A stretch of DNA of 64,000 bases from Paraburkholderia sp. Tr-20389 (GTDB lineage Bacteria > Pseudomonadota > Gammaproteobacteria > Burkholderiales > Burkholderiaceae): positions 62,001 to 126,000 of the forward strand of contig NZ_JAAGPD010000020.1 in the NCBI RefSeq assembly GCF_017104565.1, written 5' to 3'. The first letter of the stretch is position 1. Each line of letters opens with the position of its first letter. Below the pieces are notes generated by a model. It made no database searches. It was not told where the DNA came from and worked only from the letters and a program-made list of their open reading frames with translations. The position numbers and the translations under genes were made by a program. This document shows, piece by piece, positions 1-64,000 of the stretch.

Positions 1-952
1 TGTTCACATCGCCGATCGAATGCGAGACCGCGGCGTAGAACTGATTCCACACGTTTTCAGCTTGATCGGCGTACAGCGTGACGGTGCCGTTGGGCGAGTA
101 GTCCCAGTTGCCGCCGAAGTAGGACAGGCGCTTGATCGTCACGCCGCCGTAGGACGACGTCAGGTCGGTCAGGTACGTGTGGCCGCGCGCGTTGACTTTC
201 GAAAAGCTGCCTGCCTCGAGCGTGACGTTGTGGATGTCGTTGCTCACGGCCGACACACCGAGGAAGGTCGGCGGCAGCGAACGGTTGTCGTGCGGTTCCA
301 TGAACGGGTTGTTATCGACCGTCTGCAAGCCGTATTTGACGACTGTTTCGGAGATGCGCGCCTTGATGTCGTACATGCCCGGATACGCCCATGCGAGCTG
401 ATCGGAGCCGCCGCCGCCTTTCTCGACGTGCACCATGTTGCCCGCGCCGTTGCCGCCGTCGAGCTTGAGCGCTGCGAACAGCGACGCATCGAAACCGAGG
501 CCGACTAGCCCTTGCGTATAGCCCGATTCGAAGTTCGCCTGCATGCCCTGCACCCACGCGTGACGATGTGGGCCGCCTTCGTTATCGAACACGTCGGCGT
601 AATTGCGGAACAGCAGGTTCAGATGGCTGTCGGCGACCAGACCTTTGCTTTTCGCCTGGCTCGACAACTGCTCGGGCGGTGTCACGGACTGATCGGCTTC
701 GGCGTTCACGAGCGCGTTGTTGGTTTCCGGCTGCACTTCCGTGGTATTCGGCGTGTGTTTCAGCTTCGGCTTGGCCGGCGTTGCCGGTGTTGCCGGCGAT
801 GCAGGTGCTGCCTGTGCCACAGCCGCGCTGGCGGCTGTGGCGGGTGCCGCTGTGTCGTCCGCAAACGCGGCGGTTGCGATCGTCAGCGCGGGCAGGCTGA
901 CCGCCAGCAACGCGAGTTTCGATGCTCCTGATGTGGATCGTTGGGTTGTCAT
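1..952 (-). CDS. OprD-family outer-membrane porin, 3' end outside window
   Basis: This is an outer-membrane substrate-specific porin of the OprD type. The reading frame opens at the ATG complementary to 950-952 and stays open to the window edge, giving about 317 residues; the C-terminal half is missing. An N-terminal signal-like stretch with an Ala-rich core is followed by a low-complexity Ala/Pro/Thr linker and then by the OprD-like start of the barrel (DSHLNLLFRNYADVF at about residue 108). Blocks rich in Gly, Tyr and Phe follow, as expected of a beta barrel. It lies 154 bp downstream of oppF on the same strand, so it may be the last gene of the peptide importer operon and supply outer-membrane entry. 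OprD proteins take up basic amino acids, small peptides or organic acids; the substrate here is inferred only from context. Confidence 0.8.
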   Translation of the reverse strand, partial: MTTQRSTSGASKLALLAVSLPALTIATAAFADDTAAPATAASAAVAQAAPASPATPATPAKPKLKHTPNTTEVQPETNNALVNAEADQSVTPPEQLSSQAKSKGLVADSHLNLLFRNYADVFDNEGGPHRHAWVQGMQANFESGYTQGLVGLGFDASLFAALKLDGGNGAGNMVHVEKGGGGSDQLAWAYPGMYDIKARISETVVKYGLQTVDNNPFMEPHDNRSLPPTFLGVSAVSNDIHNVTLEAGSFSKVNARGHTYLTDLTSSYGGVTIKRLSYFGGNWDYSPNGTVTLYADQAENVWNQFYAAVSHSIGDVN

Positions 953-1106
953 TGCTATTCCGTTCTTCTAGTTGATGAAACAGTGGCGCGGCGGTCGGCC
1001 GTGTCACGCTTTCTCGCCCGTTCCCGATGTCGCGCGAACGAACGCCTCCCTCGGCGCAGCGGCTAGCTGCGTCGCGGAAAATAGGGCGTGTGAAGCTAAA
1101 TGGATG

Positions 1107-2101
1107 TCAGGTCATGACGGCACGTATGCAGGCGACCTGCGTGTGGCCGGGACCCGCCGCCGTTGCGGCGGGACGCTCGTTCGCACAGGCGTCGATTGCA
1201 TCCGGGCAGCGCGTGCGAAATGCGCAGCCCGAAGGCGGCTTCAGCGGCGACGGAATCTCGCCGCGCAACAACACGTGTTCGCGCGCGCGCTCCGCGATGG
1301 GATCGGGCAGCGGTACGGCGGACAGCAGCGCCCGCGTGTACGGATGCTTCGGCTCGCGGTACACGTCGCGCTTGTCGCCGAACTCCATCACGCGGCCCAG
1401 GTACATCACGAGCACGCGCTGGCTGATCGCCTTCACGACGGCGAGATCGTGCGCGACGAACAGCAGCGACAGCGACAACTCGCGTTGCAGATCGCGCAGC
1501 AGATTGACGATCTGCGCCTGAATGGACACGTCGAGCGCCGACACGGGCTCGTCGCAGATCACGAGTTGCGGCTCGCCGATCAGCGCACGCGCGATGCCCA
1601 CGCGCTGACACTGGCCGCCCGAAAACTCGTGCGGATAACGCCGCAAGTGATGATTCGACAGGCCGACGCGTTCGAGCATCGTGCGTACGCGCACACGCGT
1701 TTCTTCGCGGCCGAGTTGCGGCTGATGTGTCTTCAGCGGCTCCGCGACGATCTGCTCGATGGTCATGCGCGGATCGAGCGACGCGAGCGGGTCCTGGAAA
1801 ATCATCTGCACGTCGCGGCGAATCTGCGTGGTGTCGCGCTTCGCAACGCTTGCGACCGTTTCTTTCCCTTTCCACTGCACGCTGCCCGACGTCACGGGCG
1901 CAAGGCCAATGATCGCGCGTGCGAGTGTCGACTTGCCGCAGCCGGACTCGCCGACGAGGCCGACGGTCTCGCCGCGGCGCACATCGAACGACACGCCGTC
2001 GACGGCGCGCAGCGTGGCCTTCTCCGACCACGGGTAGCCGCCCTGCGCGATGCGGAAGTGCACGCTGAGCTGGTCGACCTTGAGTAACGTTTCCTGAGCG
2101 C

Positions 2102-2105
<4 letters not shown>
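1107..2105 (-). CDS. oppF: Peptide ABC transporter ATP-binding protein OppF
   Basis: This is one of the two ATPase subunits of an oligopeptide/dipeptide importer and works at the cytoplasmic face of the inner membrane. The 332-residue protein shows Walker A GESGCGKST (52-60), Q-loop Q104, signature FSGGQ (161-165), Walker B ending in DE (185-186) and H-loop H219. A Cys-containing oligopeptide-transporter C-terminal region follows (CAFRTRCPDAIDACANERP). An upstream in-frame ATG would add 32 Arg-rich residues, but the start at 2105 makes an ATGA overlap with oppD and begins MSAQETLLKVDQLSV, as the family does. It is translationally coupled to oppD and is the last ATPase gene of the operon. Confidence 0.93.
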
Positions 2106-3091
<986 letters not shown>

Positions 3092-3092
3092 G

Positions 3093-3983
3093 TCAGCGGT
3101 CCTTCGGATCGAGTGCGTCGCGCAGGCCGTCACCGACGAAGCTCACGCTGTAGAGCGTCGCGCACAGCATGAGGGCAGGGCACAGCAGCAGCCACGGCGT
3201 CGATTCGAGCTTCTGCGCACCGTCCTGGATCAGCACACCCCAACTCGTCATCGGTTCCTGCACGCCGAGGCCGAGGAAGGACAGCACCGATTCCGTCAGC
3301 ACGATGCCAGGCACCGTGACCGTCGCGTACACGACCACCACGCCGATCAGATTCGGCACGATGTGACGCGAGATGATCGAGCGCGAGCCGACGCCGATCG
3401 CCTTCGCGGCATCGATGAATTCGCGCGAGCGCAGCGACAGCGTCTGGCCGCGCACGACGCGCGCCATGTCGAGCCATGAAAACGCGCTGATCGTCAGCAC
3501 GACCAGATAGAACGCGCGGCCGAACAGGGTCATCATCAGGATCGCGATCAGCATGTAGGGGATCGCGTACATCATGTCGACGATGCGCATCATCACGGCA
3601 TCGACGCGGCCGCCCAGGTAGCCGGCCGTCGCACCCCACGCGACGCCGATCACGCCCGACACGAGCGTGCCGAGCAGGCCGACTTCGAGCGACACGCGAC
3701 CGCCCACCAGCGTGCGCACGAGCAGGTCGCGGCCGAGTTCGTCTGTGCCGAACCAGTGCATGTTGGCGAGCGTGGGCGCGAGGCTGATCGCGGACCAGTC
3801 GCTGTCGATCGCGTTGTTCGGCGACAGCAGCGGGCCGACGAAGCACGCGAGCACGATGAGGACCAGCAACAGCAGCGCGGCGAACGCGGCGCGATTGCGC
3901 GCGAAGCGGCGCGCGGCAGTCGCGAGCGGACTGCGCGAAGGCGGCGCGTCCGTGACGGACAGGTTGATAAGTGGCGTTCCCAT
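3093..3983 (-). CDS. oppC: Peptide ABC transporter permease OppC
   Basis: This is the second inner-membrane permease of the importer, 296 residues from the ATG at 3983. An N-terminal cytoplasmic stretch precedes a first membrane segment (FAALLLLVLIVLACFVGPLL). The periplasmic loop contains FGTDELGRDLLVRTLVGGRVSLEVGLLGT, typical of OppC/DppC, and the ATPase-contacting EAA loop reads REFIDAAKAIGVGSRSIISRHIVPN. The start is five bases after the oppB stop. An ATG at 4016 would overlap oppB and add 11 residues; it cannot be excluded. OppB and OppC together form the translocation pore. Confidence 0.92.
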   Translation of the reverse strand: MGTPLINLSVTDAPPSRSPLATAARRFARNRAAFAALLLLVLIVLACFVGPLLSPNNAIDSDWSAISLAPTLANMHWFGTDELGRDLLVRTLVGGRVSLEVGLLGTLVSGVIGVAWGATAGYLGGRVDAVMMRIVDMMYAIPYMLIAILMMTLFGRAFYLVVLTISAFSWLDMARVVRGQTLSLRSREFIDAAKAIGVGSRSIISRHIVPNLIGVVVVYATVTVPGIVLTESVLSFLGLGVQEPMTSWGVLIQDGAQKLESTPWLLLCPALMLCATLYSVSFVGDGLRDALDPKDR

Positions 3984-3988
3984 CGTTC

Positions 3989-4927
3989 TCAATAGCGGAT
4001 ACGCGGATCGAGCCATGCATACGCAAGGTCGACGAGCAGGTTGAACAGGACGGCGACGGCCGTCGTCAGCACGACGAGGCCGAGCACGAGCGTGTAGTCG
4101 CGATTGATTGCACCGTTGACGACGAGCTGCCCGAGGCCGGGCAGCGCAAACACCGATTCGGTGACGACGGCGGCCGTGATCGACGAGATGCACACCGAGC
4201 CGAGCAGCGACACGACGGGCATCAGCGCGGGCTTCATCGCGTGGCGCAGGACGATCGTGCGCGCGGGCAGGCCCTTCGCCCGCGCGGTGCGGATGAAGTT
4301 GCCGGACAGCACTTCGATCATGCTGCCGCGCATCACGCGTGCGATCAGCGCGACGTTGATGATCGTCAGCAGCGCGATGGGCAGCACGCGATAGCGCCAC
4401 TCGCCGTCGCCCCAACTGCCCGCGGGCAACCAGCCGTGGCCGTCCGAGGTCTTCAGCAGAATGGCGAACACCCACACGAGCAACGGACCGAGCACGAACG
4501 GCGGCACCACGTTGCCGATATTGCCGAGCACCATCACGGCATGATCGATCACGCTATCGCGGCGCACGGCCGCAATCGTGCCGAGCGTGACGCCGATCAC
4601 CACGGCGATCGGCACCGAGACGCCGCCGACGCCGAGACTCACGGGCAACGCCTTGAGTACCAGGTCGGTGACGGACCAGTCGGTGTAGCGGAACGACAGG
4701 CCCAGATCGCCGTGCAGCAGTCCCCACAAATAATGCAGATACTGCTTCCACAGCGGTTCGTCGAGGTGATAGCGCGCGTTCAGATTCGCGAGCGTAGCCG
4801 CCGACAACTGCTTCTCCGTGTCGAACGGGCCGCCCGGCGTGAGATGCAGCAGCAGATAGCATGCGGTGATCACGGCGAGTATCGTCGGGATCGCCCACAG
4901 CGTGCGGCGCAACGTGTATGCAAGCAT
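3989..4927 (-). CDS. oppB: Peptide ABC transporter permease OppB
   Basis: This is the first inner-membrane permease of the peptide importer, 312 residues, beginning MLAYTLRRTLWAIPTILAVI, which is the characteristic OppB/DppB N-terminus with the first membrane segment close to the start. The HLTPGGPFD motif follows the first segment and the EAA loop is NFIRTARAKGLPARTIVLRHAMKPAL. Spacing to oppA upstream is 18 bases and to oppC downstream 5 bases, which fits a single transcript. Length and architecture match the family; no defect is visible. Confidence 0.93.
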   Translation of the reverse strand: MLAYTLRRTLWAIPTILAVITACYLLLHLTPGGPFDTEKQLSAATLANLNARYHLDEPLWKQYLHYLWGLLHGDLGLSFRYTDWSVTDLVLKALPVSLGVGGVSVPIAVVIGVTLGTIAAVRRDSVIDHAVMVLGNIGNVVPPFVLGPLLVWVFAILLKTSDGHGWLPAGSWGDGEWRYRVLPIALLTIINVALIARVMRGSMIEVLSGNFIRTARAKGLPARTIVLRHAMKPALMPVVSLLGSVCISSITAAVVTESVFALPGLGQLVVNGAINRDYTLVLGLVVLTTAVAVLFNLLVDLAYAWLDPRIRY

Positions 4928-4945
4928 GGGTGCGTTTCCTGCCGA

Positions 4946-6562
4946 TTAGTGCTTCAGCACGTACATGTCTTGCGACGAGCGCATGTCGAGATAGTTGGTC
5001 GACGCATAGCCACCGACGTACGGCTTCACGAGACGCGCCGCCGAGTACTGGAACAGCGGGATCATCGGATAGTCGTTCATCGCGAGTTCATGCGCCTGCG
5101 TCAGCAATGCGGTGCGCTGCTTGTCGTCAGCCTGCTGGTTCGCCTGGTCGATCAGTGCGTCGACCTTCGGGTTGCAGTAGTGCTGGTCGTTCTGCACGCT
5201 GCCGCAGCGGATCAGATCGAAGTACGACATCGCGTCGTTGTAGTCGACGAACCAGCCGTCGCGCGACGCCTGCACCTTGCCGTCATGACGCTGCTTGAGC
5301 AGCACCTTGTACTCGACGTTCTCGAGTTTCGCGTTGACGCCGAGCTTCGTGCGCCATTCGGATGTGACGAAGAGGGCAACCTTCTTGTGCAGATCGTTCG
5401 TGTTGTACGTGAAGGTGAACGTGAGCGGCTTCGCATCGGAATAGCCCGCTTCCTTCAGCAGAGTGCGCGCGGTATCGACGCGCTTCGCCATCGGCCACGA
5501 TGCCCACTCGGGCTTGAAGACGGCCGCGCCTTCCGTGCCCTTCGAAATCAGTCCGTACATCGGTACTTCGCCGCTCGACGTCAGCTTCGACGTGAGCAGA
5601 TCTCGATCGATCACCATCGACAGCGCTTCGCGCACGCGCTTGTCCTTGAAGACGGGCTCGTCGTTATTCAGGCTGTAATAGTACGTCGCGATCTGCAAGC
5701 CCTTTTGCAGCTGCTGGCCGAACTGCTTGTCGACCTGATTGAAGATGCCCGACGGAATCGTGTACGTGTAGTCGAACTGGCCTGCCTGATACATGCGCAT
5801 CGCCGTTTCGTCGCTTTCGATGGGCAGATACGTGACCTTCGAAATGGCCACCTTCGGCGCGTTCCAGTAGTTGCTGCTCTTCGAGACGACGAGGCGGTTG
5901 TTCGGCTGCCAGTCGGTGAGCGCGAACGCGCCGTTGCCGACGAAGTTCGCGGGGCGCGTCCAGTCGCTGCCGAACTTCGTCACGACGGCTTTGTCGACGG
6001 GCGCCATCGTTGCCATCGCCGCGAGTTGCGGGAAGAACGCGGCGGGCACTTCCGTCTTCACTTCGAGCGTATACGGATCGACGGCGCGTGCGCCGAGGCT
6101 CGTGACGGGCGCCTTGCCCGCGATGATCGCCTTCGCGTTTTTCACGAACTCGACGAGGATCGTGTACTTCGAACCCGTCTTCGGATCGACGACGCGCTGC
6201 CATGCGTAGACGAAGTCGGCGGCGGTGACGGGCTGGCCGTTGCTCCACTTCGCGTCGTGACGCAGCTTGAAGACCCACGTGTCGGGTGCCGTGCGCGTCC
6301 ACGATTGCGCGACGCCGGGCACGATCGCGCCCGATGCGTCGATGCGCGTCAGGCCTTCGAACAGGTCGAGGCCGATCGTGTTGCCCGTCCACGATTCGAT
6401 ATGCGCGGGATCGAGCGATTCGGTTTCGGCGGGCACCTGGCGGGTCAGTTCCTGGCTGGCGGCGAGCGTCGCGCCGGACGGAATCGTGACAGCCGATGCG
6501 TTTTGCTGAAGTGTAAGGACGAGCGCGGTCAGCGCCGCCGTATAGACGAACGTTTTATTCAT
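4946..6562 (-). CDS. oppA: Periplasmic oligopeptide-binding protein OppA
   Basis: This is the periplasmic receptor that captures peptides and delivers them to OppBCDF. The 538-residue protein has a signal peptide (MNKTFVYTAALTALVL...), probably cleaved after NASA near residue 24. The SBP family 5 fold begins with RQVPAETESLDPAHIESWTG and LDLFEGL, and ADFVYAWQRVVDPKTGS is very close to enterobacterial OppA/MppA. It is the first transporter gene of the operon. A strong inverted repeat lies 110-142 bp upstream (6672-6704), between it and the XRE-cupin regulator gene, so expression is probably controlled there. Substrate could be oligopeptides or murein peptides (MppA-like). Confidence 0.92.
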   Translation of the reverse strand: MNKTFVYTAALTALVLTLQQNASAVTIPSGATLAASQELTRQVPAETESLDPAHIESWTGNTIGLDLFEGLTRIDASGAIVPGVAQSWTRTAPDTWVFKLRHDAKWSNGQPVTAADFVYAWQRVVDPKTGSKYTILVEFVKNAKAIIAGKAPVTSLGARAVDPYTLEVKTEVPAAFFPQLAAMATMAPVDKAVVTKFGSDWTRPANFVGNGAFALTDWQPNNRLVVSKSSNYWNAPKVAISKVTYLPIESDETAMRMYQAGQFDYTYTIPSGIFNQVDKQFGQQLQKGLQIATYYYSLNNDEPVFKDKRVREALSMVIDRDLLTSKLTSSGEVPMYGLISKGTEGAAVFKPEWASWPMAKRVDTARTLLKEAGYSDAKPLTFTFTYNTNDLHKKVALFVTSEWRTKLGVNAKLENVEYKVLLKQRHDGKVQASRDGWFVDYNDAMSYFDLIRCGSVQNDQHYCNPKVDALIDQANQQADDKQRTALLTQAHELAMNDYPMIPLFQYSAARLVKPYVGGYASTNYLDMRSSQDMYVLKH

Positions 6563-6671
6563 GGTTGGATTCGCAGAAAAAGTCGGGTGAGAAACGCGAG
6601 CGGCACGGACGCCGCTAACGGTTATCCGCGTGATGTGGACCGGGGTGGTCCTTGTTCGGTGTAAAGCATGC

Positions 6672-6704
6672 AGGATTCCTTACAATTATTATTAAAGGCA
6701 TCCT
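6672..6704. promoter_or_regulatory. Inverted repeat upstream of oppA, probable operator
   Basis: The arms AGGATTCCTT (6672-6681) and AAGGCATCCT (6695-6704) pair at 9 of 10 positions around a 13 bp spacer made almost wholly of A and T. The site sits between the regulator gene at 6771-7340 and oppA. The AT-rich spacer could hold a -10 box. Binding by the adjacent XRE-cupin protein is an inference from proximity. Confidence 0.5.
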
Positions 6705-6770
6705 ACAGCCGATTTTTCTGCGCCCCCTGCGATGCGGAAGCGCTTCCAACCAGGATTGAATGCCTGCCTT

Positions 6771-7340
6771 CTAAAACAGCCTTGGCGTACCCACCCAGAC
6801 GACGACCGATTCCTTGCGGGCCGTATTGGCCCAGCTGTGCGGCACCGTCGATTCGTAATGCGCGCTATCTCCTGCACGCAGCACGAAGGTCTTGCCTTCC
6901 AGCGTCAACGACACTTGCCCTTCGAGGACGTAGATGAACTCTTCACCAGCATGTGTCGTGACTTCGGAACGCTTTTGCCCGGATGGCATCCTCACTAGGA
7001 TGGCTTCCAACTGACGGCCCCCCGACAGATTGGTCATCCGGGCGAACAGATTCGCCGAGTCTGCAAATCCAAAAAACTTCAGTTCGTTTGCTCGACACAC
7101 CGAGCGCTCTTCGCTTGGCGTATCCACGAAGTACTGCACTTTGACGCCCAACGCATTCGCAATTCCCGCCAGCGACGTGATGGATGGCGACGCAAGACCG
7201 CGCTCTACCTGCGACAGAAACGGCTTCGAAATACCTGCTGCCGTTGCTGTTTCATCGAGCGTGCGCTTCAGTCTTTGCCTCAGCGCGCGGATCTTGCTCC
7301 CCAGTGCAAGTGCCGTGTCCTTCTCAAGTGTCGTGACCAT
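6771..7340 (-). CDS. XRE-family regulator with C-terminal cupin domain
   Basis: This is a cytoplasmic transcriptional regulator of 189 residues. The N-terminal helix-turn-helix (about 15-70) reads TLDETATAAGISKPFLSQVERGLASPSI, the standard XRE/Cro pattern. The C-terminal half is a single-domain cupin (about 110-185) with THAGEEFIYVLEGQVSLTLEGKTFVLRAGDSAHYESTVPHSW, containing the metal/ligand-binding His-Glu-His type motifs. XRE-cupin proteins usually sense a small metabolite and control neighbouring transport or catabolic genes; the gene lies directly upstream of oppA on the same strand. The ligand is unknown. Directly repeated octamers precede its start (7350-7371), suggesting autoregulation. 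Confidence 0.85.
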   Translation of the reverse strand: MVTTLEKDTALALGSKIRALRQRLKRTLDETATAAGISKPFLSQVERGLASPSITSLAGIANALGVKVQYFVDTPSEERSVCRANELKFFGFADSANLFARMTNLSGGRQLEAILVRMPSGQKRSEVTTHAGEEFIYVLEGQVSLTLEGKTFVLRAGDSAHYESTVPHSWANTARKESVVVWVGTPRLF

Positions 7341-7349
7341 AACAAAACC

Positions 7350-7371
7350 AAATTAGTCCGTCAAAATTAGT
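7350..7371. promoter_or_regulatory. Direct repeat AAATTAGT upstream of XRE-cupin gene
   Basis: AAATTAGT occurs at 7350-7357 and again at 7364-7371, a 14 bp period, immediately before the start codon of the regulator, in a locally AT-rich patch. It could be an autoregulatory binding site or part of the promoter. Confidence 0.3.
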
Positions 7372-8085
7372 TTGATATAAGCGAATCTTGTTTGATGATG
7401 TGTCGCTCGTCCCCGTGCGAGCCTTGCGTGGATTGACAACTCTCCGATGCTGTTCACCCTGTTTCGATCTTTTCGAGAAAACACTCTATGTTGCCAGATC
7501 ACGAAGGGAGGTCATTAGATTTGCATTGGATGCTCGGGAATGCACTAGGACGTAACGGGAGTTGAGGGATGCATGTCAGTGAATTCCCGAAGCGACAAGC
7601 GGCGATTCGATCCGCACAATCGCACCTCACGCGGGTGGGCCCAGCCGGGTCGATCTGCCGGCACTACCGTTTGCAGCGATCCTGCGACGGTCTTTTGATC
7701 GGTACGTCCCGACCGGACTGCCACCGACGCATGAAGGTGAACAGCATGTCGAATTCTTTCGCAGTCTTTCCTCACGTATTCCGCATATCGAGCACGCGTA
7801 TTCCGATGCAGCCGCAAACGCGGGCCGCACGCGCGATGCTTTATCATTGAGCCTTCGTCACGCGGTTTTCGCGTCGACGGCTTCCCGCTGAAGTCCTGGT
7901 TGTTCCGTTTTCGACGCGGACCGTGCTGTCCGTCGTTCGTATCGCACTGAACCGTCGCCTCATGCCGCATTGCGCGGCGGGCACGGCAAGTCACCGACGA
8001 TCTCCAGTTTTTCCAGCTTCGCCTCGTGGCATAGCGTCGGCTTGACGCGTGCGCGCGGCGGCTTTTGCATGAATACGAGGAACAC
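7372..8085. other. Intergenic region between regulator and peptide symporter
   Basis: No complete gene is recognisable. On the plus strand, 7583-7891 is open for about 100 codons without an ATG and reads like protein (for example DLPALPFAAILRRSFDRYV and EQHVEFFRSLSSRIPHIEHAY). It could be the tail of a decayed gene but I do not recognise it. The promoters of the XRE-cupin gene (minus) and of the symporter (plus) must lie here. Confidence 0.4.
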
Positions 8086-9597
8086 ATGAAATCACCCGTA
8101 TCCCAGACCCGGTCGTTTTCGACCGTCTTTCTCATCGAGATGTGGGAGCGCTTTGGCTATTACGGCATGGCGGCACTGCTCGTGCTGTTCATGATCGACA
8201 AGCTCGGCTTCGACGACGGCCGAGCCAACCTGACGTGGGGCGCGTTCGCGGCGCTTGTCTATGCATCGCCGTCGATCGGCGGCTGGATCGGCGACAAGGT
8301 GCTCGGCGCGCGCCGCTCGATGGTTTTTGGCGCGCTGGTGCTCGCGGCCGGCTATCTGATGCTCGCGATGCCGAACGACAGCCTCGAGTTCATGTATGCG
8401 TCGCTGGGCGTGATCGTGGTCGGCAACGGGCTGTTCAAGTCGAATGCGGCGAATCTCGTGCGGCGCATTTACGAAGGCGACGATGCGCGTATCGACAGCG
8501 CGTTCACTATCTATTACATGGCCGTCAATATCGGCTCGACGGTGTCGATGCTTGCGACGCCGTGGATCAAGGATCACTGGGGCTGGCACACGGCGTTTGC
8601 GGTCTGCTGCGGCGGTATGTTGATCGGCGTGGTCAATTACTTCCTGATGCTGCGCACGCTGACGCACGTCGGTTCGGCGCCGGATGCGGAACCGGTGCGC
8701 TGGAAGCGCGTGCTGGCCGTCGCGCTCGGCGGGATTGCGCTCGGCACGGCGACGATGTTCGTGCTGCAGCACAAGTCGATTGCTGTCGCGTGCGTGTACA
8801 CGGCGGGCGTCGCGATTCTCGCGATCTTCGCGTACATGTTGGTCAAGTGCGAGCGTTCCGAGCGTTCGGGCCTGCTCGCTGCGCTGATTCTTACGTTGCA
8901 GGTGATTCTGTTCTTCGTGTTCTATCAGCAGATGTCGACTTCGCTGACGCTGTTTGCGCTGCGCAACGTCGACCCGACGTTCTCGCTGTTCGGCACGCAT
9001 CTGTTCACATGGAGCGCCGCGCAGTTCCAGGCGCTGAATCCGATCTGGATCATGCTGTTGAGCCCGTTGCTCGCGATGCTGTATACGAAGCTTGCGAAGG
9101 ACGGCAAGGACGTGCCTGTCGCGGCGAAATATGCATTCGGCTTTGCGGTGGTGGCGGCGGGCTTTTTCGTCTATGCGTGGAGCGGCAGCTTTGCGGTGAA
9201 CGGCCGGGTGTCGTCGTGGTGGATGGTCGGCGGTTATGGTTTGTATTCGCTGGGCGAACTGCTGGTGAGCGGCCTCGGTCTCGCGATGATTGCGCGCTAC
9301 GTGCCTGCGCGTATGAGTGGTTTTATGATGGGCGCTTACTTTGTCGCGACGGGTGTGTCGCAGTATCTGGGCAGCGTTATTGCCAATCTGGCGAAGATGC
9401 CTGCTGGGGATCTTGATCCTTTGACCTCTTTGCCGCTGTATACGAAGCTCTTTGGCGAGCTTGGATGGCTGGCTGCTGCCGGCGCTGTGGTGGCTATTTT
9501 GCTGCTGCCGCTGATGGGGAGGTTGTCGCGGGTGCATCAGCAACACGCCTTGCAGGCGGGGCGTTCTGGTTCTGGTGCTGCTGCTGCCGCGCAGTAA
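8086..9597 (+). CDS. POT/PTR-family peptide:proton symporter
   Basis: This is an inner-membrane proton-coupled di-/tripeptide importer of the POT (PTR2) family, 503 residues. The family's proton-coupling motif ExxERFxYYG is present as EMWERFGYYG at residues 18-27, followed by many hydrophobic segments and the conserved NIGS (FTIYYMAVNIGS) and late FYQQMSTSLTLFA and GELLVSGLGLAM regions. The start at 8086 is preceded by ACGAGG seven bases upstream; an ATG seven codons earlier lacks a Shine-Dalgarno site. It stands alone on the plus strand next to the opp operon, so the two systems give this locus both ATP-driven and proton-driven peptide uptake. Two terminators follow directly. Confidence 0.93.
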   Translation: MKSPVSQTRSFSTVFLIEMWERFGYYGMAALLVLFMIDKLGFDDGRANLTWGAFAALVYASPSIGGWIGDKVLGARRSMVFGALVLAAGYLMLAMPNDSLEFMYASLGVIVVGNGLFKSNAANLVRRIYEGDDARIDSAFTIYYMAVNIGSTVSMLATPWIKDHWGWHTAFAVCCGGMLIGVVNYFLMLRTLTHVGSAPDAEPVRWKRVLAVALGGIALGTATMFVLQHKSIAVACVYTAGVAILAIFAYMLVKCERSERSGLLAALILTLQVILFFVFYQQMSTSLTLFALRNVDPTFSLFGTHLFTWSAAQFQALNPIWIMLLSPLLAMLYTKLAKDGKDVPVAAKYAFGFAVVAAGFFVYAWSGSFAVNGRVSSWWMVGGYGLYSLGELLVSGLGLAMIARYVPARMSGFMMGAYFVATGVSQYLGSVIANLAKMPAGDLDPLTSLPLYTKLFGELGWLAAAGAVVAILLLPLMGRLSRVHQQHALQAGRSGSGAAAAAQ

Positions 9598-9608
9598 CGG
9601 TTTGTTTT

Positions 9609-9671
9609 GCCCCGTTCGGGGCGGTTTTGTGATGTTCTTGAAGGCGTGCCTCTATGGTGCGCCTTTTTTTT
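9609..9671 (+). terminator. Tandem rho-independent terminators after the symporter gene
   Basis: The first hairpin has a GCCCCG stem at 9609-9614 and CGGGGC at 9617-9622, followed by GGTTTT. The second pairs AGGCGTGCC (9642-9650) with GGTGCGCCT (9656-9664, with G-T wobbles) and runs straight into eight Ts. Together they should stop transcription from the symporter gene efficiently. Confidence 0.8.
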
Positions 9672-9702
9672 CGCCATCGGCGGTGCGGTTTGCTTTGGGT
9701 TC

Positions 9703-10357
9703 TTCGCTGGCATCCGCGGTTTGCCTTCGTAGTTCATGCGTTGCCCCTGTGCGGGGCGGCACTTACTTTCTTTGCCGCCGCAAAGAAAGTAAGCAAAGAA
9801 AGCGGGCTCACCCCGCCAGTGCTAGTTGTTGCCTGCGGGCCCCCAACAGTTCTTACGCTTCATGCGGCAACGCGCTTGTTTGCGTCCGTTGCCAGCGTGC
9901 TAACTCATGCATCACCCGCTTCACACTCCCGCGTCATTGATCGCGTTACCAAAAGTCGACCGCCGCCCAGGTGGCAAACTGTGTGTAGGCCGTCGCGATG
10001 GAAGTGCACCACTCCGGACGGAAAAGCGGGATCGGTGTCGTAGGATCGCCAACGCATACCGCGCGACAAGCTACACACCGTTTGCCACCTGGGCGGCGCA
10101 GACGATTCGCTGCCGCTGGCTGCACTACGGATGATTGGAGTGGGTGATGCGTGCAGTTAGCACGCTGGCAACGGACGCAAACAAGCGCGATGCCGCGTGA
10201 AGTGTAGGAACTGATGGGGGCCCGCAGGCAATCACCAGCACTGGCGGGGTTAGCCCGCTTTCTTTGCTTACTTTCTTTGCGGCGGCAAAGAAAGTAAGTG
10301 CCGCCCCGCACAGGGGCAACGCTAGAAGTACGAAGGCAAATCGCGGATGCCAGCGAA
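9703..10357. repeat. Palindromic repeat element A, about 655 bp
   Basis: A large interrupted palindrome. The outer ends match (TTCGCTGGCATCCGCG and its complement). Each arm contains GTTGCCCCTGTGCGGGGCGG, a 32 bp AT-rich hairpin (CTTACTTTCTTTG/CAAAGAAAGTAAG at 9762-9793 and 10267-10298) and a conserved segment of about 150 bp. In the centre, 28 bp inverted repeats (9961-9988 and 10071-10098, 27 of 28 positions matching) bracket an 82 bp loop. A second copy lies at 12907-13560 in the opposite orientation. Open frames in it have no credible start or domain. It is probably a non-autonomous mobile or structural repeat of Burkholderia-type genomes. Confidence 0.85.
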
Positions 10358-10484
10358 GGAGTCGAAGCCGCGGATGCCAGCAAACAACGAGGCCCAGCAT
10401 CCAAAACCGCACCCACGGCGTTAAGCTACGGAGTCCCCCACGGCGTAGCCAAAAACCAAAACCAAAACCACAACATCGAACCAA

Positions 10485-11945
10485 ATGGAAATCCACATCG
10501 CCGTAGAAGGCCGCCACGACCTGGCGGGACAAATCTACAGGCAACTGCGCGCAGGCATCATCGAAGGCCGGTTGGCAGGCGGCACTCAACTGCCTTCCAC
10601 CCGTGACCTCGCGACGCAACTCGGGGTGTCCCGCAAAACGACCCTCGATGTCTTCGAGCGCCTGCTCGCCGAGGGTTTCCTGCACGCGCGCGCAGGTTCG
10701 GGCACCTTCGTCGCGGAAGGACTGCAACGTCTGCCCGCCGAGCGTCCGGCGCACGTACACTCGGCCCACGGCATATCAAATTCAATCGCGCGGGCACAGC
10801 CAATCTGGCAGACAGTCCCCGACGTCCTCGGGCCTCAACCGACTCCCGGCACACCGTTCGACTTCATCGGCGGCATCACCGACAAAACGCATTTCCCGTT
10901 CGACGCCTGGCGCCGCTGCGTCAATCACGCACTTCGCGTTCAGTCGCGCGGCCGCGGTACATATCGCGATGCCGCCGGCGAACAGGAACTTCGACTCGCG
11001 ATCTCGCGTTATCTCGCGTTCAATCGCGCCGTCGCGAGCAACTGGGAGGATGTCATCGTCACGCAGGGCGCCCAGCATGCGCTCGATCTGATCGCACGCG
11101 TCACGCTGCGTCCCGGCGATATCGCCGTCGTCGAGGATCCGGGTTATCCGCCCGCGCGCGCGTGTCTGACGGCCGTGGGCGCGAAGGTCGCCGCCGTGCC
11201 CGTCGATGGCGAAGGTTTGATCGTGAGCAAGCTGCCGAAGCATGCGCGGCTCGTCTACGTGACACCTTCACATCAGTTTCCGCTCGGCATGCCGATGAGT
11301 CTCGCGCGGCGCGTCGAGTTGCTCGAATGGGCACAACAGCGCGACGCCGTCATCATCGAAGACGACTACGACTGCGAATACCGCTTCGAAGGACGGCCGA
11401 TGGAACCGCTCAAAAGCCTGGACCGCGCGGGCCTCGTCGCCTACGTGGGAACGTTTTCGAAGACCATCTTTCCGGAACTTCGCGTTGGCTATATGGTGCC
11501 GCCCGCGTCGCTGTTCGACACGCTGCGCAAGGCAAGAAAGATCGGCGACTGGCACGGCTGCTCGCTGACGCAGACGGCGCTCTCCCGCTTCATGCTGAAC
11601 GGCGACTTTGCCAAGCACCTGAAGCGGATGCATAAGCTTTACGCCGCGCGCCGCGCATGTCTGCTCAAGCATTTGCAAGGCGATCTCGCCCACTGGTTCG
11701 AGCCGATCGTGCCGACCGCGGGCATTCATATGGCCGCGCGCCTCAGAGCGCCCCTCACGGAAGCGGATGTGATCGAAGCGGCGCGCGCCGAATCGATTGC
11801 GTTGCACGGGCTCGCGCCTTTCCATGTGCGCGCAAAGCCGCAGCCCGGGCTCGTGTTCGGCTATGGCGGCATCGAGGCCGAGCAGATCGATGCTGCGCTG
11901 ACGAAGCTCGCGAAGCTGCTGCCGCGTGTCGAATCAAGGACTTGA
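10485..11945 (+). CDS. MocR-type GntR regulator with aminotransferase domain
   Basis: This 486-residue regulator joins a GntR winged helix (about 10-75; GQIYRQLRAGIIEGRLAGGTQLPSTRDLATQLGVSRKT) to a fold-type I aminotransferase-like domain. The PLP lysine is expected at K326 in TFSKTIFPELRVGYM, and EDDYDCEYRFEG is typical of the family. MocR proteins use PLP or a PLP adduct as effector and control genes such as pdxST, gabTD or ehu; no such gene is adjacent here and the flanks are repeat element A and an HU gene, so its target is unknown. It starts about 130 bp after element A, and its promoter may lie in or near that repeat. Confidence 0.88.
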   Translation: MEIHIAVEGRHDLAGQIYRQLRAGIIEGRLAGGTQLPSTRDLATQLGVSRKTTLDVFERLLAEGFLHARAGSGTFVAEGLQRLPAERPAHVHSAHGISNSIARAQPIWQTVPDVLGPQPTPGTPFDFIGGITDKTHFPFDAWRRCVNHALRVQSRGRGTYRDAAGEQELRLAISRYLAFNRAVASNWEDVIVTQGAQHALDLIARVTLRPGDIAVVEDPGYPPARACLTAVGAKVAAVPVDGEGLIVSKLPKHARLVYVTPSHQFPLGMPMSLARRVELLEWAQQRDAVIIEDDYDCEYRFEGRPMEPLKSLDRAGLVAYVGTFSKTIFPELRVGYMVPPASLFDTLRKARKIGDWHGCSLTQTALSRFMLNGDFAKHLKRMHKLYAARRACLLKHLQGDLAHWFEPIVPTAGIHMAARLRAPLTEADVIEAARAESIALHGLAPFHVRAKPQPGLVFGYGGIEAEQIDAALTKLAKLLPRVESRT

Positions 11946-12284
11946 GTGCGTCTTCGTAGGCCTTTACATGCCGTTATGTAGGGCTTTCCCGACGCTTGCG
12001 CAGCTGATGTCGTGGTCGATATCGATGTTCGCATCGGGGTTTGCGCGGCTCGATCGGTTCGACGATTCACGCTGGACAGGTACGCCGAAATCACTTGAGG
12101 ATCGCGTTTACCCCTTAAAAACAGGCTCGAAATGCGCGAGGGAGTCGGCGCCGCGCAACAAACCGTAACCGTTATACACAAAAGATTCGCGCAGAACGCG
12201 AAAGCGCTTGTAGAATCCGGCGTTGAAGCGTGTGCATATCGCGTTCGCTTCTCGCAATCACTGACCCTTAGAGGTAGGAGAAAT
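11946..12284. other. Intergenic region with probable HU-gene promoter
   Basis: No gene is recognised in these 339 bp. A likely -10 box TAGAAT follows CTTG at about 12209-12218, roughly 70 bp before the HU start. The Shine-Dalgarno TAGGAG lies just before the start codon. The stretch is somewhat richer in AT than the neighbouring genes. Confidence 0.35.
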
Positions 12285-12737
12285 ATGGCGACTTCCGCAA
12301 AAAAGGTAGCCAAGAAGGCTGCTACGGTACCGACCAAGAAGGTTGCTGCAAAGAAAGCTGCTGCTCCCGCAAAGAAAGTCACGGCTAAGAAGGTCGCCGT
12401 GAAGGCGTCCGGCGTTCCCTCGCCGATCAAGGACACCTTCACGAAGGCCTCGCTGGCTGCACACGTTGCGGAGCGTGCTGGCGTCGAGCCGAAGTCGGCG
12501 AAGGCAGTTCTGGCTGCACTCGAAGACACGATCCTCGGTTCGGTCCACAAGAAGGGCGCAGGCGAGTTCACGCTGTCGGGTCTTCTGAAGATCGTCGTTC
12601 AAGCTGTTCCGGCGAAGAAGAAGCGCTTCGGCAAGGACCCGTTCACGGGCCAGGAGCGTTGGTTCCCGGCGAAGCCGGCAAGCGTGCGGATCAAGGCACG
12701 CGCGCTGAAGAAGCTGAAGGACGCAGCAGCAGCTTAA
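12285..12737 (+). CDS. HU-family DNA-binding protein with histone H1-like tail
   Basis: This is a small nucleoid-associated protein of 150 residues. The N-terminal 45 residues are almost only Lys, Ala, Val and Thr with repeated AAKK/KKV units, like the tail of histone H1 or HMG-type bacterial proteins. From about residue 48 an HU/IHF-like domain follows (FTKASLAAHVAERAGVEPKSAKAVLAALEDTI...EFTLSGLLKIVV...KKKRFGKDPFTGQERWFPAKPA). The start at 12285 is set by TAGGAG four bases upstream; a longer frame to 12132 is unlikely. A strong terminator follows, so it is a single-gene unit. It should bind and compact DNA without strict sequence specificity. Confidence 0.88.
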   Translation: MATSAKKVAKKAATVPTKKVAAKKAAAPAKKVTAKKVAVKASGVPSPIKDTFTKASLAAHVAERAGVEPKSAKAVLAALEDTILGSVHKKGAGEFTLSGLLKIVVQAVPAKKKRFGKDPFTGQERWFPAKPASVRIKARALKKLKDAAAA

Positions 12738-12785
12738 GCGCCTGATGGCGGCGCGAGCCGTCTTGTCTTAAGGTGATTTTTCGCG

Positions 12786-12824
12786 ATCCCCGCATGCGGA
12801 AGTGTGCGGGGATTGTTTTTTTTT
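12786..12824 (+). terminator. Rho-independent terminator of the HU gene
   Basis: ATCCCCGCA and TGCGGGGAT form a stem with a short loop, followed by TTG and a run of nine Ts at about 12813-12824. It begins about 50 bp after the HU stop codon. Confidence 0.88.
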
Positions 12825-12906
12825 GCCTTCTCGGCGCGGGCTACGCCGTTTGATTTTCGCTCTGCGGTATCTTGGCATCCGGGTTATGCCTTCGGTAGAG
12901 ATGTCT

Positions 12907-13560
12907 GCGCTGGCATCCGCGATTTGCTTCTGGTTTGCTAGTGTTGCCCCTGTGCGGGGCGGCACCTACTTTTCTTTGCCGCGGCAAAGAAAAGTAGGCA
13001 AAAGAAAGCCGCTCACACCGCCAGCCCGTGTGATTGCCCAGGAGCCCCAACGTCCCCGTCCTTCACACGGCAACACATCGTTTTGCACCCGTTGCCAGCG
13101 TCCTGAACAAGCGCATCACCCACTTCCATCACCCGCAGCCCAGCCAGCGACAGCGAATCGTCTGCGCCGCCCAGGTGGCAAACTGTGTGTAGCTTGTCGC
13201 ACCGTACGCGCTTGCGATCCTACGACACCGATCCCGCTTTTCAGTCCGGAGTGGTGCACTTCGATCGCGATGGCCTACACACAGTTTGCCACCTGGGCGG
13301 CGGTGGGCTTCTGGTAACGCAGTCGGCGACGCGGGAATCTGAAGTGGGTGATGCGTCCATTTAGCACGCTGGCAACGAGCGCAAACGGGCGCGTTGCCGC
13401 ATGAAGCGTAAGAACTGTTGGGGGCCCGCAGGCAAGAACGAGGGCTGGCGGTGTGAGCCCGCTTTCTTTGCTTACTTTCTTTGCGGCGGCAAAGAAAGTA
13501 AGTGCCGCCCCGCACAGGGGCAACGCCTGAACACCGACATGAAATCGCGGATGCCAGCGA
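12907..13560. repeat. Palindromic repeat element B, inverted copy of A
   Basis: This element has the same architecture as element A: matching ends (CGCTGGCATCCGCG), arm hairpins at 12965-12998 and 13471-13502, and a perfect 28 bp inner inverted repeat (13165-13192 and 13275-13302) around an 82 bp loop. The loop is the reverse complement of the loop in element A with few differences. The right arm of B matches the left arm of A best (shared CCCCCAACAGTTCTTACGCT), so the whole element is inverted. Its left arm has diverged most. No credible gene lies inside. Confidence 0.85.
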
Positions 13561-13608
13561 AAGCGAAAGCAAAAGCGAAAGCAAAGGGGCGAAAGCAAAG
13601 GCAAAAAA
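13558..13608. repeat. GCGAAA/GCAAAA short tandem repeat
   Basis: About 50 bp of imperfect hexamer repeats (GCGAAA, GCAAAA, GCAAAG) begin exactly at the right end of element B. A similar CAAAAC-rich stretch lies about 100 bp past the right end of element A (10450-10470). Confidence 0.6.
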
Positions 13609-13878
13609 CCGAACCCAAAAAAAGCCAAACCGACAAAGCCCGCCCCGCAGGGGCCCCCATGCACCGTGTGAGCAACACCACGCACTGCAGTGGCGCACGC
13701 CACGCCAGCAAGCTACGATGAGATCGGCGGCGAAACGCCATCTCAGTGCGCGCAGCAGCACAAATCCCGCGCGCAGCGCAGAAAGACAAAAAATGGCATA
13801 ACGCTTGCTTGAACGTGATCGAAAAACCGAATGCGCAGCGCATTCGCCTTCTATCCGACAAAAAGAGTGGGGCGTGAC
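13609..13878. other. Intergenic region before the ATP-grasp operon
   Basis: This A-rich spacer holds no recognisable gene. The promoter of the four-gene peptide-modification and peptidase cluster is expected here. An ATG at 13831 is in frame with the ATP-grasp gene but adds 16 residues not expected of the family. Confidence 0.3.
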
Positions 13879-15288
13879 ATGCGATGCTATGACGAGATGC
13901 GTCATTCCGATGACGCCGTGCGGCCGCACTATCAGCGGTTCGAACGCTGGCTCGTGCAGCAGGGCACGGAAGCAATCGCGAGAAAGCGGGCCGAAGCCGA
14001 TCTTCTGTTTCGCCGCGTCGGCATCACGTTCGCCGTCAACGGCGATCTGTCCGGCACGGAGCGGCTCATCCCGTTCGACCTGATTCCGCGCATCATCCCG
14101 CGCGGCGAATGGCAGACACTCGAAGCCGGCCTCCGGCAGCGCGTCCAGGCGCTCAACCTGTTCATCCACGACGTCTATCACGAGCGCAACATCGTGCGCG
14201 CCGGTATCGTGCCCGCCGATCAGGTCTATACCAATGCGCAGTACCGCCCCGAAATGCAGGGCGTCGACGTGCCGCTCGGGGTCTATGCGCATATCGCCGG
14301 CGTCGACGTCGTGCGCGCGGGCGAAAACGGCGAGTTCTACGTGCTCGAAGACAATCTGCGCGTGCCGTCCGGCGTCTCGTACATGCTCGAAAACCGCAAG
14401 ATGATGATGCGGCTCTTCCCCGAGCTGTTCGTGCAGAACCGTATCGCGCCCGTCGCGCATTACCCCGATCTGCTGCTCGACACACTGCGCTCGGTGGCGC
14501 CCGAAGGCGTCGACGATCCCGTCGTCGTCGTGCTCACGCCGGGCATGTACAACTCCGCTTACTTCGAACACACCTTCCTCGCGCAGCAGATGGGCGTGGA
14601 GCTGGTCGAAGGCAAGGATCTGTTCGTCGACGACAACTACGTGTTCATGCGCACCACGCAAGGGCCGCGTCGCGTCGACGTGATCTATCGCCGCGTCGAT
14701 GACGACTTTCTCGATCCGCTCGCGTTTCGCCCCGATTCGGCGCTCGGCGTGCCGGGTCTTCTGACCGCGTATCGCGCGGGGCGCGTCGCGCTCGCGAACG
14801 CGATGGGCACGGGTATCGCCGACGACAAATCGATCTATCCATATGTACCCGACATGATCGAGTTCTATCTGGGCGAGAAGCCGATCCTGAACAACGTGCC
14901 GACCTATCAGTGCCGCAAGCCCGACGACCTCGCGTACACGCTCGCGCATCTGCCCGAACTCGTCGTCAAGGAAGTGCACGGAGCGGGAGGCTACGGGATG
15001 CTCGTAGGACCCGCGTCGACGTCGGCGGAAATCGAGGCGTTCCGTCAGCGGCTGATCGAAAAGCCGGCCGGCTATATCGCGCAGCCGACGCTTGCGCTGT
15101 CCGCATGCCCGACCTTCGTCGAAGCGGGCATTGCGCCGCGTCACATCGATCTGCGTCCGTTCGTGCTGTCGGGCAAGACCGTGACGATGTGCGCAGGCGG
15201 CCTCACGCGCGTCGCATTGCAGGAGGGCTCGCTCGTCGTGAACTCGTCGCAGGGCGGCGGCACGAAAGACACCTGGATGGTCGACTGA
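13879..15288 (+). CDS. Circularly permuted ATP-grasp type 2 protein
   Basis: This is a predicted peptide-bond-forming ligase of the COG2308 / DUF404-DUF407 type, 469 residues. Family hallmarks are FRRVGITFAVNGDLSGTERLIPFDLIPRIIP near the N-terminus, LNLFIHDVYHERNIVRAGI, FYVLEDNLRVPSGVSYMLENR, ANAMGTGIADDKSIYPYVPDMI and the nucleotide-binding VVKEVHGAGGYGMLVGP. Together with the alpha-E, transglutaminase and Anbu genes that follow it forms the conserved cluster described for Anbu peptidases and predicted to make or modify a peptide. The substrate is not known. The start at 13879 gives the usual family length. Confidence 0.9.
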   Translation: MRCYDEMRHSDDAVRPHYQRFERWLVQQGTEAIARKRAEADLLFRRVGITFAVNGDLSGTERLIPFDLIPRIIPRGEWQTLEAGLRQRVQALNLFIHDVYHERNIVRAGIVPADQVYTNAQYRPEMQGVDVPLGVYAHIAGVDVVRAGENGEFYVLEDNLRVPSGVSYMLENRKMMMRLFPELFVQNRIAPVAHYPDLLLDTLRSVAPEGVDDPVVVVLTPGMYNSAYFEHTFLAQQMGVELVEGKDLFVDDNYVFMRTTQGPRRVDVIYRRVDDDFLDPLAFRPDSALGVPGLLTAYRAGRVALANAMGTGIADDKSIYPYVPDMIEFYLGEKPILNNVPTYQCRKPDDLAYTLAHLPELVVKEVHGAGGYGMLVGPASTSAEIEAFRQRLIEKPAGYIAQPTLALSACPTFVEAGIAPRHIDLRPFVLSGKTVTMCAGGLTRVALQEGSLVVNSSQGGGTKDTWMVD

Positions 15289-15313
15289 CAACGTTTCGAC
15301 CTTTGTTTCAAGA

Positions 15314-15337
15314 CCTGGGCATCGCACGATGCCCAGG
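15314..15337. repeat. Perfect 11 bp hairpin between ATP-grasp and alpha-E genes
   Basis: CCTGGGCATCG (15314-15324) and CGATGCCCAGG (15327-15337) are exact complements separated by two bases. There is no T-tract, so it is not a standard terminator. It may be an RNA-processing or attenuation hairpin that sets the ratio of the two products. Confidence 0.6.
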
Positions 15338-15406
15338 CACCAAACGGGCAACCCGGCGCTCGCGGTCATGCACCGCAGAAGCGCCCAATCAACACGGAAA
15401 GCCGAC

Positions 15407-16357
15407 ATGCTGAGCCGCACCGCCGATCATCTGTTCTGGATGGCCCGTTACATGGAGCGTGCCGAGAATACCGCACGCATGCTCGACATCAACCTGAAGG
15501 CGCAGTTGCTGCCGCAGACGCCCGAACAGGAGGAGCGCGCGCAGCGTTCGGTGCTGCGCATCTCCGAACTCGAACACGCGTTCGCGCAGCGTTTCGACGA
15601 ATCCACGCGCGAAAACGTGCTCGATTTCATGATCGCCGACCCGGCGAATCCGTCGAGTATTCATTCGTGCCTGCAGGCAGCGCGCGAAAACGCGCGTGCG
15701 GTGCGCGGCACGCTGACGACGGAATGGTGGGAAACGATCAACGATACGTGGCTCGAATTCAACGAGCGCACGGCGCATGGCCAGGTGGCGAGTAATCCCG
15801 CCGCGCTGTTCGAATGGGTGAAGTTCCGCTCGCATCTGTCGCGCGGCGTGACGATCGGCACCGCGCTGCAGGACGATGCGTTCTTCTTCACGCAGCTCGG
15901 CACCTTCCTCGAACGCGCGGACAACACGGCACGCATTCTCGACGTGCGTTTCGCCGACGCCGAGCCGAATTCGCGTGAGGCCGCGCGTCAGCTCGAAGAC
16001 TTCTATTACTGGACGTCGATTCTCAGTTCGGTGTCGGCGCTGGAAATCTACCGCAAGGTGTATCGCGATGTCGTGACGCCCGCGCGCGTGGTCGAGCTGA
16101 TGATCCTGAACTCGCAGATGCCGCGTTCACTGCTGGCGTCGCTAGACAGTGTCTGCGAAAACCTCGCGATGCTGCGCACGCAAGGCTCGAATCAATGCGA
16201 GCGCTTTGCGGGCAAGCTGCGCGCCGAACTGCTTTACTCGGATATCCGGCAGATTTTCGAAGCCGGTCTGCATGCGTGGCTCACGCAATTCCTCGCCCGT
16301 GTGTTCGAACTCGGCAACATGGTCGCGCGTACCTATCTGATGCTGCCTGTTGCCTGA
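15407..16357 (+). CDS. Alpha-E domain protein (DUF403)
   Basis: This is an all-helical alpha-E domain protein of 316 residues that begins MLSRTADHLFWMARYMERAENTARMLDI, the family signature. A second copy of the motif (FLERADNTARILDVRF) occurs near residue 170, followed by FYYWTSILSSVSALEIYRKVY. The ATG at 15407 with GGAAAG upstream is preferred over an earlier in-frame ATG. Alpha-E proteins always accompany circularly permuted ATP-grasp proteins and are thought to work with them in peptide synthesis; no enzyme activity is established. The stop lies 13 bp before the transglutaminase gene, showing one transcript. Confidence 0.9.
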   Translation: MLSRTADHLFWMARYMERAENTARMLDINLKAQLLPQTPEQEERAQRSVLRISELEHAFAQRFDESTRENVLDFMIADPANPSSIHSCLQAARENARAVRGTLTTEWWETINDTWLEFNERTAHGQVASNPAALFEWVKFRSHLSRGVTIGTALQDDAFFFTQLGTFLERADNTARILDVRFADAEPNSREAARQLEDFYYWTSILSSVSALEIYRKVYRDVVTPARVVELMILNSQMPRSLLASLDSVCENLAMLRTQGSNQCERFAGKLRAELLYSDIRQIFEAGLHAWLTQFLARVFELGNMVARTYLMLPVA

Positions 16358-16370
16358 CGGAGTGCCTTCC

Positions 16371-17177
16371 ATGTTTCTGACGATCCGCCACGACACGTTC
16401 TACCGCTACGAAGCGACGGTCCATTATTCGATCCAGCAGTTGCGCCTCACGCCGTCGAGCGGTGCTTCCCAGGTCGTGCGGCGCTGGACGCTCGATGCGC
16501 CCGGCAAGCTCGACTCGACCTTCGATGCCTATGGCAACGTGCTGCATACGCTGGTGCTCAACAAGCCGCACGATGAAATCCGCGTGCACGTGTCGGGGGA
16601 AATCGACACCTTTGCGCTGATCGACGGCCGCCTCGGCGACGACGCGGGCGCGATTCCGCTCGAACACTACACCTGCGCGACGCGGCTGACGGACTGCGAT
16701 CCCGCGATTCGCGAACTGGCGGCGTCGGTGCCGTCGCTCGACAAACCGGCTGCGCTGATCGCGCTGGCAGAGAAGATCGTCGATCGCGTGCAGTTCGAAA
16801 CGGGCGCGACGGCTGTGTCGAGCACGGCTTCGCACGCGCTCGCGCTCGGCAAGGGCGTCTGCCAGGATCACGCGCATCTGATGCTCGCGTGCTGCCGCGC
16901 ACGCGGCATTCCGGCGCGCTACGTGAGCGGCTATATCGAACCTGGCGACGTCGAGCATGCGGCGAGTCACGCGTGGGTCGACGTGTGGCTGGCGGGCATC
17001 GGCTGGGTGTCCGTCGACGTCACGCATGCGGCGTTCGCGAGCGAGATGTACTGCCGGCTCGCAGCGGCGCGCGATTACGAAGCGGCGTCACCCGTGCGCG
17101 GACGGCGCATCGGCGGCCTCGAGGAGACGCTCGATGTGTCCGTGTCGGTGAAGGCGCAGGAGCAGGTGCCGCAGTAG
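16371..17177 (+). CDS. Bacterial transglutaminase-like cysteine protease
   Basis: This 268-residue protein has an N-terminal bacterial transglutaminase beta region (TIRHDTFYRYEATVHYSIQQLRLTP) and a papain-like core. The catalytic triad is visible as C164 in GVCQDHAH, H200 in SHAWVDVW and D216 in VDVTHA. Such proteins cleave or exchange amide bonds; in this operon context a peptidase or isopeptide-bond role is predicted. It directly follows the alpha-E gene and precedes the Anbu gene, the conserved order for this cluster. Confidence 0.9.
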   Translation: MFLTIRHDTFYRYEATVHYSIQQLRLTPSSGASQVVRRWTLDAPGKLDSTFDAYGNVLHTLVLNKPHDEIRVHVSGEIDTFALIDGRLGDDAGAIPLEHYTCATRLTDCDPAIRELAASVPSLDKPAALIALAEKIVDRVQFETGATAVSSTASHALALGKGVCQDHAHLMLACCRARGIPARYVSGYIEPGDVEHAASHAWVDVWLAGIGWVSVDVTHAAFASEMYCRLAAARDYEAASPVRGRRIGGLEETLDVSVSVKAQEQVPQ

Positions 17178-17308
17178 CGAGCGCGCGACGTTCGGCTGTG
17201 GCGCGCGAGGCGGGCGCATTACAATGGCAACGTCCCGCGGCACGCCGCGGCCCTGCCTTTTTCCGGCTTGTCCGTCCGTTCGCTCGCGGCAGCCGTCTGG
17301 ATTCTGTC

Positions 17309-18211
17309 ATGACTTACTGTGTGGCGATGTGCGTCGACGAAGGGCTCGTGTTCCTGTCGGATACGCGGACCAATGCCGGCGTCGATCACATCAGCACGGC
17401 GCGCAAGATGTCGGTGTTCGAAGAGCCCGGCGAGCGCATGCTGGTGCTGCTCGGTGCGGGCAACCTGTCGCTCACGCAGGCCGTGCTGCACGAGTTGTCC
17501 GAGCCCACCGTGCCGTCGAGGCCCACGCTCTGGACCGTGCCGACCATGGCCGATGCAGCGCGCGTTGTTGGTCAGGCAGTGCGCGACGTGCACCAGCGCG
17601 AGGCGAACGCGCTGCAGGAATTCGGCGTCGACTTCAATTGCAGCTTCATCCTCGGCGGTCAGATCGGCGAAGGCGGCGAAGGCGTCGCACAGCCACGTGC
17701 GCGTCTGTTCATGATCTACGCGGCAGGCAACTACATCGAATCGTCGCGTGTGAATCCGTACTTTCAGATCGGCGAGTCCAAGTACGGCAAGCCGATCATC
17801 GACCGCGTGCTGGTGCCGTCCACGCCGCTCGACGAGGCCGCCAAATGCGCGCTGATCTCGATGGACTCGACGTTGCGCTCGAATCTCTCGGTCGGGCTGC
17901 CGCTCGATCTGCTCGTCTATGAAAAGGACACGCTGAAGGTGACGCGCTTCGTGTCGATCGATCAGGACAACGCGTACTACCAGATGATCCATCGCACGTG
18001 GGGCGAGCGGCTGCGCCAGGTGTTCAGCGAGATTCCCGAGCCGGACTGGCGGAACACGGGCGACGTGCCGCAGAACGGGCATGTCGGCGAGATGGTGCTG
18101 TACCGGCCGCCGGGCGCGCTGCACATGGATGCCGACCGCGGCACGCCGGGCGTCGATGTGCGCGCGGCTCAGACTCTCGCACAGGCGGATAAGCCCAAAA
18201 CGCGCGGCTGA
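17309..18211 (+). CDS. Anbu proteasome-like peptidase
   Basis: This is a cytoplasmic Ntn-hydrolase of the Anbu (COG3484, proteasome-type protease) family, 300 residues. It begins MTYCVAMCVDEGLVFLSDTRTNAGVDHIS; after Met removal Thr2 would be the N-terminal nucleophile, and SDTRTNAG matches the conserved Asp/Lys-region of proteasome beta-like folds. FILGGQIG and FMIYAAGNYIESS are also typical. Anbu forms open-ring assemblies distinct from HslV. The 131 bp gap from the transglutaminase gene contains a TACAAT box (about 17219) and could hold an extra promoter. The protein has a Pro/Ala-rich C-terminal extension of unknown role. Confidence 0.9.
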   Translation: MTYCVAMCVDEGLVFLSDTRTNAGVDHISTARKMSVFEEPGERMLVLLGAGNLSLTQAVLHELSEPTVPSRPTLWTVPTMADAARVVGQAVRDVHQREANALQEFGVDFNCSFILGGQIGEGGEGVAQPRARLFMIYAAGNYIESSRVNPYFQIGESKYGKPIIDRVLVPSTPLDEAAKCALISMDSTLRSNLSVGLPLDLLVYEKDTLKVTRFVSIDQDNAYYQMIHRTWGERLRQVFSEIPEPDWRNTGDVPQNGHVGEMVLYRPPGALHMDADRGTPGVDVRAAQTLAQADKPKTRG

Positions 18212-18301
18212 CGCGCGTTGCGCGGCGCCGCGACGAAGAGCGGTGCCCGTGTGCCGGATGCGTTCTCGCCAGACGTCCGCATTCTTTCCATCGCACCAAT
18301 G

Positions 18302-18339
18302 AAAAAAGCCAGCCTTCGGCTTGCGCCTCTGGCTGGCTT
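18302..18339 (-). terminator. Rho-independent terminator of the porin gene
   Basis: Read on the minus strand, GCCAGCC and GGCTGGC form a stem around a GC-rich loop and are followed by TTTTTTC. It lies about 45 bp after the porin stop codon, in the convergent space with the Anbu gene. Confidence 0.85.
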
Positions 18340-18383
18340 CAGGGTACGGCTCGACGTCTCGAGCCGTAGGTCATGTTGTTCTA

Positions 18384-19583
18384 TTAGAACTTGTGACGGA
18401 TACCCAGGCTGACGATTTCCTGGCTGCTCGAACCGGCCTGGTAGCCGTACGAACCAACCGATGCGCCTGCGTCGACCACTGCACCGCTCGCTGCATCGCG
18501 CTGATGGCCGCTTGCGTGCTGGTATGCGCCGACCAGGTACAGGTCGGTGCGCTTCGACAGCGAGTAGTCGCCGCCCAGCGAAACCTGGTGGTAGTTCGCC
18601 GACGTGTCGCCTGCGCCGTGCGTGTAGATGTAGCCCAGGCCAACCAGCATTGCCGGCGTGACCTGATAGCCAGCGTACGCGCCAGCAACGTGATACTTCT
18701 CTTGCTCTGCGAAGCCCGAGAATGCGTCCGGCTTGTATTGCGCGAAGCTGTAGCGGACGTTGAACGTGAACGGACCCGTCACGAACTGCGCAGCTGCCGA
18801 CGTGATGTCGATCTGCTTCGCCGATTGGTACGCGCCGTTGATGTTCGAACCGTCGAACGTACCGTCAGACGTCACGCCCGTGTTCCACGTGCCACCTGCG
18901 TTCGTCGGGGTCACGCCGCGGCTTGCCAGCGTGTTGGCGTTTTCCATGCGGAAGTAGCCAGCTGCGACGCTGAACGGACCGCCTGCCCACGTTGCTGCGC
19001 CTGCCCACGACTGGCCTGCGCCCGTTGCGCCTGCAACGCCGCCCAGTGCGTACATGCCTTCGAACTGGAAGCCGCTCCACACCGGCGAAACGTACTTGAT
19101 TGCGTTGTTCGTACGCGAGCTGTTGTCGTTGTTGTCAACGTCGCCCGGCGTCGTGAACGTGCTGCCGAAGTAGTTGTCACCCGTCAGCGGCTGAACCAGG
19201 TCGACCAGCGGGTCGTACTGACGACCCATCGTGAACGTACCGTAGGCGTCATGCGTCAAGCCGACGTATGCCTGGCGGCCGAACAGCTTCGTGCCCGTGC
19301 CATACGAACCCATCTTGCCGTTGTTCGGGTTGAAGCCGCTTTCCAGTTGGAAGATTGCCTTCAGGCCACCGCCCAGGTCTTCCGTACCCTTCATGCCCCA
19401 GCGGCTGCCTTGCAGGTTGCCCGCTGCGAGTTGCCACAGGCTATCGTTAGCCGCATTGGCGTTGTGAACGTACTGGATCGAGTCATCGATCAAGCCATAG
19501 AGCGTCACGCTGCTTTGTGCATGTGCTGCGCCTGCAGCGCCGAGCAGTGCCAGCGAGAGCGTCGACAGTGCGATTCGTTTCAT
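18384..19583 (-). CDS. Gram-negative general porin (GBP/OmpC type)
   Basis: This is a trimeric outer-membrane porin of 399 residues. It has a signal peptide MKRIALSTLSLALLGAAGAAHAQS cleaved after AHA, then SSVTLYGLIDDSIQYV, the classical beta-proteobacterial porin N-terminus, and GSRWGMKGTEDLGGGLKAIFQLESGFN. The protein ends LGIRHKF with the terminal Phe needed for barrel insertion. GGAGA eight bases before ATG 19583 favours this start over an in-frame GTG four codons earlier. The terminator follows closely and the upstream region is AT-rich, consistent with a strongly expressed single gene. Confidence 0.93.
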   Translation of the reverse strand: MKRIALSTLSLALLGAAGAAHAQSSVTLYGLIDDSIQYVHNANAANDSLWQLAAGNLQGSRWGMKGTEDLGGGLKAIFQLESGFNPNNGKMGSYGTGTKLFGRQAYVGLTHDAYGTFTMGRQYDPLVDLVQPLTGDNYFGSTFTTPGDVDNNDNSSRTNNAIKYVSPVWSGFQFEGMYALGGVAGATGAGQSWAGAATWAGGPFSVAAGYFRMENANTLASRGVTPTNAGGTWNTGVTSDGTFDGSNINGAYQSAKQIDITSAAAQFVTGPFTFNVRYSFAQYKPDAFSGFAEQEKYHVAGAYAGYQVTPAMLVGLGYIYTHGAGDTSANYHQVSLGGDYSLSKRTDLYLVGAYQHASGHQRDAASGAVVDAGASVGSYGYQAGSSSQEIVSLGIRHKF

Positions 19584-19980
19584 CCATTTCTCCACGCAGA
19601 TGATTGGTTTTCGTTGTTGCGAACCGGAGAATAGCGCAGTGTCTCAAGGTGTAAGAACTGAAAAAAATTAAGGTGTATCGAAAATGTGACAGACCGGTAG
19701 AAGCCTTGTATTGCAAGCTTGTCAACGATTGTTTCTGTTTCAGCAATATTGAATCTTTGACTATGCATTATTGTTCTTTTTATGACAGTGATCCGTATGA
19801 TCGGTATGACTTACACGCACAGTCGAAAGGAATTTGCAAGTAAGTTGTCTAGTCGATTGGTGAAATTTCCGCTTCTATATAAAGAAGGCATAAACGACGG
19901 AAGTCGTTGCCTTGACTCGGCGGGTAGACAGTTGCGGCCAGATATGGTCGTCTGGGCGCTAATTTCTGTGTAACAGACGC
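19584..19980. other. Intergenic region upstream of the porin gene
   Basis: About 400 bp of unusually AT-rich sequence without a recognisable gene separate the porin start from the end of the yihY-like gene, both on the minus strand. The porin promoter and leader are expected in the first 150 bp. I see no clear operator. Confidence 0.4.
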
Positions 19981-21303
19981 TTAATATCTCGATTCGTCGG
20001 GGGGCGGCGTTGCAGCGTCGTCCGAGGCGCTACGGCGTCGGGCGAACGCGGCGACGGCCATCGCGGTGCCCGCCGCGACCAGCACCGAACTCCACGGATG
20101 CCGCCTGACATACCGGTCGGCGGCGGCGGCTTTGCGGCGCGCCTCGACGAGCGTGTGCGCTGCGGCACGCGTCGCATGCATTTCGGCCTTGAGGACGGTC
20201 TTGCCGATCGTCACGGCCTTGCCGATACCCGCATCGTGCGTCGCGACGACCTTGGCTGCCAGCGATGCCCGCGGCGCCGGCGGCACGCTCGCCGTGCTGC
20301 CGGAAGAAGGCGCTGCGCCGCGTATGGAGCCGCGTTTCGCATCGGCGGCGACCGTCGATGCCGCCAGCACCGAGGCCAGCATCGCGCGGCTCCCCGGCGG
20401 CGCGGCGCGTGCGAAGCCCCACGCGCCGCGCGGATCGTGCATACGTCCGCGCGCCGCTGCGAATTCCGCGCCGAGCAGCAGCACGACAGCCGAGAAGTAC
20501 AGCCACATCAGCAGCACGGCCAGCGAGCCGGCTGCGCCGAACGAGTTGGCCATGCCGGCATGCGCGAGATACAGCGCGAACAGCTTCTTGCCCGCCGAGA
20601 ACAGCGCGGCCGCGACCGTGCCGCCGACCAGCGCGTCGCCCCAGCGCACGGGCGCGTCGGGCAGGAACTTGAGCAGCGCGGCGAACGCAACCCCGAGCAC
20701 AAGCCAGCCGACGGCCAGTTGCAGCAGGTTGCCGATCACGACATAGGGCGAACTGCCCCAGATCCAGTTGCCGATGAAGGTGATCGCCGTGTCGAGCACC
20801 AGCGACACGATCAGCAGAAACGCGACCCCGAGCACGAGCCCGAATGAAATCAGCCGCACGCGCACCAGCGCGATCACGCTCGACGCGCGCGGCGCGACGG
20901 ACGGCCAGACGATGTTGAGCGCACTGTTCAGCGACGAGAACGTCGCCGATGCGCCGACGGCGAGCAACACGAACGAGATGATCGCGGCGATGCCGCCCGC
21001 GCCGCCGCTGCGATGGGCGTTCTGCACGATCGTGGTCACGGCGGCCGCTGCATCGTTGCCGAGCACCGCGTGCACCTGTCTGAAGAGTTCGCCGCGAGCG
21101 GCTTCGGCGCCGAAGAACCAGCCCGATACGGCGATCACCATGACGAGCGTCGGCGCGAGCGAGAACGCTGCATAGAACGCGATGCTCGCCGCCATCGCGG
21201 CACAGCGGTTCTCGGAGAACTGCTTCAGGGCGCCGACGGCCCACGACGCCTGCTTCTTCGCAGCAGTCTGCAACTTATCGGTGGACAGTGAATCGAGTTC
21301 CAT
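19981..21303 (-). CDS. YihY/BrkB-family membrane protein with DUF883-like tail
   Basis: This is an inner-membrane protein of the YihY/virulence factor BrkB family, 440 residues. The family region spans about 20-285 with several membrane segments (AAMAASIAFYAAFSLAPTLVMVIAVSGWFFG, FVLLAVGASATFSSLNSALNIVW, GTVAAALFSAGKKLFALYLAHAG). After it comes a long Ala/Arg-rich linker and, at about 395-421, ADRYVRRHPWSSVLVAAGTAMAVAAFA, which resembles the C-terminal anchor of ElaB/YqjD/DUF883 ribosome-associated membrane proteins. That tail is unusual for YihY. Biological function of the family is poorly known. The start at 21303 is supported by the conserved N-terminal helix; no operon partner is seen. Confidence 0.85.
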   Translation of the reverse strand: MELDSLSTDKLQTAAKKQASWAVGALKQFSENRCAAMAASIAFYAAFSLAPTLVMVIAVSGWFFGAEAARGELFRQVHAVLGNDAAAAVTTIVQNAHRSGGAGGIAAIISFVLLAVGASATFSSLNSALNIVWPSVAPRASSVIALVRVRLISFGLVLGVAFLLIVSLVLDTAITFIGNWIWGSSPYVVIGNLLQLAVGWLVLGVAFAALLKFLPDAPVRWGDALVGGTVAAALFSAGKKLFALYLAHAGMANSFGAAGSLAVLLMWLYFSAVVLLLGAEFAAARGRMHDPRGAWGFARAAPPGSRAMLASVLAASTVAADAKRGSIRGAAPSSGSTASVPPAPRASLAAKVVATHDAGIGKAVTIGKTVLKAEMHATRAAAHTLVEARRKAAAADRYVRRHPWSSVLVAAGTAMAVAAFARRRSASDDAATPPPDESRY

Positions 21304-21559
21304 GACGGTCCTTCATGACCAGGGTATGACACGGCGGACGCGCAACGCATCGTCTCGCGGATTCATCGCGCATCGGCGCGCGGGGACATGCAACCGGCAA
21401 TCGTATTACGCAAGCCTCATGCCCATCTATCTATGCGGATACAACAACTTCGAATCAGCGGGCATACGGCATGCGTGTGTCCTGTTCCGCTGTGCTTACG
21501 ATTGCCAGGAAACGACTTATACTTTTTTCACCTCCCCACAATTAGAACGAGAGGCGATC

Positions 21560-24500
21560 ATGTTGCAAATGTCCCGCCGCCAGTTTCTGAAGGTGACGGC
21601 GAGCACGCTAGCCGGATCGAGCCTGGCCCTGATGGGCTTCTCGCCGGAGCCTGCGCTCGCCGAAGTCCGGCAGTACAAACTGGCTCGTACTACCGAAACG
21701 CGCAACACGTGTCCTTATTGCTCCGTCGGCTGCGGCATCCTGATGTACGGCCTCGGCGACGGCGCGAAGAACGCGACAGCCAGCATCATCCATATTGAAG
21801 GCGACCCCGATCATCCGGTCAATCGCGGCACGTTGTGCCCGAAGGGGGCGAGCCTCATCGATTTCATTCACAGTCCGAGCCGTCTGAAGTATCCCGAGTA
21901 TCGCGCCGCCGGTTCCGATCAGTGGCAACGCATCTCGTGGGACGATGCGCTCGACCGTATCGCGAAGCTGATGAAGGAAGATCGCGACGCGAACTTCGTC
22001 GAAAGCACGCCCGACGGCAAGAAGGTCAACCGTTGGCTGACCACGGGCATGCTCGCGGCGTCGGCGGGCAGCAACGAGGTCGGCTATCTGACGCACAAGA
22101 CCGTGCGTTCGATGGGGATGCTCGCGTTCGACAACCAGGCGCGTGTCTGACATGGCCCGACGGTGGCAGGTCTTGCCCCGACGTTTGGCCGTGGAGCGAT
22201 GACGAACCATTGGGTCGACATCAAGAACGCGGACGTGATTCTCGTGATGGGCGGCAATGCGGCCGAGGCGCACCCGTGCGGTTTCAAATGGGTGACCGAG
22301 GCGAAGGCGCACAACAAGGCGAAGCTGATGGTCGTCGATCCGCGCTTCACGCGCACGGCGTCCGTCGCGGACTTCTATGCGCCGATTCGCACGGGCACCG
22401 ACATCGCGTTCCTTGGCGGCGTGATCAACTATCTGCTGACCAACGACAAGATCCAGCACGAGTACGTGAAGAACTACACGGACTTTTCGTTCATCGTCCG
22501 CGAAGACTTTGCGTTCAACGACGGCATTTTTTCCGGCTACGACGCGAACGCGCACAAGTACGCAGACAAATCGACGTGGGATTACGAACGCGGCGACGAC
22601 GGCTTCGTGAAGGTCGACATGTCGCTGCAGAATCCGCGCTGCGTGTACAACCTGCTGAAGCAGCACTACTCGCGCTACACGCCGGAAATGGTCGAGAAGA
22701 CCTGCGGCACGCCGAAGGACAAGTTCCTGCACGTGTGCGAGACGCTCGCGAGCACCGCGACGCCTGGCCGCGCGGGCACGATCCTCTATGCGCTCGGCTG
22801 GACGCATCATTCGATCGGCGCGCAGATGATCCGCACGGGCGCGATGGTGCAGCTTCTGCTGGGCAATATCGGCATCGCGGGCGGCGGCATGAACGCGTTG
22901 CGCGGGCACTCGAACATCCAGGGCCTGACGGACCTCGGCCTGATGTCGAATCTGCTGACGGGCTACATGACGCTGCCGAACGAACCCGAACAGGAGTTCG
23001 ACGGTTACATCCAGAAGCGCGCGTCGCAGCCGTTGCGGCCGAACCAGTTGAGCTACTGGAAGAACTACCGCGCGTTCTTCGTCAGCATGATGAAGTCGTG
23101 GTGGGGCGACGCGGCGACGGCGGAGAACAACTGGGGCTACGACTATCTGCCGAAGCTCGACAAGCCATACGATCTGCTGCAGGCCATCGAGCTGATGAAT
23201 CAGGGCAAGATGAACGGCTACATCTGCCAGGGCTTCAACCCGCTCGCGGCGGCGCCCAACAAAGGCAAGACGACCGTGGGTCTCGGCAAACTCAAGTGGC
23301 TCGTCATCATGGACCCGCTCGCCACGGAAACCTCCGAGTTCTGGAAGAACCACGGCGAGTACAACGACGTCGATTCGTCGAAGATCCAGACGGAAGTGTT
23401 CCGCCTGCCCACCACCTGCTTCGCCGAAGAGCGCGGCTCTCTCGTCAGTTCGAGCCGCGTGCTGCAATGGCACTGGCAAGGCGTGGAGGCGCCGTTCGAA
23501 GCGCGCAGCGACCTCGAGATCATGTCGGGCATCTTCCTGCGCATGCGCAAGGCGTACAAGGAGAAGGGCGGCAAGTACCCCGATCCGATCGTCAACCTGA
23601 CCTGGCCTTATGCGCATCCCGACAGCCCGACGCCCGAAGAGATCGCGATGGAGTACAACGGTCGCGCGCTCGCCGATCTTCCCGACCCGAAGGACGCATC
23701 CAAAGTACTCGTGAAGAAGGGCGATCAGCTGGCCGGCTTCGCGCAACTGAAGGACGACGGCACGACGGCGAGCGGCTGCTGGATCTTCTGCGGCGCGTGG
23801 ACCCAAGCGGGCAACCAGATGGGACGGCGCGACAACAGCGACCCGACGGGCATCGGTCAGACCTTGAACTGGGCGTGGGCGTGGCCTGCGAACCGGCGTG
23901 TGCTGTACAACCGCGCATCATGCGATATGAACGGCAAACCGTTCGATCCGAAACGCAAGCTGATCGCATGGAACGGCGCAAGCTGGAGCGGTCCCGACAT
24001 TCCGGACTTCAAGCTCGACGAAGCGCCGGAAAACGGTATGGGTCCGTTCATCATGAACCCGGAAGGCGTCGCGCGTTTCTTTGCGCGCGACGGGATGAAC
24101 GAAGGACCGTTCCCCGAGCACTATGAGCCGTTCGAAACGCCGCTCGGCTACAACACCTTCCATCCGAACAATCCGCAGGCGACGAACAACCCCGCCGCGC
24201 GCGTGTTCCCGGATGACCGCAAGGCGTTCGGCAAGGCGGCCGATTTCCCGCATACGGCGACCACCTATCGTCTGACGGAACACTTCCATTTCTGGACCAA
24301 GCACGCACGTCTCAACGCAATCGTCCAGCCACAGCAGTTCGTCGAGATCGGCGAGGATCTCGCGAAGCAGATCGGCGTAGTGGCGGGCGACCGCGTGAAG
24401 GTGTCGAGCAACCGTGGACACATCATCGCCGTGGCCGTGGTCACGAAGCGGATCAAGCCGCTGATGATCGACGGCAAGAAGGTGCAGACCGTCGGCGTGC

Positions 24501-24631
24501 CGCTGCATTGGGGCTTCAAGGGGCTCACCAAGCCGGGCTATATCACCAACACATTGACGCCTGTCGTGGCCGACGCGAATTCGCAGACACCGGAATTCAA
24601 GTCGTTCCTCGTGAAGGTCGAAAAGGCATAG
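21560..24631 (+). CDS. fdnG: Formate dehydrogenase-N alpha subunit, selenoprotein
   Basis: This is the catalytic molybdopterin subunit that oxidises formate to CO2 in the periplasm. The single frame runs from ATG 21560 through an in-frame TGA at 22148-22150 to the stop at 24631, 1,023 residues with selenocysteine at position 197; E. coli FdnG has Sec196. The context NQARV[24 protein letters not shown] is the family active site. A Tat signal SRRQFLK lies at the N-terminus and the [4Fe-4S] cluster is held by C51, C54, C58 and C93. GAGAGG precedes the start. Automated calling splits it into two frames. fdnH and fdnI follow in the same operon, and the Sec machinery lies downstream. Confidence 0.96.
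22148..22190 (+). promoter_or_regulatory. Bacterial SECIS element with UGA-Sec codon
   Basis: The TGA at 22148-22150 is followed by a hairpin whose apical loop contains GGTCT at 22169-22173, flanked by GGCA and TGCC. The loop lies 21 bases from the first base of TGA, the same spacing and loop sequence as in E. coli fdnG and fdhF. SelB recognises this loop and inserts selenocysteine. Confidence 0.92.
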
Positions 24632-24641
24632 GGGAGGCGCC

Positions 24642-25580
24642 ATGGCATTTCAATCGCTGGATATCAAGCGCCTCTCCGCCACGACGGTGCAGCCCACGTC
24701 GGTGCGCGAGCCGGTGACGGGCTCGGTCGCGAAGCTGATCGACGTGACCAAGTGCATCGGCTGCAAGGCGTGTCAGACGGCATGCATGGAGTGGAACGAC
24801 CTGCGCGACGACATCGGCACTACGACGGGCATCTACGACAACCCGCGCGATCTCGACGAGCATTCGTGGACGGTGATGCGCTACACGGAGTACGAGAACC
24901 CGAAAGGCGATCTCGAATGGCTGATCCGCAAGGACGGCTGCATGCACTGCGAAGATCCGGGCTGCCTGAAAGCGTGTCCGTCGCCGGGCGCGATCGTGCA
25001 GTACACGAACGGCATCGTCGATTTCCACGAAGAGAACTGCATCGGCTGCGGCTATTGCATCGCGGGCTGTCCGTTCAACATTCCGCGTCTGTCGAAGACG
25101 GATCATCGCGTGTACAAGTGCACGCTATGCTCGGATCGCGTGGGCGTCGGCCAGGAGCCCGCGTGCGTGAAGACGTGTCCGACGGGCGCGATCGTGTTCG
25201 GCACCAAGGTCGACATGATCCAGCACGCGGAGGAGCGCATCGCCGATTTGAAGGAACGGGGCTTCGAGAAGGCCGGGCTGTACGATCCGCAGGGCGTAGG
25301 CGGCACGCACGTGATGTATGTGCTGCATCATGCGGACAAGCCGTCGCTGTATCACGGCCTGCCCGACGATCCGCACATCAGCCCGTTCGTGAAGCTGTGG
25401 AAGGGCGTCGCGAAGCCGCTGGCCGTCGCGGCGATGGCGCTCACCGCGCTGGCGGGCTTCTTCCATTACACGCGCGTCGGCCCGAACGAGGTAACAGAAG
25501 AAGACGAGGACGCGGCCCGCAATGCAGCGCGCGATATCCGCGAACGGCGTGAGAACAAGCCCGAGGAGCCCGTCAAATGA
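24642..25580 (+). CDS. fdnH: Formate dehydrogenase-N beta subunit, iron-sulfur
   Basis: This is the electron-transfer subunit of 312 residues that passes electrons from FdnG to cytochrome FdnI. Four ferredoxin-type cysteine groups are visible: [40 protein letters not shown] and CTLCSDR with CVKTC, enough for four [4Fe-4S] clusters. A single C-terminal membrane segment ([18 protein letters not shown]) anchors it on the periplasmic side, with a charged tail beyond. It starts 10 bp after fdnG with GGGGAGG before the ATG, and its end overlaps fdnI by four bases. Confidence 0.96.
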
Positions 25581-26212
25581 GACATGATCCGCAAGAGAAC
25601 ACGGAGCTGATCGAGCGCTACACGCCGAACGAGCGGACGAATCACTGGATCACCGCAATCACGTTCGTGTTGCTCGCGCTGTCGGGGCTCGCGATGTTTC
25701 ATCCGTCGATGTTCTGGTTGTCCGCGCTGTTCGGCGGAGGGCAATGGACGCGCATCCTGCATCCGTTTGTCGGCGTGGTGATGTTCGTGTCGTTCATGAT
25801 TCTTGCGCTGCGCTTCTGGCATCACAACTATCTGGACGCCGATGACCGCCAGTGGCTGCGCCAGATGAACGACGTGCTCGCGAACCGCGAAGACAGGCTG
25901 CCTGAAGTGGGCCGCTACAACGCGGGGCAAAAGCTGCTGTTCTTCGTGCTCGTGCTGTGCCTGCTGCTGTTGCTGCTGAGCGGTATCGTCATCTGGCGCG
26001 CGTATTTCGCGTTTTATTTCCCGATCGAGGTCGTGCGTGTTGCGGCCGTGATTCATGCGATCAGCGCGTTCGTGCTGATCTGCAGCATCATCGTGCATAT
26101 CTATGCGGCGCTGTGGGTGAAGGGCTCGATCGGTGCGATGACACGCGGCACGGTGACGTTGGGCTGGGCACGCAAGCATCATCCGAAGTGGTTCCGCGAA
26201 AGCATCAAGTGA
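25577..26212 (+). CDS. fdnI: Formate dehydrogenase-N gamma subunit, cytochrome b556
   Basis: This is the integral membrane di-heme cytochrome of 211 residues that carries electrons to menaquinone or ubiquinone. Four hydrophobic segments are visible, beginning [23 protein letters not shown], and haem-ligand histidines occur in NHW, HPFVG, HAISAF and HIYAALW. The start overlaps the fdnH stop in ATGA, so the two are translationally coupled. Length and topology match FdnI/FdoI. Confidence 0.95.
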
Positions 26213-26307
26213 CATGTGATCCGCGTGCCGGGCGGGAGCGCGCGCGGCTCGCGTTTATCTGCTAGTGTTGACGCCATCCCTGTTCTGAATGTCAGGAACC
26301 TGAATTG

Positions 26308-27237
26308 GTGCAACGCATTCTGGATCCCGGCCAGATTGAATCGCTCGATCATTCGGCCATTCCGCGCCTGCGCATGCCGGAGCGCGCGACGCTTTTCTCG
26401 ACGCGCGCCGCGCGTCTTCGCCAGTTGGCGGACACGAGCCCGATCGGCGGCTACGTCAGACTGATGGCTGCGCTCGCCGACGCGCAGCAGCAGACACTCG
26501 CGCAGATCAGCGCGACGATGCCTTCCGCCGAAGCTATCGCGCTCGCGCAGCAACATTCGATGCCGCTTGCGCCGGCGACCACGCCCGAACGCGACCCGCA
26601 GTGGCGCGATGTCTTGCAGCGTTTGCTCGATCGCGTCGAAGCGGCGGGACTGGTAACGCCCGTGCTCGCGAGAGTGATCGACGGCTTGCGCGTGGCAAGC
26701 GCGCAGCAACTCGACGCGCTCGCCGATGCCGTCGTCGCGCTGCGCTTCAACGAAATCGAGCCGGCCTCCGCACCGTTCGTCATGGCGGCGCTGCAGGTGG
26801 TGTGGACGGACATCGCGAGCCGCATCGACCCGCGCGCCGTGCCGTATCTCGACACGCCCGGCACGTGTCCCGTATGCGGCACGCCGCCCGTGGCGAGCAT
26901 CGTGCGCGTGGGCGGTCAGTTCCAGGGCTATCGCTATCTGCAATGCGGATTGTGTTCGACGGAATGGCACGTGGTGCGCGTCAAGTGCTCGAACTGCGAT
27001 TCGACAAAAGGCGTTGCGTATCACGGCATCGATGGCGGCAGCGAAGCGCTCAAGGCCGAATCGTGCGACGAGTGCCACACGTACCGCAAGATCGGCTATC
27101 AGGAGAAGGACTACGACTTCGAGCCGCTGGCGGACGATCTCGCGAGCCTCACACTCGACTTGCTGATGAATGAAGCCGGCTATCGGCGCAGCAGTCCGAA
27201 TCCGCTGTTGTGGCCGGAAGTGCCGTCCGACGAGTAA
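26308..27237 (+). CDS. fdhE: Formate dehydrogenase accessory protein FdhE
   Basis: This is the cytoplasmic chaperone of 309 residues needed for maturation of respiratory formate dehydrogenases. It carries the rubredoxin-like CxxC pairs of the family: [23 protein letters not shown] and CDECHTY between about residues 185 and 260. AGGAA at 26294-26298 allows a GTG start at 26308 or a TTG at 26305; both give the same protein within one residue. It sits between the structural fdn genes and selA, the usual order in beta-proteobacteria. Confidence 0.93.
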
Positions 27238-27272
27238 ACCAACGTCGTGCAACCGCACGGGGGAATGCGAGC

Positions 27273-28715
27273 GTGAGCGAAGTGTCGGGCAACGAAACGG
27301 GCAAGGACGTGCGTGCGCTGCTCGCGCGCGTGCCGGCTGTCGAGCGTGTGCTGTCATCGGCGGCGCAGCCTCTGATCGGCGAATACGGCCGCACGCAGGT
27401 CGTCGACGCGATACGCATGGCAGCCGATGCGCTGCGGCGCGAACTGCTCGCGGGCGCTTCGTTCGATGCATCGTTCAACTTCGAAGCGAAACTCGTCGAC
27501 GACGCGGCTCGCTCGCTCGCTGCACGTGCGCGGCCTCATCTGCGTGCCGTGTTCAACCTGACGGGCACGGTCTTGCACACGAATCTCGGCCGTGCGCTGC
27601 TGCCCGACGAAGCCGTGCGCGCGGTGATCGAAGCCCTCACGCGGCCGATGAACCTCGAGTTCGATCTCGCCACCGGCAGCCGCGGCGACCGCGACGATCT
27701 GATCGACGATCTCATCTGCGAACTCACGGGTGCCGAGGCGGCGACCGTCGTCAACAACAACGCGGCCGCCGTGCTGTTGACGTTGTCGGCGCTGGCATCG
27801 AAGAAGGAAGTCGTGGTCTCGCGCGGCGAACTGGTCGAGATCGGCGGCGCGTTCCGCATTCCCGACATCATGTCGCGCGCGGGTGCGAAGCTGCGTGAAA
27901 TCGGCACAACGAACCGCACGCATCTGAAGGATTACGACGAGGCGATCAACGCACGCACCGCATTGCTGATGAAGGTCCATTGCAGCAACTATGCAATCGA
28001 AGGCTTCACGAAGAGCGTGCCCGTCGATGAAGTCGCGCAGCTCGCGCATGCGCGCAGTCTGCCGATGGCCGTCGACCTCGGCAGCGGCACGCTCGTCGAT
28101 CTCGCGCAATTCGGCTTGCCCACCGAGCCGACCGTGCGTGAGACCGTCGAGGCAGGCGCCGATCTCGTCACCTTCAGCGGCGACAAGTTACTGGGCGGAC
28201 CGCAGGCCGGTTTGATCGTCGGGCGTGCGGAGTTGATCCGCAAGATCAAGAAGCATCCGTTGAAGCGTGCACTGCGCGTCGGCAAGCTGACACTGGCTGC
28301 GCTCGAACCCGTGTTGCAGCTTTATCGCGCGCCCGAACTGCTGCGCGAGCGGCTCACTACTTTGCGCCTCTTGACGCGTCCCGCTGCCGACATGCAGGCG
28401 CAGGCTGCGCGTGTGCAAGCTGTGTTGCAGCGAGCGCTAGGCGACGCGTACAGCGTGACGGCCGAGCCGATGATGAGCCAGATCGGCAGCGGTGCATTGC
28501 CCGTCGATCAGTTGCCGAGCTTTGGCGTTGTGATTCACAACGCCGCTGGCAAGCGCGGCGGCCGTGCACTGATGAAGCTCGAAGAAGCGCTGCGTGCGTT
28601 GCCGCGTCCCGTGATCGGACGCATTGCCGACGATGCGCTGCGCCTCGATCTGCGCTGCCTCGAAGCCGCTGACGAGCCCGCGTTCGTCGCACAATGCGCG
28701 GAGCTGCGCCTATGA
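27273..28715 (+). CDS. selA: L-seryl-tRNA(Sec) selenium transferase
   Basis: SelA is a PLP enzyme that converts seryl-tRNA(Sec) to selenocysteinyl-tRNA(Sec) using selenophosphate. The 480-residue protein shows the family N-terminus ([16 protein letters not shown]), [32 protein letters not shown] and the PLP lysine K305 in [12 protein letters not shown]. It starts with GTG at 27273, preceded by CGGGGGA; no suitable in-frame ATG exists. The stop overlaps the selB start in ATGA, so SelA and SelB are translationally coupled. Confidence 0.95.
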
Positions 28716-30652
28716 TCGTCGGCACGGCGGGCCACATCGATCACGGCAAGACGACGCTGGTGCGCGCACTGACGGGCGTCGACACCGACCGCCTGAAAGA
28801 AGAGAAGGCGCGCGGTATTTCGATCGAACTCGGCTATGCGTACACGCCGCTCGACAATGGCGACGTACTCGGCATGATCGACGTGCCGGGTCACGAGAAA
28901 CTCGTGCACACGATGGCGGCGGGTGCGTGCGGTATCGACTATGCGTTGCTCGTGATCGCCGCCGACGATGGCGTCATGCCGCAAACGCGCGAGCATCTTG
29001 CGATTCTGCAACTGCTCGGCGTCACACGCGGTGCGATTGCACTGACAAAGATCGATCGCGTGGATCCGGCACGCGTCGCGCAGGTACGCGACGAGATTCG
29101 AGGGTGGCTTGCATCCACGCCATTCATCGACGCTCCCATCTTCGAAACGAACGCAGCCTCTTCCTACGATGCAGGCGTGAGTGCTTTGCTGCATCACTTG
29201 AGTGACGTGGCTATCGCATGGCGTGCGCGGCGCGGCGACGGTCTGTTCCGTCTCGCCGTCGACCGCGTGTTCACGCTGGCGGGGCAAGGCACGATCGTGA
29301 CGGGCACTGTGTTCGCCGGACGCGTGACGGCGGGCGACACGTTGATGCTCGAACGCGCGCAGCAGCCGGTGCGTGTGCGCAGCATCCACGCGCAAAATCG
29401 TGCTGCCGATGTGGGCCGCGCAGGGCAGCGCTGCGCGCTGAATCTCGCGGGCATCGACAAGGACGCGATTTCGCGCGGCGACTGGATCGTCGATGCGCGG
29501 CTCGCGAAGTCCTGCGAACGGCTCGACGTCGAACTGACGCTGCTCGCGGACTCGGACATCACGCTGCAACATTGGGCGCCGCTGCATGTGCATATCGGAA
29601 CGCTGCATCGCGTCGCGCATGTTGCGCTGCTGGACGGCGACACGCTCGCTGCGGGACACACGGCGCGCGTGCAACTGGTGTTCGATACGCCTGTTTGCGC
29701 GCTGCCCGGCGACCGCTTCATCGTGCGCAACGCGCAGGCGACGCGCACGGTTGGCGGCGGGCGCGTGCTCGATCCGTTCGGGCCGCCGCGCAAGCGCAGA
29801 ACGGCCGAACGGCGTGCGTGGCTCGACGCATTGCAGAGTTGGCTCGACACTGGACGCCTGAGTCCGCTGCTCGAAGAAGCGCCGCGCGGCGTAGCGCGCT
29901 CGATGCTGATGCAGTTGACCGGTTTGCCCGCCGATGCATTGCCACTGCCCGCCGATGCCGAGACGATTCCGCTGCACGGCAAGGATGCGGGCGATGCGAT
30001 CGTCGTGTTGCGCAAGCATTGGGCGCGTTTGCGTTCGAGCGTGGTCGCGGCGCTCGATCAATATCATGCACGCTCGCCCGATGAGCTGGGACCGGATGCG
30101 TCGCGTTTGCGCCGCATCGCGGCGCCGCTGGTGCCGGACGCGATGTGGCGTGCGCTGATCGATTCGCTCGTGGCCGAAGGGGCTGTCGCGCGGAGCGGAC
30201 CGTGGCTGCATTTGCCGGGGCATTCGGTATCGCTCGATGCGAACGAGCAGCGTATCGCCGCGGCTTTGCTGCCGCTGCTGCAAGCGGGCCGCTTCGATCC
30301 GCCGTGGGTGCGCGATCTCGCGAAGACGACGGAGCAGCAGGAAGAGGTCGTGCGCCAGGTGCTGCGCAAGCTCGCGCGACAGGGCGATGTCTATCAGGTG
30401 GTTCGCGATCTGTTCTATGCGCGCGACGTGGTGCATGGGCTGGCGCGGCTCGTCGCCGCCATTGCCAATGGGCAGGGCGGCGCGTTGGGCGCGTCGGCGT
30501 TTCGCGATGCGACGGGTCTGGGACGCAAGCGCGCGATTCAGATTCTGGAGTTCTTCGATCGCATCGGCTATACGCGCTTTACACGCGACGTGCATTGGCT
30601 TCGGCCGGATTCGCAGTTGCATGAAGCGTTGGCGTGCGAAGCGGGTTCGTGA
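28712..30652 (+). CDS. selB: Selenocysteine-specific elongation factor SelB
   Basis: SelB is the GTPase that brings Sec-tRNA(Sec) to the ribosome at UGA codons marked by a SECIS hairpin. The 646-residue protein has G1 GHIDHGKTT (7-15), DVPGHE (G3), TKID (G4), then EF-Tu-like domains 2 and 3 ([25 protein letters not shown]) and C-terminal winged-helix repeats that bind SECIS RNA (ending [33 protein letters not shown]). It overlaps selA by four bases. The tRNA-Sec gene lies 98 bp downstream on the same strand. Confidence 0.96.
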
Positions 30653-30750
30653 AGTGGGGATCGCCGGTTGTTCGTGCAACGGATGACGATGCTGTTTTGT
30701 GCTCGCTATAATCGGCTGCGATCAACGTGTTGCTGAATTGACTCTTCAAC

Positions 30751-30846
30751 GGAAGGCATTCGTATCTGGTGGTGCGGCTGGGCTTCAAACCCAGTAGGGG
30801 GCGTCAGCCGCTCCCTGGTCGGTTCGACTCCGGCTGCCTTCCGCCA
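30751..30846 (+). tRNA. selC: tRNA-Sec (UCA anticodon)
   Basis: This is a 93-base tRNA plus encoded CCA (30844-30846). The eight-pair acceptor stem GGAAGGCA/TGCCTTCC, anticodon stem CTGGG/CCCAG around loop CTTCAAA (anticodon TCA at 30785-30787), a long variable arm (GGGGGCG...CGCTCCC) and T-loop GGTTCGACTCC are all visible. The extended acceptor stem and long variable arm are diagnostic of tRNA-Sec. Its position directly after selB completes the selenocysteine module. Confidence 0.96.
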
Positions 30847-30887
30847 TCTGGTTTTGACGGGGGGTGTGATCGGCGGCGGCGGAGGTG

Positions 30888-31157
30888 GCGGAGTTCCGGA
30901 AAGCTTTTCATTGGCCTTTCGTGCAAAGACCGAAGTAAGTACTCCCGCCCGGCTTCTGTCTTCCATTCTTCAATGACGACGCCGTCGTCTGTGAAATGGA
31001 GTAGATCAGGGGTATGCGGACCACGCGACCCGAGGCGATACAGACGCGCCGATTGTCCCGCGCGTTGTTCACCGCTCAACACAGGCGATAACGAATCCGA
31101 CAGATCAGTCTTCATAGTCGTCTGCGCACAGGCGCGGGAGCGATTTCGAAGCAACAA
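30888..31157 (-). pseudogene. TnsA-like endonuclease remnant next to tRNA-Sec
   Basis: A minus-strand frame encodes RLGSRGPHTPDLLHFTDDG followed by VVIEEWKTE, which has the PD...ExK pattern of TnsA-type endonuclease subunits of heteromeric transposases. The frame is about 90 residues before it becomes low-complexity Arg/Pro sequence that runs into the tRNA; an intact TnsA is over 200 residues. No TnsB, TnsC or terminal repeats are seen. I interpret it as a fragment of a mobile element that once sat beside tRNA-Sec. The match is by motif only. Confidence 0.45.
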
Positions 31158-31328
31158 CTACTCTGGCATATCCGGCATCTTGACGCGTTAGTTCACTTTC
31201 ATCGGCGTATTTGTTCTATCCGAAGGGCGTCCGGGCGCTGTCAAATAGAGGGGAGGTCATACGAAGCACTGCGGTTCGCAGCGTGCAGAGCGATTTCGCG
31301 GATGATGTGACGATTGGAAGGAGCGTGC

Positions 31329-31646
31329 ATGACAAGGTCGGTACAGTATGTTTGCGCGTCGAGCCGCAGGGCAATGAATGGCAGGCTCGACGAGAGCGCA
31401 GTCTGGTTCGAATTCGATCAGGTTGCGCATCTTTTCGGCATGAGCGCTCAGCAGGCAACCAAGTTGCTCCAGCAGGCAGGCACGACCGGCGACATTGAGC
31501 CTGCGAAGGACGTGAGATCATCCGCCCTCTGCAAATGCATGTTGAGTCACCGGGCCGTCCTCGCGGTCGGATATCTGGTCAACTATGGTCGGGCAACGGC
31601 TTTCCGTCACTGGTGCGCGTCGGGGTTGGTTGTCCTGTTCCGGTAA
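31329..31646 (+). pseudogene. RhuM-like protein fragment
   Basis: This is a 105-residue product with a good Shine-Dalgarno site (AAGGAG) before the ATG. GRLDESAVWFEFDQVAHLFG and AVLAVGYLVNYGRATAFRHW match the N-terminal virulence-protein RhuM pattern (VWL..MAELF and ISVGYRVNSKRATQFR). RhuM proteins are usually above 300 residues, so the gene is truncated after the first domain; the last residues before the stop do not match. RhuM genes are typical cargo of genomic islands. With the TnsA-like fragment it suggests island remains after tRNA-Sec. Confidence 0.5.
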
Positions 31647-31994
31647 CTCTCCTTTGAGCGCGCAGTTCCAAAAAGCCGTCGAATACGTGCCTCAATGCAT
31701 GAGTGCGACCATGGGTTTGAATGATGAACTCGCAGTCGTCCACGAACCCAAACATGCAGATTACAAGTAGCCGCACGTTGCTTTCCGCTTAAGCGCCACG
31801 CTAGTGTTAATCCGTAGAAACGAAAGCGGAGTTTTGACGCAGAATGTTTCTGGCGACTTTTGTCCGGGGCATTGCCGCGACGATGGAGGGAGCGGGTCGC
31901 GAGCTTTTAGAACGAATGTGAAGAAATAGGTAATCCGATGCTGTAGAAATGCCGGCTCGAATGTTCGACATTCCTCTGATCGAGGTGCTCTGTC
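31647..31994. other. Intergenic region before the binding-protein gene
   Basis: No gene is recognised in about 350 bp. The sequence probably includes the remains of the RhuM gene and the promoter of the binding-protein gene at 31995. GAGG lies nine bases before that start. Confidence 0.3.
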
Positions 31995-33131
31995 ATGAAA
32001 GTGCTCGTTTCCCTCATAGCGGCGTCCGCGCTCTGTATTGTTCCGCTCGTCGCCAATGCACAGCAAACCATCAAGATCGGCGTTTCCGCGCCGCTCACCG
32101 GGCTGGGCGCGGCCAATGGCAAGGACATCGAAAACGGCGTGCGTCTGGCAGTGGAGGAGGCGAACGCGCAACACCCCAACATCGGCGGACAGCAAATTCA
32201 GTTTGAACTCGCATCCGTCGATGATCAGGGCGATCCGCGCGTTGGCGTTCAAGTGGCGCAGAAACTTGTCGACGATGGTGTCGTGGCCGTGGTCGGTTAC
32301 TACAACTCGGGTGTCGCGCTTCCCTCCTCGCCGATCTTCGCGCGCGCGGGTATCCCGCTAATCGATCCCGCGGCGACCAATCCGGCGATTACGCGCCAGG
32401 GCTTGAACAACGTGTTCCGTATCATCGCAACCGATACGCAGAACTCGGGCAACGCAGGCACGTATGCCGTGAAGGTCACGAAAGCGAAGCGGATCGCGGT
32501 GATGGACGACCGGACGGCATTCGGACAAGGCGCGGTCGAAGAATTCAAGAAGGCCGCGAAGGCGGCGGGCGGTCAGATAGTGGCCGAGGAATATACCAAC
32601 GACAAAGCCGTCGAGTTCAACGCGCAACTGACAAACATCAAGTCGGCCAACGCCGACCTTCTGTACTTCGGCGGACTCGATGGTCAGGCGGGTCTGATCG
32701 TCAAGCGCATGAAGCAATTAGGCTTGCGCGCGCAGTTCGTTGGAAGCGGCGGCATTGCCGATAGCGTCTTCATCGGTAATGCCGGAGGCGCAGCCGAAGG
32801 CGCAATGGCGTGGGAATATGGCCGACCTGTCGATTCATTGCCTGAAGGCCGTGCGTTCGCGGAAAAATTCAAGAAACGCTTCGGCGCGGATACGCTGACC
32901 TATGCGCCGTTCGCCTACGACTGCGCGTGGCTCGCCATTACCGCGATGAAGCAGGCGAATTCCGTGAAGCCGGCTGTGTTCATGCAAACGCTCCGCACCA
33001 TGCAATACAACGGCATCACCGGACATATCTCGTTCGATAAATACGGCGATCTGAATAATCCGACGTCGACGCTTTATCAGGTCAAGTCGATGAAATGGCA
33101 ACCGGTGACGACCATTGGTGCGGAGAAATGA
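31995..33131 (+). CDS. Branched-chain amino acid-type periplasmic binding protein, orphan
   Basis: This is a LivJ/LivK-type (type I) periplasmic substrate-binding protein of 378 residues. It has a signal peptide MKVLVSLIAASALCIVPLVANAQ, the family opening IKIGVSAPLTGLGAANGKDIENGVRLAVEEAN, GVVAVVGYYNSGVALPSSPIFARAGIPLIDPAATNP and RIIATDTQNSGNAGTYAV. No permease or ATPase gene of the LIV family is adjacent, so it must share a transporter encoded elsewhere or act as a sensor. Neighbours downstream are catabolic genes for an amine or amino acid, which suggests but does not prove its ligand. Confidence 0.9.
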   Translation: MKVLVSLIAASALCIVPLVANAQQTIKIGVSAPLTGLGAANGKDIENGVRLAVEEANAQHPNIGGQQIQFELASVDDQGDPRVGVQVAQKLVDDGVVAVVGYYNSGVALPSSPIFARAGIPLIDPAATNPAITRQGLNNVFRIIATDTQNSGNAGTYAVKVTKAKRIAVMDDRTAFGQGAVEEFKKAAKAAGGQIVAEEYTNDKAVEFNAQLTNIKSANADLLYFGGLDGQAGLIVKRMKQLGLRAQFVGSGGIADSVFIGNAGGAAEGAMAWEYGRPVDSLPEGRAFAEKFKKRFGADTLTYAPFAYDCAWLAITAMKQANSVKPAVFMQTLRTMQYNGITGHISFDKYGDLNNPTSTLYQVKSMKWQPVTTIGAEK

Positions 33132-33477
33132 ACGAGGTCGCGGCATATAGGCATGAATCAAGCTGCGAAGGATAAGCCCTGTTCAAAAAAGGGATCCCAC
33201 ACAGACCACGTCGACCTGGCAGTTGGCAAGCCGGTTTTGACCCAGAGGTTTGTGCTGTGCCCGATACCTTTCGGATGCGGATGCCGAGTGCGCGTCATGA
33301 CGCTTCCGAAGCAGGGGGCACGAACCTCTGGCGGCAGTCCCAAGCCCATCACGATTCGGCGTTGACAACCCGTCGCGTCGCGGGACGCCGTACACAGCGA
33401 GGATGCTGACCATCGGCGTGTGACGACGACATCCACGCGATCTGCGACAGCGTCAGCTTCTACGGGTTTACACCTGC
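33132..33477. other. Intergenic region after the binding-protein gene
   Basis: A frame at 33153-33365 (about 70 codons) has no recognisable domain and no good ribosome site, so I do not call it. The stretch ends in the conserved promoter motif described for 33478-33547. Confidence 0.3.
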
Positions 33478-33547
33478 CCATAACCAAAAGTACCGGTTCT
33501 TTCCAAAAAAATATCGTTAGTCGCGGCATTGGCGGTTCGATATCGTT
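33478..33547. promoter_or_regulatory. Two-box motif upstream of aldehyde dehydrogenase (copy 1)
   Basis: CCATAACCAAAAGT at 33478 is followed by TCCAAAAAAATATCGTT and, 29 bp after the first ATATCGTT (33511-33518), by a second ATATCGTT (33540-33547) within TTCGATATCGTT. Nearly the same block, with the same 29 bp box spacing, occurs at 37376-37446 upstream of the FAD oxidase. This is probably the binding site of a shared activator or repressor and marks one regulon. Confidence 0.65.
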
Positions 33548-33740
33548 TCATACATGATGCCGCGCTTCCCGTGCTTTCCGATCGGGTTCCGCGATCGTTC
33601 AAATGCGGGCCACACCCGCCCATCTCTCTTCGCAAGTCGGATATGACGATGCCCGACCCGAAGGCACCGATTCATCCCGACCATGAGAACCGGCCGTCAT
33701 GCCCGGTTCGACTCGAACACTGATATTCACGGAGACTAAT

Positions 33741-35240
33741 ATGACGGATCTGCTTTCCGCGAGCGAGTATCACCGAATCGCTCACGACCTGAAGCTGCCG
33801 ACCTCTGCCATCATCGATGGTAAGCCCTGTGGCGCCTTGTCAGGCGAGACGTTCACGACCACCAATCCCGCGACGGGTGAGCGCCTCGCAGACCTGCCGG
33901 CCTGTTCGAAGGCAGATGTCGATGTGGCTGTCGCAAGCGCGCGCGCTGCATTCAATGACGGCCGCTGGTCGAAGCTGCATCCGGCTGAACGCAAGCAAGC
34001 CATTCTCCGTCTCGCGGATCTGATCGAGAAAAATGCGCTTGAGTTTGCGGTCATGGAAAGTCTCGACGCAGGCAAGACTATCTTCGACTGCCAGACGGTC
34101 GATGTCCCCGAAACCGTCCATGTGCTTCGCTGGCATGCCGAAGCCATCGACAAGATCTACGACCAGGTTTCCCCGGCGTCGGACAGTCACATCGCGATGA
34201 TCGTGCGTGAACCCGTTGGTGTCGTGGGTCTGGTATTGCCGTGGAATTTCCCGCTGCTGATGCTGGCATGGAAGATCGGTCCGTCGCTCGCAGCGGGTTG
34301 CTCGCTCGTCGTGAAGCCCGCCGTGGAGACGTCTCTGACCACGATGCGAGTCGCCGAACTTGCGCTCGAGGCGGGCATTCCCGCGGGCGTTTTCAATGTC
34401 GTGACGGGAAGCGGCAGGGCGGTGGGCGAGTCCATTGGTCGTCATCCTGACATCGACATGGTGTCGTTCACCGGTTCGACGGCGACTGGACGCCGATTCC
34501 TTGCTTACTCGTCGGAAAGCAATCTCAAGGAAGTCGTGCTCGAAATGGGCGGGAAGAACCCTTGCATCGTGATGCCTGACGTAACGAATCTCGACGCGGT
34601 AGCAGGGCACATCGTCAACGGCGCGCTGTGGAACATGGGCGAGAACTGCTCGGCGATCACAAGGTTGATCGTGCATCGCGACATCAAGGCTGCGCTGCTT
34701 GACAAGATCGTGACGCTCGCTGCGGAATGGCAGGTCGGTGACCCGCTCGATCCCGCGAACCGGGTTGGACCGCTGGTTTCCAAACAGCATTACGAGAAGG
34801 TCCGTTCCTATCTCTCGGACGACATCAAGGTGCTGTTCGGCGGTCAGACTAGCGAAGGGCGCTATGTTCACCCGACTATCATCGACGTTGAAAGCAACGA
34901 CGCCAAGCCTGCGCGCGAGGAAATCTTCGGGCCCATTCTGTCGGTGATCACGGTGGATAGCCTGAAGGAAGCCATCGACGTGGCCAACGATACCGAATAC
35001 GGCCTCTGTGCATCCGTGTTCGCTGGCAATGGCAAGCGGGCATTGCGCGCTGCGCGTGCGCTTCGGGCTGGCACCGTGACGGTGAACTCGTTCGGCGAAG
35101 GGGATATCACCACCCCGTTCGGCGGTTACAAGCAGTCGGGCTTCGGTGGGCGCGATAACTCCCTGCACGCGCACGACCAGTACACTCAACTCAAGACCAT
35201 CTGGCTTGATCTGAACGATGACGAAGCGGATGAAGTATGA
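33741..35240 (+). CDS. NAD-dependent aldehyde dehydrogenase (PuuC-like)
   Basis: This is a cytoplasmic aldehyde dehydrogenase of 499 residues that oxidises an aldehyde to an acid with NAD(P)+. The general base E268 lies in VLEMGGKN and the catalytic cysteine C303 in GENCSA; PWNFPLLMLAWKIGPSLAAG and FTGSTATG are the cofactor-binding signatures. Resemblance is to gamma-glutamyl-aminobutyraldehyde or amino-aldehyde dehydrogenases (PuuC). The start at 33741 follows GGAG; an upstream in-frame ATG adds 14 unlikely residues. It shares its upstream motif with the FAD oxidase at 37565, so the pair may oxidise an amine to an aldehyde and then an acid. Confidence 0.9.
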   Translation: MTDLLSASEYHRIAHDLKLPTSAIIDGKPCGALSGETFTTTNPATGERLADLPACSKADVDVAVASARAAFNDGRWSKLHPAERKQAILRLADLIEKNALEFAVMESLDAGKTIFDCQTVDVPETVHVLRWHAEAIDKIYDQVSPASDSHIAMIVREPVGVVGLVLPWNFPLLMLAWKIGPSLAAGCSLVVKPAVETSLTTMRVAELALEAGIPAGVFNVVTGSGRAVGESIGRHPDIDMVSFTGSTATGRRFLAYSSESNLKEVVLEMGGKNPCIVMPDVTNLDAVAGHIVNGALWNMGENCSAITRLIVHRDIKAALLDKIVTLAAEWQVGDPLDPANRVGPLVSKQHYEKVRSYLSDDIKVLFGGQTSEGRYVHPTIIDVESNDAKPAREEIFGPILSVITVDSLKEAIDVANDTEYGLCASVFAGNGKRALRAARALRAGTVTVNSFGEGDITTPFGGYKQSGFGGRDNSLHAHDQYTQLKTIWLDLNDDEADEV

Positions 35241-35732
35241 GTACGTGAAAGAGATTCTTCTCTCACCGGTTATGCACGGGTATGCCCGTCAGGCTGCAAG
35301 CCAGCGACACGTCGCAAACGTTCTAGCCGACTGATCTCTGTCTGACTTCAAATAGCGGTACGGGACTAACGTCCCGTCCGATCATGAACGAGCGGTGCAG
35401 TGGAACAGACTGCATCGCAATCAACTGCCAAAGACTTCTTTCGTTCGTACGCAATCTGACTTCGACATGGGGCGAACCGATTGCTCGCGTCGGGTCGCCG
35501 AATGTCGGCATATCGAAACGAATGGAATGGAATCCATACTGATTTGATGCTGTCTGTCTGCGGACAAAAAACCATTGCTTCGCGCATTGTGAATCGAATA
35601 GAGCCCATTGCCTCGCCGAGATGATCGTGGGAGACAAAAAGGCCTTGCGTAGAGACCGTTCAGCGCTGCAGTAAGAGCGCACGGGCTGAGCATCCTCAGG
35701 TGCCGGCTGAATGAAAAATTGGAGGAGCTACT
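35241..35732. other. Intergenic region before the MFS transporter gene
   Basis: About 490 bp without a recognisable gene. Short frames on the minus strand lack homology that I can recognise. The MFS gene has a clear GGAGGAG ribosome site at about 35721. No copy of the two-box motif is seen here. Confidence 0.35.
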
Positions 35733-37094
35733 ATGTCATCGAACAGCAGAACCTTGAGCGCCATCGGCGAAATCTCTCGAACAGAGACGTCCGTCGCATT
35801 CAAGCGACGTTTCATGAAAAGGCTGATTTTCGTCCTGTTGGGCGGAACGTTTCTCGACGGCTACATTCTGGGGATTGTCGGACCCGTGAGCGCCAGGTTG
35901 ACTGCCGACCTTCACATTTCGGCGTTCTGGGAGGGGCTGATTGCCGCGGGCGCGTTGTTCGGCATTCTGTTCGGATCGCCGCTGGGCGGATGGGCATCCG
36001 ACAAGTACGGTCGGAAGCCGCTGTTCATGGTGGATATGCTCGTGTTCGTGATTGCGTCGGCGGCACAGTTTTTCGTCGACTCACCCCTGCAGTTGTTCGT
36101 CGTACGTCTGTTAATGGGTGTCGCAATCGGGGTGGAGTATTCAGTCGGCTGGCCGCTCATGGCGGAGTTTGCCCCCGCCCGGCTACGAGGCATGCTCATG
36201 GGCGCGCTCACGATGACCTGGTATGGGGGATTCATGGTCGCCTTCATGGTGGGATACGTGTTGGACCAGTCGACACACCTGGACTGGCACGTCATCATCG
36301 GTTCGAGCACGTTTATCGCGCTGATCGTAGCGGTTGCACGGTTCGGCCTGCCCGAATCGCCACGCTGGCTGTGGAGGCAGAAACGCACGACCGAGGCACG
36401 CGCGATTGCCCGACGGTTCATAGAGAATGCCGAAGATAGAGCCGACATCGAGCACGAGCACACCCCGACGGGTGACGTGGGGCTTGGTACGCTTTTCTCC
36501 CGTAGGTACTGGCGTGCCACGTTGTTCATGTCCGGTTTCTGGTTCTGCGCCGTCACACCGTATTTCGCCATCGGCACCTTTGCGGACAGCGTGCTGCAGA
36601 AATACGGCCTGAGCGGCGGATTGGCCGGTGGCATCGGACTCTCTGCACTCGCATTGGCCGGCGTTGCGATTACGGTCCTGCTGATCGAGAAGGTAGGCCG
36701 TCGTACGCTGACCGTGCCGCCGCAGTGGCTGTGCACCGTGGTCCTCGCTGCCATTGCCCTGTGGTCGAGCGCGCCGCCCGCCGCCGTGCTGGCATTGTTC
36801 CTGATCTTCTCGTTCTTCAACGCCGGCTATAACACGCGGACGAGCGTCTATCCGGGCGAGGTCTTCCCAACGGAAGCGCGAGGCATCGGGACGGGCTTCG
36901 CGGCCGCCGTCAGTCGCGTCGGAGCGGGTCTTGGGACGTTCCTTCTGCCGTGGTCGATGAGCCACATCGGCGCGTCTGGAACCATGCTGATCGCCGCCGG
37001 CATCGCCGGTCTTGGGGCAGCATTGTCGCAATGGCTCGCACCGGAAACCAAAGGCAAGAGCCTTTCAGAGACGGCCGCTGGTTATACTCATTAG
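35733..37094 (+). CDS. MFS transporter, sugar-porter/aromatic acid-like
   Basis: This is an inner-membrane secondary transporter of 453 residues with about twelve hydrophobic segments. The first carries FLDGYILGIVGPVSARL with the membrane Asp of the family, the loop 2-3 motif A is GGWASDKYGRKPLF, the middle loop contains PESPRWLWR, and the protein ends with PETKGKSLSE; these are typical of sugar porter and AAHS-like members. GGAGGAG lies seven bases before the start. It sits between the aldehyde dehydrogenase and FAD oxidase genes, so it probably imports the substrate of that pathway; the substrate is unknown. Confidence 0.88.
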   Translation: MSSNSRTLSAIGEISRTETSVAFKRRFMKRLIFVLLGGTFLDGYILGIVGPVSARLTADLHISAFWEGLIAAGALFGILFGSPLGGWASDKYGRKPLFMVDMLVFVIASAAQFFVDSPLQLFVVRLLMGVAIGVEYSVGWPLMAEFAPARLRGMLMGALTMTWYGGFMVAFMVGYVLDQSTHLDWHVIIGSSTFIALIVAVARFGLPESPRWLWRQKRTTEARAIARRFIENAEDRADIEHEHTPTGDVGLGTLFSRRYWRATLFMSGFWFCAVTPYFAIGTFADSVLQKYGLSGGLAGGIGLSALALAGVAITVLLIEKVGRRTLTVPPQWLCTVVLAAIALWSSAPPAAVLALFLIFSFFNAGYNTRTSVYPGEVFPTEARGIGTGFAAAVSRVGAGLGTFLLPWSMSHIGASGTMLIAAGIAGLGAALSQWLAPETKGKSLSETAAGYTH

Positions 37095-37145
37095 CTCGCG
37101 CTTGACGCCGGCGATGACCCAGTTGAACTTTCAAAGGAGCGGCAA

Positions 37146-37331
37146 TTGCAACGCGAACACAGCATCGATACGAGGGGTCAGGCTTCTTCCAGTCGTGACC
37201 GGCGAGCCGAACATATCCTCAAGGCGGGCGAGACCGCTCGCAACTGGCCTTGGGCGGATGTCGGCAGGCACTACGACTGGATGGATTGCCACTTACCGTT
37301 CGAAGAAGGTCTGACCCTGAACGAAATCTGA
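37146..37331 (+). CDS. Possible small protein, 61 residues
   Basis: A TTG start at 37146 follows AAAGGAG with six bases between. The product (for example HYDWMDCHLPFEEGLTLNEI at the end) has no domain I recognise and no membrane segment. It lies just after the MFS gene and before the two-box motif. It may be a genuine small gene, the end of a decayed one, or chance. Confidence 0.2.
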   Translation: MQREHSIDTRGQASSSRDRRAEHILKAGETARNWPWADVGRHYDWMDCHLPFEEGLTLNEI

Positions 37332-37375
37332 GGGCTGTGCGGATGGTGGCGAAGGCCACGACGCCATCATCTCTT

Positions 37376-37446
37376 CCATAACCAGAAGTCGCGCTACGCT
37401 CCAACAAAATATCGTTGGCCGCGTAGAGTTCATTTCGATATTGTTG
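37376..37446. promoter_or_regulatory. Two-box motif upstream of FAD oxidase (copy 2)
   Basis: CCATAACCAGAAGT at 37376 is followed by TCCAACAAAATATCGTT, then by TTCGATATTGTT. The boxes ATATCGTT (37410-37417) and ATATTGTT (37439-37446) are 29 bp apart, exactly as in the copy at 33478-33547. The motif ends about 120 bp before the start codon at 37565. Confidence 0.65.
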
Positions 37447-37564
37447 TGTCCATACTTCTCCAGACAGCGACGCCGCTTATCTGGAGAAGATAGCCTTCGA
37501 CGAGCCGATTCTGGAGACAAGGTTTGTCGTTCTGGATGCTTTAAAAACAGTAGAAGAGCGCGAA

Positions 37565-38890
37565 ATGGGAATGCAGAAGGTCACTTCAACGCCTGCGGAT
37601 GATTCCGCGTGTGGCTGGTATCACCTTAGCCCGCCCCGCGAACCACGGCCGTCGCACTCCGGGAAAAAGAATGCTCGCTGGACGGTCGTTGGTGCCGGCT
37701 ACACCGGCCTGGCCGCCGCTCGACAGCTTGCTCTGAATTTCCCTGACCAAGAGATCGTTCTCGTGGAAGCGCAGGAAGTAGGCTTCGGCACTGCCGGGCG
37801 AAATGCGGGCTTCGCAATCGATCTCCCGCACGACATCGGCGCCGACGACTATATCGGGGACATCGAGACGGCGAAGGCGACACTCCAGTTGAATCTTCTG
37901 GGGCAGTCCGTTCTCCGTAATATCGTTGAAAAGTACGGTATCGACTGTGCGATGCGTTCGTCCGGAAAGTATCAAGCGGCAGTCGAAAGCCGGGGGCTCG
38001 CCGCGCTCGATGCCTATCGTCGCGGTCTCGACAAGCTCGGTCAGCAATACGAGATGATCGAAGGACGTGACTTGCCTGGGCATATCGGCACGCACTTCTA
38101 CAAACGCGCCCTTTACACGCCGGGAACGATCCTCGTGCAGCCATCCGCGCTTGTCAAAGGTCTTGCTGACAGTTTGCCGGCCAACGTGACGCTGTACGAA
38201 CGCACTCCGATTACGGAAGTGGAGTACGGTGAAAAGGTCGTGTTAGGACATGCCCAAGGGCAGATAGTCACCGATAAACTCATCCTGGCTAACAACGCAT
38301 TCGGCATGAGGTTCGGATTCCTCAGACGTTCCATGCTGCCGGTTTTCCTGTACGCAAGCCTCAGCAGACCATTGTCGGCGCAGGAGCAAGAGGCTTTAGG
38401 CGGCAAAGACTTCTGGGGCGTCATTCCTGCGGACCCGTTCGGAAGCACGGTGCGGCGCACGCATGACAATCGGATTCTGATCCGCAACAGCTTTAGCTTC
38501 AATCCAGATGGACGCCCGAAGCAACAGTACCTGGCGCGGATGGCGAAGCGGCATGAATTGTCCTTCCAGCGAAGATTTCCGATGCTGCCCGATGTCGGCT
38601 TCGACTACACCTGGAGCGGATCCCTGGCGCTTTCGCAAAACCACGAGGGCTTCTTTGGTCAGCTCGGCCCCAACGTGTACGGGGCGCTGTGCTGCAACGG
38701 TCTGGGGATCACGCGAGGGACGGTGACGGGAACGCTGCTCGCCGACTGGATTGCCGGAAAGCGCAATGCGCTCATCGAGCATCTGTTGAGATCGCCGGGA
38801 CCAAAGGCCGCTCCGCCGGAACCATTCCTTTCGCTGGGCGTGAACGCAACGTTATGGTGGGGGCAGCAAATGGCCGGTCTTGAGAGTTGA
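37565..38890 (+). CDS. FAD-dependent oxidoreductase, DadA/PuuB-like
   Basis: This is a glycine oxidase/D-amino acid dehydrogenase-fold flavoprotein of 441 residues. The dinucleotide-binding motif WTVVGAGYTGLAAARQLA starts near residue 39, with the acidic end of strand 2 in IVLVEAQEVGFGTAGRNAGFA, a signature of PuuB and related amine or amino acid oxidases. A late motif YGALCCNGLGITRGTVTG closes the FAD domain. It should oxidise an amine, amino acid or imino acid to an imine and ammonia or aldehyde. The adjacent DapA-family gene, 72 bp downstream, and the co-regulated aldehyde dehydrogenase fit a single catabolic route. Confidence 0.88.
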   Translation: MGMQKVTSTPADDSACGWYHLSPPREPRPSHSGKKNARWTVVGAGYTGLAAARQLALNFPDQEIVLVEAQEVGFGTAGRNAGFAIDLPHDIGADDYIGDIETAKATLQLNLLGQSVLRNIVEKYGIDCAMRSSGKYQAAVESRGLAALDAYRRGLDKLGQQYEMIEGRDLPGHIGTHFYKRALYTPGTILVQPSALVKGLADSLPANVTLYERTPITEVEYGEKVVLGHAQGQIVTDKLILANNAFGMRFGFLRRSMLPVFLYASLSRPLSAQEQEALGGKDFWGVIPADPFGSTVRRTHDNRILIRNSFSFNPDGRPKQQYLARMAKRHELSFQRRFPMLPDVGFDYTWSGSLALSQNHEGFFGQLGPNVYGALCCNGLGITRGTVTGTLLADWIAGKRNALIEHLLRSPGPKAAPPEPFLSLGVNATLWWGQQMAGLES

Positions 38891-38962
38891 GCGTGGTTTC
38901 TGTCAGCGACTGACGAACCGCAACGAGAAGCGCACTTATCCTTTTTTAGCAGAGGCAGGAAC

Positions 38963-39868
38963 ATGAAATTCGAAGGCATTTACACCCCCGCGATCACGCC
39001 CTTGTCGAGCGACGGAAGCATCGACAAGGCAGCGTTTGCTGAGGTCATCGAGCATCTGATTGGTTCGAAGGTGCATGGCATCATCATCGGCGGATCCACC
39101 GGCGAATACTATTCGCATACGCCTCAGGAGCGATTCGAGTTGGCATCGCATGCCAGGGAAATCATCGGTTCACGGCTGCCGCTGATTATCGGAACGGGCG
39201 CAGTCCGCACGGAAGACTCGGTCGAGTACGCAAAGGCGGCGAAGTCGATCGGGGCAGATGCGATTCTGGTCAGTTCGCCCCCTTACGCGCTGCCGACCGA
39301 GGAAGAGAATGCAATCCACGCGCTTGCGGTCGATCAGGCAGCCGGTCTGCCCGTCATGCTCTACAACTATCCCGGACGCACGAATGCGCTGATGGGGCGA
39401 AAGTTCTTTGAAACGGTCGTTTCGAAATCGAAGAACTTTATTGCGATCAAGGAGAGCTCGGGCAGTACGGGCCAGTTACACATGCTCGCGCGATACTTTC
39501 CTGGCATCAATCTCTCTTGCGGCTGGGACGATCAGGCACTCGAGTTTTTTGCGTGGGGCGCACGCAGCTGGGTATGCGCAGGCTCCAACTTCCTGCCAGA
39601 CGAACATATCGCGCTGTACGAAGCGTGCGTCGTCAAGAAGGATTTCGACAAGGGCCGCCGGATCATGTCTGCGATGATGCCGTTGATGGACTTCCTCGAG
39701 GACGCCGGCAAGTTCGTTCAATCGATCAAGCAAGGATGCGAATTTGCGGGGCTGCGTACTGGCGGCTTGCGAACACCGTTGCAGCCTCTCGACGACGAGC
39801 AAAAGCAGACGCTGCAGCGGATCGTAACCGCGCTCAAAGAAGAGGTAAAAGCGGTCACTGCTGCATAG
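38963..39868 (+). CDS. DapA-family Schiff-base lyase/deaminase
   Basis: This is a class I aldolase-fold enzyme of the dihydrodipicolinate synthase/N-acetylneuraminate lyase family, 301 residues. The Schiff-base lysine is K163 in FIAIKESSG and the catalytic tyrosine region is LYNYPG (Y134/Y136); GGSTGEYYSHTPQER matches the GTTGE pyruvate-binding loop. The family includes pyrroline-4-hydroxy-2-carboxylate deaminase, KDG aldolase and 5-keto-4-deoxyglucarate dehydratase. Next to a DadA-like oxidase and an aldehyde dehydrogenase, an imino-acid (hydroxyproline-like) pathway is plausible, but no epimerase is present. True DapA for lysine synthesis is less likely here. Confidence 0.88.
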   Translation: MKFEGIYTPAITPLSSDGSIDKAAFAEVIEHLIGSKVHGIIIGGSTGEYYSHTPQERFELASHAREIIGSRLPLIIGTGAVRTEDSVEYAKAAKSIGADAILVSSPPYALPTEEENAIHALAVDQAAGLPVMLYNYPGRTNALMGRKFFETVVSKSKNFIAIKESSGSTGQLHMLARYFPGINLSCGWDDQALEFFAWGARSWVCAGSNFLPDEHIALYEACVVKKDFDKGRRIMSAMMPLMDFLEDAGKFVQSIKQGCEFAGLRTGGLRTPLQPLDDEQKQTLQRIVTALKEEVKAVTAA

Positions 39869-39889
39869 TTTTGCCGGTTGTAGAAAGAA

Positions 39890-39949
39890 TGACTCTGCGC
39901 TAGAAAGCCACCATCTAATTTTCGGCGATTTAGAACTGGCGCAGAGTCA
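39890..39949. repeat. Inverted repeat after the DapA-family gene
   Basis: TGACTCTGCGC (39890-39900) and GCGCAGAGTCA (39939-39949) are exact 11 bp complements with a 38 bp loop. TAGAAAG occurs twice next to the left arm (39881 and 39901). No T-tract follows, so it may be an operator, an RNA structure or a scar. Confidence 0.5.
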
Positions 39950-40008
39950 CTTACGATGCTTAGCCCACTCGTTGCTTCTGAAGATATCGTCACAGTTGCG
40001 CATGCCGC

Positions 40009-40042
40009 TCGGTGTCGAAAATAGATGAGTCGGTGTCGGAAA
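40009..40042. promoter_or_regulatory. 21 bp-spaced direct repeat upstream of the cupin gene
   Basis: TCGGTGTCGAAA (40009) and TCGGTGTCGGAAA (40030) lie 21 bp apart, two helical turns, about 70 bp before the cupin gene. Such spacing suits a dimeric activator, but no protein is assigned. Confidence 0.4.
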
Positions 40043-40109
40043 CATACTAGCCCCAGTAACGCGATTGAACTAAGGTGATGGACCGATTATTCAATCGTTT
40101 GGAGCCGAC

Positions 40110-40454
40110 ATGTCCGATTTCATAACCGTTTTGCGCGAAACCTGCCCGATTCCCGTCCTTGACGCCACCAAGTGGAAGCGTATCGGAGGCGATCCTCACA
40201 CCGTGAACCTCAACGCTTACCTCTCCAAGGACGGCAGCAAGATCATGGGCACCTGGATCTGCACGCCAGGCAAGTTCGAGGTGAACTACGAGAAATGGGA
40301 GTTCTGCCATTTCCTCGACGGCTACTGCATTATCACGCCGGAAGGCGAGGAGGCGGTGCACCTGAAGGCCGGCGACGTGTTCGTGATTGAACCCGGCATG
40401 AAAGGGACTTGGGAGGTGGTGGAGACGGTGCGCAAGTACTTCGTCTTCGCCTGA
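40110..40454 (+). CDS. Small cupin protein (DUF861/EutQ-like)
   Basis: This is a single-domain cupin of 114 residues with the DUF861-type pattern: GTWICTPGKFEVNYEKWEFCHFLDGYCIITPEG then HLKAGDVFVIEPGMKGTWEVVETVRKYFV. These proteins occur beside amine and amino acid oxidases such as PuuB and DadA homologues and may be isomerases or sensors; no reaction is established. GGAG lies eight bases before the ATG. It probably belongs to the oxidase/DapA-like pathway just upstream, though a spacer of 240 bp with its own repeats separates them. Confidence 0.82.
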   Translation: MSDFITVLRETCPIPVLDATKWKRIGGDPHTVNLNAYLSKDGSKIMGTWICTPGKFEVNYEKWEFCHFLDGYCIITPEGEEAVHLKAGDVFVIEPGMKGTWEVVETVRKYFVFA

Positions 40455-40765
40455 GCAGACCTTTAGATTCGACTGGCGTATATCGTTGTCTGGATATGCT
40501 GCCGGTTCGGGGCCTATCTCATCCTGGCCCCGGCATGTCGCTGGGCGGTTTCGTCTGCGGACGGCAAACGCGTCCCTATCCCGCCCCTGGCGAAAGGGCG
40601 ACATTGGTGGCCGCTCCCACTGGGCGGCCTCTCCAGTTGCGACGGCATACAGGCGGGTGTTGCCTCATTCCTCCTGCTGTCCGCACTTGACGTACCCCTG
40701 GCGCTATCCTCGCCAATTATCTGGAACCGAAGCACTGGAACCGACGACTCGTCCAGGGGCGGCAC
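40455..40765. other. Convergent intergenic region after the cupin gene
   Basis: No gene, tRNA or clear terminator is seen in these 311 bp between the convergent cupin and permease genes. Confidence 0.35.
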
Positions 40766-42211
40766 TCAGTGCCTGCACCGCCTTTGCAGATACAGGCCAA
40801 AAAGCGCAAGGACTACCGATGCGCCAAGTGTTGCAACTACTTCCTGGTGATGATCCGGCGCGCGAACCATAACGACAAACGCAGCCAGAATCAACAGGAT
40901 GGTGATCGTCGAAAGGTAGGGATGAGCCCACATGCGAACTTTCAACGTACCTTCGCGTACGAGGTGGGAGCGCAAGAGAACCTGGCTAAGCGCGATGATG
41001 AAGTAGACCAGCAACGCGATGGCTCCCGTCGTGCTCAGCAAGGTGTCGAATACATACTTTGGTGCAATGTAGTTCGCTGCACATCCGGCGAAAGCGACCA
41101 GGGTCGAGCCGATAACCGCGTTGGCGGGAACGCCGGATTTCGTGGTCAGGGTGACGATCGATGGCGCCTGTCGCCGTGTCCCAAGAGAAAACAGCATCCG
41201 CGAGGCGGTATAGAGCGCGCTATTCAGGCAGCTTGCAACTGCAATGAGGATGAGTGAGTCGATCATCAGCTTTGCGTGCGGTACGTGAAAGACCTCGAGT
41301 ACTGCCTGATAGGATCCGACGCGAAGCAGCGCAGGGTCGTTCCATGAAACGGCCGAGATGATGACGGCGATCGAACCAATATAGAAAAGTGAAATTCTCC
41401 ACACAACGGATGTGATCGCTTTCGCAATCTCCTTCGCGGGGTTTTCGGATTCTGCTGCGGCAATGGTGACGACCTCGGTGCCGAGGAAGGTGAACATGGT
41501 CGTGAGCAAGGCGCCGACGACGGGCGAGAATCCGCGAGGAAGGAAACCGCCACGCTCCGTGAGATTCTCGAGCGGATGCAGATGCACATTGGGCAGGCCG
41601 CCCGCGAGCGCAATGACGCCAAGAATGACAAAGCCCGCAATCGCGACAACCTTGACGAGAGCAAACCAGAATTCCAGTTCGCCGTAGTTCTTGACACTGG
41701 CGAGGTTTGCGGCGGTGAGTAGCACGGTCACGAGAACACTGAACTGCCACACGGCTATCTGGGGAAACCAGCTGTTCAGGATGTTGGCTGCTGCAGTGGC
41801 CTCAAGCGGAACGAGCAGAACCCAGAACCACCAGTACATCCACCCGATGGTGAATCCGGCCCACGGGCCAATTGCCTTCGAAGCATACGTCGAGAAAGAT
41901 CCGGAATCCGGCATTGCACACGCCATTTCACCCAGCATGCGCATGACGAGGATAACCAGGATGCTTGCGAAGATATACGCCAGAATCGCCCCTGGTCCTG
42001 CTTCGGCGATCGCATGACCCGAGCCCACGAAGAGTCCGGCGCCGATGCTGCCGCCGATCGACAGCATGACGACATGCCGCTGTCGAAGTCCGTGTCCGAG
42101 ATTGCTCTCACCGGGCACGCTATTGGTCGAATCGCGCGAGCGATGAGGCTGAGTTGTCGTCGCTCTTTTTGCTGAACTGGCTTTCGTACCGCTACCTGAT
42201 GAAGCTGCCAT
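40766..42211 (-). CDS. APC-family amino acid permease (GabP/AnsP-like)
   Basis: This is an inner-membrane amino acid:proton symporter of 481 residues with about twelve hydrophobic segments. A hydrophilic N-terminus of about 40 residues precedes LGHGLRQRHVVMLSIGGSIGAGLFVGSG, the first-helix substrate-binding motif of the AAT family. MPDSGSFSTYASKAIGPWAGFTIGWMYWWFW and FTFLGTEVVTIAAAESENPAKEI are also diagnostic. It is transcribed away from the catabolic genes on either side. The substrate is likely an amino acid such as gamma-aminobutyrate, proline or a derivative, but the exact one cannot be read. Confidence 0.9.
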   Translation of the reverse strand: MAASSGSGTKASSAKRATTTQPHRSRDSTNSVPGESNLGHGLRQRHVVMLSIGGSIGAGLFVGSGHAIAEAGPGAILAYIFASILVILVMRMLGEMACAMPDSGSFSTYASKAIGPWAGFTIGWMYWWFWVLLVPLEATAAANILNSWFPQIAVWQFSVLVTVLLTAANLASVKNYGELEFWFALVKVVAIAGFVILGVIALAGGLPNVHLHPLENLTERGGFLPRGFSPVVGALLTTMFTFLGTEVVTIAAAESENPAKEIAKAITSVVWRISLFYIGSIAVIISAVSWNDPALLRVGSYQAVLEVFHVPHAKLMIDSLILIAVASCLNSALYTASRMLFSLGTRRQAPSIVTLTTKSGVPANAVIGSTLVAFAGCAANYIAPKYVFDTLLSTTGAIALLVYFIIALSQVLLRSHLVREGTLKVRMWAHPYLSTITILLILAAFVVMVRAPDHHQEVVATLGASVVLALFGLYLQRRCRH

Positions 42212-42692
42212 AACGGGTTGTCTCCTTTCAAGCTTCGATTTTTATGCCGTCTTTCTCAGTCCCTTCGTGGAGTGACCTATTTATTCGCTGTTGTATCGAT
42301 CACCCGTGTTATCGGCGCTTGACGAAACTGGGCGTGGCGGCATCGAACGCGTGGATCAGCGTAGCGATCGGCAAATACTGTCACAAGCGAATTTATCGAC
42401 TTGTGCATTCCGGCCGGGAATAAATCCCGTCGCGGCTGCCCTCGGTGAGGGGAGAGAGTTTGCCGTCGAAGAGCCGGTAATTTTCCAGATGATGACGGAG
42501 TGACGCGTGAGCGTTCTGACGGGCTTATACACGAAGGTTGGCGAAATTATCCTAGTCCATGCACTCCATGCAGCGTCATGATGTGCATTGCAAGCCGCTC
42601 TGCGACGCAGATTTTGCTTCGTGCGCCAAAGATCGAATAGATAGCCGAACGGATCATGGTTCGGCCCGTAACTCACTCCTCACGGACTGCCC
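42212..42692. other. Divergent intergenic region, APC permease and glyA
   Basis: About 480 bp holding the promoters of both divergent genes. I looked for a glycine or tetrahydrofolate riboswitch before glyA and found no convincing match. No gene is recognised. Confidence 0.4.
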
Positions 42693-43943
42693 ATGTTTGA
42701 ATATTCTTCCAGCACTGTATCGAAGGTCGACCCGGAACTCTGGCACGCAATCGAAGAGGAAAACCGTCGCCAGGAAGATCACATTGAGCTGATCGCATCG
42801 GAAAACTATACGAGTCCGGCCGTCATGGCTGCGCAAGGTTCGCAACTCACGAACAAGTACGCAGAAGGCTATCCTGGCAAGCGTTACTATGGGGGCTGCG
42901 AGTACGTCGACGTTGTCGAGCAGTTGGCTATCGACCGCGTGAAGCAACTGTTCGGAGCCGAAGCCGCCAACGTGCAACCGAATTCCGGCTCGCAGGCGAA
43001 TCAGGGGGTTTTCTTCGCGATGCTTAAGCCCGGCGACACGATCATGGGTATGAGCCTTGCCGAAGGTGGTCACCTGACGCACGGTTCTCCCGTCAACATG
43101 TCCGGCAAATGGTTCAATGTCGTGAGCTACGGCTTGAACGAGGCCGAAGATATCGATTATGACAAGGCTGCAGCGCTGGCCGCTGAACACAAGCCCCGGC
43201 TGATCGTTGCGGGCGCATCGGCGTTCGCGCTGCGCATCGACTTCGAGCGCCTTGCGAAGATCGCGAAGAGCGTAGGCGCCTACCTGATGGTCGATATGGC
43301 CCACTACGCGGGCTTGATCGCGGCGGGTCTCTATCCGAATCCGGTGCCGCACGCGGACTTCGTCACCACGACGACGCACAAGAGCCTGCGTGGACCACGC
43401 GGCGGCGTGATCCTGATGAAGGCCGAGTACGAAAAGCAGATCAATTCGGCGATCTTTCCGGGAATTCAGGGTGGTCCACTGATGCATGTCATCGCTGCGA
43501 AGGCGGTTGCTTTCAAGGAAGCGTTGTCGCCTGAGTTCAAGGACTATCAGACGCGTGTCGTGGAGAACGCACGCGTGCTGGCTGAAACCTTGGTGAAGCG
43601 TGGACTGCGCATCGTGTCGGGACGCACGGAAAGCCACGTCATGCTGGTCGATCTTCGCGCAAAGAAGATCACAGGCAAGGCGGCTGAGGCTGCGCTCGGC
43701 GCCGCGCATATTACGGTCAACAAAAACGCGATTCCGAACGACCCGGAAAAGCCCTTCGTCACGAGCGGCGTGCGTCTCGGTTCGCCAGCCATGACTACGC
43801 GCGGCTTCGGTATCAAGGAAGCCGAGCTGGTCGGCAACCTCATCGCCGATGTCCTCGAGGCTCCAGAGGACGAAGAAACGCGCAATCGTGTGAAGGCCGA
43901 AGTGGCAGCGCTGACGCGCCGGTTCCCCGTCTACGGCCGCTAA
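42693..43943 (+). CDS. glyA: Serine hydroxymethyltransferase
   Basis: This is the cytoplasmic PLP enzyme that interconverts serine and glycine with tetrahydrofolate as C1 carrier, 416 residues. [33 protein letters not shown] is the conserved N-terminal block and the PLP lysine is K230 in [14 protein letters not shown]. No key residue is missing. Genomes of this group usually have a housekeeping glyA elsewhere, so this may be a second copy serving demethylation of N-methyl compounds, where released C1 units load tetrahydrofolate. It stands before a LysR gene and is close to the DgcA-like demethylase. Confidence 0.95.
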
Positions 43944-43992
43944 CTGAAATCGGGTCCAGCGATATAAGCGGTTGTGGCTGGTATGAGAGCTC

Positions 43993-44021
43993 GTGGCGCC
44001 GCATCGCCGATGCGGCGCCAC
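43993..44021. repeat. Perfect 14 bp hairpin between glyA and lysR-type gene
   Basis: GTGGCGCCGCATCG and CGATGCGGCGCCAC are exact complements around one C. It ends 20 bp before the LysR start and has no T-tract, so it may reduce read-through into the regulator or shield its ribosome site. Confidence 0.65.
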
Positions 44022-44041
44022 TGGGATGATGGATAGGGCGA

Positions 44042-44947
44042 ATGAGCACGTTCAACGCGCGACGCCTGTCAGCGCTTCCCCCGCTTGAGACGCTCATGTG
44101 CTTCGAAGCGGTGGCGCGGCTGGGGAGCTTTACCCGCGCAGCCCATGAGCTATCGATAACCCAGAGCGCGGCGAGCAAACAGATACGAACGCTCGAAACC
44201 CTTCTAGGGTGCTCGCTTTTCGAGCGGCACACCCGCGCACTCAAACTCAACGAAAGTGGTCTTCGCCTTTTCGGCGAATTGCGGCCGCTTCTTTCCAGAC
44301 TTCAGCACACGATTTCGCGCGTCAGGGACGACGATGAAAGAGACGCGATATCGGTCGTCTGTACACATGCCGTTGCGCAGTATTGGCTGCTGCCGCGACT
44401 GGCGGATTTTATCGATCGCTTTCCAGCTGTCTCGATCGACGTGAAGTCAACCAACTCGATCAACGAAAAACTGTGCGCCGAGTATGCGTTTGGAATCCTC
44501 TATGGAGAGGGTGAGTGGAAGTCGCTGGAAAGCGCCAAGCTGTTTCCGGAAATCGTATATCCCGTCTACAGCGTCTCCGGGTACACGAAAGGTATTCCCG
44601 GCACGTTAGGCGAACTGGCGCAGGCGCCGCTGATCCATCTCGACTCGAGCGAATGGGACTGTCTCGACTGGAAAGACTGGTTCGCGCAGCTTTCCTTCGA
44701 CTACACACCGACGCCCTCGCTTATCTTCAATCAGACCGCGCTCGTTTATGAAGCGGCACAAAGAGGCCTCGGCATCGGATTGGGCTGGGATTTCATCGTG
44801 AGCCCAGCCATTCAGGCAGGCACGCTCAGCGCGATCCCCGACATGTCGCTGATAACAGGACGGCATGACTATCTGGTGCATCCGCGCGGAAAATCGCTCA
44901 ACGTGGATGAAATCAGGTTTCGCGACTGGCTGATCGAGAGCGTCTAA
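44042..44947 (+). CDS. LysR-family regulator (GcvA-like)
   Basis: This is a LysR-type transcriptional regulator of 301 residues. The N-terminal helix-turn-helix reads PPLETLMCFEAVARLGSFTRAAHELSITQSAASKQIRTLETLLGCSLFERHTRAL, close to GcvA-type regulators of glycine and beta-lactamase genes. The effector domain follows, ending IRFRDWLIESV. It lies after glyA on the same strand and may regulate glyA or the demethylase cluster. The ligand is unknown. Confidence 0.9.
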   Translation: MSTFNARRLSALPPLETLMCFEAVARLGSFTRAAHELSITQSAASKQIRTLETLLGCSLFERHTRALKLNESGLRLFGELRPLLSRLQHTISRVRDDDERDAISVVCTHAVAQYWLLPRLADFIDRFPAVSIDVKSTNSINEKLCAEYAFGILYGEGEWKSLESAKLFPEIVYPVYSVSGYTKGIPGTLGELAQAPLIHLDSSEWDCLDWKDWFAQLSFDYTPTPSLIFNQTALVYEAAQRGLGIGLGWDFIVSPAIQAGTLSAIPDMSLITGRHDYLVHPRGKSLNVDEIRFRDWLIESV

Positions 44948-44994
44948 TCGCATGGAAATAGCGCGCGGCGCGTTCGTGCAGTGCGCAGTGCAAT

Positions 44995-45768
44995 TCAACT
45001 TTTATCAGGTGCGAGCTGATTGAAAACATGATCGCACGCAGCTTTCCATGCGGCGTACCCCCCATTTTCAATCAGTAGATCTCGTCCTCCCGCTGTGTAA
45101 GTCCCGGGAGTCGCGATGGACAGCCCCAATTCGTCGATTGGCGTCGATGACTTGTACCGCGAGTACGCAACGCAATCCTCGACACTGCTGAACACCAACG
45201 CTCTTGCGGCTTCCGGTGGCATGCCGTTTTGAGTGAGCCACTGCTGCAATTCGTGAATCAGGAAATAGAACCATCCGTTCATACACGCAGCAATCATGGC
45301 GAGTTCGAATTCGCGCTCGGTCTCCAGATTCACGACGTTTCCGAGCGGCGCAAACAACTGCGCTCCCTTGGAATTGGCGGGATGAACCGCGACCGTCGAT
45401 CGATTGATCTCAGCTGCGTAGGACATCATCACACGGCTATAGTCACGGTTACCAAACAACCGCGACAGATCTTCGATCGAAACGCCCGCCACGACGGAGA
45501 TCAATGGCTGAAGAGGCTTCAAGGTCACTTGCCGGGCGAGTTCCGCGAGGTGTGCCGGGCGTACGCCGACGAGCACGACGTCGGCATCATTCACGACGTC
45601 CTGGTTGCTCGCCATCACCATGCAGTCGAGATCTTTTGCTAGCGCTGCTGCCTTCCCCTCGTTTCTCGGCGAAAGAAGAAGCTGTATGGCGGCGCTGCCG
45701 TCGCGACTCAAGCCGCGAATCATCTTGTCGGTGAGGTCGCCTACGCCGAGCACGCCAAGCTTGATCAT
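44995..45768 (-). CDS. Pyrroline-5-carboxylate reductase-like protein
   Basis: This 257-residue protein has an N-terminal NAD(P)-binding Rossmann motif IKLGVLGVGDLTDKMIRGL and the ProC-like sequence DADVVLVGVRPAHLAELARQVTLKP...LISVVAGVSIEDLSRLFG. The C-terminal helical region resembles the ProC dimerisation domain (SSTPIDELGLSIATPGTYTAGG corresponds to the VTSPGGTTxxG region). It is therefore an F420/ProC-type reductase, but the glycine loop differs from authentic ProC, so the substrate may be another imine such as a demethylation product. It is in tandem with the TetR gene on the minus strand. Confidence 0.82.
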   Translation of the reverse strand: MIKLGVLGVGDLTDKMIRGLSRDGSAAIQLLLSPRNEGKAAALAKDLDCMVMASNQDVVNDADVVLVGVRPAHLAELARQVTLKPLQPLISVVAGVSIEDLSRLFGNRDYSRVMMSYAAEINRSTVAVHPANSKGAQLFAPLGNVVNLETEREFELAMIAACMNGWFYFLIHELQQWLTQNGMPPEAARALVFSSVEDCVAYSRYKSSTPIDELGLSIATPGTYTAGGRDLLIENGGYAAWKAACDHVFNQLAPDKS

Positions 45769-45810
45769 GGTTTCGCTATTCCCGCAAAAGTGGTGGTCGG
45801 TCCGTTCCCG

Positions 45811-46434
45811 TCAAGCCGTGCCCAGATTCCTGCGGGCGAAAAACCGCTGTAATTCCCGCTCTTCAGGTCGCACGCCTGTAAACACAGTGACGTATTCGGC
45901 GATCCGCGTCATGCGTACCGCCAACTCCTCATTCGGATGTGTCGACACGTATCCCAGTTGCGTGAAATACAGCGCCCTTGCCCGCACGTCCGCCGCAAGC
46001 GGTTGGTAGTCGAAACGCAGGAACATGTTGGTGAGGGCGGCGACACGGCGCTCGTCGTCGTCAGCGGCCTCGCGGGCGATCTCCGGCGACTGCTGCGCCC
46101 AACTCCGGATCGCGGCTTCGAATCGCGAGTCGAAGATCGTGTCGTCGAACCAGCAGTCGAACACGTTCAATACCGCTTCGCAGATGGTCTCCGCATAGGC
46201 GTCTGCGCGCTTGATCCAGTTGCCCGTGTTGGTCGACTTCCAACGGCTCAGTAGCGCGGCCAACAACTCTTCGCGGTCGGTAAAGAACCAGTAGAAACTG
46301 GTTCTCGACAGATTGAGCTTCTTCGCAAGAGGCAGGATGCGGACCGATTCGACCCCGCCTTCGAGAAGGCTTTCGTAGGCGGCATCGAGCCACATTTCGA
46401 CAGAGCCGCGTACGGCATCGACGGCTTCTTCCAT
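45811..46434 (-). CDS. TetR-family regulator
   Basis: This is a TetR/AcrR-type repressor of 207 residues. The N-terminal helix-turn-helix lies at about 15-60 (AAYESLLEGGVESVRILPLAKKLNLSRTSFYWFFTDREELLAALL). The rest is the helical ligand-binding domain. It is transcribed divergently from the demethylase gene at 46639, and the intergenic region holds a promoter for that gene with a small palindrome on its -35 box, the expected layout for a repressor. The ProC-like gene follows it at 42 bp. Confidence 0.88.
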   Translation of the reverse strand: MEEAVDAVRGSVEMWLDAAYESLLEGGVESVRILPLAKKLNLSRTSFYWFFTDREELLAALLSRWKSTNTGNWIKRADAYAETICEAVLNVFDCWFDDTIFDSRFEAAIRSWAQQSPEIAREAADDDERRVAALTNMFLRFDYQPLAADVRARALYFTQLGYVSTHPNEELAVRMTRIAEYVTVFTGVRPEERELQRFFARRNLGTA

Positions 46435-46555
46435 GAGAACAGTTCCTTTGTAACGAGTCCGGTAAGCGCGTGTCGGCTCTGGCGATTGTGCCGGAACGAA
46501 GCCAAAGAGGCATTCACACAGGGTTTACACGGGTAATGTACATCAATGTCCTTGT

Positions 46556-46586
46556 ACTTGACACAAGTGTACAGCGGTCTTAATCT
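46556..46586 (+). promoter_or_regulatory. Sigma-70 promoter and operator of the demethylase gene
   Basis: TTGACA (46558-46563) and TAATCT (46581-46586) are separated by 17 bp. The palindrome ACTTG-ACA-CAAGT (46556-46568) covers the -35 box, where a bound repressor would block RNA polymerase. The divergent TetR is the likely binder (inference). Confidence 0.6.
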
Positions 46587-46638
46587 GCAATCAAACACCA
46601 TAGTTGAGACGTCCCCACCTGCGACAAGAGGCACTTCC

Positions 46639-48675
46639 ATGTCGACTGATCCGCTGCTGCAACCGTACACGCTCAAGCACGTCACTTTCCGCAATCGAAT
46701 CATGACGACGTCGCACGAGCCGGCGTACGCAGAGGACGGTATGCCGAAAGAGGCGTACCGTGCGTACCACGTCGAGCGGGCGAAGGCCGGCATCGCGCTG
46801 ACGATGACGGCCGGTTCGGCGGCCGTTTCGAAAGACAGTCCGCCCGTCTTCAACAACATTCTTGCCTACAAGGATGAGGTCGTTCCGTGGATGAAGGATC
46901 TCGTCGACGAATGCCACGAGCACGGCGCGAAGGTGATGATCCAGTTGACGCATCTCGGCAGGCGCACGCGATGGGACAAGGGAGACTGGCTCCCCGCCGT
47001 GTCGCCATCGCATGCGCGCGAGCCCGCGCATCGTGCGTTCCCGAAGAAGATCGAGGAATGGGATATCGACCGTATCATTCGCGACTTTGCCGATGCCGCC
47101 GAGCGCATGAAAGCGGCGGGCCTCGATGGCCTCGAAATTGAATCCTATGGTCATCTGATGGACCAGTTCTGGTCGCCGCTGACCAACACGCTCGACTCGC
47201 CTTACGGCGGCTCGCTCGACAACCGTCTGCGCTTCACTTTCGAAGTACTGAGGGCGATCCGCGAGCGGGTTGGAGACAACTTCCTGCTGGGACTCCGCTA
47301 TACCGCGGACGAAATCATCGCGGGCGGTATCACCAAAACAGAAGGTATCGAGATTTCCCAGCGGTTAGCCAAAAGCGGTCTGGTCGATTATCTGAACGTG
47401 ATTCGCGGACACCTCGAAACCGATGCAGGATTGACCGACATCATTCCGATCATGGGAATGAAGAGCGCTCCGCATCTGGACTTTGCAGGGGAAATCCGCG
47501 AAGCGACGGGCTTCCCGACCTTTCACGCTGCGCGTATCCAGGACGTGGCCACCGCGAGATATGCGATCGAGTCGCGCAAGATCGATATGGTGGGCATGAC
47601 GCGCGCGCACATGACGGATCCGCACATCGTCAGGAAGATCATCGAGCGCAGGGAGGACGATATCCGGCCGTGCGTGGGCGCGAACTACTGTCTCGATCGA
47701 ATCTATCAGGGAGGCGCGGCTTACTGCATTCACAACGCCGCGACGGGGCGCGAACTGACGATGCCCCACACGATTGCGCGAGCCGCGACGAAGCGCAAGA
47801 TCGTTATCGTGGGCGCGGGTCCCGCGGGGTTGGAAGCCGCACGGGTTGCGGGCGAACGAGGCCATGATGTGCTCGTGCTCGAAGCGATGAACGATCCGGG
47901 CGGCCAGATTCGCCTGACTGCACAGAGCGAGCGCCGCAAGGAGATGCTGGGCATCATCGACTGGCGTATGTCCCAGTGCGAGCGGCTCGGCGTGCGATTC
48001 GCGTTCAACACATGGGCCGATGCCGACACCGTGAAAGCGGAGAGCCCGGACGTCGTGATCGTTGCGACGGGCGGCATGCCGCACACGGAAGTGCTGACGG
48101 AAGGCAACGAACATGTCGTCTCTTCGTGGGACGTCATTTCCGGCGACGTAAAGCCCGGCAAGAACGTGTTGATCTTCGACGATGCCGGCGACCACGCCGC
48201 CCTGCAAGCTGCCGAAACGATCGCTCAGGCAGGCGGCAGCGTGGAAGTGATGACGCCCGATCGCGCATTCTCGCCCGAGGTCATGAGCATGAATCTCGTG
48301 CCCTACATGCGTACGCTGCAAAAGCTGAAGACGAAGTTCACGGTGACTTACCGGCTCGAAGCGGTGCGCAGAGAAGGGCAGGAATTTGTCGCGGTCATCG
48401 GCAGCGATTACGGCGGCGTGCGAAATGAGCAACGCTACGATCAGATTGTCGTGAATCACGGAACCATTCCGATGGACGAACTGTATTTCGAACTGAAGCC
48501 ATTGTCGAAAAATCTGGGTGCCGTGAATTACGAGAACCTGATAAACGGCAAGGTGCAGGCAGAAGAGAAGAATCCGGAAGGACTTTTCCAGCTCTTCAGA
48601 ATCGGCGACGCAGTATCGGCGCGAAACACGCATGCGGCTATCTATGACGCGCTCCGTCTCGTCAAGGATCTATGA
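46639..48675 (+). CDS. Old yellow enzyme-type N-demethylase (DgcA/StcD-like)
   Basis: This is a 678-residue flavin/iron-sulfur dehydrogenase of the trimethylamine dehydrogenase/2,4-dienoyl-CoA reductase family. An FMN barrel (about 1-370; RNRIMTTSHEPAYAEDGMP, MIQLTHLGRRTRWDKGDW, MDQFWSPLTN) is followed by CVGANYCLDRIYQGGAAYC and then an FAD/NAD domain starting KRKIVIVGAGPAGLEAARV. HLGRRTRWD and CVGANYC are as in DgcA (dimethylglycine) and stachydrine/N-methylproline demethylases, so the altered cysteine spacing is family-typical. It likely removes an N-methyl group with C1 transfer. No DgcB partner is seen. Confidence 0.85.
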   Translation: MSTDPLLQPYTLKHVTFRNRIMTTSHEPAYAEDGMPKEAYRAYHVERAKAGIALTMTAGSAAVSKDSPPVFNNILAYKDEVVPWMKDLVDECHEHGAKVMIQLTHLGRRTRWDKGDWLPAVSPSHAREPAHRAFPKKIEEWDIDRIIRDFADAAERMKAAGLDGLEIESYGHLMDQFWSPLTNTLDSPYGGSLDNRLRFTFEVLRAIRERVGDNFLLGLRYTADEIIAGGITKTEGIEISQRLAKSGLVDYLNVIRGHLETDAGLTDIIPIMGMKSAPHLDFAGEIREATGFPTFHAARIQDVATARYAIESRKIDMVGMTRAHMTDPHIVRKIIERREDDIRPCVGANYCLDRIYQGGAAYCIHNAATGRELTMPHTIARAATKRKIVIVGAGPAGLEAARVAGERGHDVLVLEAMNDPGGQIRLTAQSERRKEMLGIIDWRMSQCERLGVRFAFNTWADADTVKAESPDVVIVATGGMPHTEVLTEGNEHVVSSWDVISGDVKPGKNVLIFDDAGDHAALQAAETIAQAGGSVEVMTPDRAFSPEVMSMNLVPYMRTLQKLKTKFTVTYRLEAVRREGQEFVAVIGSDYGGVRNEQRYDQIVVNHGTIPMDELYFELKPLSKNLGAVNYENLINGKVQAEEKNPEGLFQLFRIGDAVSARNTHAAIYDALRLVKDL

Positions 48676-48882
48676 CGACAAGCTTCACCTGACTTTCATG
48701 CACGAGAACGGCGATTGACCTGACGGTCTTCGCCGCTTTCACCCTCCAGATTCGCGTCCCCAGTTATATCTGGGCCGCGATGTATCCGCTATTGGCGATT
48801 AAAAAAATGAATGCAAACGCCGCGTGAAGGAACGCGGGTTGAGCGTATTACGAGCTCGCGGGTAAACACCATTTTTGACGCG
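48676..48882. other. Intergenic region after the demethylase gene
   Basis: About 200 bp without a gene between the demethylase and the DddP-like gene promoter. A short CCGCG/CGCGG hairpin near 48820 has no T-tract. Confidence 0.3.
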
Positions 48883-48912
48883 TTGACAGTTGGTTCCACG
48901 TGGTACTAATCT
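48883..48912 (+). promoter_or_regulatory. Promoter with embedded palindrome before the DddP-like gene
   Basis: TTGACA (48883-48888) and TAATCT (48907-48912) are separated by 18 bp. A 20 bp palindrome with 8 of 10 pairs matching and the core CCACGTGG fills the spacer (48890-48909), as expected of a repressor site. The MarR-family gene downstream (51324) is one candidate binder. Confidence 0.55.
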
Positions 48913-48983
48913 GAATTCGCACTGGATGCCTTCTTTTCGCGCGTTCGCAGTTCTCCACAACCGCAGAACGTCAAGGAGCCGAA

Positions 48984-50294
48984 ATGAGCACCATCAATGG
49001 GATCACCGATCTTCATCGCCATAGAGCAGAATCAAAGCTCGCCTACAGAACCGATGACGCGGTTCTCGGCTGCCGGGCTGGAGTAATCGACGGTTCACTG
49101 GTACGCGCATTTGAAGATCTCGATCGCAAATCGATGAGAGCATTCCGACTGGCGCGCCTGCGTGAGCAACTGCGTTCTCACGACTACGCCGGCATGCTGC
49201 TATGCGATCCGCTGAACATTCGCTACGCAACCGACACCAACAATCTCGGGCTGTGGGTCATGCATTCGCCGAGTCGCTATGTATTCGTCGCGACGGATGG
49301 GCCCGTGATCCTGTTCGACTTCACCAGCAGCCGGCACAACAGCGAAGGCATCGAGACAATCGACGAAATCCGTCCCGCCACGCCGTGGATCTATTTCCTT
49401 GCGGGTCCGCGCGTCGAAGAGAAGGCGGAGTTGTGGGCAAAAGAGATCGCGGATATCGTCCGCACCTATGGTTCCGGCAATCGCCGGCTGGCTGTCGACC
49501 GTTGTGATCCCTGGGGTGCCGAACGGCTCAAGCGTAACGGAATCGAATTGTTCGATGCGCAGCCTTTGACGGAGCAGGCTCGCGTCATCAAGGGGCCGCA
49601 AGAGATCGAACAGCATCGGATATCGATGGGCGTGTGCGACCTGGGCATCGCAAGAATGCGCGAGGCTCTCACGCCGGGCATCACGGAAAATCAGCTGTGG
49701 AGCGTCTTTCACGCGACCAACATCGCACACGGCGGCGAGTACGCGGAGTCCCGGTTGCTCACTTCCGGCGAGCGAACCAACCCATGGTTTCAGGACACAT
49801 CGAATCGCATCATCGAGGCCGGCGATATGGTCGCGTTCGACACGGATATGGTCGGGCCAGGCGGATCGCTCTCGGATATCTCACGTAGCTTCGTCTGTCC
49901 GGGTAAGGCGGCAACTGGACATCAGCGAGATCTTTTCGGTTTTGCGGCGGATCAGATCGCGCACAACGTCAGTTTGCTGAAGGCAGGGCTGTCGTTCCGC
50001 GAGTTTGCCGAGCATTGCTGGCCCGTACCCGATCAATACGTGCACAACCGCTACATGATGATGCTGCACGGTGTTGGACTCGTCGACGAATATCCGAGCG
50101 TTGCGTATGCGGTGGATTTCGATGCCTGGGGATACGACGGCGTGTTCCAGGAGAACATGGTCGTCTCGGTTGAAAGCTATATCGGCGAACACGGCGGGAA
50201 AGAGGGCGTCAAGCTGGAAGAGCAGGTGTTGATCACCGCGACGGGTGCCGTCGTGCTTTCGAGCTGTCCGCTTCTGAACGATCTGAATGCTTGA
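48984..50294 (+). CDS. DddP-like M24-family metalloenzyme
   Basis: This 436-residue protein has the creatinase/M24 pita-bread fold and resembles DddP, the DMSP lyase of marine bacteria, more than aminopeptidase P. Shared features are LLCDPLNIRYATDTNNLGLW, RTNPWFQ, AFDTDMVGPGGSLSDISRSF and KLEEQVLIT. Candidate metal ligands are D286, D288, D298, H362, E397 and E412; their spacing equals the DddP ligands recalled as D295, D297, D307, H371, E406 and E421, a constant offset of nine. The extra Asp (D288) distinguishes DddP from peptidases. Whether it cleaves DMSP or another onium/peptide substrate is not known. It is preceded by an operator-bearing promoter. Confidence 0.75.
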   Translation: MSTINGITDLHRHRAESKLAYRTDDAVLGCRAGVIDGSLVRAFEDLDRKSMRAFRLARLREQLRSHDYAGMLLCDPLNIRYATDTNNLGLWVMHSPSRYVFVATDGPVILFDFTSSRHNSEGIETIDEIRPATPWIYFLAGPRVEEKAELWAKEIADIVRTYGSGNRRLAVDRCDPWGAERLKRNGIELFDAQPLTEQARVIKGPQEIEQHRISMGVCDLGIARMREALTPGITENQLWSVFHATNIAHGGEYAESRLLTSGERTNPWFQDTSNRIIEAGDMVAFDTDMVGPGGSLSDISRSFVCPGKAATGHQRDLFGFAADQIAHNVSLLKAGLSFREFAEHCWPVPDQYVHNRYMMMLHGVGLVDEYPSVAYAVDFDAWGYDGVFQENMVVSVESYIGEHGGKEGVKLEEQVLITATGAVVLSSCPLLNDLNA

Positions 50295-50322
50295 GTCTGC
50301 AAGATAAACAGGTGCCGATTCG

Positions 50323-51327
50323 ATGCACGCAAGCAAACTTCCGCTGTTGATCGACTCTGATGCCGTTCTGGGTGACATCCCGCCGGAGCAGATGGTCGAC
50401 GCGCTCGCGCGGGGACATCTTCAGCAATACGTCTCCGCGGCGCGAGTCCATTCCCGGATAGGCCGGACATCGAGGCCGGACGCGGAAGTGCTCGTATGGG
50501 TCGCATCGCGGGAAGACGGCGGATTGGGTATGAAGTTCGTGACGCTCTCGCGTGACAACAAGGATCGATCGGAAAGTACCGCGGACACGATTCATTCGGC
50601 GATCCTGCTGTGCGATGCCGACGATGCAAGTATCAAGTGCTTTATCGTGGGCAACAGCTTCACGCGATACAAAACAGCGGCGGATTCGGCACTCGCGGCG
50701 CGATTCCTCGCGCCGCGAGAACCTCGACGCTTACTGATGATCGGTGCGGGCTCGCAAGCGCCCATTCATCTGAAAGTCATGTGCGCGGAGTTTCCGTCGC
50801 TTGAGCGAATTGAAGTGTGGAACCGCAATGCGGATCGCGCGGCAAAGGTCGTCGAGCGATCTGAGTTTTCTGGGGATACGCGGGTATCCAGAGCACTGGA
50901 GCAGAGCGTACGCGAAGCGGACATCGTCATCTGCACGACAAGCTCGACGATGCCCATATTCAAGGGGGAATGGCTGAAACCCGGCACACATGTAGATCTG
51001 GTAGGTGGCTATACGCCACAGATGCGCGAGGCCGACGACGCGGCTGTGCTCAAGGCGAGCGTCTATGTCGATCACCGAGCGCTCGTGATGGAAAACTGCG
51101 GCGACATCGTGCAACCGCTGGAAACCGGTGTGATCGACGCATCGCACGTTCGCGGAGATCTGTTCGATCTTTGCGCAAAGACAGTGGAGGGACGCCGAAG
51201 CGATCACGAGATCACGCTGTTCAAGAACGGCGGCGGTGGTCATCTCGATCTGATGTTCGCCGAATGGCTGTTTGCGAACCAGCGGCCGGACGAACAACGA
51301 TTGGTCGAAGCACCAACGCGAGGATGA
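50323..51327 (+). CDS. Ornithine cyclodeaminase/mu-crystallin family protein
   Basis: This is a 334-residue NAD(P)-dependent enzyme of the OCD family, which includes ornithine cyclodeaminase, alanine dehydrogenase (archaeal) and delta-1-pyrroline-2-carboxylate reductase. GMKFVTLSRDNKDR and SAILLCDADDASIKCFIVGNSFTRYKTAADSALAARFLA precede the Rossmann motif LLMIGAGSQAPIHLKVM (about 134-150). VDLVGGYTPQMREADDAAV corresponds to the conserved GADTPGKQEL region but is divergent, so the substrate may not be ornithine. It starts 28 bp after the DddP-like gene and overlaps the MarR gene by four bases. Confidence 0.88.
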   Translation: MHASKLPLLIDSDAVLGDIPPEQMVDALARGHLQQYVSAARVHSRIGRTSRPDAEVLVWVASREDGGLGMKFVTLSRDNKDRSESTADTIHSAILLCDADDASIKCFIVGNSFTRYKTAADSALAARFLAPREPRRLLMIGAGSQAPIHLKVMCAEFPSLERIEVWNRNADRAAKVVERSEFSGDTRVSRALEQSVREADIVICTTSSTMPIFKGEWLKPGTHVDLVGGYTPQMREADDAAVLKASVYVDHRALVMENCGDIVQPLETGVIDASHVRGDLFDLCAKTVEGRRSDHEITLFKNGGGGHLDLMFAEWLFANQRPDEQRLVEAPTRG

Positions 51328-51863
51328 AACGCGATATGGAATTGAGCATGAGAAGCGCGAGCCAGGCCGACAAACGCGCGGATGCCGATGGTGACGCCGT
51401 GTCGCTCGCCGACGATGTATTCGACAAGGTCGTCATAAGGGGCCCGCTGAGCGACATGTGGCGCCTGACGTTGTGGGCGAACTGCTACTGCGAACCCATT
51501 TTCGCAGCGATGGCGCAGGAGTTCGACGTTGGGCGAGATGAGTTCAATGTACTGAGTTGCCTGGCATCTTATGGATCGATGGTTGCGAAAAACATTTGCG
51601 ATGTGACGGGCCGCCCGAAGAACAGTATCAGCCGCGCCGTGAACAGTCTGATTACACGCAAGATGATCAGGCGGAAGACCAATGCTCACGATCGCCGCGA
51701 GAGTCTGCTGATGCTCAACGATAGCGGACGGCGCCTCTACGAGAAGGTGTTGCCGGTTGCCGTCGATCGCCAGACGCTGATGCTCAGGGTGCTGAACACT
51801 CAGGAGAGAGCCATGCTGGACAGCATCCTCAACAAGATGATGAGTACGCGGCACGAGTGGTGA
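51324..51863 (+). CDS. MarR-family regulator
   Basis: This is a winged-helix regulator of 179 residues. The DNA-binding part at about 75-135 reads FDVGRDEFNVLSCLASYGSMVAKNICDVTGRPKNSISRAVNSLITRKMIRRKTNAHDRRES, the MarR pattern with a wing of Arg. The ATG overlaps the OCD stop (ATGA), so it is co-translated with the enzyme genes. It probably controls the DddP-like/OCD/ABC operon, possibly through the CCACGTGG palindrome at 48890-48909; the effector is unknown. Confidence 0.88.
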   Translation: MKRDMELSMRSASQADKRADADGDAVSLADDVFDKVVIRGPLSDMWRLTLWANCYCEPIFAAMAQEFDVGRDEFNVLSCLASYGSMVAKNICDVTGRPKNSISRAVNSLITRKMIRRKTNAHDRRESLLMLNDSGRRLYEKVLPVAVDRQTLMLRVLNTQERAMLDSILNKMMSTRHEW

Positions 51864-51941
51864 ATTCGGCCGTGTGTTAATCCGGTGTTCGGGAATATTT
51901 CGACCAGCTCAGAGTCTGGAAGTCGTTGACGGAGAGAGTTC

Positions 51942-52754
51942 ATGAACAGCATTACATCGCCCTGGCTCGAATCAGGACCGGCACCGGAATGTGCGTCGAG
52001 ATCCGATGCGCCGATTCTGTGCGTGGATGGCGTCGGTAAGATGTTCGGGGCGCATAGAGTGCTCGAAGACGTCAGTTTCCAGATGCGAACGGGCGAAGTG
52101 ATTGCCATCATCGGCCCGAGCGGATCCGGCAAAAGCACGCTGCTGCGCTGTATCAATCAACTGGAACCGCCCACGGAGGGGCGCGTCACGATCGACGATA
52201 TGACGATCGAAGCGGGTCACGCACCGTCCCGTCGCGAACTCGTGACGTTACGTCGACGTATCGGAATGGTTTTCCAGTCGTTCAATCTCTTTCCGCATCT
52301 GTCCGTGCTGCGGAACGTCAGCCTCGCGCAGGAACGCACGATGGGCCGCAGTCGCAAGGAGGCCGACGAGCGGTCGCTCGAATTGCTGGAGAGGGTCGGG
52401 CTCGCCAACAAGGCGTCGCAGTATCCCGCGCGGTGCTCAGGCGGTCAGCAGCAACGCATTGCCATCGCGCGTGCGTTGGCGCTCGAGCCGGAAATCATGC
52501 TGTTCGACGAGCCTACGTCTGCACTCGACCCGGAACTCGGGCTCGAAGTACTGACCGTGATGAAAGAACTCGCGACGTCTGGCATGACGATGATCGTCGT
52601 GACTCACGAAATGCACTTTGCAGAAAGCGTGTCCGACCGGGTCATCATCATGGCCGACGGCCGCATTCTCGAACAGGGCGACAGTGAAGAGGTGATGCGA
52701 CGTCCCAAGACCGAGCGAGCCGCCAAATTCCTCAGTGCAGTGAGGGACAGGTAA
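51942..52754 (+). CDS. Polar amino acid ABC transporter ATP-binding protein
   Basis: This is the 270-residue ATPase of a GlnQ/HisP-type importer. Walker A GPSGSGKST lies at 58-66, the Q-loop in MVFQSFNLFPHLSVLRNV, signature CSGGQQQRIAIARA and Walker B MLFDEPTSALDPE follow. GGAGAGAG precedes the start. The stop touches the first permease gene (TAA then ATG), showing tight coupling. With the two permeases and the binding protein it forms a complete importer whose ligand is probably the substrate of the enzymes upstream. Confidence 0.93.
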   Translation: MNSITSPWLESGPAPECASRSDAPILCVDGVGKMFGAHRVLEDVSFQMRTGEVIAIIGPSGSGKSTLLRCINQLEPPTEGRVTIDDMTIEAGHAPSRRELVTLRRRIGMVFQSFNLFPHLSVLRNVSLAQERTMGRSRKEADERSLELLERVGLANKASQYPARCSGGQQQRIAIARALALEPEIMLFDEPTSALDPELGLEVLTVMKELATSGMTMIVVTHEMHFAESVSDRVIIMADGRILEQGDSEEVMRRPKTERAAKFLSAVRDR

Positions 52755-53396
52755 ATGATGATCGACCTCTCCGCAATTCTGAAAGGCGTCCCCTGGACCG
52801 TTGCGTTGACCATCGCAACTTTTACGCTCGGGTCGATTCTCGGCCTGCCGCTGTGCGCAATGCGCCTTTCGAGAAATTTCATCCTTCGTGGCGTCGCAAC
52901 GGGGATCGTGGTGGTGTGCCGCTCGATCCCGCCCATCGTGTGGCTGTTCTTCGTGTTCTTCGGCATCGGCAACGACCTGCTTGCGATGAGCCCGTTCGTC
53001 GCTGCGGCTGTCGGACTTGGCATCGTGACGGCGGCCAATATGTCGGAGATCTATCGCGGCGCGCTCACGGCAATTCATCCCGGGCAATACGAGGCAGCGA
53101 AGGTGCTCAACCTGACTCGTGTCCAGCAATTCCGCGACGTCGTGTTTCCGCAGTTGGTCCGGATCGCGTTACCGACAGCTGCGACGTATCTGATCGGGCT
53201 TCTTAAGGACTCGGCGGTCGCGTCGACGATCGGTGTCACCGAACTGGCATTCCAGGCTTATCACGTTTCCCAGGCGACCTTCCGTGGGCTGAGCGTCTAT
53301 GGTTCCGCGGCCTTGCTTTACATCGCGTTGAGTATTCCCGTCGCGTGGGCTTCGCGGTGGGCCGACGTTCACCTTCGTTCGCGGGTGTCACGATGA
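52755..53396 (+). CDS. Polar amino acid ABC transporter permease 1
   Basis: This is a 213-residue inner-membrane permease of the HisMQ family with about five membrane segments. The ATPase-contacting loop is AIHPGQYEAAKVLNLTRVQQFRDVVFPQ, matching the EAA motif, and IVVVCRSIPPIVWLFFVFFGIGN resembles the conserved FRGTPLLVQLF region. It begins directly after the ATPase stop and overlaps the second permease by four bases. Confidence 0.92.
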   Translation: MMIDLSAILKGVPWTVALTIATFTLGSILGLPLCAMRLSRNFILRGVATGIVVVCRSIPPIVWLFFVFFGIGNDLLAMSPFVAAAVGLGIVTAANMSEIYRGALTAIHPGQYEAAKVLNLTRVQQFRDVVFPQLVRIALPTAATYLIGLLKDSAVASTIGVTELAFQAYHVSQATFRGLSVYGSAALLYIALSIPVAWASRWADVHLRSRVSR

Positions 53397-54055
53397 ACAA
53401 TCTGCTCGAACAATGGAAAGGCTGGTTACCCGATCTTCTGGACGGTTATCGGATTTCACTGGAGGTGACGGCAGTCACGCTGGCGGTCGGCATTCCGTTG
53501 GGGCTGGCACTCGCATTGATGGTGTCAGCACGATCGCGTCCGATCCGTACCTTCGCGCTGATCTTCGTTGAAATAGGGCGCGGTGCGCCTGCGCTGATCC
53601 TGCTGCAGTTCTGCTATTTCGGGCTGCCCGCGGCGGGCTTGACACTGTCTTCGTTTGCGTCCGCCTGCGTCGCGCTGGCATGCTGCACGGGTGCCTATAC
53701 AAGCGAGATGATTCGCGCGGGCTTCGAGGCGGTGCCGTATGGCCAGAAAGAGGCGGCGCTCGTTATCGGCCTGAACGGCGTGGACGCGTTGCGCTTCGTC
53801 ATCATTCCGCAAGGCATGCGCGTTGCCCTGCCATCGCTGCTTGGCTTCTCCATCATGATGCTTCAGGCGACCTCGCTGTGCTTCACGATTGCGCTGCCGG
53901 AACTGGTGAGCCGCGCTTCGAATATCGGCTCGTCGACATTCGAGTACATGCCCGTATTGATACTGGCCGGTTTGCTGTTTGCCGTCATTTGCGTTCCATC
54001 GACGTTCGCTGTGTCGGCGCTGGAACGCAGGTTGGGACGCCACGCGGTTCGATAG
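53393..54055 (+). CDS. Polar amino acid ABC transporter permease 2
   Basis: This is the second HisMQ-type permease, 220 residues from the ATG at 53393, which overlaps permease 1 in ATGA. The EAA loop is EAVPYGQKEAALVIGLNGVDALRFVIIPQGMRVALP and the N-terminal VTLAVGIPLGLALALM segment is typical. An upstream in-frame ATG would add 16 residues inside the previous gene and is unlikely. Both permeases form the heterodimeric channel. Confidence 0.92.
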   Translation: MNNLLEQWKGWLPDLLDGYRISLEVTAVTLAVGIPLGLALALMVSARSRPIRTFALIFVEIGRGAPALILLQFCYFGLPAAGLTLSSFASACVALACCTGAYTSEMIRAGFEAVPYGQKEAALVIGLNGVDALRFVIIPQGMRVALPSLLGFSIMMLQATSLCFTIALPELVSRASNIGSSTFEYMPVLILAGLLFAVICVPSTFAVSALERRLGRHAVR

Positions 54056-54114
54056 TGCGTCGATATTTCCACGCTCCAAAGCGCCACCCTGTGTATGTCA
54101 CGTGAGGATAGACC

Positions 54115-54954
54115 ATGAATGCTTTGTTGAAACGTCTTGCCGTGCTTGGCTGTTCCGTTTCCCTGCTCGGCTTTGGCGCCGCTGCACATGCTGCGGGAAG
54201 TTGCACGCCCGCGCACAAGTTCTCGACGATCAAACCGGGCACACTTTCCGTCGCAACATGGGACTTCCCGCCGTATTCCATTCCTGTGAGTGGGAGCGAA
54301 GTCAACGGGGTCGACGGTGCGATCCTCAGGCTGATTGCGGCCAAAGAGTGTCTGACGCTCTCTTTCGCGAACGTCGATGCAGCGGCGGTGATTCAATCGG
54401 TGGTGTCCGGGAAAGCCGACATCGCGATGGGTGACTGGTATCGCACCGCCGACCGGGCGAAGGTACTCGGATTGAGTGCGCCGATGTACCTAGATCAGAT
54501 GGGTGTCATTTCGGGTCAGGGAAGCGACACGATCAACGGTATGCAGGGAAAGCGGGTCGGTGCCGTCGCGGGATACCTGTGGACGGGCGATTTGCAGAAG
54601 GTCTTCGGAACCAGTCTGACCATCTATCCGAATCCGGTTGCAATGGCACAAGATCTGTCAGCGGGGCGCATCGACGTCGGCACGGATAGCTATGCCGTCG
54701 CCGTCTACGATCAAAAGAAGGGCGGTTACAAGGCAATGAAAATCGATGTCGTCAAACCTGACAAGCGAGTGCCTGCGACGATTCAGCCTGGGCAGACGGC
54801 CTTCCCGTACACCAAGTCGAATCAGGCGCTTGGAGATGCGCTTTCGGCCGATATCGAGGCACTGCATCAGTCCGGCGATATTGCGCGCATCCTTAAAGAA
54901 CACGGGCTGGATCCGAACGCCGAAAAGGTCGGCACACCGCGACTGGTGCAGTGA
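54115..54954 (+). CDS. Periplasmic amino acid-binding protein (SBP family 3)
   Basis: This is the 279-residue periplasmic receptor of the importer. The signal peptide MNALLKRLAVLGCSVSLLGFGAAAHA is followed by TLSVATWDFPPYSIPVSGSEVNGVDGAILRLIAAKE, the SBP family 3 opening in which PPY and the following region contact the ligand amino group. SGKADIAMGDWYRTADRAKVLGLSAPMYLDQMGVI is also typical, although it carries a Trp where many members have Ser/Thr. Its stop overlaps the EamA start (GTGA), so importer and exporter are co-transcribed. Confidence 0.92.
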   Translation: MNALLKRLAVLGCSVSLLGFGAAAHAAGSCTPAHKFSTIKPGTLSVATWDFPPYSIPVSGSEVNGVDGAILRLIAAKECLTLSFANVDAAAVIQSVVSGKADIAMGDWYRTADRAKVLGLSAPMYLDQMGVISGQGSDTINGMQGKRVGAVAGYLWTGDLQKVFGTSLTIYPNPVAMAQDLSAGRIDVGTDSYAVAVYDQKKGGYKAMKIDVVKPDKRVPATIQPGQTAFPYTKSNQALGDALSADIEALHQSGDIARILKEHGLDPNAEKVGTPRLVQ

Positions 54955-55943
54955 GAGTCCCGCTAAAGACGATGACCGATAGCGGGCGGTTGCTTGGCAA
55001 GCCACTGTCTTCGCGAGGGCCGATCGGTTCGATGATCGGCGCGACCGGTCTTTGGGCGATCTCGTTGATTGCGCCTCTGATACTGGCCGCATTTTCTCCG
55101 ACCGAGATCACGGCGGCCCGGTACTTGTGGTACGGCATCGTCTCCGCTGCGATTCTTCTCGTGCGATATCGCCATCGTCGACTCGGTGTCCGACGTTGGA
55201 TACGTGCTGCGTTCTATGGCTTGTCAGGAAACGTTGCCGTCTCTATTCTCGTCAGCTTTGCGGTCCAGAATACGGGCGCAGAGGTCGTCATACCGATCAT
55301 CGGGCTATTGCCGATCAGCATCTCCGTAGCAGGCAGCAGACATCTGCCTGTTGCAACATGGCGCCGGTTGTTGATTCCGTTCGCGTTGGTCACGGTGGGG
55401 CTGATCGTCGTGCTGACGGTGCAGTCTGGCGCGCTTGGCGGGAATGCGAAGCTAACGTGGGCGGGTACGGCGGCAGCGCTATTAACGGTGGCGCTATGGA
55501 CGTGGTACGCGCTATCGAATGCGCGCTTTCTGCAGAACAATCCATCCATCACGAGCACACATTGGTCGTGTGCAGTCGGCGTTGCGACCTTGTTGTTCTG
55601 TCTGGTGATGGCTGCCGTACAGCTCTACGGTGACAATGGTGTCGTGCTCGTTAAGAACATCCGGCAGGAATGGCCGATCTTCGCGCTGGTCACGATCAGC
55701 CTTGGCGCAGGAACCTCATGGCTCGCAACGGCGCTTTTTAATCGTGCGTCACACGAGTTGCCAATGGGACTGGTGGGTCAACTGGTCGTTCTTGAAACGC
55801 TCTTTGGAATTCTTTACATCTGCCTGTACAAACACACGATACCGCCGTTGACGCAGACAGTGGGCATGTTGCTCGCGATCGCCGGGATCTGGCTTTCCGC
55901 CAGAGTGCTATTGCGTGATGTCGAGCAGGCGAACTGCCATTAG
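54951..55943 (+). CDS. EamA/DMT-superfamily transporter
   Basis: This is an inner-membrane protein of 330 residues from the GTG at 54951, which overlaps the binding-protein stop; an ATG at 54972 is an alternative start. It has about ten hydrophobic segments and two EamA-type repeats (IGATGLWAISLIAPLILAAFSPTEITAARYLWYG opens the first; VTISLGAGTSWLATALFNRASHELPMGLVGQLVVLETLFGILY lies in the second). Members export amino acids, drugs or metabolites. As the last gene of this operon it may expel a toxic or excess breakdown product. Confidence 0.85.
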   Translation: MRVPLKTMTDSGRLLGKPLSSRGPIGSMIGATGLWAISLIAPLILAAFSPTEITAARYLWYGIVSAAILLVRYRHRRLGVRRWIRAAFYGLSGNVAVSILVSFAVQNTGAEVVIPIIGLLPISISVAGSRHLPVATWRRLLIPFALVTVGLIVVLTVQSGALGGNAKLTWAGTAAALLTVALWTWYALSNARFLQNNPSITSTHWSCAVGVATLLFCLVMAAVQLYGDNGVVLVKNIRQEWPIFALVTISLGAGTSWLATALFNRASHELPMGLVGQLVVLETLFGILYICLYKHTIPPLTQTVGMLLAIAGIWLSARVLLRDVEQANCH

Positions 55944-56461
55944 CGATCTTCGAACAAAGGCTCTTGAACGCAGTGGATAAGGATTTTCCGGCAGGAACGA
56001 GACGCGTGATTTAACGCGAAATGATCGACAAAATATGTTTATCTGGACATCGACTTGACGATATCTTGCACCGCCGCGTGAGCTTTCTGAACGGCTTGGC
56101 GGGGTAAGCGCACGGGTCGGATACACCGTGCGGAAGCGGGAAGGGTAACGGGGGCAATTGATCGGCCATTGCGGACGTTGGAGTTCGGCCACTGCGAGGC
56201 TGCAGAGAGGCGCTTTGCCGCCGTTCGCGCCGTAGTAGCCTCGCATGTCAGGTGCTGATGCGAGTGAACGAGTACTTGCGGCCCTGCGCAGCCATACACA
56301 CCCCAAACGTCCGGATGCCCGCTTTTAGAGGTACAGCGGTCATACTTACTGTCGGGTCGATTGATGACTCGAAGCCACTGCGGTCGTTGTCCCCCGATGT
56401 TGCTCCACACTTGACAAACGTCCCTTACGAGCGCCCCTGGGAAGAATGGAGGCGCCGGGAA
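55944..56461. other. Convergent intergenic region before the T6SS island
   Basis: Over 500 bp with no recognisable gene between the EamA gene and the immunity-like gene, which converge. Frames on the minus strand (about 130 codons) lack known domains or good ribosome sites. No clear terminator is seen. The composition is more balanced than the flanking genes. Confidence 0.35.
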
Positions 56462-56896
56462 TCATTGCCAGTCGCAGCTGCCTGTGTCAGTCGCCGCGCC
56501 GGACTTCAATCCAAACGCAGTTTTCTTGCCGCTTTTCCTGTTGATATAAACCATCGACGGGACCATCGTTCCCTGACTCACCATCTGATATTCACCCGTG
56601 ACCTGCTTTCCGTAGACCTCGATCCACGTCGTTGTAATTTCATCAGGCGCATTCTTGTCAAGTGTTTCCGATGTTGATTCGGCCAGTATCAACGGAATGG
56701 TTTGCCGGGAGTTTTGATACTTGACGAACCCCCACGACAACCTACTCGACGAATCAGAATACGTCTGCAGTTCGAAATTGGTTGATTTCGCCCCGCCTGA
56801 ACCAAAGCAAAACGTGTCGTGACTGATTTCCGCATGAGCGATCAAAGGAACGAAAAGCAAAGAGGCCGTAAAAATTAGTGCCTTCATAGGTGTCAT
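56462..56896 (-). CDS. Secreted small protein, probable T6SS immunity protein
   Basis: This is a 144-residue protein with a signal peptide (MKALIFTASLLFVPLIAHA) cleaved near residue 22, so it is periplasmic. The mature part is a small beta-rich domain with two Cys (TFCFGSGG and GSCDW), possibly disulfide-linked. It follows the hydrolase effector by four bases on the same strand. Periplasmic location, small size and position immediately after a peptidoglycan-targeting effector fit an immunity protein that protects the producer. No family is recognised and the assignment is from context. A Met at residue 4 could be the true start. Confidence 0.65.
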   Translation of the reverse strand: MTPMKALIFTASLLFVPLIAHAEISHDTFCFGSGGAKSTNFELQTYSDSSSRLSWGFVKYQNSRQTIPLILAESTSETLDKNAPDEITTTWIEVYGKQVTGEYQMVSQGTMVPSMVYINRKSGKKTAFGLKSGAATDTGSCDWQ

Positions 56897-56900
56897 GGAA

Positions 56901-59312
56901 TCAAGGTTTTTGCAGTGTCAAAAAGGCATCGATTGTGTGCTGGGTAGCATAGAACTTTGTCTTGATCTTCGGGTGCGGCGGATTACCCGTCATGACGACA
57001 TGCGGTGGAGTGCCGGCCGTTACCGCTACCGGTTGCCCTTGCGCATCAAGAACAGGTTCCTTCGCACTATTGCGCCGCCACACGAACGTAAGTGGAGTCG
57101 TACTGCCTGAGAATACATCGTCGAGCAATGCATTTCGCAAATAGAGAACGGCCTGCAGCCTGACATCATAGCCATTCAGATTCTCAATGCTTACGTTGCC
57201 GTTGACATCCCTGCTGACTGCGGCGGCGTCATCCTGAGTGACACCCGCGTCCATGTGATGGAGCATGCCAGACCGATTCGCCACATAGAAGCAGGAACTG
57301 TCGACACAGTTTTCCTTGTTGCTATCGCCATCGTTATTGCGAGCAATCAGCGCATTCGGGTCCCAGCCAAGCTGGGAAAACGTAGCGGGAACAGTACCCG
57401 TCGGAAATTTTCGAAACTCACCGTAAGGCTTGTAGTTCTCCAAGTGCGTCAACTGAATCAGGCCGCGGCCATAGTAAGGGTTGTACGAGGCGTGCTCTCC
57501 GCCGAGTTCCTTGACGTAGTGAAGACTGTCCGTTTCTGGAACGACGTGCGCAAAAAAATGGGCTAAACGCTGTCGGCTGGCCGATACGCCGTACTTCCTG
57601 GTACCCTTGTTGAACGCCAAAACCCACTCGCCGGCACGGCTTCTCGCTGTGCTCCATCGCGTCGTCGATTGCGCGAACTGGGTTCCTTGCAGATAAAGCC
57701 ATTTTGGCGGAAAGCATCTCGCCATTTCATCCGCGCTCAACCAGCCGCATCGCCTGAAATAGCGGATAAACTGCAATGGATGAAAGAACCAGAGCTTGTC
57801 TTCACTCAAGCCCGTCTTGTCCCAGAACTGGAATTTCTTCAGCAATTCCAGGAAGTCGTGATATCCGTCGGGATTCGTGCTCTTCTGCTTCCCATAAAAG
57901 CCATCCGGCTCGTTGAGCTTCGCATATCGGACGTCGTTGTGCGCGCTGTTCCATTCGGTCGGCGCTTCACAAATGAATCCGCGCAACTTCTCGCGAATGG
58001 CAGCATGTCCCCTGACGTAGCTGCTCAATGCATCTTCATCGACAGACTCGTTCGCATTGGATGCCTGCGGCGCCACGTCGTCGACGATCTTCTTTAGTTG
58101 ATCGACATCGCACAGTCCGTCGTCGCTGAAGGGCGTGTTGCCTTCGCTGATCTTCTGCCAGCCGGTGAAGAATGGAAAATCGGCATCCGATAGCTTGATG
58201 ATGCTATCCGCGTTGATGTCGATATATCCCTCCTGCCCTTGCGCGAAAGTCACGCGCATCCACGTCGTACGCGGGCCAGGCGCGCTGATGGGATGCGGAT
58301 TGCCCGCCACGCCAGGCGCAACGCCAGCGGGTGTATCGGTTGTGCCGCTGGCCAGCACCGGCTGGTCTGCGAGAATGCGCCCGAACCGCAGCAACTCGTA
58401 GCCGTCGTTCGGGCCATCCTTATAAAGTTGTGTCGCGCGCGCAATCATGCTGTATTCGTAGCCAGACTCGCTGACCGGTTGCGGCGTCAGCAGCGTACGC
58501 ACCCCGTCGCTTCCCACCTGCCATGTCGACGTATATTTCGTGCCCTTGTGAAAATACGATTCGACATGAAGCGCGCCACCCTGGTTAGTACCACCTTGAA
58601 GCGGCTGGAATAGCACACCATGCAGCTTGTTGTGACTGTCCGTGCCTGGCGGCTTCGCGAGGAAGGTCTGATCCGCTGGAATGATGTAGTAGGTATGCCC
58701 CCAGCAATCCTTGCTGGTCGGTGTTGCGGGCCCCTTGTTGTCCAACTGGGTGCTGCCGAAATATGCGTTGAAGTCGGCAGGCAGCATGAACACTTCGAAG
58801 TGGACATGCATTTGCCCGTGACAGCGCCCGGGCAGCCCCAATACGTCCTTCCGGTAGATCTTCTTTCCGCCGCCCACCTGGCCATCCTCAGGTGTGGGTG
58901 TGCGCAGGTACTCGGGCAATGTATTCAGCTGCACGCCTAGCCCCGTGTATCCATCGAGTTCGAGCAGATGCATGTAGAGCGAATAGAACGTGATCGAACG
59001 CCCGTCGCCCGTTTCGGTCGAGTGCTTGATAAGAACGAAGCCGGCATTGCTGTCAGGTGTGCCGCTCCCGCCGTCGATTGCTTTCTGACACACGCGATAC
59101 GCAACGATCTCGCCGTCCGCGATCGCCCTGACGCGTTCGTTCTGCGTCGCGGGCATCAAATGGACGCCCGTGTGCCACCGCCGGTCAAAGGCAACAGGAT
59201 AGATGCCGTGCGCTAACTGGAACTGGTCAACCGCATCCATCATCGGATCCAGCGCATTGGCATCGTTTGATGTCATGCCTGTTGCGGGCAAAAAAGGGGG
59301 GCTGATAATCAT
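56901..59312 (-). CDS. T6SS effector, M23-like plus GH19-like peptidoglycan hydrolase
   Basis: This large protein of 803 residues lies five bases after vgrG. The N-terminal domain (about 30-200) resembles an M23 metallopeptidase: HTGVHLM, the mid-motif FYSLYMHLLEL and the terminal HxH in HGQMHVHFEVF. The C-terminal domain (about 590-720) resembles GH19 chitinase/lysozyme: RLAHFFAHVVPETDSLHYVKEL and YYGRGLIQLTHLENYKPYG. A linker domain with an SH3-like SPGEEGYIDI pattern lies between. No signal peptide is present, as for effectors delivered by VgrG. Two activities would cut both peptide and glycan bonds of the target wall. An alternative start lies at MTSNDANAL about 12 residues in. Confidence 0.78.
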   Translation of the reverse strand: MIISPPFLPATGMTSNDANALDPMMDAVDQFQLAHGIYPVAFDRRWHTGVHLMPATQNERVRAIADGEIVAYRVCQKAIDGGSGTPDSNAGFVLIKHSTETGDGRSITFYSLYMHLLELDGYTGLGVQLNTLPEYLRTPTPEDGQVGGGKKIYRKDVLGLPGRCHGQMHVHFEVFMLPADFNAYFGSTQLDNKGPATPTSKDCWGHTYYIIPADQTFLAKPPGTDSHNKLHGVLFQPLQGGTNQGGALHVESYFHKGTKYTSTWQVGSDGVRTLLTPQPVSESGYEYSMIARATQLYKDGPNDGYELLRFGRILADQPVLASGTTDTPAGVAPGVAGNPHPISAPGPRTTWMRVTFAQGQEGYIDINADSIIKLSDADFPFFTGWQKISEGNTPFSDDGLCDVDQLKKIVDDVAPQASNANESVDEDALSSYVRGHAAIREKLRGFICEAPTEWNSAHNDVRYAKLNEPDGFYGKQKSTNPDGYHDFLELLKKFQFWDKTGLSEDKLWFFHPLQFIRYFRRCGWLSADEMARCFPPKWLYLQGTQFAQSTTRWSTARSRAGEWVLAFNKGTRKYGVSASRQRLAHFFAHVVPETDSLHYVKELGGEHASYNPYYGRGLIQLTHLENYKPYGEFRKFPTGTVPATFSQLGWDPNALIARNNDGDSNKENCVDSSCFYVANRSGMLHHMDAGVTQDDAAAVSRDVNGNVSIENLNGYDVRLQAVLYLRNALLDDVFSGSTTPLTFVWRRNSAKEPVLDAQGQPVAVTAGTPPHVVMTGNPPHPKIKTKFYATQHTIDAFLTLQKP

Positions 59313-59317
59313 TGTTG

Positions 59318-61843
59318 CTATCGCGATATGGGATATGCGTTGCTGATCTTCACATCGCCTTGCGGAAGAACGGGGAGCGGGGTCTCGAGACTGGCCGGCC
59401 CGGCAAAGGAATGCTGCGCGCCCTTAATGTCGATTTTTCCGGGGGCGTGAATTTCGATCCCACCATCCTTAATGCGGATATAGGCACCGCCCGACGTGAG
59501 CAAAACCTCCTGCTTCGCCACCGCTTCGATACTTTCCGTGGCGGAAAGCAGCGTGATGCTTTTCTGCGCTGTCATTTCGATGTTGTCCGAATGCGCCCGA
59601 ATCTCGACTTTGCCCTTGGCAGCGAAGAGCTTCATGCCTGCGTTCTGCACGAACAGGCTCAACTTTTCAGCAACGCTCACAATGAGCGACTTGCCAGATG
59701 CAATGTGCGTGCTTTGTCCGCTCACCAGGTTGGTGTGCGCGCTACTGGCGATATGCAGGGAATTCTGTGTCGACAGCGCGATGCCCGACGGGCTGCCGAA
59801 CAGCATGACAGGTTGCTTGAACGCATTGGCAGCGCCGGTGCCGCCGCCCGCCGTGTTTCCGCAAGACGAAGAACCCGTTACGCTACTTTCAGTCGCATCG
59901 GTGAGCGACTTCAGTGCGTCGTGGCCCTCTTTGAGGTTTTCTCCCTGATGCGCGGTGCTCGCATCCGACATCGCGTCAAGCACGCTCTGCGCATTCACCA
60001 GTTGCGTGCGTGATGCGCCTGCATCGAGCGGCTGGCTGACGGCAGGATGGGTCGTAATATACAAACCTTGCGCCGCGCGCACCGCGCCATATGCATCCGA
60101 CTTCAGATCGAAGCCGCTGCCCAGATAACTGCCTCTCTCATTGCCATTCTGTGCGATCAGGTAGCCCAGATGCAGATACGAGTTCGCGCTGCTGCTATAA
60201 AGCTGCAGACGGTTCTGCCCGGTCGCATCATCCATCACGAACTGGTTGTATCCGCTGCCGCCATACTCTTTCGACCGGTAGCCGGACAGCAAGCCATTCG
60301 AATGCCACTGCGGTTTGGTAGCGCCGTTGTAGACTCGGGCAACCACGATCGGCCGGTCACAGTCTCCATCGACATAGTCGACGAGGACTTCCTCGCCAAC
60401 GCGCGGAAGATGCACCCCGCCATAACCACCGCCCGTGTCCGACTGCACGACGCGCAGCCAGCACGAAGCGCGTTCGCCGCCGCTATTGAGCCGGTCCCAG
60501 ATGAAGCGGACCTTGACGCGATTCAGTTCGTCGGTATAGACCTCTTCGTTCTGCGGGCCGACGATGATGGCCGATTCGAGTTGCACATCCGGTTTCTCAT
60601 GTTCGAACGGACTCCGATAGGGCACCGTCGAACGCTGAGCCTCGATATCAACCCGGTAGAAGCCTTCAGACGCATTGCCTGACGCCACGCCGGACCCTGC
60701 ATCGGCCTGATGCCGTGCCCGCACAGCCGCCACCGTCTCCTGAAGACTATGAGGGAACACCGGCGCATCGCTGCTCACAGGCAGATTGTTCTCAATCGTC
60801 CATATGGCCTCAATCACGGCAAACTCCCGTTGATCGGCTGCGTCGCTATCGTGATCGGGATGGCCGGTCAACGTGAAGCGCCGTCCAGCATCGACGCCAC
60901 GCGCACCGCCCGCGCCGTGGAACCGCTTTGCTCGTGACTCCCACTCCTCCATGCGGATGCGCGAGAGCGCGTCACCCCGATCCTGCGCGCCGTACGTGTA
61001 AGCACCCGTGTATTCGTAGACTTCAGCTTGTGCCGGCAACGCGCCTTGCGCGGGCATGGTCGGGATGCTGGTGCCTTTCGGGTTATACACGCCGGACGGG
61101 CTTTTATAGTCGAACGTGCGCGTGGTTAATAGCGCGCTTTGCAAGGTACGCGTGCCAGACCATAGAGTGAGCGCGTCAGCTTCGCTGCGGGTTCCCGCGC
61201 GATAGAACGGTAACGTCCCAGGTGACATCGCCGCGAGCGCCGAGAGATTGTCGGTAATCGTCAGCGTGTGCGATTTACCGTCCTCTGCCTGCTGCCAGAA
61301 ACCATAAAGGCCTTCCGATTCCAGCAAGCGATGCACGAAGTTCCAGTCATACTCGTCCTGTCGGCAATACGAACGAGTCGGCAGCGGCGTGGACAATTGA
61401 AACTGGAATCGCCCTTGCGCTTGAGGATGCGAATTGAACACGTCGCTGACGATGTCCTCAACGCTGGCATCCTGCCAGATACGCTGATCGCGCCTGAACC
61501 TGAGAAAATGCATCCACGACGCAAAGCCGACCTGATAGCTGGTTAGCGTGCCATCCGAGCCAAGCCGCCGCGCGGTATGGACGAAGCCGTTATGCGGCAG
61601 ATAAGACTTGTCGGATTGCTGGACCCAGAGCGTGACGGGCTGTGCGATCAGTTTCTTGAGTTCGATACTGGACGACGTCGAAACGACATCAACGGTGAAT
61701 TCGAAGTGCCGTCCAAGGCGCGAACTGCCCACCGCGCGCTGCGGAATCACCACGTCGCTGCCCAGCGGAGTGTCCAGCTTCAACAGCCGGTCGCCTTGCG
61801 CAAGCCCACCCGTGACGGCCGCGATGAAATCCTGCGCCCCCAT
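59318..61843 (-). CDS. vgrG: Type VI secretion spike protein VgrG
   Basis: This is an 841-residue VgrG, the trimeric spike of the T6SS. The N-terminal gp27-like part (about 10-400) opens LDTPLGSDVVIPQRAVGSSRLGRHFEFTVDVVS; the gp5 OB fold (about 440-520) contains NRVKVRFIWDR, GERASCWLRVVQS and GVHLPRVGEEVLVDY; a DUF2345 domain lies at about 650-800 (IRAHSDNIEMTAQKSI...GAYIRIKDGGIEIHAPGKI). GAGG precedes the ATG. It is the first gene of a three-gene island with the effector and immunity genes. No TssB/C/H or other structural T6SS genes are in the window, so the secretion machine is encoded elsewhere. Confidence 0.93.
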   Translation of the reverse strand: MGAQDFIAAVTGGLAQGDRLLKLDTPLGSDVVIPQRAVGSSRLGRHFEFTVDVVSTSSSIELKKLIAQPVTLWVQQSDKSYLPHNGFVHTARRLGSDGTLTSYQVGFASWMHFLRFRRDQRIWQDASVEDIVSDVFNSHPQAQGRFQFQLSTPLPTRSYCRQDEYDWNFVHRLLESEGLYGFWQQAEDGKSHTLTITDNLSALAAMSPGTLPFYRAGTRSEADALTLWSGTRTLQSALLTTRTFDYKSPSGVYNPKGTSIPTMPAQGALPAQAEVYEYTGAYTYGAQDRGDALSRIRMEEWESRAKRFHGAGGARGVDAGRRFTLTGHPDHDSDAADQREFAVIEAIWTIENNLPVSSDAPVFPHSLQETVAAVRARHQADAGSGVASGNASEGFYRVDIEAQRSTVPYRSPFEHEKPDVQLESAIIVGPQNEEVYTDELNRVKVRFIWDRLNSGGERASCWLRVVQSDTGGGYGGVHLPRVGEEVLVDYVDGDCDRPIVVARVYNGATKPQWHSNGLLSGYRSKEYGGSGYNQFVMDDATGQNRLQLYSSSANSYLHLGYLIAQNGNERGSYLGSGFDLKSDAYGAVRAAQGLYITTHPAVSQPLDAGASRTQLVNAQSVLDAMSDASTAHQGENLKEGHDALKSLTDATESSVTGSSSCGNTAGGGTGAANAFKQPVMLFGSPSGIALSTQNSLHIASSAHTNLVSGQSTHIASGKSLIVSVAEKLSLFVQNAGMKLFAAKGKVEIRAHSDNIEMTAQKSITLLSATESIEAVAKQEVLLTSGGAYIRIKDGGIEIHAPGKIDIKGAQHSFAGPASLETPLPVLPQGDVKISNAYPISR

Positions 61844-62713
61844 AACGCCTCTTTTTGTTCGTTACTGTTTAACCCGCGCGATTCTACAATATTGAAACGA
61901 AAAATAATCGTTGATCTTTAAAATGGCTTCGAGGGTATAGATTGAAATGTAAAATATGCCATTCGCATTTTCATTGAATGGCAATAACTACGTTGCATTT
62001 ATAAAGAGTGGCAATTGTGACCGGAATTCACATGAACCGACGGCGCACTCAAAATCAACTACATAGAATGCCCCCAAGCTGAGAACACTGGAACGCGAAA
62101 CATCATCTTCCGTGCAACCAGTGGTGTCCTTATTCAAGCATCAGGAACCCAATTAACATATATATCGACGCCCTGCCACTCAGACACTCAAGCGGCACGC
62201 TAATTGGGATTTTCAGAAGGCCCGCATCCGTATTTCGCATACAGACAGTTTTCCCGATTGCTGCCTACACCGTCGCCATGACCCTCCGCAACGGATGCGC
62301 CGATGCGGGGAGGTGGCAATTTCGAGCGGCGCGGGGCCTGTATTAACGGCGACGGTTATCTTGGGCTGAGCGCAGAGGCCTCTGATCTCACTGCAACGAT
62401 TTGCAGCGCGAACGTCCGCTCTTCCGGGACAAGCCAACATTCGGAGCATCATCAGGCCGAGCCGGCGTATGGCTGAAACTGGCCGACTGTACTCATTCAC
62501 TGCAGCCACCCTGAGCAGCTGTTGAAGATTCCAATAACTGCAGTTCTTCGGATCTTCCATTGAACTGCTGCTCTCGGCCAGAGAGACATTCGCGAATACT
62601 TGCACCCGGCCGCTCGAAAGTCTGATCGTTCTCCAGGACTGGACATTCCAGCTGATATTTCGGATGCCAATGCGTGCGCGGATTCGGCCCGCATCGGCAT
62701 CCGGGCTTTCCTG
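61844..62713. other. Gene-poor region upstream of vgrG
   Basis: About 870 bp with balanced to AT-rich composition up to 62200 and GC-richer after. Frames up to 130 codons exist but lack recognisable domains or ribosome sites. The vgrG promoter should lie near 61850-62000. The rest looks like decayed coding DNA that I cannot name. Confidence 0.45.
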
Positions 62714-63134
62714 TCAGATCGCGGCGATCAGCCAGTCGCGGAAAATTGAGGCTTTGCTATTGAGTGGACGATGGTTGGCATCCACGAGGTGATCTGCGCG
62801 CTCCGTTTCATATTCGAACTCTCCAAGCATTTTCAGCGTTCCAGCTTCTATCGCCTGGCGCGCCATCGAATCTCATATGGACTGCGCCCGAGTCCTTCAA
62901 GCGCGGCATTAAACGTGAGCGTCACCTGAGTAAAGGTGATTGCGTCGTGGGGAATCTGGTAGTCCAGTCGAAGAAGTGCCATTGACGCGCGTCGAGCCAA
63001 ATCAATTGCAGTGCGCGCAGTTCAGAGGGCGAAGCGGGGGGCGGGACGTGCTCTGCGTAAGCTGTCAATGCTCGGCGCGCATCCTCCAGATTCTGGCGCG
63101 CCCTCTCGCGATATATGCCTGTCAACCCCTCCAC
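62714..63134 (-). pseudogene. LysR-family regulator pseudogene, C-terminal part
   Basis: Three reading frames together give a LysR effector-binding domain. SELRALQLIWLDARQWHFFDW lies in frame one. RLDYQIPHDAITFTQVTLTFNAALEGLG lies in a second frame. RQAIEAGTLKMLGEFEYETE through FRDWLIAAI and a stop at 62714-62716 lie in a third. The series aligns with the intact LysR at 44042 (APLIHLDSSEWDCLDW; LSFDYTPTPSLIFNQTALVYEAAQRGLG; FRDWLIESV). At least two frameshifts break the gene and no helix-turn-helix region is found beyond it. Confidence 0.65.
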
Positions 63135-63498
63135 GGTATGGGAATGTGAGGCATGCCAGGCTTAAGGTCAACGCCGCCCGAAATGGTTCGGAACAGCTTA
63201 TCGGCCTGTAGCGCGTACTGCCATCGTCGCAAGGATTCGACCCGAGCGCCGGTGGTCTGATGAGATTCATTCAGGCGGATTGCGAAGTTTTTCGCGCCGC
63301 TCCTGTCGTTGGGCACGAGCGAGAAGGGCTGAACAGTTGTTACACTGATGCTGCTGCGAGGTGGACGCAGAAGCATTTCTGATGCTCGCCACGATCCGCC
63401 CCGTCGCTGGACTGTAAATGGTCTGTGCATCGGCCACGCCGGGCACGGCATCCACATCGCCGTTCGCCATTACTGCCGGATCTCAACGAAGGAAAAAA
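63135..63498. other. Region before rpsU
   Basis: Frames on the minus strand (about 110 codons at most) have no domain I recognise; they may be the degraded remains of a gene. The rpsU promoter should lie at its right end. No clear -10/-35 pair is visible. Confidence 0.35.
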
Positions 63499-63711
63499 TT
63501 GACTACCGTAATTCTGAAACCCGATGAGCCCGTGGAAGTCGCTTTGCGCCGTTTTCGTCGCGCGATCGAGCGCACCGGCTTGATACCGGAGCTTCGTGCC
63601 CGGACAGCCTATGAAAAACCCACCACTGAACGCAAACGCAAAAAGGCTGCTGCAGTGGCACGCCTGCGCAAGCAGATCAAGCGGTCGTTACCGCCGAAAA
63701 AGAGGTACTGA
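63499..63711 (+). CDS. rpsU: 30S ribosomal protein S21, divergent copy with TTG start
   Basis: This is a 70-residue S21 family protein that joins the small subunit near the anti-Shine-Dalgarno end of 16S r[30 protein letters not shown] and [22 protein letters not shown] match the family. The only sensible start is TTG at 63499, preceded by AAGGA with five bases between; the frame upstream has no ATG that fits. S21 in this group usually begins with ATG and reads closer to MTTILLKENEPFEVAIRRFRR, so this looks like a second, divergent copy. The C-terminus is basic as usual. Confidence 0.88.
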
Positions 63712-64000
63712 CCGGGAGCGGGCCGGGCGGCGTTGCTGGAGCGGCCGTCCGGCGCCGAGCCCGGTTTCTCGCGTGGATCCTTGGCAAGCAGCCATTAGGC
63801 CAGCCGATACTTGGCGGCGGCGAGTGAAGATTCGCTGTTGTCGGAGCGAGAGCCGCCAAATCAATGGCAGCGCGATGGTTCCTCAAGGAGCGGCGGTGTG
63901 CGTTCGCAATGCAAGGTCTGCCGTCAACGCACCCTGTGCGCCATGCCAGGTAGGGCCACATCGCTTCGGTCGCAAAACGAACCGCTCGGTGAATCGGTTA
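63712..64000. other. End of window after rpsU
   Basis: No gene or terminator is recognised in these 289 bp. The window ends inside this stretch, so any gene beginning here would be incomplete. Confidence 0.3.

Follow-up and report, generated by a model that had tools for sequence, protein, structure and literature searches.

What is a close cousin of a marine DMS-releasing enzyme doing in the soil bacterium Paraburkholderia sp. Tr-20389, in an operon that looks made for demethylating plant betaines? Of the bacterial genes for DMSP lyases, dddP was counted most often in an ocean survey, at about 65% of the ddd genes in Tara data according to a passage in PMC10686828. DddP is reported to be slow on DMSP; part of PMC4108388 gives a Km of 13.8 mM for RnDddP, for which its authors suggest missing metal as a possible cause. 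The DddP-like protein analyzed here, P0001, belongs to a separate clade, keeps the same catalytic residues and sits in a nitrogen-betaine setting, which makes it a testable candidate for the role of the fold before, or besides, DMSP. Its natural substrate is probably something other than marine DMSP. Where homology is used to count DMSP lyases in soil, or PF16867 cupins in rhizobia, the tally may be of something else. Throughout, the window is the whole 64,000-nucleotide stretch of contig NZ_JAAGPD010000020.1 that was analyzed.

Relationship of P0001 to DddP

P0001 (436 aa) is encoded by a real open reading frame at 48984..50294 on the forward strand, with an ATG at 48984 and a stop at 50294. 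An alignment with 19 relatives, among them a member of the choline-context group described below, gives identities of 66-85%. A phmmer search of the PDB returned RdDddP (E 4e-80) and RlDddP (6e-79 to 1e-77), with prolidases only from 4e-10. Against the NCBIfam DddP model NF043017, P0001 scores 347.4 bits, short of the 600 needed for the equivalog cut-off; the next-best model reaches 43 bits, and the DoeA model, at 28.6 bits, is far under its cut-off of 575. An AlphaFold model made from 20 window-type sequences is of moderate quality (mean pLDDT 72, pTM 0.76). Foldseek ranks four DddP chains first to fourth for this model (E 5e-36 to 8e-35, TM 0.80), followed by prolidases (1e-20) and, lower down, DoeA (3e-16); peptidases are nearer than DddP neither by sequence nor by fold. 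The segments around W91 and D368 (residues 76-96 and 365-370) have a pLDDT below 50, so that the model is not informative on pocket geometry.

The six metal ligands of RdDddP (Asp295, Asp297, Asp307, His371, Glu406 and Glu421; Hehemann 2014, part of PMC4108388) are all found in P0001, as D286, D288, D298, H362, E397 and E412. The first-pass annotation had proposed these six residues, at a constant offset of nine, and the alignments bear it out. It had also pointed to the Asp that separates DddP from peptidases; this is Asp297, the ligand that a passage in PMC4108388 describes as absent from methionine aminopeptidases, and it is retained as D288. In the alignment, D-x-D and the DddP ligands occur in 0 of 20 other M24-fold proteins from same-genus genomes, which were chosen with the DoeA model and all fall under its cut-off. 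Tyr366 and Asp377, proposed as catalytic and invariant in DddP (part of PMC4108388), correspond to Y357 and D368, again at an offset of nine. Given the E value of 4e-80 to DddP, a chance origin of the residue pattern is negligible. Trp95, reportedly a DddP pocket residue (Wang 2015), corresponds to W91, at an offset of four.

In the P0001 motif HGVGLVDEYP, an Asp (D368) stands after HGxGL, as in DddP. In prolidases and other M24 peptidases a second catalytic His would be expected after the HGxGL motif. A regular expression for this peptidase motif matched none of the control M24 proteins, so that the His/Asp comparison is without a positive control.

Among 137 distinct aligned rows, 105 have Asp377, 101 of these together with Trp95 (the exceptions are L070, L111, L113 and L117), and another 26 carry Gly377, accompanied in 24 cases by Tyr or Phe at position 95; the others are L061, broken at position 377, and five far M24 rows that are unaligned there. 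A second alignment puts the conservation of W95 and D377 at 94% or more across the marine, window and Rieske groups. The ligands, Y366, D377 and W95 are retained across the examined window-clade rows, except for the broken L061. At 39 alignment positions, marine DddP and the window clade have different residues, each fixed to 90% or more.

A quick maximum-likelihood tree of 114 of the 137 rows (near-duplicates and short rows left out; SH-aLRT support, without bootstrap and without the assayed fungal DddPs) places P0001 in a 25-row clade of Burkholderiaceae and Pseudomonas with a long stem (SH-aLRT 100), choline-context rows included. RlDddP and RdDddP fall in a separate 33-row clade (SH-aLRT 100), and P0001 lies outside this clade. 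Another DddP-like clade, with Rieske genes, holds members from Rhizobium, Paraburkholderia, Caballeronia and a Pseudomonas plasmid. Three far M24 rows attach via very long branches, and this tree does not settle how the clades branch from one another.

P0001 thus shares with DddP (RlDddP, 4rzy/4s01; RdDddP, 4b28) the fold, the six ligands, Tyr366, Asp377 and Trp95, and differs from it in identity (35-36% in structural alignment), in a score below the family cut-off, in its separate clade and in its N-demethylation operon. We do not file it as DddP because two defining tests failed, the model cut-off and the clade. The first-pass term 'DddP-like' therefore stands for the active site, not for DddP itself (347 vs 600 bits, outside the clade of the solved enzymes). 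Sequence, models, tree and fold all place P0001 away from prolidases and DoeA. It is probably an M24-fold enzyme of the DddP superfamily, neither a peptidase nor DddP itself, and it may still function as DddP does. The clade and the operon setting are new, and the fold and active site are already known.

Some other rows of the alignment deserve mention. The Gly377 group (L110, L126-L139, L141, L160 and L169-L173) mostly has Tyr or Phe in place of Trp95, half of its loci lie beside ProU-type importers, and its function has probably changed. The genome G422 (L148, 8109) encodes a pair of DddPs above the cut-off, and MttB-type and DMGDH-type genes adjoin one of the pair. In Burkholderia latens (L061, 7896-9255) the DddP-like gene is split into two open reading frames, probably through disruption or a sequencing error.

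Genes of the window cluster and paralogues

The gene for P0001 stands in a run of genes that we assign as follows.

44995..45768, reverse strand: ProC/F420_oxidored-like (P5CR-like) reductase (Pfam)
45811..46434, reverse strand: TetR regulator, divergent from the OYE gene (59% identical to a TetR of R. ruizarguesonis)
46546..48675, forward strand: OYE-type flavoenzyme, StcD-like N-methylproline demethylase (family scans, stcD homology)
48984..50294, forward strand: DddP-like M24-fold metalloenzyme P0001 (sequence, residues, fold)
50323..51327, forward strand: OCD/mu-crystallin family protein, probable cyclic ketimine (pyrroline/piperideine-2-carboxylate) reductase (family scans, solved relatives)
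51342..51863, forward strand: MarR-family regulator (family scans)
51942..52754, forward strand: PAAT-type ABC importer, ATPase (family scan)
52755..53396, forward strand: PAAT-type ABC importer, permease 1 (family scan)
53345..54055, forward strand: PAAT-type ABC importer, permease 2 (family scan)
54115..54954, forward strand: PAAT-type solute-binding protein, SBP_bac_3 (family scans)
54951..55943, forward strand: EamA-family transporter (Pfam)

The OYE gene probably starts at 46639, and most homologues begin near residue 25-32; the true start of permease 2 is probably downstream of the GTG at 53345. The EamA transporter has a close homologue only in L029 (68%) and is for this reason placed outside the conserved core; the ProC-like gene is likewise conserved (70%) only there. 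Among solved relatives of the OCD protein, 7rbp (OCD/mu-crystallin family) comes first, followed by delta1-pyrroline-2-carboxylate reductase 6t3e (2e-34) and 4bv8 (thiomorpholine-carboxylate dehydrogenase), presumably the ketimine reductase mu-crystallin.

Family scans agree with the first-pass description of P0001 as lying between an N-demethylase-like flavoenzyme (the OYE, upstream) and an OCD homologue (downstream), with an amino acid-type ABC importer, here of the PAAT type, after the OCD and MarR genes. The same annotation had seen no acrylate-handling genes. That holds for AcuI/YhdH, the sole acrylate gene searched for, which has no match near P0001; elsewhere in the genome there is one over-cut-off match (contig C83) and seven weaker ones.

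The genome has three close DddP-like genes, namely the window's, one at C13:150627 (73% identical) and one at C19:755895 (47%), as well as three more matches at 25-28%. The C13 paralogue (L008, 8630-9898; C13:150627-151892) adjoins a choline/betaine-type importer and an aldehyde dehydrogenase, and the context of L050 and L061 resembles this choline/betaine setting. In the run of the C19 paralogue (L009, 8505-12998), the gene is preceded by a GbcB-like reductase (338 bits, cut-off 500) and followed on its 3' side by the glutathione-independent formaldehyde dehydrogenase FdhA (749 bits, cut-off 637) and then by a PF16867 DMSP_lyase cupin, the sole PF16867 match in the genome at E 1e-5.

Conservation of the cluster

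A scan of genome contigs gave 34 loci, of which 31 were counted after L050 and L061 (choline-context group) and the truncated L062 were set aside. All 31 have a PAAT solute-binding gene and 30 have an OYE gene; the exception, L034, is cut by a contig end. A divergent upstream TetR is present in all 30 loci with an OYE gene. In L036 the OYE and DddP-like genes are set apart by a stretch of about 4 kb that holds a regulator and formaldehyde genes. ETF genes occur in five of the loci, gfa in three, adhC in three (one of which supplied the marker) and fghA in two. An OCD gene is found in 12 of the 31 and a DpkA-like Ldh_2 gene in 11, both together in none and neither in eight. For the Ldh_2 protein, delta1-piperideine-2-carboxylate reductase 1wtj (8e-49) comes first among solved relatives, and L030, which has Ldh_2 and no OCD gene, also encodes an L-piperidine-6-carboxylate dehydrogenase (803 bits, cut-off 730). 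Two unrelated reductases for one reaction type in the same cluster suggest a cyclic ketimine intermediate, in a pattern that is partly lineage-bound.

By comparison, a core demethylase or importer marker was found in 0 of 20 other M24 loci, one of which has ETF genes and one of which (L191) is a region of merely 7 kb. This control matters because the markers were derived from window- and Rieske-type loci. In the Rieske-context clade, 19 of 22 loci have a core demethylation marker (all but L121, L122 and L168), as do 12 of 15 when the marker-supplying loci are removed; near-copies occur among these loci, L114 and L167 for example. They encode a stachydrine-demethylase-like Rieske oxygenase and/or its reductase, and often also ProU-type importers, a 4-hydroxyproline epimerase or formaldehyde genes. 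The Rieske protein of L114 matches 3n0q (2e-90), 3vca (3e-86), which we take to be Stc2, and 4qup, a 'demethylase' (3e-86); a carnitine-type partner was rejected, as carnitine monooxygenase reaches just 3e-26, far behind these three.

The 18 marine-type loci comprise 16 of the 27 over-cut-off places and two plasmid genes annotated dddP. Two of them have a core demethylation marker and three an importer marker, one via a putative BetA marker alone. Core and importer markers are found in 2 and 11 of the 22 Gly377 loci, in 0 and 3 of the 3 choline-context loci, in 2 and 0 of six further sub-cut-off loci, and in 1 and 0 of five unplaced loci. Marine DddP has the same residues as P0001 with a core marker in just 2 of 18 loci; thus, residues alone do not predict setting.

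Rhizobial stachydrine islands and PF16867 cupins

The window OYE is 76% identical over 677 aa to a pSymB homologue in S. meliloti 2011 and 76% identical to the annotated stcD product (N-methylproline demethylase) of R. etli IE4803; rhizobial StcD-type homologues are mostly at 69-76% among the 40 matches listed. The S. meliloti pSymB gene, unannotated in its record, is taken to be stcD by homology. A passage in PMC12239276 describes the pSymB stcD of S. meliloti as an N-methylproline demethylase that serves stachydrine catabolism. With this homology the cluster reads as 'stachydrine / N-methylproline-like' rather than 'DMSP-like'. A TMADH-like OYE was considered and rejected, as TMADH (4e-39) comes behind NCR (4e-67) and dienoyl-CoA reductase (1e-57) and the rhizobial StcD-type proteins are far closer.

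The window TetR and its counterpart next to the StcD-type OYE of R. ruizarguesonis are 59% identical over 205 aa. The gene order there is ProC-like, TetR / StcD-type OYE, PF16867 cupin, ETF, second PF16867 cupin, adhC, fghA, gfa, GntR, DapA-like, ALDH, FAD oxidase, ProU, 4HypE, GlxA / DddP-like, reductase and Rieske. The window and rhizobial ProC-like proteins are not clearly homologous, and this apparent synteny was not counted. The TetR/OYE/cupin arrangement is also found in R. etli IE4803, S. meliloti pSymB and Shinella. Pfam assigns PF16867, which we take to be the cupin DMSP-lyase family of the DddL/DddQ/DddW type, to the cupins of S. meliloti (3e-67), R. ruizarguesonis (both), Shinella, L216, L222 and L228; those of R. 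etli, L217 and L218 were placed in it via 83-86% identity to Pfam-matched ones. The slot 3' of TetR and OYE is hence occupied by an M24 DddP-like gene in the window clade and by a PF16867 cupin, which is not of the M24 fold, in several Rhizobiaceae. Two unrelated folds, both database-named for DMSP cleavage, are partners of what is, by homology, one kind of demethylase.

Most sampled OYE loci have neither partner. Among 29 phylum-sampled StcD-type OYE loci (1.5 kb flanks, own genome excluded), five have a cupin (L216, L217, L218, L222 and L228) and 24 have neither a cupin nor a DddP-like gene, the latter occurring within 1.5 kb of the OYE in 0 of 29. In plasmid regions with an OYE gene (L210-L212 and L246-L251), a PF16867 cupin follows it in four of nine. 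Left out of the count were two cupins next to an OYE gene: that of L212, which Pfam classes as an HTH-cupin regulator, and that of L242, which matches it. Rhizobial islands can carry both folds, with the DddP-like one adjoining Rieske genes. At least nine plasmid records have both DddP-like and OYE genes, 9-17 kb apart in eight of these nine; in CP073679, the OYE is just 43% identical and lies about 330 kb from the DddP-like gene.

Like the rhizobial stachydrine genes, the window has a TetR divergent from a StcD-type OYE, and several of its relatives have formaldehyde detoxification and ETF genes. Unlike them, it has the M24 DddP-like gene behind the OYE instead of a PF16867 cupin, an amino-acid type importer instead of ProU, and an operon without a Rieske gene. 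No Stc2-like Rieske oxygenase was found in the window operon, and the genome's two stachydrine-type matches are on contigs C24 and C31.

Proposed function of P0001

We put the probability at about 0.58 that P0001 is a C-alpha-H-abstracting enzyme acting on a stachydrine/N-methylproline-type compound. It would be a metalloenzyme, either a lyase or an epimerase, of betaine or N-methyl imino acid catabolism. Because the residues are kept, DddP-type chemistry is expected, with the carboxylate on a two-metal center and an Asp/Tyr base at C-alpha; the two-metal chemistry itself is predicted by homology to DddP. The betaine/N-methyl setting is argued for by the OYE and PAAT genes in 30 and 31 of the 31 window-clade loci vs 0 of 20 control loci, by the 76% identity of the OYE to the pSymB homologue and to annotated stcD, and by formaldehyde detoxification and ETF genes in several loci. 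It is further argued for by the presence of either an OCD or a DpkA-like Ldh_2 gene, never both, whose relatives include ketimine reductases, by the stachydrine-demethylase-like Rieske genes of another DddP-like clade, and by the PF16867 cupin behind TetR and StcD-type OYE in several Rhizobiaceae.

In the proposed mechanism, the TetR-linked operon would import and demethylate a compound from plants, either an N-methyl imino acid or a betaine, of the stachydrine/N-methylproline type, with the PAAT importer taking up the zwitterion. The two-metal center (D286, D288, D298, H362, E397 and E412) would bind the substrate carboxylate and D368 (or Y357) would abstract the C-alpha proton, after which a beta substituent would be expelled or, without one, the other face would be re-protonated (epimerization). 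The StcD-type flavoenzyme would take the N-methyl group off as formaldehyde, and the OCD protein, replaced elsewhere by the unrelated DpkA-type reductase, would reduce a cyclic ketimine to the imino acid. P0001 could eliminate a beta-substituted N-methyl imino acid to an iminium, which OCD or DpkA would convert to N-methylproline for StcD; it could epimerize a betaine without a leaving group; or it could cleave the beta C-S bond of thioproline formed from the released formaldehyde. Both the reaction type and the order of the operon steps are predictions.

Stachydrine breakdown proceeds through a Rieske enzyme and then StcD, and is not known to need a lyase. The P0001 step is therefore without an obvious place in that pathway. 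Also against the betaine/N-methyl reading are the window operon without a Rieske gene, the sampled StcD-type loci that mostly have neither a DddP-like nor a PF16867 neighbor, and the choline-context group (that of the 73% paralogue), which has an importer marker in 3 of 3 loci and a demethylase marker in 0 of 3. HpbD, a proline betaine racemase / 4-hydroxyproline betaine 2-epimerase of the enolase superfamily, would resemble the proposed P0001 in taking the C-alpha proton from a metal-bound betaine. Among the open-access titles searched, we found none on a role of DddP-like or M24 proteins in betaine breakdown.

The first-pass annotation had allowed for DMSP or a related onium substrate. The onium/N-methyl half fares better, because of the StcD-type demethylase, the layout in 30 of 31 relatives and PF16867 in the rhizobial slot; DMSP is possible, though less likely, as the natural substrate. 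The non-marine setting that it had proposed is an StcD-type N-demethylation operon. Its observation is thus confirmed and its interpretation partly supported, and the StcD type of the flavoenzyme, the conserved layout and the PF16867 cupin in the same slot in rhizobia go beyond it.

More broadly, the M24 DddP-like clade and the PF16867 cupins might stand in for each other beside betaine/N-methylproline demethylases in bacteria of soil and roots. Both would originally have carried out C-alpha-H-abstracting cleavage or epimerization of nitrogen compounds or of the formaldehyde adduct thioproline, and marine DMSP cleavage would have been recruited from this twice. We offer this scenario tentatively and consider it rather unlikely.

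The main rival reading, which we consider unlikely, makes P0001 a lyase of DMSP (or DMSOP) within an operon for onium compounds in general, yielding acrylate and DMS or DMSO. The premise would be importers common to betaines and DMSP, and the enzyme does retain the DddP ligands and both proposed catalytic residues; according to a passage in PMC10686828, DMSOP is also cleaved by DddP enzymes. The second DMSP-lyase fold, PF16867, occurs in like islands, including beside the third DddP-like gene of the genome. However, the constant partner of P0001 is an StcD-type demethylase, AcuI/YhdH is not close by, the 39 differently fixed positions set the two clades apart, and P0001 is below the DddP cut-off and outside the solved-DddP clade.

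Still less probable is that P0001 repairs thioproline, an adduct of cysteine with formaldehyde from N-demethylation, by C-alpha-H abstraction and beta C-S ring opening; the bond cleaved would be of the same type as in DMSP. Demethylases of unrelated kinds accompany the non-marine Asp377 clades in 30 of 31 and in 19 of 22 loci, partly with formaldehyde detoxification genes, and the Gly377 clade has a demethylase neighbor in just 2 of 22; yet marine DddP has Asp377 too, with a core marker in 2 of 18 loci, and the choline-context group has none in three. Thioproline is oxidized by ProC (a passage in PMC12899673) and a ProC-like gene lies in the window cluster, but the gene is conserved only in L029. 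The M24 peptidase PepP acts on thioproline peptides and counters thioproline (part of PMC13424408), but PepP works as a peptidase and P0001 is probably not one. In M. extorquens, thioproline is reportedly no driver of formaldehyde toxicity, according to a passage in PMC13131673.

That P0001 is an ordinary M24 hydrolase, whether an Xaa-Pro dipeptidase or a creatinase/DoeA-like amidohydrolase, is very improbable despite its Pfam matches to Peptidase_M24 and Creatinase_N and the public annotation of relatives as 'Xaa-Pro peptidase family protein', given prolidases at 4e-10 vs DddP at 4e-80, the DoeA model at 28.6 bits vs 347, and D368 where prolidases would have the second His.

Other genes of the window

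Upstream of the cluster, on the forward strand, the window encodes an aldehyde dehydrogenase (33699-35240), an AmaA-like FAD oxidase (DAO; 37565-38890) and a DapA-like lyase (38963-39868), all related to rhizobial-island genes. The aldehyde dehydrogenase is 83-88% identical to those in L123, L158 and L163, which are Rieske-reductase/DddP-like loci, and the DapA-like protein is about 71% identical to its rhizobial-island counterpart. Solved-structure searches with the aldehyde dehydrogenase and the DapA-like protein gave no specific assignment, and the DapA-like gene was not found in the fetched flank of the nearest relative. The window also encodes SelB, the selenocysteine-specific elongation factor (28694-30652, forward strand; 453 bits, cut-off 242). 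On the reverse strand, an 803-aa open reading frame (56901-59312) has, by eye, the look of a cell-wall-active protein with a chitinase-like segment.
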